From NCBI GenBank assembly GCA_903813345.2, contig CAIIXF020000010.1, forward strand, positions 4,269,169 to 4,333,168: a DNA stretch of 64,000 nucleotides. The letters are read 5' to 3'. The DNA comes from Owenia fusiformis (Eukaryota > Annelida > Polychaeta > Sabellida > Oweniidae). Both the position numbers and the translations under genes were made by a program. Positions 1 through 64,000 of this stretch are shown here, one piece after another (position 1 is the stretch's first letter; the number at the start of each line of letters is the position of its first letter). Below the pieces are notes generated by a model, which was given only the letters and a program-made list of their open reading frames with translations, ran no database searches and had not been told where the DNA came from.

Positions 1-1037
1 TATTTGATTTAATTTCACGGAGGACACATGGGTGCATATTGTCAGGTCCCATAGATTTGTTAGCATCTAGTTTTAACAGTTTCTCCAATATCCGATCCTC
101 GTCAATTGTTATATCATTTAGTGGGACTTCTCCTGTATATATTGCATCAACATGTGGAAATTGTTCCATGTTCTCTTGTGTGAAGATACTGGAGAAGTAT
201 CTGTTGAATTCCTCTGCTGTTTCAGTGTCATTCTCTGTTGATGATCCATTGGCTCTTTCAACACTGCCAATTTTATGATCTGTTTTCCTTTTACTGTTAC
301 TGTAGTTCCAAAAACTTTTTGGGTTCTTTTTCATATTTTTGGATAAATCTGTTTCAAATTGCTTCTTTAGCTCTCTCGTCTTGGCTCTAAGGGAATTTCT
401 AGCTTCCCTGTACTTCTCGAAGTCGGCAGCTGATTTAGTTTCCCTGTATCTACGCCAGTGCGCATATTTTCTTTTGTTGAGTTTAAGTGTTGGTTTATTC
501 ATCCAGATATTTTTCCTTCTTTGTTTACTTGGCTTTGAAATAGGGACGCATGTTTCTAGGGCATCATTGTATTTCTCTTTGAAACAGGACCATGCTTCCT
601 TCACGTCCTTATCTTTCAGTGTGTTTTCCCACTCTATCTTACTGAGTATGTCATTCATCTTTTTGTAGTCTCCATTTCTGTAGTTGTATCTCTTTGTTGC
701 TGGTTTAGCCGATTTTTTCGCTCTCAGTGTTGTGTTGAAACATAGGCATATATGGTCACTTAGCCCTAAAGGGGGGAGATAGTTAATTTCCCCAATCAGT
801 CTGTCATCATTGACTAGTATAATATCTAGAAGACTCGGATTTTGGCCGGGTCTATATCTTGTGTTTTGGTCCACCTTCTGTATCAGGAACAGTTCTTGGA
901 TACATTCTATAAATAAGTGTGATGAGTGTGTAGTGGGTGCTGTACTCTCTTGAGTATTCCAGTTGATTTCTGGGTAGTTGAGATCCCCTAATATAATCAC
1001 GTGATCTGCCTGTATTCTATTCATCACTGTAGATAAT
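1..1037 (-). mobile_element. LINE fragment: endonuclease C-terminus and start of reverse transcriptase (CR1/jockey-like)
   Basis: Reading the minus strand from about 1019 down to base 1 gives one frame with no stop (about 340 codons), running off the window edge. It shows the end of an APE-type endonuclease, with an ILGDLN motif near 985 and the SDH motif near 750. A basic linker follows, then the N-terminal reverse-transcriptase motif around KSMGPDNMHP near 40. Such proteins nick target DNA and copy their own RNA into it. The fragment lacks the N-terminal endonuclease, and its truncated 5' junction at 1037/1038 coincides with the edge of the 1-kb duplication. The open frame implies a fairly young copy. 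CR1 versus jockey clade is not resolved. Confidence 0.85.
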
Positions 1038-2057
1038 AGGCTTTGGGCCTAAGTAAGATTGTGCCATGATCACAAGGATTGTACCAAATACACACAGCAG
1101 TGGCTGAATGCAAAGGGAGCAAAGGGTACTATGTGAGGGAAAGAAAACTGAAATAAATCAGATTTTTTATCCTTTTACAAAGGATTGGTATCGATATGGC
1201 GAACTGAATTCAAAATTGTTTTTCTCTCAAACCAATTATTGAAAAAGCACTGTCCTTTACATGTATGTAATGGTCACTGGTTGAAAACAATCTGAAGCAG
1301 AATATATTATATTATATATACTAGATAATAGCATATACATTTTTTATAGCATATACATTTTCTTTGACCTCTCAATATTATAGTTGTACAAAGGAAAGTT
1401 TGGTTCATTTAACAAAAAGTATTCAAAAAATTAAAACAAAAACCACCAAAATATATTAAAGTAAACATTTTATTCATTAACAAGATTCTTTTTTTATAAC
1501 CAAACTTTCCCTTATACAGTTACAATATTGTGAGACCTAAACATTTGTACATGTATATGTCATTTTGTACAGATAGATGTTCCATTTCAGACCATCGAGT
1601 GTTAATTTTAGGAAACAACACCCAAAAAGAATGATCATAACGCAATGCATTGAGTCTTTGGCTTCAATTCTTATCACACATTGCAAAATATTTTTCACAA
1701 AATCATTTAAAAGATACAAAATATTATTGTATAACTGTATGCAGTTGCATGAAATAGTGTGGCCTAATTGGCTGGAATTGGACATACCTTGCCTGGCTAG
1801 CTACAGTATTTATGAATCAGATTTGACAATTTGCAATTTGATAGTAGTTGCACTATATCGTTTTATAATCTAATGAAACTAACGATCATATATAATTATT
1901 ACATGTACATACATGTAATGTATTTATTATTTGTAAAATATATCTCTTACAATCATACTATACAATAAACATGCCTAAGTTTCAGGCCTATGATTTAAAA
2001 AGATTTACATAATCATCATTGTATTTCTGCAATACACAGTTCCATTTGAAATGAACT
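1038..2057. repeat. Left copy of a 1,020-bp near-identical duplication (pairs with 7754-8773)
   Basis: This segment matches 7754-8773 at a constant offset of 6,716 bp. I saw only two substitutions (near 1332 and 1625) on reading. It starts exactly at the LINE junction and ends exactly where retroelement sequence begins. The right-hand copy is the 3' flank plus the last 70 coding bases of HYKK exon 6B. The left copy is therefore a severed duplicate of host DNA, not part of the retroelement. Confidence 0.95.
1988..2057 (-). pseudogene. Severed copy of the last 23 codons of HYKK exon 6B
   Basis: Inside the left duplication, 1988-2057 on the minus strand equals 8704-8773, the C-terminal codons and TAG stop of HYKK alternative exon 6B. 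It is cut off upstream at 2057/2058, where gag-like retroelement sequence starts. No acceptor or upstream coding sequence remains, so it cannot encode anything on its own. Confidence 0.85.
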
Positions 2058-3022
2058 GCGCACTACGAGGAATGCAAAGACTTCAAGACGAGGTTAATCA
2101 GAAGTTAGCCCAAATCGCACCCGGATTCCAGAATCGACCAATCACCACAAAAACCAACAAAACCAAACAGAAGAAAGAGAAGAAGATCCCCAAAGACAAA
2201 GACATTAAGCACAAAACCAAAAAAGGTAAAAAAAATTCACATAGGTCTAGTAAGAATTATTTTTCCTCAAGTGAATCCTCAGCATCTTTAAGTTCAACCT
2301 CAGATTCAAGCTCCGAGTCTTTGTCAAGTGAATCAGATTATGATACTGAGTCTGAATCAAATTCCTCTGAATCAAAATATTCAAAAAAATCAAGAAAGAC
2401 CAAACATAGATCAAGCAAAAAAAAATCAGGAATAAATCAAACCCATTCAAAGTCTTGTAAAAATCCTCAAAAATATCCTCATATAGGCCTCAAATATGAA
2501 TTTGCAAGAATGAATGTCAAATACAAAGACCTAGACATAAATCTGTTCGTGGCAGGAGTTTTGAATTTGGTGGTCAATGAGATAGAATATCATAAAATCT
2601 CAAGGTCAGGTGTTGTCATCAAATTAAAGCATTTAATGGAGTTGATGTATTTGAACAAAAGAGGTTTTTCATGGGTCCAAGTTAGAAATTTCCATGCTAA
2701 CATTCTAAGTGAGATTGAGTCAGGGGAATTTTCTTGGGGTGACGATACGACTCACATTTTGAACCACCTCTCTGTACAGAACCAAGTTAATAAAAAGCCT
2801 CAAAACATCCAAGTTCATACAGGTCAAAACATTAGCTGGTACTGCATAGATTTCAACAAAGACAACTGCGCAGAAAATTCTGCGCATATGTCAAAACAGC
2901 AGATCAAAGGACAAGTTAGATTGTTAGAACACATTTGTTCGGTTTGTTATAACAAAGACAGGTCCAAGTCAAATCATTCAAAAACTAAATGCCTGCAAGG
3001 CATTTCTCATCCGAGTAAGTAA
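2051..3022 (+). CDS. Gag-like protein of the DIRS/Ngaro element (N-terminally truncated)
   Basis: This 323-codon frame has a lysine-rich start, a long serine/acidic tract (roughly residues 70-115) and a second basic stretch. A globular part follows (about 140-265), and then a Cys/His-containing tail. No named domain is recognised; ORF1 of such elements is thought to encode a nucleic-acid-binding gag-like protein. The first ATG and the next codon lie in host-derived sequence, so this start is an accident of the junction and the real N-terminus is lost. The stop overlaps a good splice-donor match (GTAAGT, 3015-3020). Confidence 0.75.
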   Translation: MNCALRGMQRLQDEVNQKLAQIAPGFQNRPITTKTNKTKQKKEKKIPKDKDIKHKTKKGKKNSHRSSKNYFSSSESSASLSSTSDSSSESLSSESDYDTESESNSSESKYSKKSRKTKHRSSKKKSGINQTHSKSCKNPQKYPHIGLKYEFARMNVKYKDLDINLFVAGVLNLVVNEIEYHKISRSGVVIKLKHLMELMYLNKRGFSWVQVRNFHANILSEIESGEFSWGDDTTHILNHLSVQNQVNKKPQNIQVHTGQNISWYCIDFNKDNCAENSAHMSKQQIKGQVRLLEHICSVCYNKDRSKSNHSKTKCLQGISHPSK

Positions 3023-3047
3023 TTTAGAAAAAGAACTTACTTCAACT

Positions 3048-4982
3048 TTGGACTTATCTCTGTTAGATCAAACAGAAACTTATGTTGTAGATAAGGATAA
3101 GAATTACAATTTTGACACAACACAACACTTAGGGTACACAAACCCAACAAACACAATTTTAGCATGCACACAAACAGAAAGTACATGCAACAACCACATA
3201 CACAACAACACACAGAGTCTACAAACAATTTTGACAGTTCAAGACGAACTTATATTACCGGACTCACCAACACTTTTACAATCACCACATGAACAATGGC
3301 CACCTACGTTAGTTCAAAATCATGGCCTATACATTGAATTACACAACAACATCACACAAACAGGGGCTTACAATTTTGAAAAGGCACGTATACCTCTACC
3401 AACACCTCTGATAATAGAAAATTGGAAAAAACTCTTGTCAGACTATTCAGATAAAGAAATAGTCAAATTTTTGGAATTTGGTTGGCCCATAGGTTTCGAG
3501 GGAATTATAACACCCAATAACAAACCTACTAACCACGGCAATGCTCACAATTTTCCTAAACACATTGACCAGTTCATTATTAAGGAGGTGCAAAAGAGAG
3601 GTACTATAGGCCCTTTCAACAATAACCCTTTTTCACACAACATACTTTTATCCCCACTCAATACAGCGGATAAAAAGAATTCAGAATTACGACGCACTAT
3701 TGTAGATCTCAGTTTCCCACCAGGAAACGGCATAAACGATGGTATTCCTGAAGGTCAATTTCTTGGAGAAGAAATCAATCTTACTTACCCTTCAATTGAT
3801 GATTATTCACAAATCATAATCAAATTAGGTAAAGGTTGCGCTTTATTCAAGGTCGACCTGTCTAGAGCATATAGACAATTGCATCTAGATCCTTTTGATT
3901 ACGACAAGATCACCTTTTGTTGGAGACAAAAAATCTTTTTTGACGTAGTTCTGCCTTTCGGTCTCAGGACTGCGGCATACATTTGCCAAAGAGTTACTAA
4001 TGCTATCACATACATTCACCAACAACAAGGTTACCATGTAATCAATTACTTGGATGACTTCGGAGGTTGCGAACCTTTTGATAACGTGAATTCAGCAGTC
4101 AGTCACTTAAAACAAACACTCACTTCACTTGGCTTATCAGAATCCTCAGAGAAATATCTTGCTCCAAGTAACAAAATGGAGTTCCTGGGCATTCTGGTAA
4201 ACACCAACAATATGACACTCTCAGTCACACAAGACAGACTATTAGAAATTACACAACTAATAGAACATTGGTTAACTTTAAACAGTGCGACCAAAAAACA
4301 ATTAGAAAGTCTTTTAGGTAAACTCCTCTTTGTCTCAAAATGCGTTAGAGGGAGCAGGGTGTTCATTAATAGACTCCTGGTTAAGTTCAGAAGCTTGAAA
4401 AAACAACATCATAAGTTCAAAATCTGTTCACAATTCAAGAAAGACTTAGTGTGGTGGAAACATTTCATGGGCACCTACAATGGAGTCACAGTCATCCCTG
4501 ATAGTGAATGGACACCTTTAGATTCCATTGTGGCCACTGATGCATGTAACACAGGTTTAGGTGGATATTCACATAACAAATTTTATCACACTACCATCCC
4601 ACTTTCCTTACAATCTCACAGCATTAACGCTTTGGAATTACTAGCTATTTTATTAGCATTAAAACTCTGGGGTCACCACTTTCAAAAGAAACGCGTTTTG
4701 GTCAATTGCGACAACCAAACTTCGGTATTGGTGATCAACACCGGTAAATCCAGAGATAAGTTTTTACTGTTGCTCTTAAGAGAAATTTCTTTCGTAGCAG
4801 CTACGCACAACTTTCAAATCAAAGCAACACACATACCCGGTCATACCAATGTGTTAGCAGATAGTCTCAGCAGGTGGCATACAGGCTTAGAATTCCAAAA
4901 CAAAGCTAAACAATTGCTCCCAGAGAATTCAGTCGAGTACAAAATCAAATCCTTTCATTTCAATTTTAATGAATGTTGGTAA
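3048..4982 (+). CDS. Reverse transcriptase / RNase H of the DIRS/Ngaro element
   Basis: The 644-codon frame carries a reverse transcriptase with the motif VDLSRAYRQL (about residue 270) and the polymerase box YLDD (about 339). The RNase H domain starts at ATDACNTGLGGY (about 496), continues with LELLA and CDNQTS, and ends near HIPGHTNVLADSLSR. The catalytic aspartates are present and there are no internal stops. No ATG lies upstream of the polymerase core. The first codon here is TTG and the frame stays open backward into the gag frame, so expression probably needs frameshifting or splicing from ORF1. It overlaps the recombinase frame by 10 bases. Confidence 0.9.
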   Translation: MDLSLLDQTETYVVDKDKNYNFDTTQHLGYTNPTNTILACTQTESTCNNHIHNNTQSLQTILTVQDELILPDSPTLLQSPHEQWPPTLVQNHGLYIELHNNITQTGAYNFEKARIPLPTPLIIENWKKLLSDYSDKEIVKFLEFGWPIGFEGIITPNNKPTNHGNAHNFPKHIDQFIIKEVQKRGTIGPFNNNPFSHNILLSPLNTADKKNSELRRTIVDLSFPPGNGINDGIPEGQFLGEEINLTYPSIDDYSQIIIKLGKGCALFKVDLSRAYRQLHLDPFDYDKITFCWRQKIFFDVVLPFGLRTAAYICQRVTNAITYIHQQQGYHVINYLDDFGGCEPFDNVNSAVSHLKQTLTSLGLSESSEKYLAPSNKMEFLGILVNTNNMTLSVTQDRLLEITQLIEHWLTLNSATKKQLESLLGKLLFVSKCVRGSRVFINRLLVKFRSLKKQHHKFKICSQFKKDLVWWKHFMGTYNGVTVIPDSEWTPLDSIVATDACNTGLGGYSHNKFYHTTIPLSLQSHSINALELLAILLALKLWGHHFQKKRVLVNCDNQTSVLVINTGKSRDKFLLLLLREISFVAATHNFQIKATHIPGHTNVLADSLSRWHTGLEFQNKAKQLLPENSVEYKIKSFHFNFNECW

Positions 4983-5965
4983 TTTTTCCAGATCAAATCA
5001 AGGAGCTCAAAAAGCAAGCTAATCACAACATGATGTCTGCATATAACAGCAAAACCTGGCAGAATTTATACACACAATGGAGGACTTTTCTTTTATTTTG
5101 TGTTTATTACAACATGGCATTTTTACCAGTTCAAACAGACACCATTCTTATTTACATGCAATTCTTGAGTAGGACTTTCAAATCAGTGTCTTCCATTTTA
5201 AATTATGTAAACGGCATAAAAGTTCTACATTTATTACATGAATTGCCCTTTCCTTTACTTCATAGGGAATTCCAATACAAACTCCTTTATAAAGGTTTAC
5301 AAAGAAATAATCTACACACCGTCAAAAGAGCTTTACCTATTACCCCAGAAATTTTAACTCAAATTTTTGGCTCGTTAGATCTAACCTCAGATTTAGAGTC
5401 CACATTTTGGTTTCTAATCCTCACACTTACGTTCTTATTCGCAAGAGCAGGAAACATTATCCCTTATACAACTTCTACTTTTGAGAACAACAAACATCTT
5501 TTACAACAAGATATTTTCAAACAAGACTCAGCTGGTTTGATTTTCCTCATAAAACACTCTAAAACAAACCAAGCAGCACAACGCATTTTAACACTTCCGG
5601 TGTTAGCCAAAGAAAGTTCTCCCTTAAATATTGTGTCCGCATTCAATCATAAAAATTCTTTCCATAAATATAAGAAAACTTTTCCAGCCTTTCTTTACTC
5701 AAAGAATGGTAAATTGATTACATTTACAAGGCAAAAATTCGTTAAAATTTTGAGAAACAAATTACAAAATTTAGGATATAATCCTTCATTTTATAGTGGA
5801 CATAGTTGCAGAAGAGGGGGAGCTTCCTGGGCATTCAACGCTAACGTTACTGGTGAAGCCATTAAGGCACATGGAGATTGGGCTTCGCAGTGTTATCTTA
5901 GATACATAGAATTGAATATCGCTTCCAAACTGGCAGTCAGTCATAGAATGTTAGCACAAATTTAA
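4973..5965 (+). CDS. Tyrosine recombinase of the DIRS/Ngaro element
   Basis: The 330-codon frame has the C-terminal catalytic layout of tyrosine recombinases. The box-I arginine is in FLFARAGNI (about residue 160), the lysine-bearing beta hairpin is near HSKTN, and the box-II pattern HSCRRGG is near 278. An HGDW motif and the nucleophile region CYLRYIE follow near 305. The alpha-helical N-terminal part resembles a core-binding domain. This enzyme replaces the integrase of LTR elements and joins the circular intermediate to the target without a target-site duplication. All key residues are present. It starts at an ATG inside the end of the RT frame. Confidence 0.9.
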   Translation: MLVIFPDQIKELKKQANHNMMSAYNSKTWQNLYTQWRTFLLFCVYYNMAFLPVQTDTILIYMQFLSRTFKSVSSILNYVNGIKVLHLLHELPFPLLHREFQYKLLYKGLQRNNLHTVKRALPITPEILTQIFGSLDLTSDLESTFWFLILTLTFLFARAGNIIPYTTSTFENNKHLLQQDIFKQDSAGLIFLIKHSKTNQAAQRILTLPVLAKESSPLNIVSAFNHKNSFHKYKKTFPAFLYSKNGKLITFTRQKFVKILRNKLQNLGYNPSFYSGHSCRRGGASWAFNANVTGEAIKAHGDWASQCYLRYIELNIASKLAVSHRMLAQI

Positions 5966-6025
5966 TCAAATTCACTACTTTACGCATGGTAAATGTTCAT
6001 AAGTTTATTCTTGGCGCCTCGGCTT

Positions 6026-6415
6026 GGTGGGCGCGACCAGTTTGATTACTTTAAATTATCATGAAAACATAATAAATATGTTTTCTTGCAAACTAGTCGC
6101 CCTTGCGCCAAATAAATGTGTTATAAGTTTCATTTTACTTTATGTTTTTATGTTTTTGTTTTATTTTACGTTGTCTTGTTTTGAGTCTTATTTAATTTAT
6201 GTATGTTTTGTCAATAAACTGTAATATTTTAAGTGTCATAATATGTCACTTTATTGTTTGTATTTAACTAACAAACTAAGTGTTTGTAATGTATTGTATT
6301 CTTGTGTTGTAACAGTTTCCATACAAAGAAACACAAATCTTATTTGAATGAATCATCAATAAACTATAAATTATTATTTTAACCAATTTTCAGTTACTTG
6401 GATCAATTTAATTTG
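6026..6415 (+). repeat. Split direct repeat B1 of the DIRS/Ngaro element
   Basis: The 390-bp repeat begins GGTGGGCGCGACCAG and recurs at 6803-7192 with no difference that I could see. It contains AATAAA signals (for example near 6211), so it may also supply the 3' end of the element's RNA. Confidence 0.93.
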
Positions 6416-6802
6416 TCGTATTTTTGAGACCAATTGTTGGTACCTAAAATGCCGTAATTTAATTGGTCAACATAAATTAACTTCAACCAATAGAAACCTT
6501 ACCTGTTGTCACATGACCCAATATTATAATTATTACCCGCCAATTTTACTTACCTTCACTTACACAAAGAACTTCCTTATATCAACACCTTCTTTTTAAA
6601 ATTCCAGGTAAGGTTTTTATACTTTCATTATTTCAAATCAAGTTATTTTCAATATTGTAATTAATTAAAGTAATTTCAATCTTTTATTTACAACAAAGAA
6701 CTTCTTATATCAACAGCTTCTTTTTAAAATTCCAGTCCACATTAAATTTCATTTCCCCACCCTAAACCCACCCTCTACATTTTATCAAGATTTCACAATT
6801 AG
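6416..6802 (+). repeat. Internal A2 segment between the split repeats
   Basis: This 387-bp spacer lies between B1 and B2, the place of A2 in Ngaro/PAT-type elements. It holds an internal duplication of about 40 bp (near 6565-6606 and 6696-6735) sharing AAAGAACTT and TTCTTTTTAAAATTCCAG. The matching A1 at the left end is absent because the element is truncated there. Confidence 0.7.
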
Positions 6803-7192
6803 GGTGGGCGCGACCAGTTTGATTACTTTAAATTATCATGAAAACATAATAAATATGTTTTCTTGCAAACTAGTCGCCCTTGCGCCAAATAAATGTGTTA
6901 TAAGTTTCATTTTACTTTATGTTTTTATGTTTTTGTTTTATTTTACGTTGTCTTGTTTTGAGTCTTATTTAATTTATGTATGTTTTGTCAATAAACTGTA
7001 ATATTTTAAGTGTCATAATATGTCACTTTATTGTTTGTATTTAACTAACAAACTAAGTGTTTGTAATGTATTGTATTCTTGTGTTGTAACAGTTTCCATA
7101 CAAAGAAACACAAATCTTATTTGAATGAATCATCAATAAACTATAAATTATTATTTTAACCAATTTTCAGTTACTTGGATCAATTTAATTTG
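6803..7192 (+). repeat. Split direct repeat B2, right end of the DIRS/Ngaro element
   Basis: This is the second copy of the 390-bp repeat. The match to B1 ends at TCAATTTAATTTG (7192), after which the sequence is unrelated, so 7192 marks the right terminus. The element joins unduplicated DNA (7193-7753). Confidence 0.93.
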
Positions 7193-7753
7193 AGTTCATG
7201 GGAGGCCCGGATAGAGGTACCCTACCTAGGCCTAAGTAACCTCAGAAATGGAGGGAAAATTGAAAAAATTAAAAATTGTTTTTTTTTCATTTTCCATGAA
7301 ATAGCCTGCTTAGTTTACTCATATTTACCGGTATTAACCTACATAACATAAGCAATAATGTTTGCGTCGCCATTAGATGTTACACTACATACCTCCAAGG
7401 AGCTACAACTGTCGTATTTTACACCTTTTACTGGTAATTGTGAAATAAAAGTAGATTTGTTTTTGATATTTCAAACCGGAAGTATGTGCTATTTATACGA
7501 ACGGACAGAACATTGTGACGAAATACAGTTCTTACTTTACCCATATAACTTTGTCTTAATTTGGACCTACATGTAGGTCCTACAGTATATCTAAATGTAT
7601 TTTCATACAATACTGATATTTATCATTCCAAAATCAGTAATGGCTCTGAATTATTAAAATGTGACAACAGATTTCAATTATGCAGGATGTATTTATTTAT
7701 TTAACATCTGCCATGATTTATGATTGTGCTTACTCGAGTCTTTAGCTATGAGA
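7193..7753. other. Unduplicated spacer between the retroelement and the right 1-kb copy
   Basis: These 561 bp lie between the retroelement's right end and the right duplicate. Apart from short open frames without support I see no gene. The stretch is absent before the left copy within this window, where LINE sequence occupies that place instead. Confidence 0.6.
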
Positions 7754-8773
7754 AGGCTTTGGGCCTAAGTAAGATTGTGCCATGATCACAAGGATTGTAC
7801 CAAATACACACAGCAGTGGCTGAATGCAAAGGGAGCAAAGGGTACTATGTGAGGGAAAGAAAACTGAAATAAATCAGATTTTTTATCCTTTTACAAAGGA
7901 TTGGTATCGATATGGCGAACTGAATTCAAAATTGTTTTTCTCTCAAACCAATTATTGAAAAAGCACTGTCCTTTACATGTATGTAATGGTCACTGGTTGA
8001 AAACAATCTGAAGCAGAATATATTATATTATATATACTAGATAATAGAATATACATTTTTTATAGCATATACATTTTCTTTGACCTCTCAATATTATAGT
8101 TGTACAAAGGAAAGTTTGGTTCATTTAACAAAAAGTATTCAAAAAATTAAAACAAAAACCACCAAAATATATTAAAGTAAACATTTTATTCATTAACAAG
8201 ATTCTTTTTTTATAACCAAACTTTCCCTTATACAGTTACAATATTGTGAGACCTAAACATTTGTACATGTATATGTCATTTTGTACAGATAGATGTTCCA
8301 TTTCAGACCATCGAGTGTTAATTTTAGGAAACAACACCCAAAATGAATGATCATAACGCAATGCATTGAGTCTTTGGCTTCAATTCTTATCACACATTGC
8401 AAAATATTTTTCACAAAATCATTTAAAAGATACAAAATATTATTGTATAACTGTATGCAGTTGCATGAAATAGTGTGGCCTAATTGGCTGGAATTGGACA
8501 TACCTTGCCTGGCTAGCTACAGTATTTATGAATCAGATTTGACAATTTGCAATTTGATAGTAGTTGCACTATATCGTTTTATAATCTAATGAAACTAACG
8601 ATCATATATAATTATTACATGTACATACATGTAATGTATTTATTATTTGTAAAATATATCTCTTACAATCATACTATACAATAAACATGCCTAAGTTTCA
8701 GGCCTATGATTTAAAAAGATTTACATAATCATCATTGTATTTCTGCAATACACAGTTCCATTTGAAATGAACT
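7754..8773. repeat. Right copy of the 1,020-bp duplication (HYKK 3' flank and exon 6B end)
   Basis: This copy is continuous with the rest of HYKK exon 6B and so is the ancestral location. It contains the 3' UTR region of that exon on the minus strand, including an AATAAA signal (TTTATT on the plus strand, near 8637). A stretch near 8300-8415 also resembles 31875-31990, so part of it is itself a dispersed repeat. Confidence 0.9.
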
Positions 8774-9287
8774 TCAGATTTGGATATATTCCAAAAGTTT
8801 CTCATTATTTTCCAGCCATTCCTTTGGGAAGTTACTAGATAATGATTTGTGGGATCATCTATATATTTTAGAGACCCCAATACAAATTCTTGTGCGAATG
8901 CTCTGTGAATGCAAATATACAGCAAATCAAGTTCTCTTGCACTAAGATCCATATGAGTAAAATAACCAGCTAGAAAGTGACCTGCGACATCAACAGGGTC
9001 AATTAAAGTGACCTCTATCATTAAGTAACAGATTGCTATCGCAACCTCAAAAATAAAATAGCTTCTGAAACTATCTCCAAAGTCAATTACACCAGTGGCA
9101 ACATATTGTTCATCATTTGTGTTAGTATTGTCATTGGCACTTTCACTGACATCAAATTGTGCGTGTTTAATCACTTGGCCATCATTTGGCACTTTGGAAT
9201 GACTACCAGCTTTTACTTGGTTTGATTTATCAATTGTTTGTATTTGCACTATGATATTTTCATCATGAAAATCTCCATGTATTATAC
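8704..9287 (-). CDS. HYKK: Alternative terminal exon 6B of HYKK (second catalytic C-lobe)
   Basis: The exon opens at a good acceptor (ATTCCAG at 9294-9288) in the same phase as exon 6A and ends at TAG. Joined to exon 5 it would give a 439-aa protein. It repeats the whole exon 6A module: HGDFHDEN (H249, D251, N256 in that isoform), then a loop 34 residues longer rich in Asn, Asp and Ser, then DFGD. Shared C-lobe segments include ICYLMIE and HFLAGY. DFGD is closer to the usual DFG form than the DFQD of 6A. No upstream exons specific to 6B lie between 9288 and 11390. It is therefore either a mutually exclusive last exon or the remnant of a tandem gene copy; intact catalytic residues favour use. 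Confidence 0.8.
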
Positions 9288-9303
9288 CTGGAATAGAAAA
9301 CAT

Positions 9304-11390
9304 TACATTCTATGAAAAATGTCATTAAGTCTCATTTCAAGTTTCCCTTATTACATATTAAATATTAGATCCAACTTCATACCAAAACACAAGAATGAAA
9401 AGTACATGGGAATAAGCCAGTAAACCATCATGTGTAAATATTTCCTCTTAATATACCCTTTGCATCATCTAAGTCTATATGATGTATTTAATGTTGTGTA
9501 TTGTATAGATTGTTTATTGTTTATGTATATATTTTTTATGTTAATATATTGTTTATCTTTATGTCATATATAGCTATATATGTATTGCACTAATCTTCTT
9601 AAATTATAAAATCAGAGACACATTCTACTCTAAATATTTATATCTACATAATTATACAGTAAATGCTGTGTGAGGGAACACATTAACTTCAAAATAGTGT
9701 TCCACTTAGGAGGTGTTCTACTAACAGTAAATATTTCATTTTACATTAAGTTAATAGATAATTGGACTTTGAAGTGTTCCATTTATGGAGGTGTTCCACT
9801 TACAGGTGTTCTACTTTACAAGTTTCACTGTATATTCATAGTAAGTACGATTGTACAGTCTGAATACAGATGTAACATAAAATATATCATAACAAAATAT
9901 ATCATAACAAGCTTATACCATGGTCAAGAGCAATATCTACTTAAAATTCTCTGTTGAATGAGAGAACATTTTTGAAAAATTTTAATTTTTGAAAAAATGA
10001 AAAATTTTGAAAAAATTTTTTTTTTAATATATACCCAGATTGATATCCATATCAACCCTGATATCATCCCTCAAATCCCAATATCATCCCTATCCTAAAT
10101 ATGTGTTTTATCACTTGCTTATATTGCTCTGACTATGGTATAATATAACATACATGTATCATATAATTAAAAAACCTTTTCTACATATCTATTTGTATGC
10201 TGTCTCTAACAGTACCATATGGTACCATTTTGGCTTTGGTACTGTATGGTACTGTAAAAAATGTTATCAAACAGGACTGTAGACTAAAACAGTGTTCTGT
10301 AATGTACCATTTGGTACCATGATTCTGAATGCAGATTGGGGCTATACATAGGCTCTATATATAGAGAGCCTAAACAAAATATGTATTATATAATTTGATT
10401 GTTTCCATGTTATCAATTATGTTTTACAATGGAGAGTAAGTCTAAAATCATTGCATTACAAGATCAAACATTTTACAATCATTATAGCATTTCATTGTCA
10501 ATATCTGTAGAAAAATACTTCTCAATATTATCTTATATACATGTAGTATGTCATAGATATTAGTTAGTTCACATCACTTTCTGATACCATTCTCTAATAT
10601 CGTTCTAAACTCAATACAATAGCAATTACATCTGTCACTTTCATAATAACATTGTATTTTCGATAAAATGATATCAATGAAGTCATTATGGTACATAATT
10701 GTTCCGTAAAATTTAAATAGTCACTTCATTCACATGTATGTGATATGACTATATCGCAATATCATATTATCAATATCATTTTCATTAATTTGTTGATATC
10801 AATATCAGTCCTTATCCACTTTGCTCACTCACAATGACACTTCACTTCCATCGATCTGATTGGCCCGTGATATTGATATCAACTCAGTGATATAAAAGAA
10901 ATCCCTCAAACCAAAGGCCAATTAGATCACTAGAAATATCAATTTAACATGAACTAACTAAGATCTTAAGAAATGTCATCATCACTGAATATAGCAATAT
11001 TTTCTCATCTAATTTGAAACCCTGTATTATAAATGTACAAACATGTACAATTTGGAAGACATTTTAACATTCCATAATGTTGAAATGTATTTTATCAGCA
11101 ATATATTTTTGTGCATTTCCAATCTTAATCACAAATTATTTTATATTAAATTGTAATTTAATGAGCTTAAACTAAAAATAATACAAACTTTCATTTCCAT
11201 GAATCAATAAACTAATTGCATTTGCTTCCTTATAATCACCCTGAGTACATTGTAGACATGCTTTTCCCCATAATAAATTAATGGTAAGAATTCCTTTGCG
11301 TCGCTATGTATTGATCATTATATTCTGGGATCATAATAAAAAAAAAGATACGTAAATTTTAGAGGAAAATCACGTCAGTCATTCAGTGAA
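9304..11390. other. Spacer between HYKK terminal exons 6A and 6B
   Basis: This 2.1-kb AT-rich stretch has no coding signal. It holds low-complexity A/T runs (9960-10030), a GGTACC-rich imperfect palindrome near 10210-10325, and ATATC/GATAT-rich sequence at 10660-10900. It would be intron for a 6B transcript and 3' flank for a 6A transcript. Confidence 0.5.
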
Positions 11391-14300
11391 TTACTTTTTG
11401 TAAGAATCAATGATATTTTTCCATCGCGTGTACAAAGCATCTTGAGAAACAGGCCATAGAATTTTCAATTTTTTCCATCCATTTTCCTGTGTGACTAAAA
11501 GGTACTCATTACCAGGGTCAAGGGAATACGAGTAAGCCCCCATTACAAGCGACTGAGCAAATCTAGATGCGACACATATTTTCAGTACTTCAAACTCTGA
11601 TTCATTGAGTGACATTTCTGACAAATACCCTGCGAGGAAGTGTCCACCAACATCGAGGGGATCCACATTTTGACATTCAATCATGAGATAACAAATCCCG
11701 ATAGCTACATCAAAGACAAAATAAGAAAATGCAGCATCTTGGAAATCTAGTACGCCACAGACATCGTATTCTTTCACAGGGGTGTCTGGTTTTAGAGAGC
11801 TTGGTGTCACCAAGAGGTTCTGCTCATTGTAATCCCCATGAATGGTACCTACAAACAACAGTGGCACCATTAACAATCTGAGGGCCCATATCAAATATTG
11901 ATAAATTATTTTTTTGTGAAGATGTAATTTCATAAGGGAAAAGAGGTGATACCCCACAATTATTCAGATAAGAATTGTTGAAATTGGAGACAATGCCATT
12001 CCAGAGACATGTAAATATGCTTTAAAAACATTAATTTCAATGTTCAAAAGATTTTATGAATATCGAAGGACAATCATTTTTACATAGCCTCTAATGGACC
12101 CATTAGAAAATCCACTTCGGCCCTCATATGTTGTTAATGAAGCCTCTGAGATGTTTGCTAAAGAATGTGATCTATAAGATAAGAGCTGTTTAGAAAAGAA
12201 GAAAGACCCTCTCATCTCACTCCGATTCAAACACTTATGAAAAAAAGGTAAGAAAACACCAACAGCCCAGACCCTATAAACAAAACTGATTTGACTCTAA
12301 GGTTAAGGTTATAATTCATTTGTTTATCATTAGAGAGGGTAAGCTACATGTGTTTAAGATAACTTGCACATGAATGTGAAGAACTATTATATGGTTCTCT
12401 AGAGATACATGTCAGTTGATATATTAAAGTTGATAAGTATCATAAGGAACATTGTTGTAGTTAGGTTACTGGAAAACCAATTGAGATCCCTGAGGTCACA
12501 TTCAGGAATAAAGTTATTGAAAAACATGTAGCTCACCAGTAACACAACATAATTTGATAACAGCAACAGTGTCCTCACCTTTAGTAAGTTTATCATAGTG
12601 AGGTGGTACTTGAGCTTCAAATGCAGTTAGAACCTCCTCTATGAGAGCATGATTGTCTGGATCTGTGACTGCATACACAAACTTGCTGAGCTGAGGGGTA
12701 CTGGCGAGGTTCCACAAGGAAGTGTAGTCATCAAAGGCAGCATGGTTGAAATTGGTGTCCTGGAATATCAAAATAATGTAATTGTAGCAAATCAGGGTAC
12801 CAAGTCACTACAAGAGCAAAGCTAACCTACATGTATTAGGTAACTCATTTTGTAGTGTTACATGAGATATTGAGGGCTCCCGAGTTCTAATTCCACATAC
12901 CAGTGCTCAATGTACAAGGCACAGACAGGACCCTACAAATCATATACACACCACAATCTAAAGAGGAAGGATGGATGAAAACATGGTCATCAAGTAAATG
13001 ACACATTTTAATATCTCAATGAACAAAGCAAACATATACACAACACATTTACATATGCTTTCTTTACATTTTAAACAAATTAGGATGAATTAAGCTAAGT
13101 GAGATAAAAACTATTGTAGTATTGTATTGTATTTATTGTTTCCATTCAACATTTGATTTGTTAATAGTTTAACCATAAGTTTAAAATTCATGCATTTTTC
13201 AGGATATCTGTTGCACAGTTCCTACCAGATTAGTGGTTTAAAAGAACATCTTATTCGAACATACAAATGTGTAAAATATTTCAAAGTACAGTTAATCATT
13301 AAATTAAGTTTCAGATTCATTCTATGTATCTTATATGAGACTTTCATATTGCCAAAAATTCAAAAGATTTGCACAAACATTTCTAAACTTGATGTGAATT
13401 TTTAAAATAAATCCAAAATGTGTCTAAACTAATAAAGAAAATCATCTGCCATGCAATGTCATCTCCAAAAAGAATAATGTTCTATACCTTGAAAAGTTTG
13501 TTTATTCTGCCAAGCATGACTCCAGCACTATGGAACAGATGAGGTGTGTATGGCACATTGAACAATGTTTCACCTGGGATAAATGTGAGGAGACGTACAG
13601 TATGACGGTTGAATGGTCTGTCTCCACCTTCACCTGGAATGCAATCAACATACAGAACATCTTAGAATTTTTGTTTTTTCCTAAAAAATGACAAACTACC
13701 GCACCATTTGTTCCATGTAAAAACAATATACTACGTATATTTAAATAAAATTTTTCAATAATAACTAATAAAAAATGCAGTTTATTTATAAAAAAGAAAT
13801 CTACCACAAAAAACTACCGTTTTTCAAAACATTTCAAAATCTACTGCATTTTTGACTAACTACCACAAAGACTACCAGATTTTAAGATGACCTAAAAATT
13901 ATTCCACAAAAATAAAGTAATTTTAATAAATATACCACAATTTTTTATTCAAGGTTGGCAGGTCTGGATCAATAAGCATTCAGAAGCAGGGTTTCACATT
14001 GTTTAATACAGACCAATACCCACTTTACTGAATGTTGTGTTGAATTGACATATTTTTGAATATATGGATAATCAGCCTTTAACTAGTAATTTTATACTTT
14101 CTGCAGCCAAATTCCTGGTAGAAATCACAAAAATCGAAAAATGAAAATTAAAGTAAATTTTTCTCTACTGTATATATATGGCAGCATGCATCAATGAATG
14201 TATGACCATGTCACAATACTTTACCTTCAATTCAGCTTGCTCAAAATCATGTTTTTTTACTTTAAAATTTACTTAAAAAAAACATTGAGAAATCCTGCAG

Positions 14301-17300
14301 AATTTTTCCTGAAGTATTCATAATTTCATTTACCATCAAATACTCCTCTCTTATTTGATACAAAGTGTACACATACCTGCCAACCTTAGACCAAAACTTT
14401 GCGGTAGATTTTTTTAAAATTGCTGTATTTTTGCGGTAGATTTTTTCAAAATACGGTAGTTTTTGCGGTATTTTTCAACAAAATTGCGGTAGTTTTTGCG
14501 GTAGATTTTAGAAAAAACGGTAGTTTTTGCGGTAGATTTTTTAAAAAAATGGTAGTTTTTTGCGGTAGATTTAAAAAATACGGTAGTTTTTGCGGTAGAT
14601 TTTAAAAAAATACTGTAGTTTCAAAGGTTTGGGGTAGATTTTTGAAAAAAGTGTAATTTTGCGGTAGAAATTTGAAAAAAGCGGTAGTTTTGCGGAAGAT
14701 TTAGAAAAAATGCGGTAGTTTTACGGTAGATTTTTAAAAATGCGGTAGTTTTTTGAAAAACCGGTAGTTTTGCGAAAGATTCTGAAAAAATGCGGTAGTT
14801 TTACGGTAGATTTTGAAAAAATGCGGTAGTTTTTACGGAAGTTTTTTGAAAAACCGGTAGTTTTGCTGAAAATTTTGAAAAAATGCGGTAGTTTTACGGT
14901 AGATTTTGAAAATTGCGGTAGTTTTTACGGTAATTTTTTGAAATACCGGTACTTTTGCGGAAGATTTTGAAAAAATGCGGTAGTTTTATGGTAGATTTTG
15001 AAAATTGCAGTAGTTTTTACGGTAATTTTTTGAAAAACTGGTACTTTTGTGGAAGATTTGCCAAAATGCGGTATTTTTCGGTAGATTTTGCAAAGTGCGG
15101 TAGTTAAACCTTTATACAATGCGGTTTTCTATATTAATACAATGTTTACGTGGTCATATTGTTGTTGTTATTGTGAATACATATTTTACTGCAAGAGTGA
15201 TTTTGATAATTACAGTTTGTAAAGCAGAACTACCACCTGAGAATTTTACGAAACTATTATTTTCAAGAAAAAATAGATATACTATTTTCAAGAATAAATA
15301 GAGACTAAACACTTTTTATTCTTCATTTACCATGCCTACAATGGACTGACAGAAACTTTGGATTTTAATGTTTCAGCAAAATGTACATATACAACTTTTT
15401 TACAATAAATCTAGATTGATTCAAAATACGAACACAATATTCATATCTCCACTTTTATTCACCTTCTAATCAGTTTTTTTAGATATCAGGATGTTTGGAA
15501 ATACCATGAATGAAACATTTACTGAAATACAAAATATGGTTTTTACTCACCATCTTAGATGATCTATCATTTTAACGAATTGAAATGACAGACATAATGT
15601 TCATATCATGTCATATAACATTGGAATCATATGGTATTAAATATTGATTTGTTCACTCGCAAGTCTCTAATGACTGAATGATATCAATGTATTTGTCTGG
15701 CACAAATAGAAAATAAGTACAGATCAATTGTCTTTCAAAAATAATTTGTTATGAGCATTTGCCGAAACCTTTCCCCTGAGACATCGTTCAGATTCGGATA
15801 TCACAATACTTTTATAATAAACCAGAACTCAATGCTTTATTTTTTAATTAAGTATTTGTTACTGATAATGTGTTCTGATGAAAAATTCAACATTTTATCG
15901 TTCTGTTAACAAATTGATTAAACTATGTATAATGTATATGTGTCGTTCATTACTGATCATAACAAATCAAACTACGCATATTTCATACGCTAAATATGCA
16001 TACGCATTTCCACTCATTTATTTAGATGAAGCGCAACTAAAATCATCTTTTTGTTGCATTCGGAATAAAGATCCGTGTACAAAAGGGTTTGGTTAACTAC
16101 AAAAATAGGACCCACGGTCCTGTGCTCACACAGTTTGGAACCTTCAGAGGAATGTATATCCTGACTTTAAAACAAAAATATTGATTTGGATTTGTTGTCT
16201 CGAACTTTGAGAAATAAACTTTGATAGCACAGTTGTGTGACCTAGTTTGATGACCTTTGACCTTGAAAATTTTACTTATTCAGAGCTCAGTAAGGTCTTT
16301 TGTGATTAAGCTGACCAAAATTTGAAACCAAAAATCAATTTTAAAAATCAACTTTTTTGTAGATGATTTTCAAAAAAAAATTGGTCAAATTGAAGCAAGT
16401 TGAAAAATAATTTATTTTTACTGTTTTTTGACGTCAAATATCTCAAAAACTGTAAAAATTTGATGCTGACATATATTGAGCAATATGTAGGGAATGCTTA
16501 AATCTAGTAATGATGTAATTCATTGCAAGAAATGATCAAGTATAAGGCAAACTTTGAGAATCTTGTCAATCACAAAACCTGCCATTGACTTTATACATGA
16601 GAAAGTTTCCTGAAAATGACCAAGTCCTACTTTTTGTCAAATTTTATAGAGTAAACACCAAAAACAGTAATTCCAAGAGCTTTGAAATCTTCAGAGGACA
16701 TAAGTTGCATATACAGCAAATACTAAAAGTTATTTGAAAGTTCTACTTCAACAAAGTGTCTAGTATATACAGAAAATTTGACTTTTTGACGTCAAAATCG
16801 GCAATTTCTCGGAAACCGGGTGAACTTGGGAAATGGCGATGATAGGTCAAATAGGCATTATGGATATGCATAAAATGAATGTGGATATGACTCAATCCGA
16901 ATAGCAGTTTTAATTTGTGCGGCCAATGTTGACAGACGGACGGACGGACCAACGGACGGACGGACCAACGGACGGACGGACAGACGGACGGACGGACGCC
17001 TGGTCGATCCCATAGGCTCACTGTGTGAGCCAAAAATCATGGCAGAAAGAATTCTTTCTAGCTAGTGGTAGTTGGTGTTTGGACTGATTACACGCAAGCT
17101 TACTTAGATAAATGCGCAATAACCTGATAACCACAGACCTGCCGATACCGGGTTGGTGAAGGAATATTACAGGGACAGTACAGGAAGACTTCAATTTTTC
17201 AGCATTTCCCAATAACAATAACGGGAAATTTTACGGTAGTTTGAACAAAAATACTGTTGATTTTAGCAGAAATACGGTAGATTTTCGAAAATTTACGGTA

Positions 17301-19391
17301 GATTTTCAAAAAGTTACGGTAGATTTTACGGCCGTTCTCATGGAATAAACGAGTTTTTTACAAAGAAAATTTACGGTAGATTACGCAAAAAATACGGTAG
17401 ATTTTTCTACGGGCGTTTTTACGGGAAAAAATGATATTTTTTTTACGGTAGTTTGTCATTTTTTACGGAAAAACGAAAAATTTACACGGTAGGTTGGCAG
17501 GTATGGTACATACTGCTGTTCCCCCTTTTGCAATCATTGTGCTGTGTGTATGTGTACTTGTAAAAAGACTCACTGCAAGATTAAATGAAAACCAGTACTG
17601 AAACAGAGCAACATACTTGGTGTTTTCATCCATCCTTCCTCTTTTGATTGTGGTGTGTATATGACTTGTAAGGTCCTGTCTGTACCCTGTACATTGAGTA
17701 CTGGTAGTGGGCATGGTATATCATTGCTGTGTAGCAGTCTCTGCATCCCATGTTCTGCATCTGTAACATACATGTACCATGACACCTGTTAACGATCAAT
17801 GCCCTAATATGGCATTGACTGATCTCAAGGACTAATAATATGTCAAATATTTCATGGTGGTAAAATATATATATATAGAGGATATCCTATGATTTATGAG
17901 TGATATAATTTTTATACACGAATGGATATGATATCTGCACGAGCGAGCGTAACGAGAGAGTGCAGATATCAATATCCATGAGTGGATTAAAATCATATCA
18001 CGAGTAAATCATAGGATGTTCTTTTTATTCCATAGTTAAAATCATCATCAGGATCGTTGGAAATTAAGTGATTTAATTCGAATTTTCCAAACGATCCGGC
18101 AATATTGACACTTAGCCTCGTTTTGAGTCTGAAGTAGCAAAAATCCATAATTCATAGCATACGGCGCCGTATGTCATGGCTTAAACACCGTATGTTGTGG
18201 TTAAGTGAAAATTTGTCAAAAATATATTTTACCACTGATTACAAAAATACCGTTTTTATTTTGACATGTTATCCAGTATGAATATCATGCTAACTATGGA
18301 ATAAAAATATATATTTTAAGTTATATGATATAAGTAACACAAGAATTAATGTATCATGTGTTCCTCTTTATACATTTTCATGCGAGTTCTAATTAAGTCA
18401 TATAAATTACAAAGTATCCAGCTAGACCATTTCAATAAGTACAATCTACTAACTCACCAATATGTGCTTTAACAGACTCCATTGAGTTTGTAACTTTGAG
18501 GGTGTAACCATGGGGCCAGATTTTCTCAATGTTGTTATTGTTGTGGTCTTCCTTTACTTTCACATAATAATTTCTGTCATCATAACTTGCCATCTCTTTA
18601 ATAGATGTCACCTATAGTAAGAAACATCAAAGTGATCTAAACTCCATTTTTAACGCAGATAACATTCTACTGTACATAAAAAACTGAACTTTTCATATGA
18701 TAAAGAGAGTTCATTTTCCAATCAGGAGCTAAACATTCATGAAAATTACTTATTTAGAGCTTTCAGATGACATGCTGATTTTCATCATGATTGATGGCAG
18801 AGCTGAATGAAATTCCAAACATGGGATAATGAAATTCCAAACATTGGTAAAAGCTATTTCTCCAAAACTAATTAAAGTTACCTTGTATTGTCAAACTTTA
18901 AGATAGTTATGATAACTAATTTTTCTGTCAGATGATCAAATTCCAAGAACATTTTTTTCAATAATTCAGAGAGTTATTTCATGTTTGGGTCACCAAACAT
19001 GGAAAAATGGTTGACATATAATACTAAAGCCAGATTTTGTCTAAAACTAAATAAACTTACCTGGTGAAACTTTCAGATGTTACTGATATTATGATTGTCT
19101 GTCAGGTGACCAAATTTCAAGAATATTTCTTCCCAGAGTTATCTCAAGTTTGTCACTGAACTTTTTGGGACACCCATTACTAAAGATATCTCAATACCTA
19201 TTCCTTCCATAACATGACCTTAAACAACTTTATTCATAAATATCTAGGCATACTAAAAGCTTCTTGGATGTTTAACCTACCTCCATTCCAAAGAGAATCC
19301 TGACCATATTCTTGGCAACATTCTCATTCATCTGGGGCTTGATAACCTGGCCAGGTTTCAGTTCAGCTTCTTTCTCATTACTTCCATCCAT
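11391..19391 (-). CDS. HYKK: Hydroxylysine kinase (aminoglycoside phosphotransferase family), isoform ending in exon 6A
   Basis: Coding exons, all minus: 19391-19281, 18611-18458, 17760-17617, 13633-13488, 12759-12579 and 11848-11391. They total 1,194 bases and 397 aa, close to the vertebrate enzyme (373 aa), and every splice phase closes. HYKK phosphorylates 5-hydroxylysine with GTP in the cytosol during lysine/collagen breakdown. Exon 2 carries the family N-lobe motif SYDDRNYYVKV. Exon 6A carries the catalytic loop HGDYNEQN (H249, D251, N256) and the metal-binding DFQD (D280). The start chosen is the first ATG of exon 1, which begins at an acceptor at 19414, so a 5' noncoding exon lies upstream. 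Intron 3 is about 4 kb and mostly repeats. A second terminal exon (6B) lies 2.1 kb downstream. Confidence 0.92.
13655..13970 (-). mobile_element. Solo end of the GGTAG-repeat element, opposite orientation
   Basis: This stretch has many CTACC/CTACCGC words (the reverse complement of GGTAG) and ends with GGTTGGCAGGT at about 13954-13964. That is the inverted form of the terminus at 14375. It looks like one terminal array of the same element family as 14372-17505, inserted in the opposite direction in the same HYKK intron. Confidence 0.6.
14400..15110 (+). repeat. GCGGTAG degenerate minisatellite with higher-order structure
   Basis: Units such as GCGGTAGTTTTACGGTAG followed by ATTTTGAAAAA recur throughout. 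From about 14715 onward they group into a larger unit of roughly 80-95 bp, in which a GCGGTAG pair alternates with ACCGGTAGTTTTGCG and a GAAGATTTTGAAAAAAT spacer. The short frames spanning it on both strands are repeat artefacts. Confidence 0.85.
16105..17040. mobile_element. Interspersed repeat with GGAC microsatellite and inverted ends
   Basis: The segment begins near GTCCTGTGCTCACACAG and ends near CTCACTGTGTGAGCC, which are inverted with respect to each other. Next to the right end lies a GGAC/GGACC tetranucleotide array (16934-16998). GGAC arrays preceded by a GAGTTATC-like phrase recur at 40786-40818 and 57535-57578, so this arrangement is common in this genome. Confidence 0.5.
17222..17490 (+). 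repeat. Second ACGGTAG array (right arm of the 3.1-kb element)
   Basis: About ten ACGGTAG words, mostly followed by ATTTT and A-runs, lie in the same orientation as the left array and run directly into the right terminus. Confidence 0.75.
17878..18305. mobile_element. Hairpin (foldback) element in HYKK intron 2
   Basis: A long imperfect palindrome (17880-18020) centres on TCTGCACGAGCGAGCG opposite GAGAGAGTGCAGATATC, with outer arms TATGATTTATGAGTG and GTAAATCATAGGAT. A second inverted pair, TTCCATAGTTA (18028) and TAACTATGGAA (18292), follows. No coding capacity is seen. Confidence 0.6.
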
Positions 19392-20509
19392 GTTGTTAAC
19401 TCGTGTGAAGTGATCTGAAAATGAAATGTTATCATAGATACATTTATTCAAATGATCAATAGGCCTATCTGTGTTATTATCAATACAATCTATATGCATT
19501 GAATCTAATGTATTGACCTTGCTTTATAATATCTCCAGCAAAATGATCAGATTAATTCATTACATTGAGCAAAGAATATTTCCAAAATGACATTCTTTTT
19601 ATTGTTGCACCATCTAAAGTGGGTATTGATTAATACAAGCTCTGATGACATTTTAAGATTCAGAGGGATGCTGGAAGGTTGAGTGTAAGAAAATACAATA
19701 ACATCCATGATATTTATTCACTGATTGCTTTGAAACCTACCTCCTTTAATGCAAGCTGTGTGTCCAAATATGCAATTGCTTTGAGTTTATATTACACTGT
19801 ACTATCAATTCTTTTAGGAATATAGTCAAGCCTTATAACGTGGATTTCCCTATGTTTATAGTATTTTTTCATAAGGAAGCCTGTGAGCCATGTGTACAGT
19901 ATATATGCCACAGCATCTTGCTTCAATTACAATATCTGTCAACACTTGATAATTAACAAGTCAAATCCTCTGAAAATCGCATTACTTTAAACATGCAGTA
20001 AAACAATTTATAAATCTGCTGTGTTTGTGTCAGCGAGCAGAACATTTGTCAGTATAATCACTTAAAGGCATACAAGTGTAAAAAATGAAAGCTTTATGCA
20101 GAGCTTATTAATTCCTGCAACAGCCTATTTCACGATTGAATTAATATGTTTCCATATTGATCAACTAAGCGAATACAATATTGAAAGAAACATAAGGAGA
20201 CATCAGATTGTAAAGATGAGCAACTAAAATATGATGGATGAAAATGAGTGATTCATTTATTTGTGGATGGAGATACAGTCCTTTATATTATCTAGCATTC
20301 AATGCTTTTTTAAGTAAAATTTTGCTTAAAAAACCATATTTGATTTTCGGAATGCTAATTTTGATCAAAATTATGGTCAAATAAATTTCCAACAGATCTT
20401 ATCACAATATATTTTCAAGTTAAACTAAGCCAAAATTTTCATGGTGAAATTTAGAGCAGGGATGGGATAATTTTTTCCTTTTCATAGGTTGATGTTTTAA
20501 TACATGTAT

Positions 20510-20716
20510 AGTGATCCCCCCAGAATTTTTTCTCAGGTGGGTGCAAAATTCTCAATTTACACAATTCAGATCAAAATTGCTCACAATATGCCAATTTTTC
20601 ATTAATTTTCTTATTTTCAAGTGGGTGCAAATGGATTTTCAGGTGGGTGCAAGCCGATTTTCAAAATCTCATGTGGGTGCTGCGCCCACTTGCTTTAATG
20701 CTGGGGAGATCACTGA
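20510..20716. mobile_element. Small MITE with AGTGATC inverted ends
   Basis: The left end (AGTGATCCCCCCAG) and right end (CTGGGGAGATCACT) are near-perfect inverted repeats enclosing about 200 bp with three GTGGGTGCAA-type repeats. No coding sequence is present. Confidence 0.55.
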
Positions 20717-22019
20717 TGTATATAATTTTTGAATCAGCATTGGTTCAAGCATTTTAAGTAGATCATAATGTTAACTGATTTACTTCAATTGATTTGTTTG
20801 CTCAGAATGGTATGTTCTTTTTACTTTTCTGTTCATTACGGGTGAATTATATGAATATCAGTCTAAGGGTTTACCCCTTTAAATTACTGTTTAAGCCATA
20901 TCCTCTAGTATAATTAATACATTCATGCCTCTGTCCTTGTCCTTACTACACTGTTCTTGTTTGTTTACATATTACATTTTTTCTGCCAAACAAGAGTTGG
21001 TATGTCAGCAGGGTGTAGGATATCAAAGGATTTTATTAGTAAACCAGAAAGAAAGCCATGGCTTATAAGTCAATCTGGTTTAATTTTGTTAAAACAAACA
21101 AGACTAACTTTTTGCAGATTCTGCAAAAAATGGCAAAAATTCATATATCTGTCAATGTTTACGATACAATCAGACTACTGCATGAGAAAGAAGGCTTTAA
21201 GGTGTCAACTTTATGATTGACAATATCCCTCTAAATAAATGTCTTCTGACTTGGAAGCAATTTTCTTCCCACCCTCAGAAAAAAATTCCCTCTTTAAAAT
21301 GCCTATAGGTGTGCATATCAAACACCCATGTAAAATAAATGCCTAGGCACTAGAGTGGGGATAGTGCGAGAATTTTCGTTTACATTGATTCTATAAACAC
21401 TATATACAAACAAACAAACTACTTTCAGCATCTTTGTGGCAATCAGGCAACATCACGCTATTTATATGTGCCACACCCACTTCTCTCACCAGTCAACAAA
21501 AACTCAAGTACAGTCAAATGTGTCCATAATGACTATTTGGAACTTAAAAGAAAATTGAACAGAACATTTTGATACCTCTTTTCCTTATACTGTTATTGGT
21601 CTTTTTTGTTTACTTTTAAATGAGATTGATCATGTTTCATGTTTTGATCAAATTCAAAATTGTTTTTTCTTCAAGATAATGCCATAAACATAAACATATA
21701 CTAGTACTTTAATGAAAATCTTTTTGAAAGACTATCAAAAAAGGGAAGCATGGCACCGCTCATTTTGAACTTCTCATGTAATAACACAGAGTTGCATACC
21801 CCTGAATGCCCATAATGCACTTCAATATTCAATGAGAAGACAGTAGCACAAAATAAGTCAAAATTTGTGCCTCAATCTCACAGGGAGATATTTACATCTG
21901 CGTGTAAAAAATAAAGCAGTACTTAGACCTAGGGTGACATGATGATTCTTCATCCGACCATTGACTTCAAGTCTGTGCTAAAACTCAACTGACACATATA
22001 TGTAATGACCCTTCAGCAC

Positions 22020-22166
22020 AGCCATCGGGGAGCTGTAGTTTACCGAGCCAGACAGATACTAGACTCGGAAGAGAGTGTGCTAAATTCAATGCCCCATATG
22101 GGAATGAAACCCAGGACCTTCCGCTCTTGAGTCAGACACTCTACCCCTGAGCCATAAAGGCTAGCC
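22020..22166 (-). mobile_element. tRNA-derived SINE
   Basis: The minus strand reads like a tRNA. A-box TGGCTCAGGGG is at 22154-22144, and B-box region GGGTTTCATTCCC is at 22112-22100 with tRNA-like spacing. It starts GCTAGCCTTTATGG near 22163. The anticodon stem does not pair well and a non-tRNA body follows downstream, so this is a SINE with an internal RNA polymerase III promoter, not a tRNA gene. Confidence 0.65.
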
Positions 22167-22588
22167 ACTACAGCTGAGACTGTAGAAGCGACTTGCTATC
22201 GAAGGTAATTTCACATACAACAAACTGTATGAAGAGTTCCTGATTTCCAAAACAATATTCTCCACTACAAAGGTGTTTGGCCAGGACAACTGTGAGTTGT
22301 GACTGACTGGTAAGAGTGAACAGCATCCATTCAGGGATTGTAATAGAAGACAGGTAACTATCAATAGAGACCAATGGATGGTGTTCTGTGTATGAGTCCA
22401 GAGTCTGATTTCTTCAATAACAGATAAATAAGTTGGCCACTGGGCATTCCTCAACAAATACTTTTGTTTATTATCTGGAACTCTAATCAAGTGACAAAAG
22501 CAACATAACACAGCCTAATAGCCTAACCTGAGCAAGTATCTTGCTTAATTTTAATAAATAATATTGAAGAAACATTTTTAAAACTTAC

Positions 22589-22700
22589 CAGGCCAGTTTG
22601 AAGAGCTTGAACGTCCCAAATAAATTTTTGAACAAGGAAGTGCTCAACGGAAAAACTGTACTACAATTTAGAAAGTTGTGGCGTGTCACAAACACACTAA
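22589..22700 (-). other. Possible 5' noncoding exon of HYKK
   Basis: On the minus strand a strong donor (CCTG|GTAAGTTT) lies at 22589/22588, upstream of HYKK exon 1, which itself begins at an acceptor (19414). No ATG is seen in the 110 bases before the donor. This would make a short 5' UTR exon; its start is a guess. Confidence 0.3.
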
Positions 22701-25354
22701 ACGAAAAGTTTTAGTAAATTCCCCGGGACTCTCACAAAATTGATCTACTATGCTTTGGGAATAGGATTCTGTCTCAAGGAATTAGCTCGAGTTTTAGTTT
22801 GATACCCAGAGACCTCGATAAATTAATAATGAAGGAAATGTTGAGAGTAAAATGTCATTACTCCTCATTTATTAAGATTTCTTCAAAAACCAACATCCTT
22901 CACGAATGAAATTGTAATAAGCTCCCCTCCCATTCTTTCCCTATTTTTTCTTCGACAACTTTAAACATGTTGAGACTATTTGTAAGTTATAATTGTTGTT
23001 GTTGTTATATATAATAAATCTTTTTTAGAATACAGTTGATTCTTGGAATGGAAAGTTGTACCATGAAAATGAATACTATCTCGGACATACAGCTAATAAT
23101 CTAAGATAAAAAGTGTTGCTTATTCATGAACAGTATTTCTATCAAGCATCCCTAAGGATCTAACAACAAATGACACAAAGGGACAAATTCAACCAGAAGA
23201 TGACACTGCCAAAAACCAATGAAGTTTCCCTGCAATATAAAGTTCATGTATATGTACTAAAGTCGTTATCTAGCAATTTAGGGCAGCAACAGAGAAACTG
23301 TTACCCCACTGGGAGCTCCTCTCCCCTTAGAATAACTATACTAAACAAGATAAATATTGTTCTAATATATTGAAATTTATTAGTATGAAAAACATTTCTA
23401 AAATAAAATACATGTAGACACAATCAACAGTTTATGTAATCAGCATGTTTAGCTTACCTCACTCTTGTTTAAAATTTCATGTTTAGAACATAATGTCATA
23501 TTTGTGAATTACATTTGATTTAATTGAATAGATCTATTTATGTGTGTCAATATCAAATAGCTCTTTTGGCAGTCTTTGTTTGCAAAAAGCAAGCCTCAAA
23601 ATCTATACTGGTACATATCAATATTAAAATATCAATCTTGCTATATTGCCAATCTTCCTATCAGTATTTGGATATTTATGCCTTTTAAATCTTCAATCCT
23701 TCCGTAATTGGTAATTCTGAATATTTTGATTCCTTTTCAGAAAATAAAAAAGAATTATTGTAAAAAAACATTGGCATGATTTTGAAAAGATTATTTCTGA
23801 TATTTTACATTTCTTCTCCCTTCTGATTCCATTAATCAAGTTTTTTAGTTCAAAAGCTTATACATGTATATATTGTATCTACATAGCACCAAGTGTGTGA
23901 GTATGGTATGTCAATTCAGTATATCTGATTTACACAATCTGCATCTTTCACAATACAATCTTGAATGGTCTCATGGTACGCCCCCCCCCCCCCCTCATAT
24001 CTACATGCATTATATTGTACATACTTGTGGAAGTGAGGTATGGGGGATCAAAGGGCTCGATTCAAGACTATTTTACATTTTTACTCATTTTCTACACTCT
24101 GAAACGTTCAGCCTATCATACAGTGTCACAATGTAAAGTAATCAGTATGAAAATAAACATTTACATTTATACAATAGATGGCAGTTGTGATCTGATCCTG
24201 CTAGATATCAATTACTTTCAGTTGGATGAACATTGAACTCAATAGTGAAACAACTGGATGCTAACATGCTGGTCAAACTATACACAATTGAAATTTTATT
24301 TTTACATACCTAAATGCTAGAAAATAACTAAAGACTCCAGTTCTTAGTAGATTTCGTTAAAACAAGACTTCAATATAATTGCAATGCAATATACAGCTAG
24401 TACATGTAGCACTAATCATCATAATAGCACAATATATCAATAATCACTAATTCATGAATGTGAACCATGATTCAATTGCCAACACCAGTTAGTATCAAAA
24501 ATGTTTTCTTCATTCTACAAAAACACTTAACTCTACAGAATATTTCAAACATTCTCGAACATTGTTACTCCATAATTCTAATCTATCTCATATGTACAAT
24601 TACAATTACATTTTATAAAGCAGTAGTTATCATAATGAAATACTTTACATATACAAGTTATACACAGATATACACATATCATATAACATGTCTCATTGTC
24701 TCATGAAGGTCTAAATCAAATAAAAATATTGATGTATAAAAGAAATATGTTAAATTAGTCAATGCAAATATTATGTTATTAATCTCATTGAATCTTTTAA
24801 TGTATTACTGTAAGCCAATCAGTAAGTGAAATATATGTGTTGCTTCATTAAACCACTGGCAGTGGAATGAAGAAAATATTGGTTCATGTTGACTGATTCT
24901 GTACTTCAAAGCCTTGAATCACTACATGAGCATTTCCAGTGAAGTACATGTATGTATTGGGTTTTCGAAAGTGTATTATTATCAAATAATTACAAATAAT
25001 ATACAAATAATATTGAACACTTACTGCAATTATAGTTCATATTTTCAGTTTTGAGTAAATCTGCTTCATATAACATTAAAACAGAATAAGTTATATACCT
25101 GTAATATCAATACCAAGTCAGACTATGCATTGCCTATGGAACATGTACATATTTTGCGGTTGAGAAAACAAGAATTTCCATTAATTTGAGATCTTTGTAA
25201 ATGTTTTGCTCACTGGGATTTTCTACTCCATATCAGCATATGGAATTTCCATTTTTTAGAAATAATTTAACAATGTTATTAATTTCATCAGATGGGAATT
25301 CAATAAGACAATGGTTAATATTGAGATACAGTATGGAAGCCATTTTGATAACAT

Positions 25355-28300
25355 TCATAATATTTTTCCGAGTGCCTTTCGCTCCATATCATCCAATCTC
25401 AGTTGGTACCGTGCCTGGACCTCTGGCTCAATGTTTTTGGCACTTTCCACAAGGATCTGGCTCTCAACCTCAAGCTCTTCCTTTGTCTGCTTGTCCCCCT
25501 GGTAGAACCTTTCCCAGGCCTTGCTATATGAGAGGCCACGCATCTTTGTCAGGGCAAACACTACTGCCTGGAAATGTATATAATGTACAATGTTAAGGTG
25601 GTACAACCTTTCCATGAAGCTATCAATACAAAGTTACCAATCCAATGGTGATGAAAGTAAATGTGATACAACATTCAAGTATTTATGACGTAATGTGGAA
25701 AATGACTTTATTCTTGTCAAATAAAGGGGCTCCGAAGGTCTACATATTTAGCAGATTTAACTCTTCCATACTAATGGCCTAGTCACATAGCCCGGCCGAT
25801 GAGGTTACGATGAGCCAGCGATGCAATTTTCACCGAACTCGGCCGAACACCGGCCGGACACTGGCCGGACATCCGTGGCGTTTGTTGCTTAAAACAGCAT
25901 CGGTGGTAGCTCGGTGAAATTTTAACTTCGGAGTTAAATTTCACCGGGCTCTCACCGAGCTCCCTCATCATGTCATCGCAGCCCCATCGTAACCACATCG
26001 GAAAACACGTCGGCCGGTGCACGTCCGAGTATCGGCCGGTGTCCCGTGCATCTGAGACAACCAGAGGACGAGGTTTTTTAACGGACAGCGGCCGAGCTCC
26101 GGCCGATGTGGGACAGAGCATCGGCCGGTCACTGTTCAAAGCCCGTTAACAACCCGGCCGGCGATTGCACGGTGTCCTGTTACCTGCTCGGGTACCGGCC
26201 GTATTCCTTCCGATGTCCGGCCGACCTCCGGCCGGTAGTTGCTGCCACATCGGCAGAAAAAAACTACCATTTTGAGACAGACTCCGTACGGTCACCGGCC
26301 GGTGTTCGGTCGGTCGCCTGAAGATGTCCGGACAGAGTCCGTTCACGTCACCGAGCTCTGCTTCCGATGAGGAGAGCTCGGTGGCACCAAAAAAATCCAC
26401 TGAGCTCTACCGATGCCGGACATCGGCCGGGCTATGTGACTAGGCCATAAGATAAATAGGGGTTATGCACTGGGAGGTTTTGGATACAGGGAATATCCCG
26501 AGGGATATACAATATATCTTCCCGAGGGACCGAAGGGACCGAGGGAAGATGTATTGTATATCCCAAGGGATATTCCATGTATCCAAACCGACCGTGCATA
26601 ACTGGTGTATCTCATACTTGAGTGGGTTTAGGGTAGATATAACCTTTTCCACCTTTTTCAGATGACAAGATATTTATATTGAACATTTTCGTAATATTCT
26701 TTTTGTTCAATACAATGAAATTGTAACATTTAAACTTAAAAAAATTTAATTTTAAAATTAAAACTTTTGATATTTAAACTTTTTTTAATTTTTGAAAAAT
26801 TCCCGGGAGCGGGATGGATATATTATATCTGCCCGCATTTGGCCTGGAGCGGGACATATACAATATATCCTGCCCGCTCCTCAGATACGATATATATTCC
26901 CGGGTGATATCTACCCCAAACCCACTCAAGTATGAGATACAGGCTCATAACTACCACCATATTCACCATAAAAAGCGGTCATGGATTGCATGCTGAGTTA
27001 CTGGGACATTTCATAACACCAAGAAATCATGTAAAGGGGCGCTCGTAGTGGTTGGGCACTTTTTATGGGGAATACATAAAGTGTAATCCATTTCTAAACA
27101 TACCTCCGGATACCATACTGACTGAATATAAGACATGATATCAGTGTTCATATCACACACCATGGACTTGTTGGGAGGCTTGGGGTACATCTCCATCAGG
27201 AACATTACTACATCCTCAACCTGGGAATAAAATACAATTTCTATATAGATTTTCACAGTGTATCTGAGCATCTAGAGTCCAGCTCATGCAATCATAAATA
27301 TATTACAAGATGAAGACCATATGAGGGGTTGCATTTCATAAGATCATCTCATCAGAGATCATTTCTACAGAGTCAAAGTGAACACAATGAGACAATAATC
27401 AGGATATAGAGTAAACTGAAATAAAGTGAACATCATAAATTGTATAGAACTACCAAACAAATAAATCATTAACCAAAGTTTAGTGAAATATAGGAATATG
27501 CATGACGAGACAGATATATGGACAATAATCATAGAAGCGCAAACATATGTACCTGATGCTCTTGTAGTGGACCTATTCCAGCCAAGATCTTTGACCTTTT
27601 CTTTACTTCTGGTGCAGAGAACTCCTGATGAAGTTGACTTTCTATTTTTCCCTGTTTGATATTCATAAGTCGATCCTGAAGAAAATAAATGATATCCTTA
27701 ATAGGGCCTGGAGGTAATATATTTTCTCAATGAAGAAGAGGACATTGAATAAAGATATAATTTATCACATACTTGGACATGTTTAGGTACATAAAGCATG
27801 TTTGTAAAGAGTTGTATTTATATCAGTGGGCAGGGTAAAACTTTACATCCCCGCTGAGTGGGTAGATACGCTACGTAATAATCCCCATTCCAATGTTGAT
27901 GCATTTTTATAACATTGACACAATTACTGCGAACACCAATAGTGATAAACAGATCATCCCATAGTCAGTTCATGATATTGGTACTCTATATACTTTCCAA
28001 AATAATTCTGCAATGTCTAATATGAACATTTAAGTAAAGTAAAATTTTTATACTCATAAGAATACATGATAATTACAAGATAACAATTAGAAGCCTCACC
28101 TTCACCCTGGTGTCAGTCTTGATAAAGTCCACCAGCTTTTGACCAGACTTGGTACGGATACTTTGACTAAAACATAAATAACAATATCGTTAGTTGTCTG
28201 CATGTTTTTTACCACTACCTCTACATAAAATGGTAATTTGCTCTTTAACAGACATTAGTCAAATCAATACTTTTTAGTAATGAAATGTTCATTTATAAAT

Positions 28301-31300
28301 TACTGTATATTTATTTTGTTGGTGGATCTACATTTGGCTTTATTATATGGCATCAGTAGAAATAAATCCTATATTATTTATACCCTCCCTTTGACAAAGT
28401 TTACTTCGTTCTTCAAAAACTATCGCTATTTGTGCTGTATCCCTTTACTCAGAGTGATCTGAAGAAAGCTCATTACATTTACTGATTACACTTCTTTCAT
28501 CTAGTGCATATCTATGTGACATCAATCCATCCTGTGTTCATAATTTACCAAAGTCTCTTGTATGAATAAACAGCAATTTAAGCTCTGTTATGGGTACCAA
28601 CCTGATTAAGGCCTTCTGGGATAGTGTTGGTGTGCTCTCAGCTGCCTTTTCTTCAGTCTCTCCTTCCTCCTCTGAGTCACCAGACTCTGCCAATCTTGAC
28701 TCTGAAGGTTGCCTTTCTGGTGTCAGCTCCCTCCCTTCATCTGAACTTGGGTCACTCTCTTCCATGTCTAAAAGAACATGATCAAGTTTAATTGCACATT
28801 CCCTCTTAGCCCATTCTTCATCACTTTATGGACAAACTGTCGCATCTCAAAATTAAATTGTATCTCTGAAGGTAATGCCAATATTTTGACACAAATGATT
28901 GATGCATTGATAGTTAAGCAGTTAAAATAGAAGAGAGATAAACACTATTCTTCCTTGTTTATAACAAAAGGCATTGAACCGAAAGATCTTTCAGTTTACC
29001 AACCATGGGCACTAAAATGGATGGGTTTATCTGCAAGAATCTCAAGTAAGTAATGTTCATGCTACTTCCGCCATTAATTTTTGCAGAAATAAAGAATCAA
29101 AAGATGCTTTTTTGTTGACTCCTGGCTCTATTTTTCACAATTGTGTTGACTCTAGTTTTCTCTGTGACTCGCAATGGAATGAGCCCTACAGCAACCTACC
29201 TGTGTAGAAGAATTCTAGGGTGCTTCTAGTTTCTTCTCCAAGTCCCCTTCTCCTCACAAAATCTTCTACAAGGTTCAGACAGTTTTCAAAATCCGAACCC
29301 CAATGGCTTTTTAGAGCTTCTTCCTGTAAAATATATGCAGATTTGATAAACACCAATATAAGATACACTTTCAATATCATTTCTAGATTTGACCTTTAAT
29401 GACCTCCTCAAGGTCAAAAAGGTCTTTTTTATCTTGCTTCAACTACAGGCCCTTAGCCAGGGGGGGTTCGGGGGGTTCGAGCGAACCCCCCCTGGCCAAA
29501 GTTTCTTTCAAAATCATGCAGTTTTTCACCATTCTGACTATTTTTTGAGTGATTTTTGGCCAAATTTGTCAAAGTGCACCCCCCCTAGAATTTTTGGGAA
29601 AAGTGAACCCCCTCTTGGAAAATTCTGGCTACGGGCCTGAACTAGGTGGTGACATTTTGTCATGTTAATGAATTGTGAATTAACCTTGTTATTACCTTAT
29701 TCAGTTAAAAGAAAAGTTTAACATTAACCAGTAAAACATTGTTAATTTTATCTCATTATAGGTTTTACTCTTTGTATCAGATTTTGCCACAACTAACATT
29801 GAGAGACTATAAATATGAGTATTACCTTGAATTCGTTAAACTGCTCTTCTTTTACATCAAAATAGGGAATAACTTTCTGTTTGTTATAGTTTACACGGTA
29901 CCTATAAGAAAAGTACCAGCAATAATGTTATTTACAGTTAACTTTCAGTATAATTTACATAAAAATACTGTCATTAGGTAAATTACAACAAATAAGTTAA
30001 AGAAAGTTTAAACCATTTAATAATTTGATAAATAGCATTTTCAAAGGTTTAATCTTAAGGCCTCATATCACCTTAGGATATATTAAGTTAAATCAATGTT
30101 TTGAACAGTGCAAAATTTCTGACAACATTGTGTTTAATTACATTTAATTTTCGACTAGATCCACAAAAATGTAACTGAACATTTACTGATATTTTAAAAT
30201 GAAAATTTTCTCTTAATTATGTTACTAGTAAATTATACCACTCACCGTTCTGGTTTTTCATAGCCAATAAATGCCAGTGAAATTCTCTTTCCCTTTTTAT
30301 AAACATTTTTTACCTGAAAGCGAAATGCATTTTAGATTAAATCCTCATTTTAGACCAATGGCATAAAGCATTGTGATTACTGAAACTTATCTTTCACAAT
30401 TTTAAATACTGACATATGCTCAAAAAATACTTCAGAAATTAGGTATCATAATTAAATGGAGAAAAGTTAAATATACATGGACATGTAATCAGAACAATGA
30501 ATAAAGATAGAATTGGGTTGAAGTGATGTTGAATTCATATTTGTCCAATGCAAAAATGGCCTGATCAGTGACTGTATTAAAGTGGACATTCTAGCTCACA
30601 AGTGTCAAAATCTCTGGACACATCTAACAATTTACTAGAAATGAAATCTCTGGTCATCCCTTTTTGTATCTATTTATGATAGTTTGTGTATGTAACACTC
30701 CATCTCAGTTTATAAATCACACATTTAATTATAAAGAGTCGTCTAATTTACTTACGACAGCCGGCCAAAATGGCACCTTCTTTACTTTGACCCATACAAG
30801 ATCCCCTTTTGCAATAACAGGTCTCGATATGTCTGAAAAAATGATGAACAATAAAACAGGCAATAAGGTAATAAGGCAAATCAGAAAATTAATGAATTAG
30901 TATATCTTAAATTATGGGTCTTATAGGATGAGATGCATGCCATATGGGTGATCATTGATCACATGAAAAATATGAAAGGTTTTCAAGTTAACATCCAGTT
31001 TTGACCGCCAGTGCAGGCCTGTAGCCAGGGGCCAAAAATTCTTTCAAAGTCATGCAGTTTTTCACAAATCTGAGCACTTTTTAAGTGATTTTGGGTCAAA
31101 GTTAAAGTAAATCCTGTTAGAAAAAAGTGGCAAATTTAATTTTCAATAAAACAAAACTTTTATGTTAGATTGATTCCCACTAATTTTGCACATTGAAACT
31201 TAAAAAACTTCACCAATCTATAACATATCATTGATCTTTTTGGAGATATTGTATTTCAGACTGTAAAGAACAGATTGGTAGATCAGCTGTACATGTTGCT

Positions 31301-33035
31301 TGCAATTTTGTCACTCCCTATAGATCTGATTCTGACGGATAATGTAAGTTGTTGAACTGTTTTAAACTTATTAACTATTTTATTGGTTTTGGCCTGTCCC
31401 GAATGTCCCATCCCGAAATGGATAATTCCCATCCAGTCCTGAAATATTTTTGTCCAGTGATAGCCCTACTTTAACCTGACTAAAAATTGAAAAAAGAAAT
31501 CAGAAATCAAAACAGTTCTGAAGTTAGTGCACATGCGAGAAGCCAGGGCGTGTTCGAGGGAGCAAGAACCCCCCCCACTCCTGGCCAAAAATTCTTTCAA
31601 AGTCATGTATTTTTAAATGAAATCCCCTGGAATTTTTCAAAAAGTGAACCCCCCTTGGCAAATCCTGGCTACAGGTTCATTGGACATGCATGTAAGATGA
31701 TATGTTGAGAAATACCAATTTTTTTACCTGACTTTGAGGGGCTGAATGGTACAAGGTCAGAATCACTGTCACTATCTGAAGTATCTTTGTCACATTCATC
31801 TACATCGATATGATTGTCAAAAGATTCCCTACAATCAAAAAGGTGTTATTTCAACCTTTGCATGAGATGTGCAGCATCGAGTGTAATTGTGTGGAGTTTA
31901 GGAAATAACACCTGAGTGGAATGCATCAGCCACAATGCATCAAGTCTTGGGCTTAAATTATTTTCACACAGTGCAAAACATGTTCTATTATATCACCTAT
32001 AAGATAGGAAATCACTAAAAATACATTTTCAATTAACTTTTGGCATATTATCAATTTTAATCTGTAGATTCGAGTTGTCACCTTGACAACTGTTCAACAC
32101 ATGACCTTAGCTGGCAGTGGTGTAGCCATCAATTGTCAAGAGGGTGCGATATGTTGGGTTTCCATCACTGCAAGCAAAGCAAGCCCCCCCAAAAGGTATG
32201 GGGTTCACTCCCAGAAATTTTCAAAATTTACAATAAGCATGGTGCATTCCAAGCATTTCAAACTATTATTTGTTAATGTTTTTTCAAAAGGTTTTACAAA
32301 AGTGCTTATTTCTTTTTTGTGGGGGTGCAATTGTTAGCATTTTTTCTGTTGACTTTCTCTTCATTGTAAATCTTCATCTCGATATTTTTCTTACAAAAAT
32401 AGAAATAAAAATTGGTGTGTTATATCTTCATATTTTTAATTTATGGTATACAAAATAAAAAAATACCTTCTTGGTGTAATTGTTGATTGACTTGGTGCAG
32501 GTGCCTCGTTGCCCTGTTCTTGTGGTGCAGTGGCATTTGTAAATGGCTTATCAGCACCATCATCTTCTGTTCTGTTATCATCATTATCGCTATTATCATC
32601 AAAGGATAAAGAAAGACTGATTTTGCGTTTTCTGCAAATTGGCTTAGTAGTAGAGTTACACTTAGGCTCTGAATCGGAGTCAATATCGATTGGCTTAGGT
32701 TTAGGGGGTCTTCCCCTCCGTTTGCCAGTTGATGTACTTGCTTTAGTAGTAGATGTTTTATTCTTTGGAGTTTTTGGTTTAGGAGCCCTTCCACATTTTC
32801 TTGCTGGTGGATCTAGCTGTCTTTTGACCTTACTCATGGTGATACACGCACTTGGTGAATCTATATCCATATTTGGAGTGTCTTGCAATACAGCATGTCC
32901 ATCGTCGTGCTCCATAGGTTTTATTGCAGACTCATCAAAATCTGAACAAATCTTTTTGATCGGCAATTCCTCATTAGCAAAAGTGGCTCCCTCTGAGGTG
33001 TGAGTTCTCTTGCGTGGTGTTGATTTTCTCACCAT
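25355..33035 (-). CDS. PWWP3A: PWWP domain protein, PWWP3A/MUM1-like
   Basis: Eleven coding exons (minus): 33035-32467, 31828-31728, 30832-30756, 30313-30246, 29901-29826, 29323-29200, 28767-28602, 28166-28100, 27675-27553, 27220-27104 and 25567-25355. They total 1,701 bases and 566 aa, and all phases close. The N-terminal ~190 residues are disordered with basic tracts including an AT-hook-like KRRGRPPK. The PWWP domain begins near residue 230 (GDLVWVKVKKVPFWPAVV). The C-terminal region matches the PWWP3A/B family: GQKLVDFI, then a VEDVVMFLMEMY helix and a YPEAVVFALTKM segment. Family members bind chromatin and act in the DNA-damage response in the nucleus. The ATG chosen is the first of the basic N-terminus; a possible acceptor just upstream suggests a 5' noncoding exon. 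Paralogue choice (3A or 3B) is not resolved. Confidence 0.87.
25775..26447. mobile_element. GC-rich Harbinger-like MITE with 27-bp perfect inverted ends
   Basis: It lies in the last intron of the PWWP gene. The ends TGGCCTAGTCACATAGCC... and its exact inverse enclose 673 bp packed with CGGCCG/CGGCCGG motifs and internal inverted repeats. It is flanked by TAA on both sides (25772-25774 and 26448-26450). A 3-bp TAA/TWA target duplication is typical of PIF/Harbinger. The short frames on both strands (25783-26400) are by-products of the GC-rich palindrome. Confidence 0.75.
26459..26601. mobile_element. Palindromic hairpin element (copy 1)
   Basis: Arms GGGGTTATGCAC...GGATACAGGGAATATCCC and their inverse ending GTGCATAAC fold around CGAGGGACCGAAGGGACCG. 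The same unit occurs inverted at 46607-46750. Confidence 0.75.
26603..26943. mobile_element. TIR element GTATCTCATACTTGAG (copy 1)
   Basis: Inverted ends of about 34 bp (GTATCTCATACTTGAGTGGG at 26606 and its inverse ending 26941) enclose an A/T-rich core and a second hairpin with CCCGCTCC/GGAGCGGG arms. It occurs next to the same hairpin unit in inverted orientation at 46264-46600. Confidence 0.75.
29437..29641. mobile_element. hAT-like MITE with CAGGCCC ends
   Basis: CAGGCCCTTAGCCAGG at the left and GGCTACGGGCCTG at the right are inverted, with AACTA on both flanks. It lies in an intron of the PWWP gene. Related pieces occur at 31014-31100 and 31537-31680 in the same gene, sharing TTCTTTCAAAGTCATGCAG. 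Confidence 0.6.
31137..31345. mobile_element. Solo arm of the TTAA element family (compare 53251-55317)
   Basis: The stretch including TCTTTTTGGAGATATTGTATTTC and ending ATAGATCTGATTCTG matches the right arm at 55180-55310, in an intron of the PWWP gene. The second arm is not seen here. Confidence 0.6.
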
Positions 33036-33091
33036 GATGATCTTACACCCATCATCTGAGACTACGATGAATAAAAATACATATACATGTA

Positions 33092-33328
33092 CAGTTGGGG
33101 ACATAAATAAATGACAGGTGGATTTGCTGAAGTGAGGATTTCCCATGTTAAAAATAAGAGAATTTACAAGAGGCCATAAATCAGTGGATGAGATTATACA
33201 AAATGTAAAATATACAAATTTTAAGGGATATGTATCTATACAATATTAGAAATTATGGGCTTTCAGACCACCATAATTAGGAAATGGTGATCGAAAATCG
33301 ACCTGTCATTTATTTTTGTCCCCAACTG
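33092..33328. mobile_element. Tc1/mariner-type MITE upstream of the PWWP gene
   Basis: CAGTTGGGGACATAAATAAA at the left and its inverse at the right bound 237 bp, flanked by TA on both sides. It starts 56 bp upstream of the PWWP ATG, so it sits in or next to that gene's promoter or 5' UTR. Confidence 0.75.
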
Positions 33329-34137
33329 TAGTTTATATTTGTAGCAGCATTACATGTAGTTGTAATGGGGCTACAGGATGAAGGTGATTTAATCTAGTTT
33401 CACTTTGTTTCAGGTTTGTTTTGACTTTCATATTCAAAATCATATGTGAAATGAAAATGATTTTCGAAGATTTTCTGTGCCCAGTTTTCTAGACTGATTT
33501 TTAGTTACAACATAGATAGATTATGAAGAATTCTTAAAGATTATAAGTATCTTCGGTATCATTTGGTAAATTTCTTTAACAAATCATGTTTAGTAATAGT
33601 ATATCCGATGCAATGTATGATAATTTATGTGAAACAAAAACTTACTATTTTTAAATTTTTTAACCGGAAGCACTTTCTAAATTCTTAATTTTTGATGTAA
33701 ACGGAGACAATAACGAAACAAATAGTTATTGCTAAAATTGAAATAAGAATTCAAAAAACGATAATTGATTCGAATATTTCAATTATAGAGAAATGATTTT
33801 AGATGAAAATTGTTTTACTCAAAAAATATTTTTTTATTTATTCGTTAAGAGAAAAGTTTGGGATTTCGTATTATTCTGGAGGCTCTATAGCAACGTGACG
33901 TCACATCTATACAGTTCACATTTTACACAAAATTTATAAAATCTTACAATATTGTTGGATTTCTATCGATATAAAAGATACATAGACACTTTATAACGGA
34001 ATATAGGAATATATCCAGTCTTTGCATACTGGTCTGCATATGTAAATAGACGTCGATTTTCATAATAGGACAGCGAGCGCGAGCTAGTAATTTGACAATT
34101 TTTGACAAAATTGAAAAAATTGGAATTTTTGACTTGA

Positions 34138-34149
34138 GTTGCCAGGAAC
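34138..34149 (+). promoter_or_regulatory. Candidate RFX X-box upstream of CFAP53
   Basis: GTTGCCAGGAAC matches both half-sites of the X-box (RYYNYY and RRNRAC) but with no spacer, where 1-3 bases are usual. It lies 48 bp before the ATG of a ciliary gene, the place where RFX sites are commonly found. Confidence 0.35.
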
Positions 34150-34196
34150 AGTCTGAGTCTAACTAATCTAGTGAACACCCTCTCTCATCAATCAAG

Positions 34197-37100
34197 ATGA
34201 TGGCCACACAGAGACAACGCCGGTGTCGAGAGTACACTGGTCCAACACCTCATTCAGTGGCAATCGTAAGTATAAATTGATACCATTCTTCATCTGCCAT
34301 TCTTTCTCCATGTTTACAGTAGGCCTAGAGTAAGCTTAGACGAGTAAACAGAAAGATTGCATGGTGTCTGTCAGTGTATTACCAGTGTATTATAGACGAG
34401 ACTATAGGTAATTCTAAATACTGTCTTGATCAAATAGCTGGCATACAGTGCACCTACGTACATGTGTTGAGGACATTGCTTCTCTCACTTTTAGTCATCT
34501 ACATTTTTTGTCATACTGAAATCGGAGCCACAATTCAAAACAATCTAAATAATATGGAACGAGGATGGTGAAGTAATGTTGTCCATGTAATTGTATGTAA
34601 TTGTCCAACAATAACCTACATGGACGATGTTGACTCCCTGTACTCCATTACATCTGCGTATTTGTGAAGCTTGTAGGTACATGTAGGACAACATAATCAT
34701 CAGTAACTTGATGCACATGTACAATATACATCTAATAAAACATGCTGCATTCTTCAGTGCCTTCATTGAAATTTCAAAGTACATACATGTACAGTGTATA
34801 AAACTTGCCTTTAGAATAAACCACACAGTGCAGCTCAAAAACAGTAACACTGAATTGAATTCATATACCACAGATCACACGGATACTTCATAAAAATGCT
34901 GACTGTGAACTATTATTCTGTCATATATAGCCTAAATGTGCATGTATATTTTAGCACGTCGCAATTCTAAATCATGTAAATGCGCGTTATCTATATTAGC
35001 TTAGCTCATAATATTGTGCCATACATGTACTGTATGTGATATTGTATTCTTACAAAGTAAATTACCTGTAGATACTTTAACAATTGAACATGTATATCAT
35101 TCTTTATTATTTTTCATTAATACAGAGAGAAAGACCAACAAACAAAAGACCACCAGAGTACAACATCTTAGAAAGACGCAAGAAAGAACAAGCCATTGAG
35201 GAAGCTGAATCTATGACCAAGTATCAAAATCTATGTGATTTAAAAAATGACTGGGAAAAATGGACAGATAAGAAAATACAATTGAATACTGTTAAACGAA
35301 GGGTTAAAACTCTTATGCAAGCTGAGGAATTTAGCATTGAAGATAGGAGAGAAAGGTAACCACGATTTTATTCTAGATACAGTACTTTTTTTTTTTTTCA
35401 TAGTGTAAACTTTGAGGTAAAGTCAATACATTTACCGCCACCAATCGCCTTATCATACTTATATGACTGTGTATTTCTCAAATTTTGTTATCATATCCAA
35501 AATTATGATTGAAGTATATATCAGATTATATTCAAATAGTGATGTAAAATAATAATCAATATTAAGTCTTTTGAAAATAAAAAATACAGTGTTTTTGTCT
35601 CCCCAGCCAGTATCAAAAGAGCAAGTGGATGCTATACTAATCCTGTTGAAAATTCTCAAAATTTAAAGCACCTTTGTTGGTACACTCTATCAAAAGGATG
35701 AAATATTCACACATTTCAGCCAAAATGCAAATGTATCTATGAAATTAGGATTAAACATCCTTAAGTTTTTAAGTTTAATGAGACACGATGCCTATATGTC
35801 TAAAAGAAAAATGTAGTTACTCCTTTTCAAAACAATTCGTATCTTTGTCAGAATGCCCTTGTTGTTATTGTTATCAAGCCAATGACAAGAGTTAATAGTA
35901 AACTCTATATTCCAGGTTGCGTTCAATGCTGGCTGATGAGGAGCAGAGATACATTGAAGAGATGGATGCCAAAGAGGAGACAACCATAGAGAGACAGGCA
36001 AAGATGAGAGAGAAGGCAAAGTCTCTAAGGGAAAAGAGAGAACTTGAAAGATTGCAATTTGTTGATAAAATGTTGGATAAACAATGGAGGTAAGATTTAA
36101 AAATTGTCAATCACCAAGAAATCTGTTTGTGAGAAAAAAATACACTACTCTTTCTTATCAATTTTGTCGCCACTTTTAACAACATATTTTGACCCATGAT
36201 TGAAAAAGTGTCTCTCTTGCCTGTCATGTAACTAAACCTAATCCTGGCTCTTAGATCATAAATAAAACACCTTTCTCAAAAATACAAAATTTTGAAACAT
36301 AAGTGTGACTTTATCTATCTATTTTTTGGAATCATGATCATCTATTTTGTGATATATAAAGTTCTTGGATCTACACAGTATTTGAAAATTTTAATCTTTT
36401 AGGCATTTTGGGCACAAATGTGACACAAAAATATATCATATCAACTGAAAAAGCTATACTTTCCAAATAAGCCAAACATCTAATTTCTTGCTAATACAAT
36501 TTATAGGGATCAATGTGAAGAATTGCGTTCCACCCTGACTAAGCGTCACCAAGATGAAGTGTGTGCTGAACGTATGGAGCAATTGAGGCTGAAGGCAATC
36601 ATGGATGATGAGGCTCAACAGGAGGAGAAAATGTATGCAGACCTCTGGGAGCAGGACAGACTCAATAAGGCAGCTAGGGAAGAGAAGGAAGCTGTGGAGA
36701 AACATAAGAGAGATATGGAAACGTTGGACACACTGCGTATGCAGATGGCTGCACTTGAGGCACAGAAAGCTGAGGAAAAGAAACTTAAAGAAGAGGAGGC
36801 GCAGTTATTGGTAAGTATACATTTTTTATTTTTTTAAAAAACCATCAAGTATTCATTTGTTGATTGTGACCTAAACCATCAACTATTGCTGAATATTAAT
36901 GTGGCCTAAATAATCAAGTATTCATGTTTCATCTGTGACACCTGTAAACTTCAACGAATTTACTTCATGTTTTCCAGAAAGAGCAAGCTGCCTTGAGGAA
37001 GCTAGAAGAGCAGAAGGCTGCTGAAGAGAAGCGTCGTCGCCAAAAGGAAACGCATGACATGCTTGATCAGTCACTGAGAATGAAGGCCAAGAAACAAGCC

Positions 37101-38752
37101 AAGGAGCAGCAGGAGCAACTGGCATTTGATATGAAGATGCTGGAGCAGCTCCTGGAAGAGACAAGGAACGAAGCACTGGAGAATGAACAGAGAAAGGTAT
37201 AGTTGCTAGTTTGTCTGAATTTCTTGGCCTATGCATGAATTGCTTCAGTTTTGAATTACATTAATTGGCCATTTGTAGGACTTTAAATTACTTAGTCAGT
37301 TGAGTTGTGAATTGCTTTAAATCTTGAATTGAGGTGTTAAATTGTTGGGTCTTTGGGTTTTGAACTACTTGGCAATTTGAGTTTTCAATTGCCTGGCAAT
37401 TGTGGTTTTGAATTTCTTGGCCATGGGGGTTTTAAATTGCTTGTCAATAGCAGTTCATTCCTTTGTGATCAGAGCAATATGCAAAAAGGAAAACAATAAA
37501 AACCCTAAAACATTTAAAGAAGGATGAGTTCTATTGAAAAATGATGAATTTGGCTACTTTTAATGAAAAATTATAAGTTTGCACTCTTGTCATAACACTA
37601 AACCCACCTTTACTATGTTTGATATAAGCTTTATACAAACCATGCATAATTTTGATCATTTCTGGCTTATCCTGTAAATAAGGCTTGGAATATCACATCA
37701 ACTGTCATATAATTTTACAGAGAGAACTTTGTACAAACCATGCATAATTTTGATAATTTCTGGCTTATCCTGTAAATAAGGCTTGGAATATTACATCAAC
37801 CGTTATATAATTTTACAGAGAGAACTCCGTGAAGAGGACAGACGTTATCGTGAATACTTACACCAACTCATGGAGGAAGAAAAAGCAAGAGAAAAGGAAA
37901 TGGAGAAAATGATTGATGCAGAAGTGGAGAAAATGTGGCAGAAGCGACTTAAACAACGTCGTTTGGAGCGTGAGGCCAGAAAGAGGCTGTTGGAGGATGT
38001 TCTTGCAGGACGAAAACAGCAACTTGAGGCTAAAAGTGAGTTTCTCATTCATTTTATAAGTAATGAATCTGGTACATCATTCATTCTGGATCACTAATAT
38101 GCATTAGAAAAAACATTTTGGGTGTGGCATAAACACACTGTATATTTTTGTAATTTCAAATTTTAATACCCCTGGTAGTTTATACCAAAAGAACTAACTT
38201 TGTTTGCCCTAAAGGTTTGGTATAAGATTTTTATTTTGGTACATGTACATTTTTTCCTTTTTGTGGAGATTGCCCACTTTGCTATCAAGTGTATGTTTAT
38301 CCAAGTCATATTATACAGTAGAAGTTTAGAAATACTTGGACGGTGTTGTATTAAACAAATTCATTTATTTAATACATGGCATGACTTCTACATACATCAT
38401 TCATTGACATCATTTCATTGTTTCAGTGATGGAGAATGAAAAGAAGAAATTAGTTGCCCAGAAAGAACGTCAAGAGCTGCTAGATATCATTGAAACAAAC
38501 AAGCGTATTGAACGTGAGCAACAAGAGAAAATGCGACAGAAGAACCTACGTCACCAGGATGACCTCATTGGTCAAATGGACTACAATAATCGCCAGGAAC
38601 AACTCCGCCTCTTGGAGGAAAGACAAGAGCATCTTCTGTCCCAAGATGCTGAGGTTGAATATCAAAGAAAACTCAAAGACGCCCTAGATAGACCATTTAT
38701 TGATAAAGTCCATCCTGTTCGTAGGCGACAAATGAATAGCCCTATTATTTAA
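34197..38752 (+). CDS. CFAP53: Cilia- and flagella-associated protein 53
   Basis: Seven exons: 34197-34265, 35126-35355, 35916-36089, 36507-36810, 36978-37196, 37819-38035 and 38427-38752. They total 1,539 bases and 512 aa; human CFAP53 has 514. All phases close. The protein is almost wholly charged coiled coil rich in Glu, Lys and Arg, of the trichohyalin/plectin-homology type. Its N-terminus has the motif NKRPPEYNILERRKKEQ. CFAP53 is a microtubule inner protein of ciliary doublets, also found at centriolar satellites, and is needed for motile cilia and left-right asymmetry. The ATG used lies just after an RFX-like site; a second ATG follows at once. An AATAAA signal lies about 530 bp after the stop (39280). 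Intron 5 carries a duplicated splice acceptor. Confidence 0.95.
37225..37450 (+). repeat. Degenerate minisatellite in CFAP53 intron 5
   Basis: Repeated phrases of about 25-30 bp built from TTTTGAATT, GCTTGG and CAATT (for example TTGGCAATTTGAGTTTTCAA) run through the first part of the intron. Confidence 0.5.
37629..37825 (+). repeat. 98-bp tandem duplication spanning the CFAP53 exon 6 acceptor
   Basis: Two copies, about 98 bp apart, share ACAAACCATGCATAATTTTG, GGCTTGGAATAT and TATAATTTTACAGAGAGAAC. The second contains the true acceptor and first codons of exon 6. The first contains a decoy copy whose reading frame meets TAA after eight codons. Confidence 0.85.
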
Positions 38753-39808
38753 ATAATGCAAGTTTATAAAGTACAGTGCAACTCAAAATTAACAACTTAG
38801 AAATCATCTGTTAATTCTGAAGTGTACTGTATTATTACTTTAATTCTTTGTTTTGTGGATGAATTCATTTGCCATTGAACAATTCTGTTCATTTATATCG
38901 GGACATTCCTTTGAAATGAAAAACTCACCTGATTCCAAAGACAAAGCAATGTGATCACCGTTCCTTCCTTATAGATTACAAGGTAGTGTACAAGGACTGT
39001 ATACTATAGTGTTGAATGGAATCTTCAGTTTTTGTGAAGGTGCAGCTAGCTAAAGGAGAAATGTGTTAGAGACAAGATCAACAAAAATCAATCTTCTATG
39101 CCTGGGTCTCCCTTTATAACTGATTAGCTGATATGCCAGTTAAACTACTCATCACTTCATGCCAAATGTTGCTTTAACATAGAATATAGAAATATGTATG
39201 TTATGTAATATAATATAAATGTGTATATATTGTTTGAAGCACTTTTCTTACTTGCTTCAATGTATAAAATGAAATTATGAATAAAAATATATGACTTAAC
39301 TTTATTTGTTAGAGTTACCATCAAATCTTTGTCTACATGCAGTAACACTCGAATTCATCCTTGGTATTTCCAAGGACGTCCTTGGTATTTCCCAACACAG
39401 ACGTTGATTTACTTAATATTATCTTCATTATTGGTCTCAATAACACTTATAATTTTTAAAACTGATGAATAACCCTACGATAAGAAAACAACCAGCCATC
39501 CTACGAAACGTCAAAAAGAAAAAGAAATATCTCTGAGATAGAAAATCAACAACTTTGTACATTACTACCAGAGAGATGAACATTCATATAAACATATCCC
39601 ATGTTATTTTCCAATAGAGAAACCCATTGTGTCCATTGTTCTCAGGCTAGATATTTTCAAAATTGGGCTTGCTATACAATTTTCCCTTTCAGTGGTTTAC
39701 TGACATAGTACAGGAGGAGCGTTTCAAACGGTGAAAATAGGAAAACGAGTTTTTTTTTAAATGAGGAAAACTTTTTGAAAAACCAGAGACATATAAAACA
39801 TATATATA

Positions 39809-40635
39809 CAGGGTGTTAAAAAAACGCAAACCAAAGAAATCGCTATATCTTGAAAAATACTGGTTCAATTATATTCATATTTTCAGGAAATAAAGAAGAG
39901 ACTGTGTATGTATAGCTCCTGTAAATGGTTTGTTGTAAAACATGATGCCTTTGGACACCTGCTCAAAAGACAGTTGTACTAGGAAAATATGAAAAACGCA
40001 GTCAGGGGTGACTGCAACCGGAAAAAAACTGAATAACTTCCTAACCATAGTGTTTTGGCTCTTCAAATTTGGCACAAATCATCTTCATTTACTGTATGGT
40101 AAATCTGTAATGGGAAATCAAAATCACTTCAGGGACCTTACAGAAATGTTCGAAATGCTTTCAAATCACAGTCAAACGCTCTGGTTCAGGGAGACTTAAG
40201 AAGGCATTTTGACCATGACTGTAAAGTCCCTGGAGTGATTTTAATGAAACTCTACAAATTCACCTCACATTGAATGAGGATAATTTGTGCCAAATCAGAA
40301 GTGCCAAAACACTATGGTTAGAAAGTTATTTGGTTTTATTGCTGTGGCAGTCACCTCTGACTGCGTTTCCATATTTTCCTAGTACAACTGTCATTTGAGC
40401 AGGTGTCCAAGGCATCATGTTTTACAACTTACTGATAACAGGAGCTATACATACACAGTCTCTTCTTTCTTTTCCAGAAAAAAATGAACATAATTGAATT
40501 AGTATTTTCCAAGATAAAGTGATTTTCCATTCACATTTTTCGTATTTTGCTAGTACAACTGTATTTTGAGCAAGTGTCCAAGACATCATGTTTTACAACT
40601 AACTAACAACAGGGCCTATAAATACACAGTCTCTA
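39809..40635. mobile_element. Large foldback element
   Basis: It begins CAGGGTGTTAAAAAAACGC after TA. The left arm (39835-40150) pairs with the right arm (40205-40525) over some 300 bp each. Paired words include ATCCTCATT-type bases around GGCACAAATCATC/AATTTGTGCCAAAT and CAGTCAGGGGTGACTGC/CAGTCACCTCTGACTG. A partial direct repeat of the right arm follows (40532-40632). The first 25 bases have no match at the far end, so that terminus is lost or rearranged. Confidence 0.65.
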
Positions 40636-40654
40636 AATTACTGTAAAATCGGCA

Positions 40655-40840
40655 CTAAAATAGCCGCCATTTTGAAACGAGTTTTCATTTTGAAAATCAA
40701 GTTTCGAGCATAACTTCTACTGACATAGGGCACATGTGTATAACATATGAACAAAATCGGGCCAGCAGTATTTGAGTTATCGCCAAGACAGACGGATGGA
40801 CGGACGTACGGACGGAGGCGTTCTCTATATCCCTCCAAAC
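40655..40840. repeat. Interspersed repeat with GGAC microsatellite
   Basis: The phrase GCCGCCATTTTGAAA, a GAGTTATCGCC segment and a GACGGATGGACGGAC run end in CTCTATATCCCTCC. The same order of phrases closes the repeat at 57430-57600. Confidence 0.55.
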
Positions 40841-41139
40841 ACCTATGTTTTAAATACCTATGTAGTGCCACCTATAGACTGCTCAGAAATGGACTTGTCA
40901 CCATAAGGGGCGCCTAAGAGTGGTTCATTTTCATTTTTAACACTAAAAAGGAATCATTTTGCATTGGTTTGGTTGATGTACTCGAGATGTTGGATAAAAT
41001 CAATTTTTGGGGCATTTTGAAGAGCGCCCCTGGTGGTGTCACCAAATATATCACTTAAGAGTTGCCTTTTGGGGAAGTCAGCCACATATCTACTAATTAC
41101 AGGCCTCAAACCTTTTGTACTCGAGATCGATGTCAATTA

Positions 41140-42900
41140 AATCTTTGCTAGCGCCTAGGCTATTATATCTCTTTCTTGGTAATGGATAGACAGACCGCCA
41201 CAACACGGCACTCATTCAAATAAAGTAAACAGGTGAATATTGCAAATGTAATTTGCTTTATTTTCATCCATCATGTACAATAAATGTTACAATTTGATGT
41301 TGTTCTGTAACACGGTACACGTGAAATGTACACTGTTGCTCAAAAGGAACATGCCCAACCTAAATATCTAATCGGTGTTGAATTTAAAGTTTTGACAAGA
41401 CATACATAGATTATTTGCGTTGAAAAGGTCACATAGGTTATTGCAAACAATTTCAGATGCACTGTGAGAGACGGTTATATCTTGTATTTCATATGCCTAT
41501 ATAATATCTGACCATGATGACAGTTTTTACCTAATAAACCATCTTTTTTACAATGTTCAATATATTAATATTCTATTTTGCTATGCCAATTAGTTCTTGA
41601 AAGGAAAACTTATTTACTCAGATGCGAGAAGGTAATTGCCAGTTTCACCACAAGGTGGCTAATTCGGGACAGATAACATGACAGAGTATTAGAAAGTTCT
41701 CTTAAACGTGAATATTCACCAGTTTTGTGATTCAATTTCCATATTACCGCCATGTATCTGATAGTTGTACAAATTAAAATATGTCCAGTAAAAGAAAATA
41801 TTATCCGTTCAATATAAGAAAAGATATTTCACTTTTTGTGATTTCGTAACATGGGGTCTTTGGGAATCTCCCCTGCCAAGAAGTAACAATTACAAAGAAT
41901 TTTTTTAAAGTTAATGGACACTTTCTGAACCACATTTCGAGATGTAATTTTACATGTAGACTTTAAATATGATATAACTATGACTGAATTTTAATGACGT
42001 AAATCAAGATTATTTCTACTCGCATATTGTCTATCGCAATAAGATTAGTGTTCTCATTTTATTGTTATCTAACTTGTGCCATTGATTTAAGTCCATTCGA
42101 TCATCCAGATTCAGTATCTTGAAGTCGCTGGAGCAATCCACTTTTCCTTTTAGGAAATAAAATGTCGAAGCACATTCTAAGTATCCATTGAACATTAAAA
42201 TAATTTGTTTCCCTTGAAGTGAAAATAAGGTCTACATTTTTGAAATAAGTATGTTAATGGGTTCATTTACCCTTTAATATCACTTCGTGTTTGATTAATT
42301 AAATTATCACTATATTATTTTTAAGATAGTGAAGGGTCTAAAAGATACACCTGTCTCCATGGTCAAATAATATTTACAATCAAAGTTATTATGAAATCGC
42401 TTGCAACAACCAAAGTGTTTTTAGATATAACGTTAAGTAACAATTTCAACGTGACCAAAATACTTAGTTTTAATTTCACTCCAAATCTTTTTTTTTTGAT
42501 TTTGACAATTTTCCAGTGACCCAAGTTACACGAGCAACAGTGATTTGATCCAAGTAATGATTAATATTAGGGTGGATATGTTCTCTTAAACCACGTCCCG
42601 CCACTTGCAATGTTCGAGATCCAGCAACCACCGCAGTAGTACTCATACACTTTGTTATGACAGGTATCCTTCATGAATATCTGAAAATGCATTCTAGTAT
42701 ATATATTGGAACAACAGAATTTAATTTTGACACTCACGTTTTTACGTTATTTTGCTTGATTACATGTATGACTTGAGCGTATTCACTGTAGAGACAGATC
42801 AGAATGATAGATCGGTAAAATACGTAAAATACAATCTCAAGTGGAGAATCAAAACGATGGCACAGCCGCGGACTGCGACTTGCATCTGTTAAACGCAGTT
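41140..42900. other. Intergenic DNA without recognised content
   Basis: AT-rich sequence with no supported frame, no clear repeat ends and no RNA gene that I recognise. GC content rises after about 42840, just before the isolated ATG discussed in the findings. Confidence 0.4.
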
Positions 42901-43070
42901 CAGCGCCAAAATGGAAGGACATTTAGTAGTGCCTTCCATATCGATGGACAAAACTGAGACTAAATCCAAGGTATTACTCTTTATTCCATGATGGTGAAAT
43001 TCCCTGCAATCTGATTGGTCCATGTGACCTTGTATTTACACGCATTTCCACTTAGCGTTCTACCACTATA

Positions 43071-43450
43071 CAGCCCATTTCATTGTTTTATTGCGTCAGT
43101 ATAACCAAAAAAGAAATCAAAAGATCATTGTCCAATAATATATGGAAAAATATATTCCTATTGTACATAAATCTTGGATTACTTCTAGTCTAGCTAATAA
43201 AGTGTATGGCCTCTTATATTTAGATGGTTCTCTGCCATGTTATTTTCAAAAAGATTAACATGGCTGAAATTCTTTAAATTACAAGAGGGCACAGGCTTAT
43301 TGCACAAAAAACTAAATAATCTGAAATATACCAAATGTCATTCATGTACAATATGAATATTCTTTTCTATGTTTTATTGCACAATGGTCTCCTGATTTCT
43401 TATTTTTGGGGTTCTACTGACGCAATAAAACAGTGAATTCAAATGGGCTG
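43071..43450. mobile_element. TA-flanked MITE with CAGCCCATTT ends
   Basis: CAGCCCATTTCATTGTTTTATTGCG at the left is inverted at the right (CGCAATAAAACAGTG...AAATGGGCTG), flanked by TA on both sides. The element is 380 bp with an AT-rich core and no coding sequence. Confidence 0.7.
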
Positions 43451-43507
43451 TAAATGGGACACTTTTTGAAACTGAATGACTTTTTTTCAATATCACTGGT
43501 ATCTCAC

Positions 43508-43805
43508 TGAAATTTTATACAATTGACCCGTGTATTATCATCTGCTATTTACTCCAATTTGTGCTCAAAATGACCACTCTTTGCTTGCACACAGAGCCTG
43601 AGTTGAGTTGCCACTGTTTCACCAATTAACGCAAAATTGACTGTGGGAGAGCATTCCGATCTTCTTGCATACTTGCCTCTCTACTAATTGTGCCAACGTG
43701 GTGAACTTTCTGCTGTAATTCTTTCAATGCACGCCAGGAAAATTTCATACAATTGACCCGTTATGTATTATCATCTGCTATTTACTCCAAAATGACCACT
43801 CTTAA
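43508..43805 (+). repeat. Direct repeat pair around 43508-43575 and 43742-43800
   Basis: Both copies read ACAATTGACCCGT, TATTATCATCTGCTATTTAC and AAATGACCACTCTT in order, about 230 bp apart. Confidence 0.7.
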
Positions 43806-43874
43806 AATGGCACAAATTCCCCCAATTCTCTATGAATCTTCGTACAAGACTTCTTTTGTTCATATACACGGGGT

Positions 43875-44090
43875 CCCAACTACGACCGTTAATTTGAATT
43901 TTAGACCTACCAGGTGTTTCAAAATCAAGGATTGTGAGTCTCATACTGCACCGTTTTTCTTCAAACTTGTTTCATTAAAAGCAGAACTAAAATGCCTTTC
44001 TGTCAGTGCATTGCTTTATTGTACATAGTCCCTCGTTTTAGCGGTGTTTGGGTCCCCAGCTGTGTAAAGCGCTTCTCACAGCTCGTGTAC
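43875..44090. mobile_element. Half copy of the palindromic element found at 51081-51488
   Basis: ACCGTTAATTTGAATTTT, ATCAAGGATT, GAGTCTCATACTGCACCG and GTCCCCAGCTGT occur in the same order as in the left arm at 51098-51280. The mirrored right arm is missing. Confidence 0.65.
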
Positions 44091-45180
44091 TCTCAGTAAT
44101 GGTACGTTTTCCGCTTACCAAAGATCACACAAAGATGTAATCGCGCCAACATTACTTGAATTTTGATGCAAATGCGATGGTATTTCTGATTCCTTAGTTT
44201 AAATAAGGGACAAAATTACACTTTTTGTGTCAGATTTCGAATTTATGTGTGTTCATGCTAAGCTATTGGACAGCCCAGCACAAGAATGCTATGGCAGGTG
44301 TATTCCGATACTCATAGTATCTCTCTCTGTTGCATCGCAGATCCAGAAGGATAGAGATGGAGAGGGCGTGGGCGTGGCTTACCACGATGTGGCAGGTGGA
44401 GTATACTGTAGTGGTGGTGTGTAAGAATTTATAAATAATATTATAAAAAATTCTTATAGAAGCGTACTTACTGTCTGAACTTGCCACCTATCATATGGTC
44501 TGGTGGTTTGTTTTACATAAATCCAATCTGCTGGTAGGCCACCGATCCCTTCTGCGTAAGGTCCATACAAATCCCAACTAAAGTACAATAAAGGGGCGGA
44601 GAGTTTTTTACATTGTCATTCTTTGATTTTAATGCAACTTAAACCCTGTCAGGAAGACCTTTCTTTGAAATATTTGCAATTTTACGTACCAAAAAAGAAT
44701 GTCATAGTCTTTCAGAAAAGAACAGACAGTAATACCAGGGGTGAAAACGCTTAGAGTATTTTCGTGGAGTATCAAAAAATGCATTATAAAAATCGCCATC
44801 TTTATTCAAAAATTAGGTAGGTGTAATTTTATTTTGTCGTTGGTTGATGTACTTTTAGTACTTCCTCACCTGGCAATAGGCTCGTCATATTCCCTAGTAC
44901 ATTGGGGAAACATTCAATTGTCACAAATTGACGCTCAAAGCTCTAGTTTTTCAATAATCTTGGTTAACCACGGATTTTTTGTTCAAAATCAAAATATTTC
45001 TTTGTTTGACCCCACATTTTAGAAAAACTAAATAAATGGCAGTCAATTTGTAACAACGAAATGTTTTTTCCAAAGTCCCGGGAACGTGGTGAGCGCATTA
45101 GGAGGTGAGGAAACACTATAAAACGTTCACAGACTACCTAGTAAAACTACACCTACCTGTGTAATATACGAAAATATTCA

Positions 45181-45347
45181 TAGAGATTACCCTATATGAG
45201 GTTCAGGATATTGGGATTATCCCGAGGCCAAGATACTATATCTGCACAAGGGCCGTATGTCCCGAGGGTGGATAGCCTATATCTTATATTGACCAAGGGA
45301 TAATCCCAATATCCTGAACCGACTACAGGATGATCTGTTTATCCCAT
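45181..45347. mobile_element. Hairpin element GAGGTTCAGGATATTGGG (copy A)
   Basis: GTTCAGGATATTGGGATTAT and its inverse fold into a near-complete hairpin with loop region CCCGAGG...GGCCGTATGTCCCGAGG. The flank GATGATCTGTTTATCCCATA is shared with the copy at 46021-46187. Confidence 0.75.
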
Positions 45348-46020
45348 ACCAATTTTGCTCATCTGGTTCACATTGTTCGATTGGCCCAAGTTCAGTTCTT
45401 TTAGAATATTCATGTCCAGTTTTGTTTTATTGGCCGTAGTCGGATTTTTCTGTTTTAGATATTCAACCACATTTATATTCTCGAATATTTGATTATTGAT
45501 AGGAATAAGTATGTTCTTTCCCTATTTAAGTCAACAAACAGATCGCCATTGATATTCCACGGTGTATAACCCAAACGCTCCTACATGCACGACGGAGCGT
45601 TTCATTACTGAAATTAAACAAAGAAACGCTCCGGAGTAGGAAAACTGTCTGGCGGGAATGATGAGCCGTCTGACAATTTCCCCAATAATGGGAATAAGAG
45701 GTATGAGTTACATATTTCGAGTATACCATTCGATGGGTGTGATATTCATGTTGTACGTGGCTGGCTGTTGACGTTTGAAGCAATTAGGAAGAGCTGTACG
45801 AAGCAGTATAGTTATCAAAATTCAAAAACGTATTTGTCATTCTACCGGTCAAAACCCCTTTTGTCGATACATGTGATTAGTTGAGCCAAGATTAGAGCAC
45901 CAACGTATATTTTAGTTATAATTAGGCGAACGGTCCAAAAATGCACCAACATACGAATGCGATTGTGACGTCAGGCCGGGACGTGCATTAAAGCTATATC
46001 TGTCCGCTGATGAAAATATA

Positions 46021-46187
46021 TAGAGATTATCCTATGTGAGGTTCAGGATATTGGGATTATCCCGAGGCCAATATAACATATCTCTGCCCGAGGGCCGTAG
46101 GTCCTGATGGTAGATATGTTATATTGGCCATGGAATAATCCCAATATCCTGAACCGACTATATGATGATCTGTTTATCCCATATCAA
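46021..46187. mobile_element. Hairpin element GAGGTTCAGGATATTGGG (copy B)
   Basis: Same orientation and same flanks (AGAGATTA on the left, GATGATCTGTTTATCCCATA on the right) as copy A, 840 bp downstream. The loop region differs, so the arms are better conserved than the centre. Confidence 0.75.
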
Positions 46188-46263
46188 TCTTGGTCATCTG
46201 GTTCACTTTGTTCAATTATCCAAAGTTCAGAAAATTTCAAACCAACCGTGGAAATATTTTAGT

Positions 46264-46752
46264 GTATCTCATACTTGAGTGGGTTTGGGGTAGATATCAC
46301 CCGGGAATATATATCGTTTCTGAGGAGCGGGCAGGATATATTGTATATGTCCCGCTCCAGGCCAAATGCGGGCAGATATAATATATCCATCCCGCTCCCG
46401 GGAATTTTTCAAAAGTTTAAAAAAGTTTAAATATCAAAAGTTTTAATGTTTTAATTTAATTTTTTTTTTTTAGTTTAAATGTTTCAATTTCATTGTATTG
46501 AACAAAAATAATATTACGAAAATGTTAAATATAAATATCTTGTCATTTGAAAAAGGTGGAAAAGGTTATGTCTACCCTAAACCCACTCAAGTATGAGATA
46601 CACCAGTTATGCACGGTCGGTTTGGATACATGGAATATCCCTTGGGATAAACAATACATCTTCCCTCGGTCCCTTCGGTCCCTCGGGAAGATATATTGTA
46701 TATCCCTCGGGATATTCCCTGTATCCAAAACCTCCCAGTGCATAACCCCTAT
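46264..46752. mobile_element. Composite hairpin/TIR element (inverted copy 2)
   Basis: This is the reverse complement of 26459-26943. The GTATCTCATACTTGAG element (46264-46600) and the GTGCATAAC hairpin (46607-46750) stand in the same mutual arrangement. A further hairpin with GCAGATATA/CTATATCTGCCC arms follows (46795-46855). Frames on both strands mirror those of the first copy and are not genes. Confidence 0.8.
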
Positions 46753-46869
46753 ATATCCATGTCCAGTTTCGTATGCGAACGGCGATTATGACGTAGCGGG
46801 CAGATATACTATATCTGCCCACTCGGAGCGGGACGTAAAGCTATATCTGCCCACTGAAGAAAATATAAG

Positions 46870-49440
46870 TTTTTACAAACCTGCTTCATGTACCCGTAAC
46901 ACGTCCAAGCATTGGATAAACGTTTTTACAAACCTGCTTTATGTACCTACCTGAAACAAGTCAAAGTATGGGATAAATTTAGATACTCTACGTTTCTACC
47001 CCCTGAATATCTGTCTCATTCAAACGTCACATTTTGTGGTCACATTTTACGGTTCCATGGGACTCGACAGGAATTCATCGGATTTTTATAAAAGACCTGT
47101 GAAGACCGATGAAAACCCAGTGGCGGGTCCGGGGGGCGTCTTCGATATCGTCAATTACAACGGAATCTGAATTTGAAATAATTTACAAAGACAACGGCAT
47201 ATGGTAATACAGTGTCCGTTGTCCCGGCCCTTATCTCATTTTGATCGGTTAAATTAAAGACTTTATTTCGATGGTAGAACATTATTAACTGTACAATGAG
47301 TATCAAGACACTTTGATTGATTGTTGTTCCAAAGGAATTTAGTCTAGATGCTCTATTAAACATACAGTTCGTGAAAATCTAATTGAAGCGACGGTTATGT
47401 GACATGTCCGCAATTTGTGACAACGGTATCTGACTTTACCGTTGTCAGGCTATTCCGGTGTGATATTGAACAGCTATTTAACATCAATAAGCTTACATAT
47501 GGAAATAAAAACGTAATATTGAGCAAGAGTTGTTTTTCTCCTGGTGACTTGCATGTTAAAACCTCTCCCATGTTCAAAGTCATAAGATGTGCTACCGTTG
47601 TCAGGCTATTCCGATGTGAATATTTTCATATCTACAGTAACACTGTTTCTTATATAAGTGTTCGTGTTCTGTTGCTCATCAATGAAATCATCCGCGTGTT
47701 GTGTTAGAATTCTTTTCCATTTTTAATTTTTGAATGACCCGAACTACCATGGCAGTGTCTCGAAATACATGTAGATATGACGGTGGACAAATGTAAAAAA
47801 ATATATGCAAAATCTAGAGAAAATAGTCCGATTTTCTCCATTGTCGTCTTCAATAGTCCTATTCGCGATAAGATTTCAGATGGTAATTTACATAAACATC
47901 TCCCATGATGCATCGCTTTGGAAGGGACAAATTTCCATTGGCCCGCCGAACGAGTCGAATACTCTGAACGTTTCTAAGCTTCTGATCTTCCATCAGCCCT
48001 CAAGCATAGTTATATGATCTAATCTATTCAATAATCAGAAAGATAATCGGAGATTCAAAGTAACATTAATTATATTTTTTCGATCTTCATGGCGTCTGGC
48101 GTCTGGGAAATCAGTGACGTCACTCCGGGAATTGGACGGCATTTTCAACTACAGATATCTTCGGTTTGGGGATTATAGTTCAAAAAGCCTTGTTATATAT
48201 CTTAACTACATACATACATATCGTTTGTGCAAATGCAACTCTACATAAATGTTTAATAGAGTCGCAGTGCGGCATTGAAAATAGTACCCCTGTGTAATCC
48301 AATGGGAAAGAAACCGGATGTAGACGAAGTTGTACCATACATGAGAGCTCTTCAAACGGGAGGTAACTAAACTGAACTAAACTAAACGTTATCGCGTATT
48401 GGAGTATTATAATTTTGTCAACATGGACATGTTTTAAAAATCTTGAAATACACACAATGCATCCAATCAGGTGCTCTGGATTGCAAGAGCACGGGACAAG
48501 AGAGTGGAAGCTGAAACAAAAGATTTGTCAGACGCATTTCTAGTTGTTGTAAAAGACTAGCAATGTTGCATTGTTACGGAGTATGCGTCTGACGATTTTC
48601 TGCAGACGCCCTGGGCAAAATGATAAAACAGACCGAAATTCCATGTGTACTGTAGTCCCGAGCACAGTGTCCCCGATAGATTTTCGAGTGAATACGACCC
48701 CAATACAATTTCTTTCCGGGACAATATGATTCCAACACGATTTTCCCGGGATAATACTGTCAATTTTTCTGCATGCTTTTAAGAGCGACAATACGATTTT
48801 ATTTCCCAGGGAAAACATAAGTATTATGGAATAGGGTACATTATTTACTGCCTCTGTGAGTGATCGGCAATTTTAAAATATTTTCTAAGCCAAAACTAGG
48901 GAACAATCAAGTAAGTACCAGGCAATACAGTACATTACGGAAAGCGATAGGGGACCTGCGCATAATTCAAAATCAAATGGAGTTTTAACATGGGAGTGAT
49001 ATCACACACCGCGGCCCAGTCAGATAGATTTCATCGCGCACTGAATGAATTACAGCGGCCGCGTTGTGCAAATTTAATTAAAATAAAGTGCGCAGAAATT
49101 CCGGCATTCAGTGCGCGATGAAAAAATGATTATCTGTGAATAAATAACGAATAAAAATTCGTGGCACCACGAATTTGATTTTTTCGAAAGACTGCGGAGT
49201 GAACCAGCGAAATGACAATTTTGGATAATATTGATGGCTCTAACGAGGAGAACTTTGAAATTTTCCGATTCCAGCGCTCAGCACATCCAGGACCATGATG
49301 CGCACTTTTATCAGATCCGATTATAATATGGTTTCAAAGATAATGTTCATTAAAAGAGGGCGTATGCATACAGATTCGCTTTCCGTAACTACCACTAGAG
49401 GCGCCACTAAAAATCACGTGACAAGTTACAATGTTTATGT
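46870..49440. other. Intergenic DNA, higher GC, no supported gene
   Basis: Only short frames occur. A hairpin CATCGCGCACTGAATG (49033) / CATTCAGTGCGCGATG (49105) surrounds a GCGGCCGC, and GGGACAATA-type phrases repeat near 48650-48800. I recognise no protein. Confidence 0.4.
47437..47620 (+). repeat. 27-bp direct repeat
   Basis: TACCGTTGTCAGGCTATTCC with GTGTGA or GATGTGA following occurs at 47437 and 47594. Nothing else in this region is recognised. Confidence 0.6.
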
Positions 49441-49474
49441 AATAAAACTGTAACTGAAATGGTAAATACGGAAT

Positions 49475-49570
49475 ATGATGCAATACAATGCAGTGCAATA
49501 TGATGTAATACAATGCAGTGCAATATGATGCAATACAATGTGGTGCAATATGATGTAATACAATGCAATT
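49475..49570 (+). repeat. 25-bp minisatellite
   Basis: About 3.8 copies of AATATGATGCAATACAATGC plus AGTGC occur in tandem with few changes. Minus-strand frames full of Ile, Leu, His and Cys here are repeat artefacts. Confidence 0.85.
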
Positions 49571-49880
49571 TGGACCCAACTTTTTTTTTCTGGGCCAACC
49601 TTAGGGGGGGCGGGCCCCATGGGCCCCCCCCCCCGGATCCGCCATAGTGTAGTACACACTTTATTGAAAGATGGCAGTGTACACTGTGTATTAATGTAAA
49701 CCATTTTGAGGTCAGTCTGACGTTTTAATTTCCCGCACTCGAATCTGTAATTCTCAAAGATATCTTCTCTAGAGGCATCACTGTGATCCAAAATTACAAT
49801 TTCGCGGGTCAAGTCTGCAGTCTTTCGAAAAAAGTTGAATTCGTTGTGCTACCCTTTCTTGTTGGGTATTTATTGGGGTC

Positions 49881-50004
49881 AACCCAGTTGTCCGAAACCC
49901 AGTTGTCCGAAACCCAGTTGTCCGAAACCCAGTTGTCCGAAACCCAGTTTTCCGAAACCCATTTTTCCGAAACCCAGTTCTCCGAAACTCAGTTCTCCGA
50001 AAAT
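49881..50004 (+). repeat. 15-bp minisatellite CCCAGTTGTCCGAAA
   Basis: Eight tandem units. Those to the right change TTGTCC to TTTTCC and then to TTCTCC, so variants are clustered by position. Since 15 is a multiple of three, all frames stay open and give pentapeptide repeats; there is no other sign of coding. Confidence 0.9.
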
Positions 50005-51080
50005 TAAAAAATTAAATTTCTTAGTAACGAATCTTGTCGCAACCTCGCGAATCAGGACAGCATAACATTGGTATCACGTTGACATCGGTTAGCCCGGTCA
50101 ATAATGGGTCCGAAAGTTCACGATCATATATATATTCTTACTAGATTCTCGGCACATAGACTTATATGGACATTCTACAAATTTTGAACCGCATTGTCCA
50201 GGACGAATCGCACTCCTTCTTGTTGAAAATTCAAGACTGCCGCCAACATTTTAGACAATTATCACAGTCGGAGAGAATATTCTGGCGAAAGGAACATCTA
50301 TCTCATTAGAATAACGTATGGACGTCCGTGACAATTATATTCATTTGATGATTTTTTTCATTCCCTTTTCTCAATAAAATATGGTTAATTATGTTTTCCA
50401 ATATCAATTGATAATATTTCTACCCTGAAAAATATCTAAAAAGAAGATTTTGGTTGTTCAGTACCACCCATTGTTAAGATTTCGTCCAAATTTTCGATAA
50501 ATCAATAAAATATGCTCATTTCGTATAACTTATATATGTGGCATATATACATATCAGATGTCTATCCTTTTTTCATCATAATATAAGAGGTTTGTATGTT
50601 TTAGTAGAAACGTATTCCTTTCCAAACATTTAGATTTAAGAATTTCTCCCATTGGTGATATTGTTCAAAATCAAAACTGTGTTTTTGCGATATATTGAAC
50701 TGTTGAAGTAAGTGTGTAATAGTTTGTAGTAGAGCCAAGATTTGATCTGTATCATGTACGTACCCTGCATAAAAAAATTCGTTTTTAGTGTGCAATAGAT
50801 GTTAACCATTAACTATTGCAGAATCAAAAAAAGTTTTGTGAAAAATTAGGATAATGTTTAAAAATTATACACCGGACAATAAATAACTACTCAATGCAGA
50901 CAGGGAGTTTTAATTGCCCAAAAACTGAGTATCAAAATGCATTTGTATATCTTTAGTATCTTGCATGACTCGTTCATATGAATTCTTTATTTCTACCTCG
51001 TTCCCAATACATTCTGAGACAGTTCAACCTTTGCCCCACGTCCTGTTCGTCGTTAGTACATTGTCACTCGATATAATTGC
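50005..51080. other. Intergenic DNA without recognised content
   Basis: AT-rich sequence with no supported frame or clear repeat boundary. Confidence 0.4.
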
Positions 51081-51488
51081 CACGCGGTCCTAACTTCGAC
51101 CGTTAATTTGAATTTTTGACGTACCGGATATTTGAAAATCAAGGATTACGAGTCTCATACTGCACCGTTTTTCTTCAAACTTGTTCCATTCAAAGCATGA
51201 CAAAAATCTCTTTCTGGTGGTACGTCATTATCTTAAACAGAGTTCCTACTTCCAGCGTAATTTTGGTCCCCAGCTGTAAGAAGGCCTTCTAACAGCTGGG
51301 GAGTGTGGACCAAAACGCTGCTAGAACGAGAGACTCTTTACAATAAAGTAATGCACTGACAGAAGTGCAATTTTGTTTTGCTTTTAATGGTATAATGGAA
51401 GAAAAAAGGTGCAGTATCAGACTCGCAATCCTTGATTTTCAAGCATCTGGTAGGTCAAAAATTCCAATTAACGGTCGAAGACCGCGTG
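51081..51488. mobile_element. Long palindromic element with CACGCGGTC ends
   Basis: The left arm CACGCGGTCCTAACTTCGAC is mirrored at the right by GTCGAAGACCGCGTG. Pairing extends through ATCAAGGATT/AATCCTTGAT and the central CCCAGCTG...CAGCTGGGG, about 180 bp per arm. No coding sequence is present. Confidence 0.75.
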
Positions 51489-51952
51489 AAAGGGTAGTAA
51501 GTAGACCCCAAACGGTTCTAAGTACTTCCAATCCGTCCATACAGTTTAAGCCCGTTCTCGAGAGCGTAGTGAGAACTAGTTTGGTGTGATAATAGGGTCA
51601 GATACTGAAAGTGTAAGCATGGACGACCTCCAACCGTCCAATGAATACAGTGGGTTCAGAATCAGAACGCGTTTCAGACGGCGTTCTGAAACAGCTCACT
51701 ATAGCTTATTCCTTAAATTTTGGCCTGAATGCTTTGTACGTTGAGAGACGGGACGGGAAACGACAAGTGTGACAGCGCCATTAGCATTAGGCGCACGATG
51801 GGCACATTTTAACTTGGTATGAGTAGGGGGTTATTTATGAGGATCAATAGGACTCAGTCGGATTCAAAATGCAATTTTTTATTTTATCATTGGTTGCATT
51901 TTCTGTTCCTGAAGAATAACGTGGATTGCATATGTGTCCCCGATTTGTGGGA

Positions 51953-52000
51953 GTTACACCCCAGTCACATTTCCAACGGCCACCGTGCGGTCTATCATTT
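51953..52000. mobile_element. Probable left end of a third Harbinger-like palindrome, cut by the gap
   Basis: CACCCCAGTCACATTTCC followed by CGGCCACCGTGCGG resembles the ends of the elements at 25775 and 52845. The sequence then runs into N. Confidence 0.4.
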
Positions 52001-52500
52001 NNNNNNNNNNNNNNNNNNNNNNNNNNNNNNNNNNNNNNNNNNNNNNNNNNNNNNNNNNNNNNNNNNNNNNNNNNNNNNNNNNNNNNNNNNNNNNNNNNNN
52101 NNNNNNNNNNNNNNNNNNNNNNNNNNNNNNNNNNNNNNNNNNNNNNNNNNNNNNNNNNNNNNNNNNNNNNNNNNNNNNNNNNNNNNNNNNNNNNNNNNNN
52201 NNNNNNNNNNNNNNNNNNNNNNNNNNNNNNNNNNNNNNNNNNNNNNNNNNNNNNNNNNNNNNNNNNNNNNNNNNNNNNNNNNNNNNNNNNNNNNNNNNNN
52301 NNNNNNNNNNNNNNNNNNNNNNNNNNNNNNNNNNNNNNNNNNNNNNNNNNNNNNNNNNNNNNNNNNNNNNNNNNNNNNNNNNNNNNNNNNNNNNNNNNNN
52401 NNNNNNNNNNNNNNNNNNNNNNNNNNNNNNNNNNNNNNNNNNNNNNNNNNNNNNNNNNNNNNNNNNNNNNNNNNNNNNNNNNNNNNNNNNNNNNNNNNNN
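52001..52500. other. Assembly gap of exactly 500 N
   Basis: The round length suggests a placeholder and the true size is unknown. Frames reported across it have no meaning. Confidence 0.99.
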
Positions 52501-52844
52501 ATACCCCTTTATGATCTTGAAATGTCAATATCTTCATAAATCATGGGCCAATTCTTGTGAAATATGACTCAAAACATGGAATATTGGATTTTCTTTTTGT
52601 TAGTTGCAAAGTTATTGTGATCAAAAGAAATGTTCTATTTCAAAGATATTTCAATCAGATTTCTAGTCACAGGGGGCAACTTCCTTCCACAGAAGGCTCC
52701 CCTCTAACTGTTGGTGTAGGTAGCAGTGTGAAGTGTTGAACGGTTAAAACTGCTACAAAATGATCAATGAAAGTGTGAGATGTGGTTTCTGCTTCAATAG
52801 TGTCCCTTTTGCCATATGGTAGGGTTTTAAACTCGTATTTCTAA

Positions 52845-52984
52845 TGCCTGGGTCACATGTGCTGCGGTTCATCGGCCGGCGCCCGGCGGATTGAGTATTT
52901 TGTTCCAAAGTAAATACAATTTTGAACAAAACACTCAATCGGCCAGGCGCCGGTCGATGAATCGGAGCAAATGTGACCCAGGCA
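52845..52984. mobile_element. 140-bp near-perfect palindromic MITE (Harbinger-like)
   Basis: TGCCTGGGTCACATGTGCTG at the left and its near-exact inverse at the right pair almost to the centre. Both sides carry TAA (52842-52844 and 52985-52987). It shares end pattern and CGGCCG words with 25775-26447. Confidence 0.8.
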
Positions 52985-53250
52985 TAACTGACAGCAATTT
53001 AAAATCATGCAATGTGTTTCAACAATTTCGATGAATCAGATTGGTAAAATTTTGCAGTATACCTAATTTTCAGGCATGTTTGACGTTAAACTCTTGTAAT
53101 TTCTTCAAAATTTAAGACCGAGGATAAATTATGGCATCAACAAAAATGTTAGACCTTTCTCTACAACGTGTGATAATATGAATCTTTTCATGCAAGTATT
53201 GAGGAAAATATAGCCTGCTGCAGGGGTTCACCTTTTTGGGCCACCCTGTA

Positions 53251-55317
53251 TTAAAGGCAGAATCTGATCTATAGGGGTGACAAAATTACAAGCAACATGT
53301 ATAACTGACCTACCAATCTATTCCTTACAATATTAAACACAATATCTCCCAAAAGATTCACAATATGTTATAAATTGATGAAGTTATTATTGATTCAAAG
53401 TGCAAAATGGGTGAAAAATGTTTAAATTCTCCCAAATAATAAGAATGGTAACCATTCTTATAGAAAAATAATACATTATTGTAAAAATCTTTAGTTTTCC
53501 TGGAATAAAGTATGCAGTTTCGTGATTTTTAGAAAATAGACATGACAAGGAATGACATGAGCCAAAAAAATTCTAAAATTGAAACAATTTTTTTGTTAAG
53601 CCTGCTCGTATCTGATCAAATGAAGAATATTCGAATATAATACTGTTCGAAACATAATTTACACGACTAGGGTCATAATGGTCATGGTGAGAATAACACT
53701 GGGCACGATGAAATAGTTATCCACGACAAAATGTTTTGAAATATGTATGTTTTGCTTTGCATCACTTGTGTTTTAGAAAGTGAAGTTACATGTTACGTAT
53801 CTCTGTCAGGTAAAGTAGGTTATAAACTTAAATCTTGTGATGCCATAGCTGTGTATTTAGGCATTATGCTTTTTCTTGACACTACACATTTTCATCAGGC
53901 TTCAAATTTGGTCAAAATAATAAATATAGTTTTTGTGAGTTATCATAAATATTATACCAGCAGTAGTATTACCATCGACTGGAGACTATTTTTGCTTTTT
54001 ACGTATCGCGGGCTCGATTCTCCCCTTAGTTATTTATGAGTGTGCTAGCTATCTTATTTCCGTGAATATACTGGAGATAAGTAAATTCATATTTGTATTC
54101 ATATTTCAAAACTGGAACTCACTAATTATGCGCGTGCCACTAATTTTTTTAATCATAAATACTTTTTATTTCATAAGATTCATAAATAAATTAACATCAT
54201 ATTCACGGTGTAATCGCCCAGAAAGGGCATTTCTACTGCCGCTTTAAGTGAATTTAGATTGCACAAAAGACATTTAGTCATACATGTAGACAGCAAACTT
54301 TACCCGATGGACCATCATTGATCTGATGTATCATATTTCTCTTTCTAAGATTTCTCAAATGGAAGGACAGCATACTTGTTTCACGTATTCAATTTAATTT
54401 TCCCTTTAAATTCAATGTCATTAAAATTGTGATAATGAAAATTCGATATACGTAACGGCTGTGTGTTTCTTCATGTGTTTATATCGCAATCAATGAGTTA
54501 TTATTGGAATCGAACAAGAAAACGGTATGAGTTAATGGATTTATGGGCTTCCCAGAGATCAGAACATAATTGAATATTCCTGGCCAATTAGCAAAGTTAC
54601 GTCATCCATAAGCGTTTGCAAACAGAAGTACATCGAACAGCAACCAGCAGACACAATTAAAGTGGCTCTAGATTGAGGGTGAGTACGCGTAATCTGTTCA
54701 TGTAGACAATGAGAAAGTGAGAAGCATTATAGAAATTCTCGTATAAATCACACTTTGAATTTAAAAGGAAACTTTTGAAATTACGATAGATCATCATGGA
54801 CAAATTGGCACAAGACAAAATCTTGTAAATATGCATTTGATACATTTGAAAATAAATAGAAATGTCACAATTCTTGTGTTCTTTAACTTTTATGAAAAAG
54901 TTAAATACATTTCATCATTTTAGCTAGCATTGTATATCCTCATTATATATGTTTTAAAGAGAGAATTAGATCTAGCGAGCAGGCCAAAAAAATTGTTTCA
55001 ATTTAAGAACATTTCTGGCTCATGTAATTTCTTGTCATGTCTATTTTCTAAAAATCCCCGAAGTGCACACTTCATGAAAACTAAAGATTTTAGCAATAAT
55101 GTATTATTTTTCTATAAGAACGGTTACCATTCTTATTATTTGGGAGAATTCACACATTTCTAAACCTATTTTTGCACCATAATAACTTCACCAATTTATA
55201 ATATATATCGTGAATCTTTTTGGAGATATTGTATTTGAGATTTTAAAGAATAGATTGATAGGTCAGTTGTACATGTTTTTAATTTTGTCACCCCCATAGA
55301 TCTGATTCTGCCTTTAA
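53251..55317. mobile_element. TTAA-flanked element with ~350-bp inverted arms (piggyBac-like, non-autonomous)
   Basis: The left end is TTAA-AGGCAGAATCTGATCTAT and the right end is its inverse, closing on TTAA (55314-55317). The arms 53255-53610 and 54965-55313 are inverted copies with moderate divergence; both read GGTAACCATTCTTAT or its complement and CCAAAAAGATTC-type words. The core (53611-54964) has no transposase frame. Exact TTAA target duplication is the hallmark of piggyBac. The right end lies 27 bp before the lectin start codon. Confidence 0.75.
54360..54583 (+). repeat. Duplicated segment, copy 1 (pairs with 56106-56328)
   Basis: TACTTGTTTCACGTATTC through GAACATAATTGAATATT occurs almost unchanged (about six differences seen) in the core of the TTAA element and again 20 bp after lectin exon 2. 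Confidence 0.85.
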
Positions 55318-55344
55318 GCTCAAGACGCAGAACGATAAAACAAA

Positions 55345-58300
55345 ATGAAGGTCGTATTCATGGCTTTGTTGCAATGCCTCTCCATTACGAGGATTCGATC
55401 TGGACCTTCGAGTACAATGTTTTCATCACAAACAACAACCTACGAGACTATAATTGATGGCAAGATGTTACCAAATGCCGAGCTTATTACGGTGTTTGTT
55501 GAGAATGTACTGCAGTGTCTCAGAGAGTGCAATAAGAGGAATACATGTGTCTCGGTGAATTTTAAAGTAATGGACCCAAGTGGTGGTGGCAAGCGGTGTG
55601 TGTTGAGCAATGAAATTATTGGAGAAGACTTTACTTTACAGGAAGACAACGACTATCAGTATGTACAGATGTCCAAACAACACCTTGCAAATTCTAAAGT
55701 ATGTTTTTCCAATATATTTTTCTTTTCGTCTTCATTTTTCCTATATGCCAAAAACAGTGTACATCTACAATTGATCTATTTTTCCTATGCTTAGAAATAT
55801 GTGCGATGATCGAGATATCACCATTAATATACATCAGTTAACAAAAATATAAGTCAACGTCAAAGAAACATTGATGATGTTCCAGACTTTCGGTTTTGAA
55901 TTATGAAGATCTTCACTGTTTCGGAAGGCAAAACCATTGCTCCGTTGAAATGATGTCTCCAAACTAACGGTCTCATATCTTTTAAAATAGTCATATCGAT
56001 AAAATATTTTTTAACTATTTTTCAGACGACGTGCTCAAGAGAAGTCAACAAAAGAAAACTATTCTGTGACGCAAAATGTAATTCCGGTTTTTAATTCTTT
56101 TTACTGAAATGGAAGCACACCATACTTGTTTCACGTATTCAATTTAATTTTCCCTTTAAATTCAATGTCATTAAAATTGTGATAATGAAAATTCGAAATA
56201 CGTAACGGCTGTGTGTTTCTTCATGTGCTTATATCGCAATCAATGAGTTATTATTGGAATCGAACAAGAAAGCGGTATGAGTTAATGGATTTATGGGCTT
56301 CCCAGAGATCAGAACATAATTGAATATTTTCTGAAAATTGATGGTAACTTTGGTGATTTTTTGAGAATCGTCATTCCCATGTAAACCAATGGGAAATGGT
56401 AGGTTCGGGGCAAATCAAAAATCAGTATATCTATTCAGTAAAATATTCTGCAGAAAATATTTTTATACAGATCATTGAATTGTCTAACTTTTGTCTAACT
56501 AACTCTAAAGATTGTCCCACATAAGTTGGCCATTTTGAATTGTACGAGGCTCAAAAAAATGATACTACATAAGTATCCATTCTATTCTAAATTACCTTTC
56601 ATTTGAGTATATTAAAGCTTTGCTTCAGAAAGATCTCAATATTGACGCAAATTCCTGTTGGCAGCCAATTTGAATTTTCTGAGGCACAAATCAGAAAAAG
56701 AAGACCATATTTGTGATCTACCCTTTTCATTCAATTTGAGTATAATAAAGCCATACTTTGAAAGAATCAGAAAATTATTGCGAAATTCCAACATAAGGCG
56801 GCCATTTTGAATTTTACGAGTCCCAGATTAGAAAACCGATATAACATTTACAATCTACTCTAAATTGGCTTTCATTTGATTATAATATGCTATACTTTAC
56901 ACTCTTAAAATTATTACTTGGATTTCCTTATATTGAGAAATTGTACTACTCATTTTAAGTCAAAAATTACTTAAATAATCTTGAACTACTGAATAATTTT
57001 TAAGTAATTTTTAAGTAATTCATTTATGGTGAATTTACTAATGCAAGGAGAGAAATTGAAATACTTACTGTAGTAATTGTAATACTCATTTACATAATTA
57101 AGCAATTAAAAACTCAAAATGACAATATAAGTTAAACCTAAGTAAAATGAAGTAAAACTAAGTACTTCACTTTAAGTAATTTTTATACTTGGGAAATACT
57201 TGGGAAATACAAGTAATTCATTTTTAAGAGTGTAGAAAGATCTCAAAATAAACGCAAATTCCTGTTTTTCCCGACCCCTATACAAAGCCCCTGGGGGTTA
57301 GGCTGAAAAACTAGGAATATATATTACATAGATATATGTTGTGAATAAACCATCAAAATTTCAATCAATAATATTCATTTCTTTGGTTTAAAATGAAAAA
57401 CTAAAGATTTTGACCAAATATTCTCGCCATTTCTAAAGCGGCGGCCATCTTGAAATAACATTTTGCGTAAAAGTATTCGCCAATATACATCTTTCCACCA
57501 ATCTTGCAGATCCATCCACTAGTATTCGAGTTATCTTCCGGACGAACGGACCGACAGACGGACTGACGGACGGATGAAGGGCTTCACTATATCCCTACCG
57601 AACTTCCTCCGTAGGGATAAAAGGAATTTTCTTTAATATTGTCGTTTTATTTTAGTGGAAATACAAATGAAACGTGTATTATTAGTGTTAAGATCTATAG
57701 ATTTTAAGGATAAATTGAACATTTAAATTTTCAGCATGTGGCAGCAGCAAACATACTTACAATGGGCACTGCTATGAGTTTGTCGAATCGCCAATGAAGA
57801 ATTATGATGATGCTTCAATGTATTGTCAGGCATCTAATGGCTATCTGGTTTCCGTTAACGATGAGTTAGAGAGTAACTTTTTGAACACCATTATTGATGG
57901 TACAGCTGATATGACATACATGGGTAAGATAAATAGATGAGAGTTATGTTATGGGAGGTTTTTGGATATGGGGTACATTGTATATCCTGAGGGAAATGAA
58001 GTTATCTTACCGAGGGGCGGTCCTCCTAAGATGTCACTTCTATATCCCACTGTTATGTACCTGAAACCTTACTTGTCATGGGATAATATTTGGTAATAGA
58101 AGTGCATGCAAAGATATACATGTACATGTATTAAATGCCCCCACTCATTCCAAATCTTCAGTACGCCCTAGTGTTAATATTCTGTTAATAATTACTCTGT
58201 ACTTGCGTTAAAGGAAGAGGTGCGATTATTGGCAAATATCCCTATGGTCAAAATGAATCATTTTTAAGTGTAGCATGAAGAATAGAATGTCATATAATAC

Positions 58301-61300
58301 TTTGGAAAATATTAAAGTGCATTGACTTACATGGGGCTGTGCACCATTGACTTAACATGAGGATATCAGCAGATCCCAATAGAGGCCATTGGATTCCATT
58401 GATTATCACAGAAATACCAAAAAATACACTATAACCTGAATCGATTGCAAACTTCATAATTTCACAATATGACACAAATGGTTCAACTCATTCTCATCAA
58501 ATGTGCAAATATGAAGTTTGCAATCGATTCAGGTCATACTTTAAATTAAAAGATTGTACATTTTTTTATAATTTTCCCTACAAATGGCTATAGAAAAATG
58601 CTCCAAAAACATATCTTACGCTCATCAAATATCATAAAACCTTGCAAAACCAAAGATTATAATATTATATTTCATTATTTGGTATCATATTTGGATAAGA
58701 TGTAGGGATGCGTAGGATGCTAATGGCTTTTGATAGACACAAAAATACTTCCGGGTTTGGAATCTACACCTCTACACTTCATGATTGAATCATGAGCCTA
58801 ATGAGTGGCCAATACATCAATACAGTGCTGAATATAGGTCAACAATTGATTAAAGATACTAGTGGCATATAAATGTAATAATAAAAGCAGTATACTAATT
58901 TTGAAAAATCAGATGAATTAATTTTTTCAAGGGGAAATCACAATTGCAAGCGCATTACTTCCTTTCATTCAATACTTATGCCTGTAGTTTATTTTCTATA
59001 GCCTGAATTTGCTTCGCAAATTTTTGATCCTGGCTACACTGCTGGTACAGTAAAACCTGACTTATTAGAATGCCACTCAGAGGGGCATCTTTGTGTGTGT
59101 TCGGATCGACAGATGTTCACATTTCATATTTTTTAACATGGAAGTCTATACTGATTAAAAAATTGTGACAAATTGTTATAGAATTCGTCTCTTTGTGGAC
59201 GGTGTATGGTGATCGGCGTTCGGCGTCTGTAACAACGTTTTACAACTTCCAATAACACCCTAGCTTTTGGTGGTGGTCGCTCCAATATCGAATGGTAGTG
59301 GTAAAGACGAGCCACGACGACCTATGAAGTTGACTTTTTCTGACCTGCTTAGCAGTAATATAGTGGGCTATAGCCGCATTCACATGACCATTTCTCTTCC
59401 TAAATTAATAGCCATTTTCGTAATTGACATTCTGATTGCGGGTAAACATTTGGTGCACTTTGAAAAGTATATATATATTATTTGTCTCCGTTTGTCCTAT
59501 TGGTTATGTCCATATTTAGGCTAGTTACATTTCTTTTTTGTAGGTTTGAAACAAAATAACCCATCTGTAAACATTTATGAAACTTGGAACGATGGCACTC
59601 CTCTTGGATTTACAAGGTAGTTATTTTGGGGTATCGTAACTGTAGGTAGATACAACATCCGTTCTGTTTCTCAGAACATATCGCAGTAAAGCAACTCTTC
59701 GACTTTGATAACATAACTGAGAACCTTGAGAAAAATCAAGTAGACATTCAAAACCCTCTCCATAAACCATGGCCAAAGTATCAAAAAGCCCATGAAAAGG
59801 CAGTTTGTCATGTATGGCATTATTTTTGCTTCTTTATTCATTAAATTCAAATATATTCGATATATGAAACATTCATATTCGCTAAATCATTTTTCCATTC
59901 GGTAAAAACGTTTATATGTTTGTTACAGCAAATTAAGTTTTCAAAATAGCCAATCACTTAATACTATGTGCATTAAATTACATATTTCATTCGTTAAATG
60001 ATTTTTTGCGTAAATTGTTATGGTATTCCTTAAGAGTAACACATTATATGCACAATATTGAATTTTTATTTGAATCCTACCGAAATAAGTTTGCCTATAT
60101 TTACCAAATGGTTTATTTTTCTATGACATAGTTAATGCATTTTACCGAAAACTGTTTTGCTATTTACCGAAAGCTAATTTGCTATTTACCGAATGCAATA
60201 AAGTAATATTCGATAACTTGCGTTGTGGTTCGATATTTTGTCACGTGACTTCGAGATTTGCAAAATGGCCGCGCAGCTATTCTACATCGTACAAATATAT
60301 CACGTGACTGAAAGTCTCGTAAATTATCGAAAAATAACGAAATTTATCGAATGTGGCATTCGGTATTTACCGAATATAAATAATTTAAATACCGAATGTA
60401 CAAATAATTAATTGAATTATACGTGCGTTAAGGAAAACAAATTGATTCGCTGCATCACACAAATACATGTATACATATCAAATGTGAATGTCAATACAAA
60501 GAACAAGTGAAACTATTTAGCGAATATAAATTGTATAGATTATTACATTTGATAAAATAAAAAAACATTCGATAGATTGGGTAAAGGTTTGGTAAATTGT
60601 TTGTTTTATTTGGTATTTATTGAATATTAATGTACCGAATAAAGAAGCAGTTTAAACACCATAGTCATGTAGCATGAATGTTATTTGTTTCAGTTGGGCG
60701 GCTGGTCAACCCGGTTCTGCGGGTGAGCAATGTGTTACATTTTATCCACCTGATCAGACATGGCATGACGTCTCCTGTGGATATACTTGTCAGTTTATAT
60801 GTGAGTCGCAACAAGGTAAGCCATCCATTTTCCATTTTGTTTTATTAAAACGTTGCCTATTCACAAAAAATACCAGCCTCTTATTCAAGATCACTTTTTT
60901 AGTCAATCAAACCTAAATATACATTCAAAGAAAAACAGTACAAAAATGCTAATGTAATTTCTGTATTATAGGACCCTCGTTGGACTCATTGGATGGTCCT
61001 TACTTTCTCCAGCCCAAAAGTGATAACTCGAGCTACATTGGGGTTCTGAATACAAACCAACTCTGGCTCTCTAATCAAACCGTCACCTCGGAAGCGTTCT
61101 ATTTTCAGACCCCTGGAAACACACGGCAAAACAACTCGGTCTCGCTCATTTCTGACGACAAGGGAGGGAACGTGATACATGTAGCTGCTCAGACTGTCTC
61201 ACTACAGAACGAGGAGGATCATGCTTCTAACGTCAATTTTTCAGAAGAATCAACATTTACATTTGTTGAAGATGAATTTTGGCCAGGATTTATAACATTA

Positions 61301-61417
61301 TACTCCTCTACTGGAGACTACTTGAGAGTTTCAGGAGGGCAGCTGGTTGCACAAGTTTATGAGAATACTGATGTATTCAAAAGTAGTGCAAGTTTTCAGT
61401 TGATAATCTCTCCTTGA
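55345..61417 (+). CDS. Secreted PAN/apple - C-type lectin - beta-trefoil-like protein
   Basis: Six exons: 55345-55698, 56026-56086, 57735-57923, 59544-59616, 60694-60815 and 60972-61417. They total 1,245 bases and 414 aa, and all phases close. Residues 1-20 look like a signal peptide. Residues 28-112 resemble a PAN/apple module (Cys58, Cys62, Cys68, Cys85; LQCLRECN). Residues 140-264 form a C-type lectin-like domain (CGSSKHTYNGHCYEF to CGYTCQFICE). Its sugar/calcium loop reads GQPGSAGEQC and WHDVSC, so the usual EPN/QPD and WND motifs are altered. Residues 267-414 have repeated Tyr/Leu-rich strands (YFLQPKSDN, ITLYSSTGDYLRVSGG, ASFQLI) resembling an AbfB/CBM42-type beta-trefoil. An extracellular recognition role is inferred. 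The donor of exon 2 (GTTTTT) is weak. Confidence 0.83.
56106..56328 (+). repeat. Duplicated segment, copy 2, in lectin intron 2
   Basis: Near-identical to 54360-54583, starting about 20 bp after the exon 2 donor. Confidence 0.85.
56520..57600 (+). repeat. Diverged ~135-bp tandem units with GGAC tail in lectin intron 2
   Basis: Units beginning GGCCATTTTGAATT or a variant recur near 56528, 56660 and 56800, each followed by an AGAAAA phrase and CATTTGAGTATAATAAAGC. The series is interrupted by the MITE at 56900-57232, resumes near 57433 (GCGGCCATCTTGAAA) and ends in a GGAC array (57535-57578). Confidence 0.6.
56900..57232. mobile_element. TA-flanked MITE with CACTCTTAAAA ends
   Basis: CACTCTTAAAATTATTACTTG and its inverse at the right bound 333 bp, flanked by TA. 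The core repeats AAGTAATTTTT-like words. It is inserted in lectin intron 2. Confidence 0.75.
58434..58540. repeat. Inverted repeat ACCTGAATCGATTGCAAACTTCAT
   Basis: Perfect 20-base arms (CTGAATCGATTGCAAACTTC and its inverse) lie about 50 bp apart in lectin intron 3, so the RNA could form a stable hairpin. Confidence 0.7.
59827..60649. mobile_element. Element built of TTCGGTAAA/TTACCGAA words in lectin intron 4
   Basis: It is bounded by TGCTTCTTTATTC and its exact inverse GAATAAAGAAGCA. The interior repeats ATTCGNTA, GGTAAA and TACCGAAT words in both orientations, including TTCGGTATTTACCGAATA. The open frame at 60223-60411 has no support. Its plan recalls the GGTAG element in HYKK: short end repeats enclosing degenerate short words. 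Confidence 0.55.
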
Positions 61418-61604
61418 GATGAATGAAAGGTTGATGTGTAACAGAAATGCACTATTTCTGTTTTATATTTATATTTTAGGGAAGTCAAAAATGTTTGGAC
61501 TTGGTCATAATTAAATCTTCACTATTTTAGTGGAGTCAAATACAAATGTTGGTTTCATAAAAAAAATTTGAAATTCCCAGTTCATAAATCATTGCATGCA
61601 GATC

Positions 61605-64000
61605 TGAATTTTTTTTTATTATTATTTATTTATTTCATTGATATAGTTTAAAATACAATTACAATAGCATCCCTAAATCGCCAGAGGGCATTATATAGGA
61701 ATGGTGAGAATGTGGGGGTGGCAGGCAGACAGGGTCCCGGACCGGAGCAGGTGTGACAGGACAACAGGATATCAGAAAGAGAGACATGAGGGAGGGAATT
61801 AGCTATTGTCTATAATGAAGTCAAGTATCAGTGAAATGGCTTTAGAGTTTACATCTATGCTTAAGTTTGGGCTCCCTGTTTTCAAAATGGAGATAAAATC
61901 GTACTGGGGAAGATTACAGGGTGTTCCAAAAGTAACAGGACTGGTGCTGGCATTTTGTCAATTCTGCACTGAGTGTGTTCAAATTTTCGCAAATTGTACT
62001 TTGACGTAGTGCAACTAAAGTTTTAAAGTTTCAGAAAAAATGATAAAATGCGGGTTAAGTTATGGTTACTATAGTAACGTGACATCACAATACCCGGGGC
62101 ATGAAAATGTAATATATAACATTTTTATATTACTAAAGAAAGTATCTAATTCACCTATTACAATACAACATTTCTTGTTTGTTTTATTAGTTGCTTTGTA
62201 GTTATGGTGTTGCTATACAACTCAGATTCAAGTATGATTTCATAATAATAATATTTATTCAATTTCCTGAAATAACATTTTGTATAACAGTTTGCGCAAT
62301 TCACTGTTGAGTTTTTGAAAAGACCCAATTTGAAACCAGTCATCCACTATGAAAAGGTGCCTGCCCGCAAGTCAGCATTAAAGACCACTGCAGCTATAGC
62401 AGCGGAGCTACAGTGTAGGTCTTGAGGTCTAAGACCATGCACTATACGCTTCTGATCATGCAATAACTCATTTTTACTTTTATATGGAGAATGGAATGCT
62501 AATCAGCGCGGTGAGACCTTTAAAGATGAGAATGACCTTCTCCTGCGTGACATGTCATCAAATGGGTTCACTTATGTGTTTGAGTCACACATATAGAGTA
62601 CGTGGTACTCTTGGACTGACCAACGAGGACCCTACTTTTCAAAGTAGAAGATGCATAGGAATATCAAATGATGTATTTAGCAAATGTAATTCCCACCAGT
62701 TGTTGGATTCTAACTTTGATATGGGATGTACAAAATGCTTACCGTCTCTGTAACCTTCTGCATGGAATGTTGCCCCGGGTATTGTGATGTCATGTTACCA
62801 TAACAGCCATAACTCTACCCCAGTTTCAAATTTTGAAGACGATTGGTGCATATTCAACAAAATGCCAGCACCAGTCCTGTTACTTTTGGAACACCCTGTA
62901 TTATTGAGAGAAGGTTCTAATTCAGCAAGTTTATCCCAGAGATCCTGTCTTACTAAGGTTAAGCGATTGCACTGGAAAAGAATATGCTTTAAGGTTTGAG
63001 AGCTGCCACAAGCACAATTAGGGCTGTCAACAGAGTTAAAATTATGGGCATAAAATTGAGCTTTAAAAAATAAGTCAGCTCTTACTTTATTCACCACTAT
63101 CTCATGCCGTCTAGAAAGATTGAGTTGACTTGTGGTCAGAATTTTAGAGGGGTTTTGGAGGAAAAGCCGTTGGTGTTTTTTGAAATTATGAAGAGTTTTC
63201 TTGGTTTTAATAGAAGGGGGGAGCTCTAGCCATTTTGAGATTGCAGAAGGTATTGCTGAGGATGAGAATCTAGCAGAGCATCTTATGGGCATTTTGAATG
63301 GATCAATGTATCTCAAGTTTCTATTCCTAACATTACTATACTTATCAAAAATGTCTGTGATATATGAGGGACTTGTACCATTGGCAACTTTGAACATAAA
63401 ATTATTTGATTGTATTCGACGTCTAGATTCAAGTGTTGGCCAGTTTAGGAGACTTAGGACCTTTTCTGTACTGCTCCCTTGGATGCAGCCAGAACAATAG
63501 AGTGCCGCTGTGTAATATAGACTATCGAGTCTTCGCAAAAGAAATTTAGAAGCTGTGCCATATAAAATGGCACCATAATCAAAGTGAGGAAGAATGAATG
63601 AGTTGAAGATTGTTTCTAGGTGCTTGCTCCCAAGCTTGAATTTGAGTTTCTTTAATGGGTTTAACATTTTTCTTATTTTGACTAGTAAATCACCAATATG
63701 CTTATCATAAGATAAACATGGGTCAAAAATGAGTCCTAAATGTTTGTGCTCGGTATCTCTTTTGATCTGAATTCAATGCTCTGACCATTATAGCCCTTTG
63801 TCATAAAGATTCTAATGTTTGTAAAACAGAGCTGAATATCAAATTCACACGCTCAGTAGCATGTTGTTCAGATTTACTCTTTCACTCGAATTTATTAATT
63901 GCCACAAATCAAACGAGGCTGACATTTCATATTTTGTTCACTATCAATTTTATCAGTTCGGATGCCACTCCGAAATATTTAATTATAAAGCCTTTGTTTA
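61605..64000 (-). mobile_element. LINE 3' end (CR1/jockey-like), split by a mariner MITE
   Basis: The minus-strand frame 63712-62895 encodes the C-terminal part of a LINE reverse transcriptase, with a DYGAILYG thumb region and a closing Cys/His finger CACG...HILFQC near 63015-62975. The frame is cut by a TA-flanked insertion (61917-62898) and continues in frame on the far side to a stop near 61805. A 3' UTR and an A/T-rich tail of AATAAATAAATAATAAT type follow (about 61605-61640). Upstream of 63712 the frame is shifted by one base near 63755 and is then broken by stops. It is an inactive copy. Confidence 0.85.
61917..62898. mobile_element. Mariner-type MITE inserted in the LINE coding frame
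   Basis: CAGGGTGTTCCAAAAGTAAC extends to 42 bp of perfect inverted match at the right end, flanked by TA (61915-61916 and 62899-62900). Weaker pairing continues further in (CCCGGGCA-type bases near 62093 and 62775). The element is 982 bp without a transposase frame. Small frames inside it (62484-62753) are unsupported. Confidence 0.85.

What the first reader, a model, noticed from the sequence alone, without database searches (positions are those of the whole stretch)
8704..12759. Hydroxylysine kinase with two tandem, phase-matched catalytic terminal exons
Seen: after exon 5 the gene has two complete C-lobe exons (11848-11391 and 9287-8704). Both start in the same phase at good acceptors, keep HGDxxxxN and DFxD, and end in their own stops. 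6B carries a 34-residue longer loop before DFGD, while 6A has DFQD. Known: these residues form the catalytic and metal-binding site of the APH-fold kinases. Inference: one shared N-lobe could be joined to two different catalytic lobes by alternative last-exon choice, perhaps giving two substrate ranges.
Basis: partly seen in the sequence, partly recalled or inferred. Interest (0 to 1): 0.78.

Follow-up and report, generated by a model that had tools for sequence, protein, structure and literature searches.

The report
Kinase gene with two last exons
An animal gene for a small-molecule kinase related to hydroxylysine kinase carries two intact, long-diverged versions of the last exon, which holds the catalytic loop, so one gene could make two different enzymes, although no RNA evidence was available to show that both are used.

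Summary
A minus-strand APH-fold kinase gene (exons 1-5, then 6A at 11848-11391) is followed by a second intact terminal exon, 6B (9287-8704). Both start at the same phase-1 site, keep HGDxxxxN and DFxD, and end in their own stops. The genome holds three other genes of this kind, each with its own exon 6; no spare upstream exons that could belong to 6B were found. 6A and 6B show saturating synonymous divergence, yet 6B has no stop and keeps 48 of 67 residues invariant in 6A and its two nearest paralogues, so selection acted for most of its history. Best explanation: an alternative last exon. A recently silenced relic cannot be excluded without RNA. Corrections: exon 6 is not the whole C-lobe; DFGD is the common form and DFQD the derived one; 6B alone has lost an arginine present in 8 of 8 other full sequences aligned, four of them bacterial. 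Homologous alternative last exons are a known kind: 77 of 236 human tandem-exon substitution events are C-terminal (PMC9741552, passages).

The parts
19281..19391 (-). Exon 1 (from ATG; upstream UTR and start not verified)
   Evidence: donor gtaggt
18458..18611 (-). Exon 2
17617..17760 (-). Exon 3
13488..13633 (-). Exon 4 (lies before the catalytic loop)
12579..12759 (-). Exon 5, ends in phase 1 at donor gtgagg
11391..11848 (-). Terminal exon 6A: catalytic loop HGDYNEQN, DFQD, stop TAA
   Evidence: acceptor ranks 1st of 186 AGs
11157..11162 (-). ATTAAA, possible poly(A) signal of 6A
8704..9287 (-). Terminal exon 6B: HGDFHDEN, long loop, DFGD, stop TAG
   Evidence: acceptor ranks 3rd of 186 AGs
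8639..8644 (-). AATAAA, possible poly(A) signal of 6B

Best explanation
The gene encodes an APH-fold kinase of the hydroxylysine-kinase type with two homologous alternative last exons. Splicing of the exon 5 donor to 6A with polyadenylation behind 6A gives a 397-aa enzyme. Skipping 6A and splicing to 6B, about 2.6 kb farther on, gives a 439-aa enzyme with the same first 245 residues but another catalytic loop, metal-binding motif and C-terminal part. Shown: both exons, the shared phase and acceptor position, intact motifs, long-term constraint on 6B, and no other partner found for it. Inferred: that both splices happen, that 6A and 6B exclude each other because each carries a stop and a poly(A) site, and that the 6B product has changed or reduced activity.
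For: Phase and acceptor position identical in 5 of 5 exon-6 copies; 6B's acceptor is the 3rd best of 186 AGs between the exon 5 donor and the end of 6B (small training set of 18 acceptors of the same genes). Synonymous differences 6A-6B saturated (pS 0.78) with dN 0.53 and codon-position differences 0.45/0.32/0.62 over 152 codons. 6B has no stop; simulated neutral drift leaves 194 codons stop-free in 22.8% of runs at 0.05 substitutions per site, 6.7% at 0.1, 0.6% at 0.2, 0.1% at 0.3, 0 of 4000 at 0.5. 6B keeps 48 of 67 residues invariant in 6A, C8 and 27.1 Mb (C5 keeps 30 of 67). All 17 matches to exons 1-5 in the genome are assigned by position: 5 to this gene, 5 to C8 (one weak, E 8.7e-4), 4 to C10:27.1 Mb, 2 to C5, 1 inverted fragment. 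An unfiltered profile scan of the whole window with exons 2-6 adds none (exon 1 is not in that profile).
Against: No transcript data. 6B has a long terminal branch (1.20 against 0.20-0.56 for 6A, C8 and 27.1 Mb), low GC3 (0.25 against 0.38-0.45; local GC 0.32), and Ala at an Arg kept in 8 of 8 other full sequences. It keeps only 21 of 30 residues invariant in the other four copies, while in the same leave-one-out count 6A keeps 21 of 22, C8 21 of 24 and 27.1 Mb 21 of 23. Weak constraint or recent loss of function is possible. No 6B was found beside the three paralogues. The region is unstable: a recent retroelement with a 1,020-bp flanking duplication lies next to 6B and duplicates its end.
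Confidence: 0.55

Rival explanations
1. 6B is the last surviving exon of an old tandem gene copy. Its own exons 1-5 were deleted rather recently, and 6B is now an unused relic not yet broken by stops.
For: Long branch, loss of the conserved Arg, low GC3; local rearrangements (inverted exon 3 fragment, retroelement with 1,020-bp duplication). An ORF of this length survives 0.1 neutral substitutions per site in 6.7% of runs and 0.05 in 22.8%. DFGD suggests that 6B split off before the 6A-C8 pair.
Against: No remnant of exons 1-5 was found in the 2.1 kb before 6B. Acceptor, ORF, stop and AATAAA are all intact, so silencing would have to be recent.
Confidence: 0.25
2. 6B is the end of a separate gene with its own upstream exons, which were missed because they are strongly diverged, lie in a gap or withheld stretch, or are unrelated in sequence.
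For: The genome search can miss weak candidates: the Pfam search did not list this gene's own exons, and one search did not list exons 3 and 4 of the C5 gene, which a local search then found. Gaps and withheld stretches exist.
Against: Exons 2 and 5 of the C5 paralogue, 49% and 39% identical, were found in the same search, so a partner about as diverged as 6B should show at least one exon. The unfiltered profile scan of the 64-kb window found none of exons 2-5 beyond the known ones and the inverted fragment.
Confidence: 0.13
3. Assembly artefact: a collapsed or misjoined second gene copy makes 6B look like an orphan.
For: A 1,020-bp segment with the last 22 codons of 6B occurs twice with 2 differences, which could come from a haplotype join.
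Against: 6B differs from 6A far beyond allelic variation. There is no N gap between exon 1 and 6B (the only gap in the window is 52001-52500), and only one complete 6B was found in the genome.
Confidence: 0.05

Closest known systems
Tandem duplicated exon substitution events (human set, PMC9741552)
   Same: Two homologous neighbouring exons that can replace each other; C-terminal swaps are common (77 of 236 events; passages read).
   Different: Expression of both is not shown here. The swapped part holds the catalytic loop and metal motif of an enzyme, whereas a passage of that paper says the exchanged regions overlap just 10.7% of predicted functional residues.
Homologous 3'-terminal exons with separate poly(A) sites, e.g. 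human capping protein beta (PMC3228551)
   Same: Same arrangement: homologous last exons with multiple poly(A) sites (passages read).
   Different: Other protein family. [quoted passage not shown]
Hydroxylysine kinase (HYKK/AGPHD1) type of APH-fold kinases
   Same: APH family by Pfam, HxDxxxxN and DFxD. Nearest NCBIfam models are PRK06148 (named hypothetical protein) and PRK06149 (aminotransferase); that these are kinase-aminotransferase fusions is recalled. Of five plasmid relatives opened, the two annotated ones (Rahnella, Arthrobacter) have a class III aminotransferase or phospho-lyase gene downstream, and the Arthrobacter kinase is annotated hydroxylysine kinase.
   Different: No vertebrate HYKK was compared and no substrate is shown. 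6B lacks the conserved Arg and has a longer loop.
Paralogues at C8:10.39 Mb, C10:27.1 Mb and C5:4.87 Mb of the same genome
   Same: Same exon-6 acceptor site and phase, same motifs.
   Different: Only one terminal exon found for each.

Membership tests
APH phosphotransferase family (PF01636) | Profile match above the curated cut-off | tested here: met
   57.8 and 57.4 bits for the two full readings; 25.0 (6A) and 23.6 (6B) bits for the exons alone; cut-off 23.2
APH phosphotransferase family (PF01636) | HxDxxxxN catalytic loop and DxD metal motif | tested here: met
   Both exons; the catalytic role of the motifs is recalled
Hydroxylysine kinase | Orthology to vertebrate HYKK | not tested
Hydroxylysine kinase | Phosphorylates 5-hydroxylysine with GTP (recalled) | not testable with these tools
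   No assay data
Hydroxylysine kinase | Arg of the CxAxR(F/L) helix, kept in 8 of 8 other full sequences | tested here: not met
   Met by 6A, not by 6B (Ala); the feature was derived here, not taken from a published definition, so it does not by itself exclude 6B
Homologous alternative last exons | Adjacent homologous exons, same acceptor phase, own stop | tested here: met
Homologous alternative last exons | Separate poly(A) signals | tested here: inconclusive
   Hexamers present after both; such hexamers are common in AT-rich DNA, and others lie between 6A and 6B
Homologous alternative last exons | Both exons found in transcripts joined to the same upstream exon | not testable with these tools
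   No RNA data
Internal mutually exclusive exons | Cluster followed by a common downstream exon | tested here: not met
   Each exon ends in a stop codon
Separate complete tandem gene | Own set of upstream exons | tested here: not met
   None found in the genome search or the window scan, within their limits

The most novel reading that the evidence does not exclude
One gene makes two kinases by swapping the catalytic part through last-exon choice. The 6B form, with a 34-residue longer loop and without the otherwise conserved Arg, either phosphorylates another substrate or acts as a weakly active regulatory partner. The pair is older than the duplication that gave the C8 paralogue.
Probability: 0.2. 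Interest if true: 0.6.

Novelty: new member of a known kind. Interest (0 to 1): 0.38.

Why it matters
If both exons are used, this is a natural experiment in which one half of an enzyme is held constant while the catalytic half is exchanged. It would allow a direct test of how catalytic loop, metal motif and C-terminal helices set substrate choice in APH-fold kinases. If 6B is a relic, it shows that an orphan exon can stay intact after tandem duplication. Either way the arrangement itself is of a known kind.

Tried and rejected
A hidden short intron inside the long 6B loop: within the limits searched (45-200 nt, frame kept) only four GT-AG pairs exist (66-132 nt), all ending at the same AG inside the DFGD motif without a pyrimidine tract, so rejected. 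Processed retrocopy: rejected, because 6B keeps the intron acceptor and no exon 1-5 sequence was found in front of it. Tree to date 6B: unresolved (supports 54-73; a 6A+6B clade is not rejected, AU p 0.459; nor is 6A+C8+27.1 Mb, p 0.391; nor 6A+6B+C8, p 0.256). Membership in the group 6A/6B/C8/27.1 Mb against C5 and bacteria had 95/93 in the 10-row tree; without L015 (22% filled, dropped) it fell to 73/86. One fetched bacterial locus, L011, never entered the tree because the motif pattern found no frame in it. Structure: both exons were folded alone, mean pLDDT 45.4 and 46.9, uninformative and not searched further. Solved structures: phmmer with the 6A form found none at E up to 1. Second-best acceptor at 10504: read by eye, the frame joined from exon 5 ends after seven codons, so taken as chance. 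Papers: 'hydroxylysine kinase' with 'alternative splicing' gave 3 papers, 2 listed, neither about splicing of this gene judging by titles and abstract starts. (72 papers hold either name, 20 listed) was read as a listing only; some searches were general and read as listings. An attempt to name the species from its chromosome number gave nothing; that about 12 large contigs (inferred from match coordinates) and 498 Mb would suit the annelid Owenia fusiformis is recalled and untested. The Pfam search of the genome did not list the window gene, so it was not used for counts.

Full report
WHAT IS THERE. The minus strand of the window (C10:4269169-4333168 of an unnamed 498-Mb genome, taken to be an animal's) carries a kinase gene with exons 19391-19281, 18611-18458, 17760-17617, 13633-13488, 12759-12579 and terminal exon 6A 11848-11391. 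A second terminal exon, 6B, lies at 9287-8704. Both complete readings are open, 397 and 439 aa. Pfam gives one family for each, APH phosphotransferase PF01636, above its cut-off. The nearest NCBIfam models, PRK06148 (hypothetical protein) and PRK06149 (aminotransferase), are matched far below their own cut-offs (124 against 1128 bits and 77 against 973); that both are kinase-aminotransferase fusions is recalled. Of five plasmid relatives opened, the Rahnella kinase lies beside a class III aminotransferase gene, and the Arthrobacter one, annotated hydroxylysine kinase, lies before an ethanolamine-phosphate phospho-lyase with one small gene between; the three rhizobial records had no annotation there. 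'Hydroxylysine kinase type' is therefore a fair name, but neither orthology to the vertebrate enzyme nor the substrate was tested.

THE TWO LAST EXONS. 6A and 6B are homologous (43% identity in the alignment) and begin at the same phase-1 site just before [TIV]IHGD, a site shared by exon 6 of all three paralogues (5 of 5 copies). With a small acceptor matrix from these genes (18 acceptors, the scored site left out of its own training), 6A ranks first, a site at 10504 second and 6B third among 186 AG dinucleotides between the exon 5 donor and the end of 6B. Two C5 exon starts (2 and 5) showed no AG at the assumed boundary and were left out of the matrix; C5 exon 4 was not given. ATTAAA lies at 11162 behind 6A and AATAAA at 8644 behind 6B; other such hexamers lie between the two exons. 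Exon 6 covers the catalytic loop onward, not the whole C-lobe.

HOW THEY DIFFER. The stretch between HxDxxxxN and DFxD is 57 residues in 6B, 23 in 6A and 13-27 in the eight other sequences measured. DFGD is found in 6B, the C10:27.1 Mb and C5 paralogues and the five bacterial sequences in which the motif was located (of six distinct bacterial relatives fetched; L011 gave no frame); DFQD only in 6A and the C8 paralogue. DFQD is therefore most simply the derived state. At the arginine of the helix after the metal motif (CVASRF in 6A), 8 of 8 other full sequences have Arg and 6B has Ala, with an Arg one place earlier (the short bacterial row L015 dropped). The role of this Arg is not known to me.

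IS 6B CONSTRAINED? 6A-6B synonymous differences are saturated (pS 0.78) while dN is 0.53, with codon-position differences 0.45, 0.32, 0.62 over 152 codons. 6B retains 48 of 67 residues invariant in 6A, C8 and 27.1 Mb, and 21 of the 30 that C5 shares too; in the leave-one-out control 6A keeps 21 of 22, C8 21 of 24 and 27.1 Mb 21 of 23. 6B is thus clearly less conserved than its relatives. Neutral simulation keeps 194 codons free of stops in 22.8%, 6.7%, 0.6%, 0.1% and 0 of 4000 runs at 0.05, 0.1, 0.2, 0.3 and 0.5 substitutions per site (substitutions only, started from 6B itself). Selection acted through most of the branch; a recent silencing is not excluded. Low GC3 (0.25) and a long branch (1.20) fit weaker constraint.

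IS THERE ANOTHER PARTNER FOR 6B? A genome search with exons 1-5 gave 17 matches: 5 this gene, 5 the C8 gene (one weak, E 8.7e-4), 4 the C10:27.1 Mb gene, 2 the C5 gene and 1 an inverted exon 3 fragment in intron 4 (assignment by position). Searches with the last exons gave only the exon 6 of each gene, 6B, and a copy of 6B's last codons at 1991-2071. An unfiltered profile scan of the window (exons 2-6) found the known exons, 6B and the inverted fragment, and nothing else better than E 5. The spacer between 6A and 6B holds one dispersed repeat at about 9904-10143; no other repeated part showed among the 40 candidates scored. Limits: weak matches can be missed (C5 exons 3 and 4 were), and gaps and withheld stretches exist.

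ORIGIN. The tree puts 6B with 6A, C8 and 27.1 Mb against C5 and bacteria (95/93; 73/86 without L015) but cannot place it inside that group; a 6A+6B clade is not rejected (AU p 0.459). DFQD shared by 6A and C8 suggests that 6B left the 6A line before C8 arose. If so, either the C8 copy lost or never received a 6B, or 6B is the rest of an older tandem gene. This is inference.

HOW IT MOST LIKELY WORKS. Choice between two last exons: splicing to 6A and cleavage behind it, or skipping 6A and splicing to 6B. Each exon ends translation, so the products exclude each other. Shown are the anatomy, past constraint and that no other partner was found; splicing, regulation and enzyme function are inferred.

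KNOWN OR NEW. Homologous alternative last exons are known: 77 of 236 human tandem-exon substitution events are C-terminal (PMC9741552, passages), and capping protein beta is an example with multiple poly(A) sites (PMC3228551, passages). For this kinase type my searches (listings only, capped lists) showed no report. The finding is a new, unproven member of a known kind.

Noticed in passing
window 1038-8773: A 5.7-kb insert (2058-7753, + strand; reverse transcriptase and RNase H-like matches by Pfam, then an ORF that looks like a tyrosine recombinase by eye, no Pfam match) sits between two direct copies of 1,020 bp of host DNA (1038-2057 and 7754-8773, 2 differences). The duplicated host DNA reaches into exon 6B and holds its last 22 codons. 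How a 1-kb flanking duplication arose is unexplained.
   Followed up: partly
window 6026-6415 and 6803-7192: Identical 390-bp direct repeats within the insert, perhaps its own repeats.
   Followed up: no
window 12893-12983 (+): Inverted 91-bp copy (92%) of part of exon 3 within intron 4, the only other match in the genome search. In the pre-mRNA it could pair with exon 3 (computed duplex -173 kcal/mol; 50 random stretches mean -40, lowest -158, which probably overlapped the copy). Exon 3 has 144 nt and equal phases, so skipping it would keep the frame.
   Followed up: partly
window 10504 (-): Second-best acceptor-like site between exon 5 and the end of 6B, without a homologous exon behind it.
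   Followed up: partly
window 7894-8284: Dispersed repeat just behind 6B: 38 other places among the 40 candidates scored of 4117 in the genome, mostly 72-85% identical.
   Followed up: no
window 14372-15105: Array of imperfect repeats rich in CTACCG with an inverted match at 13794-13966, in intron 3.
   Followed up: no
window 36484-38752 (+): Two exons like the trichohyalin-plectin-homology domain (first above, second below the cut-off); also a PAN domain exon at 55339-55791 and an AbfB-like one, just at its cut-off, at 60953-61414.
   Followed up: no
G000 C8:10394418, C10:27104310, C5:4868727: With the window gene these make four hydroxylysine-kinase-type genes in one genome; exon 5 of the C8 gene has six more residues in the alignment.
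   Followed up: partly
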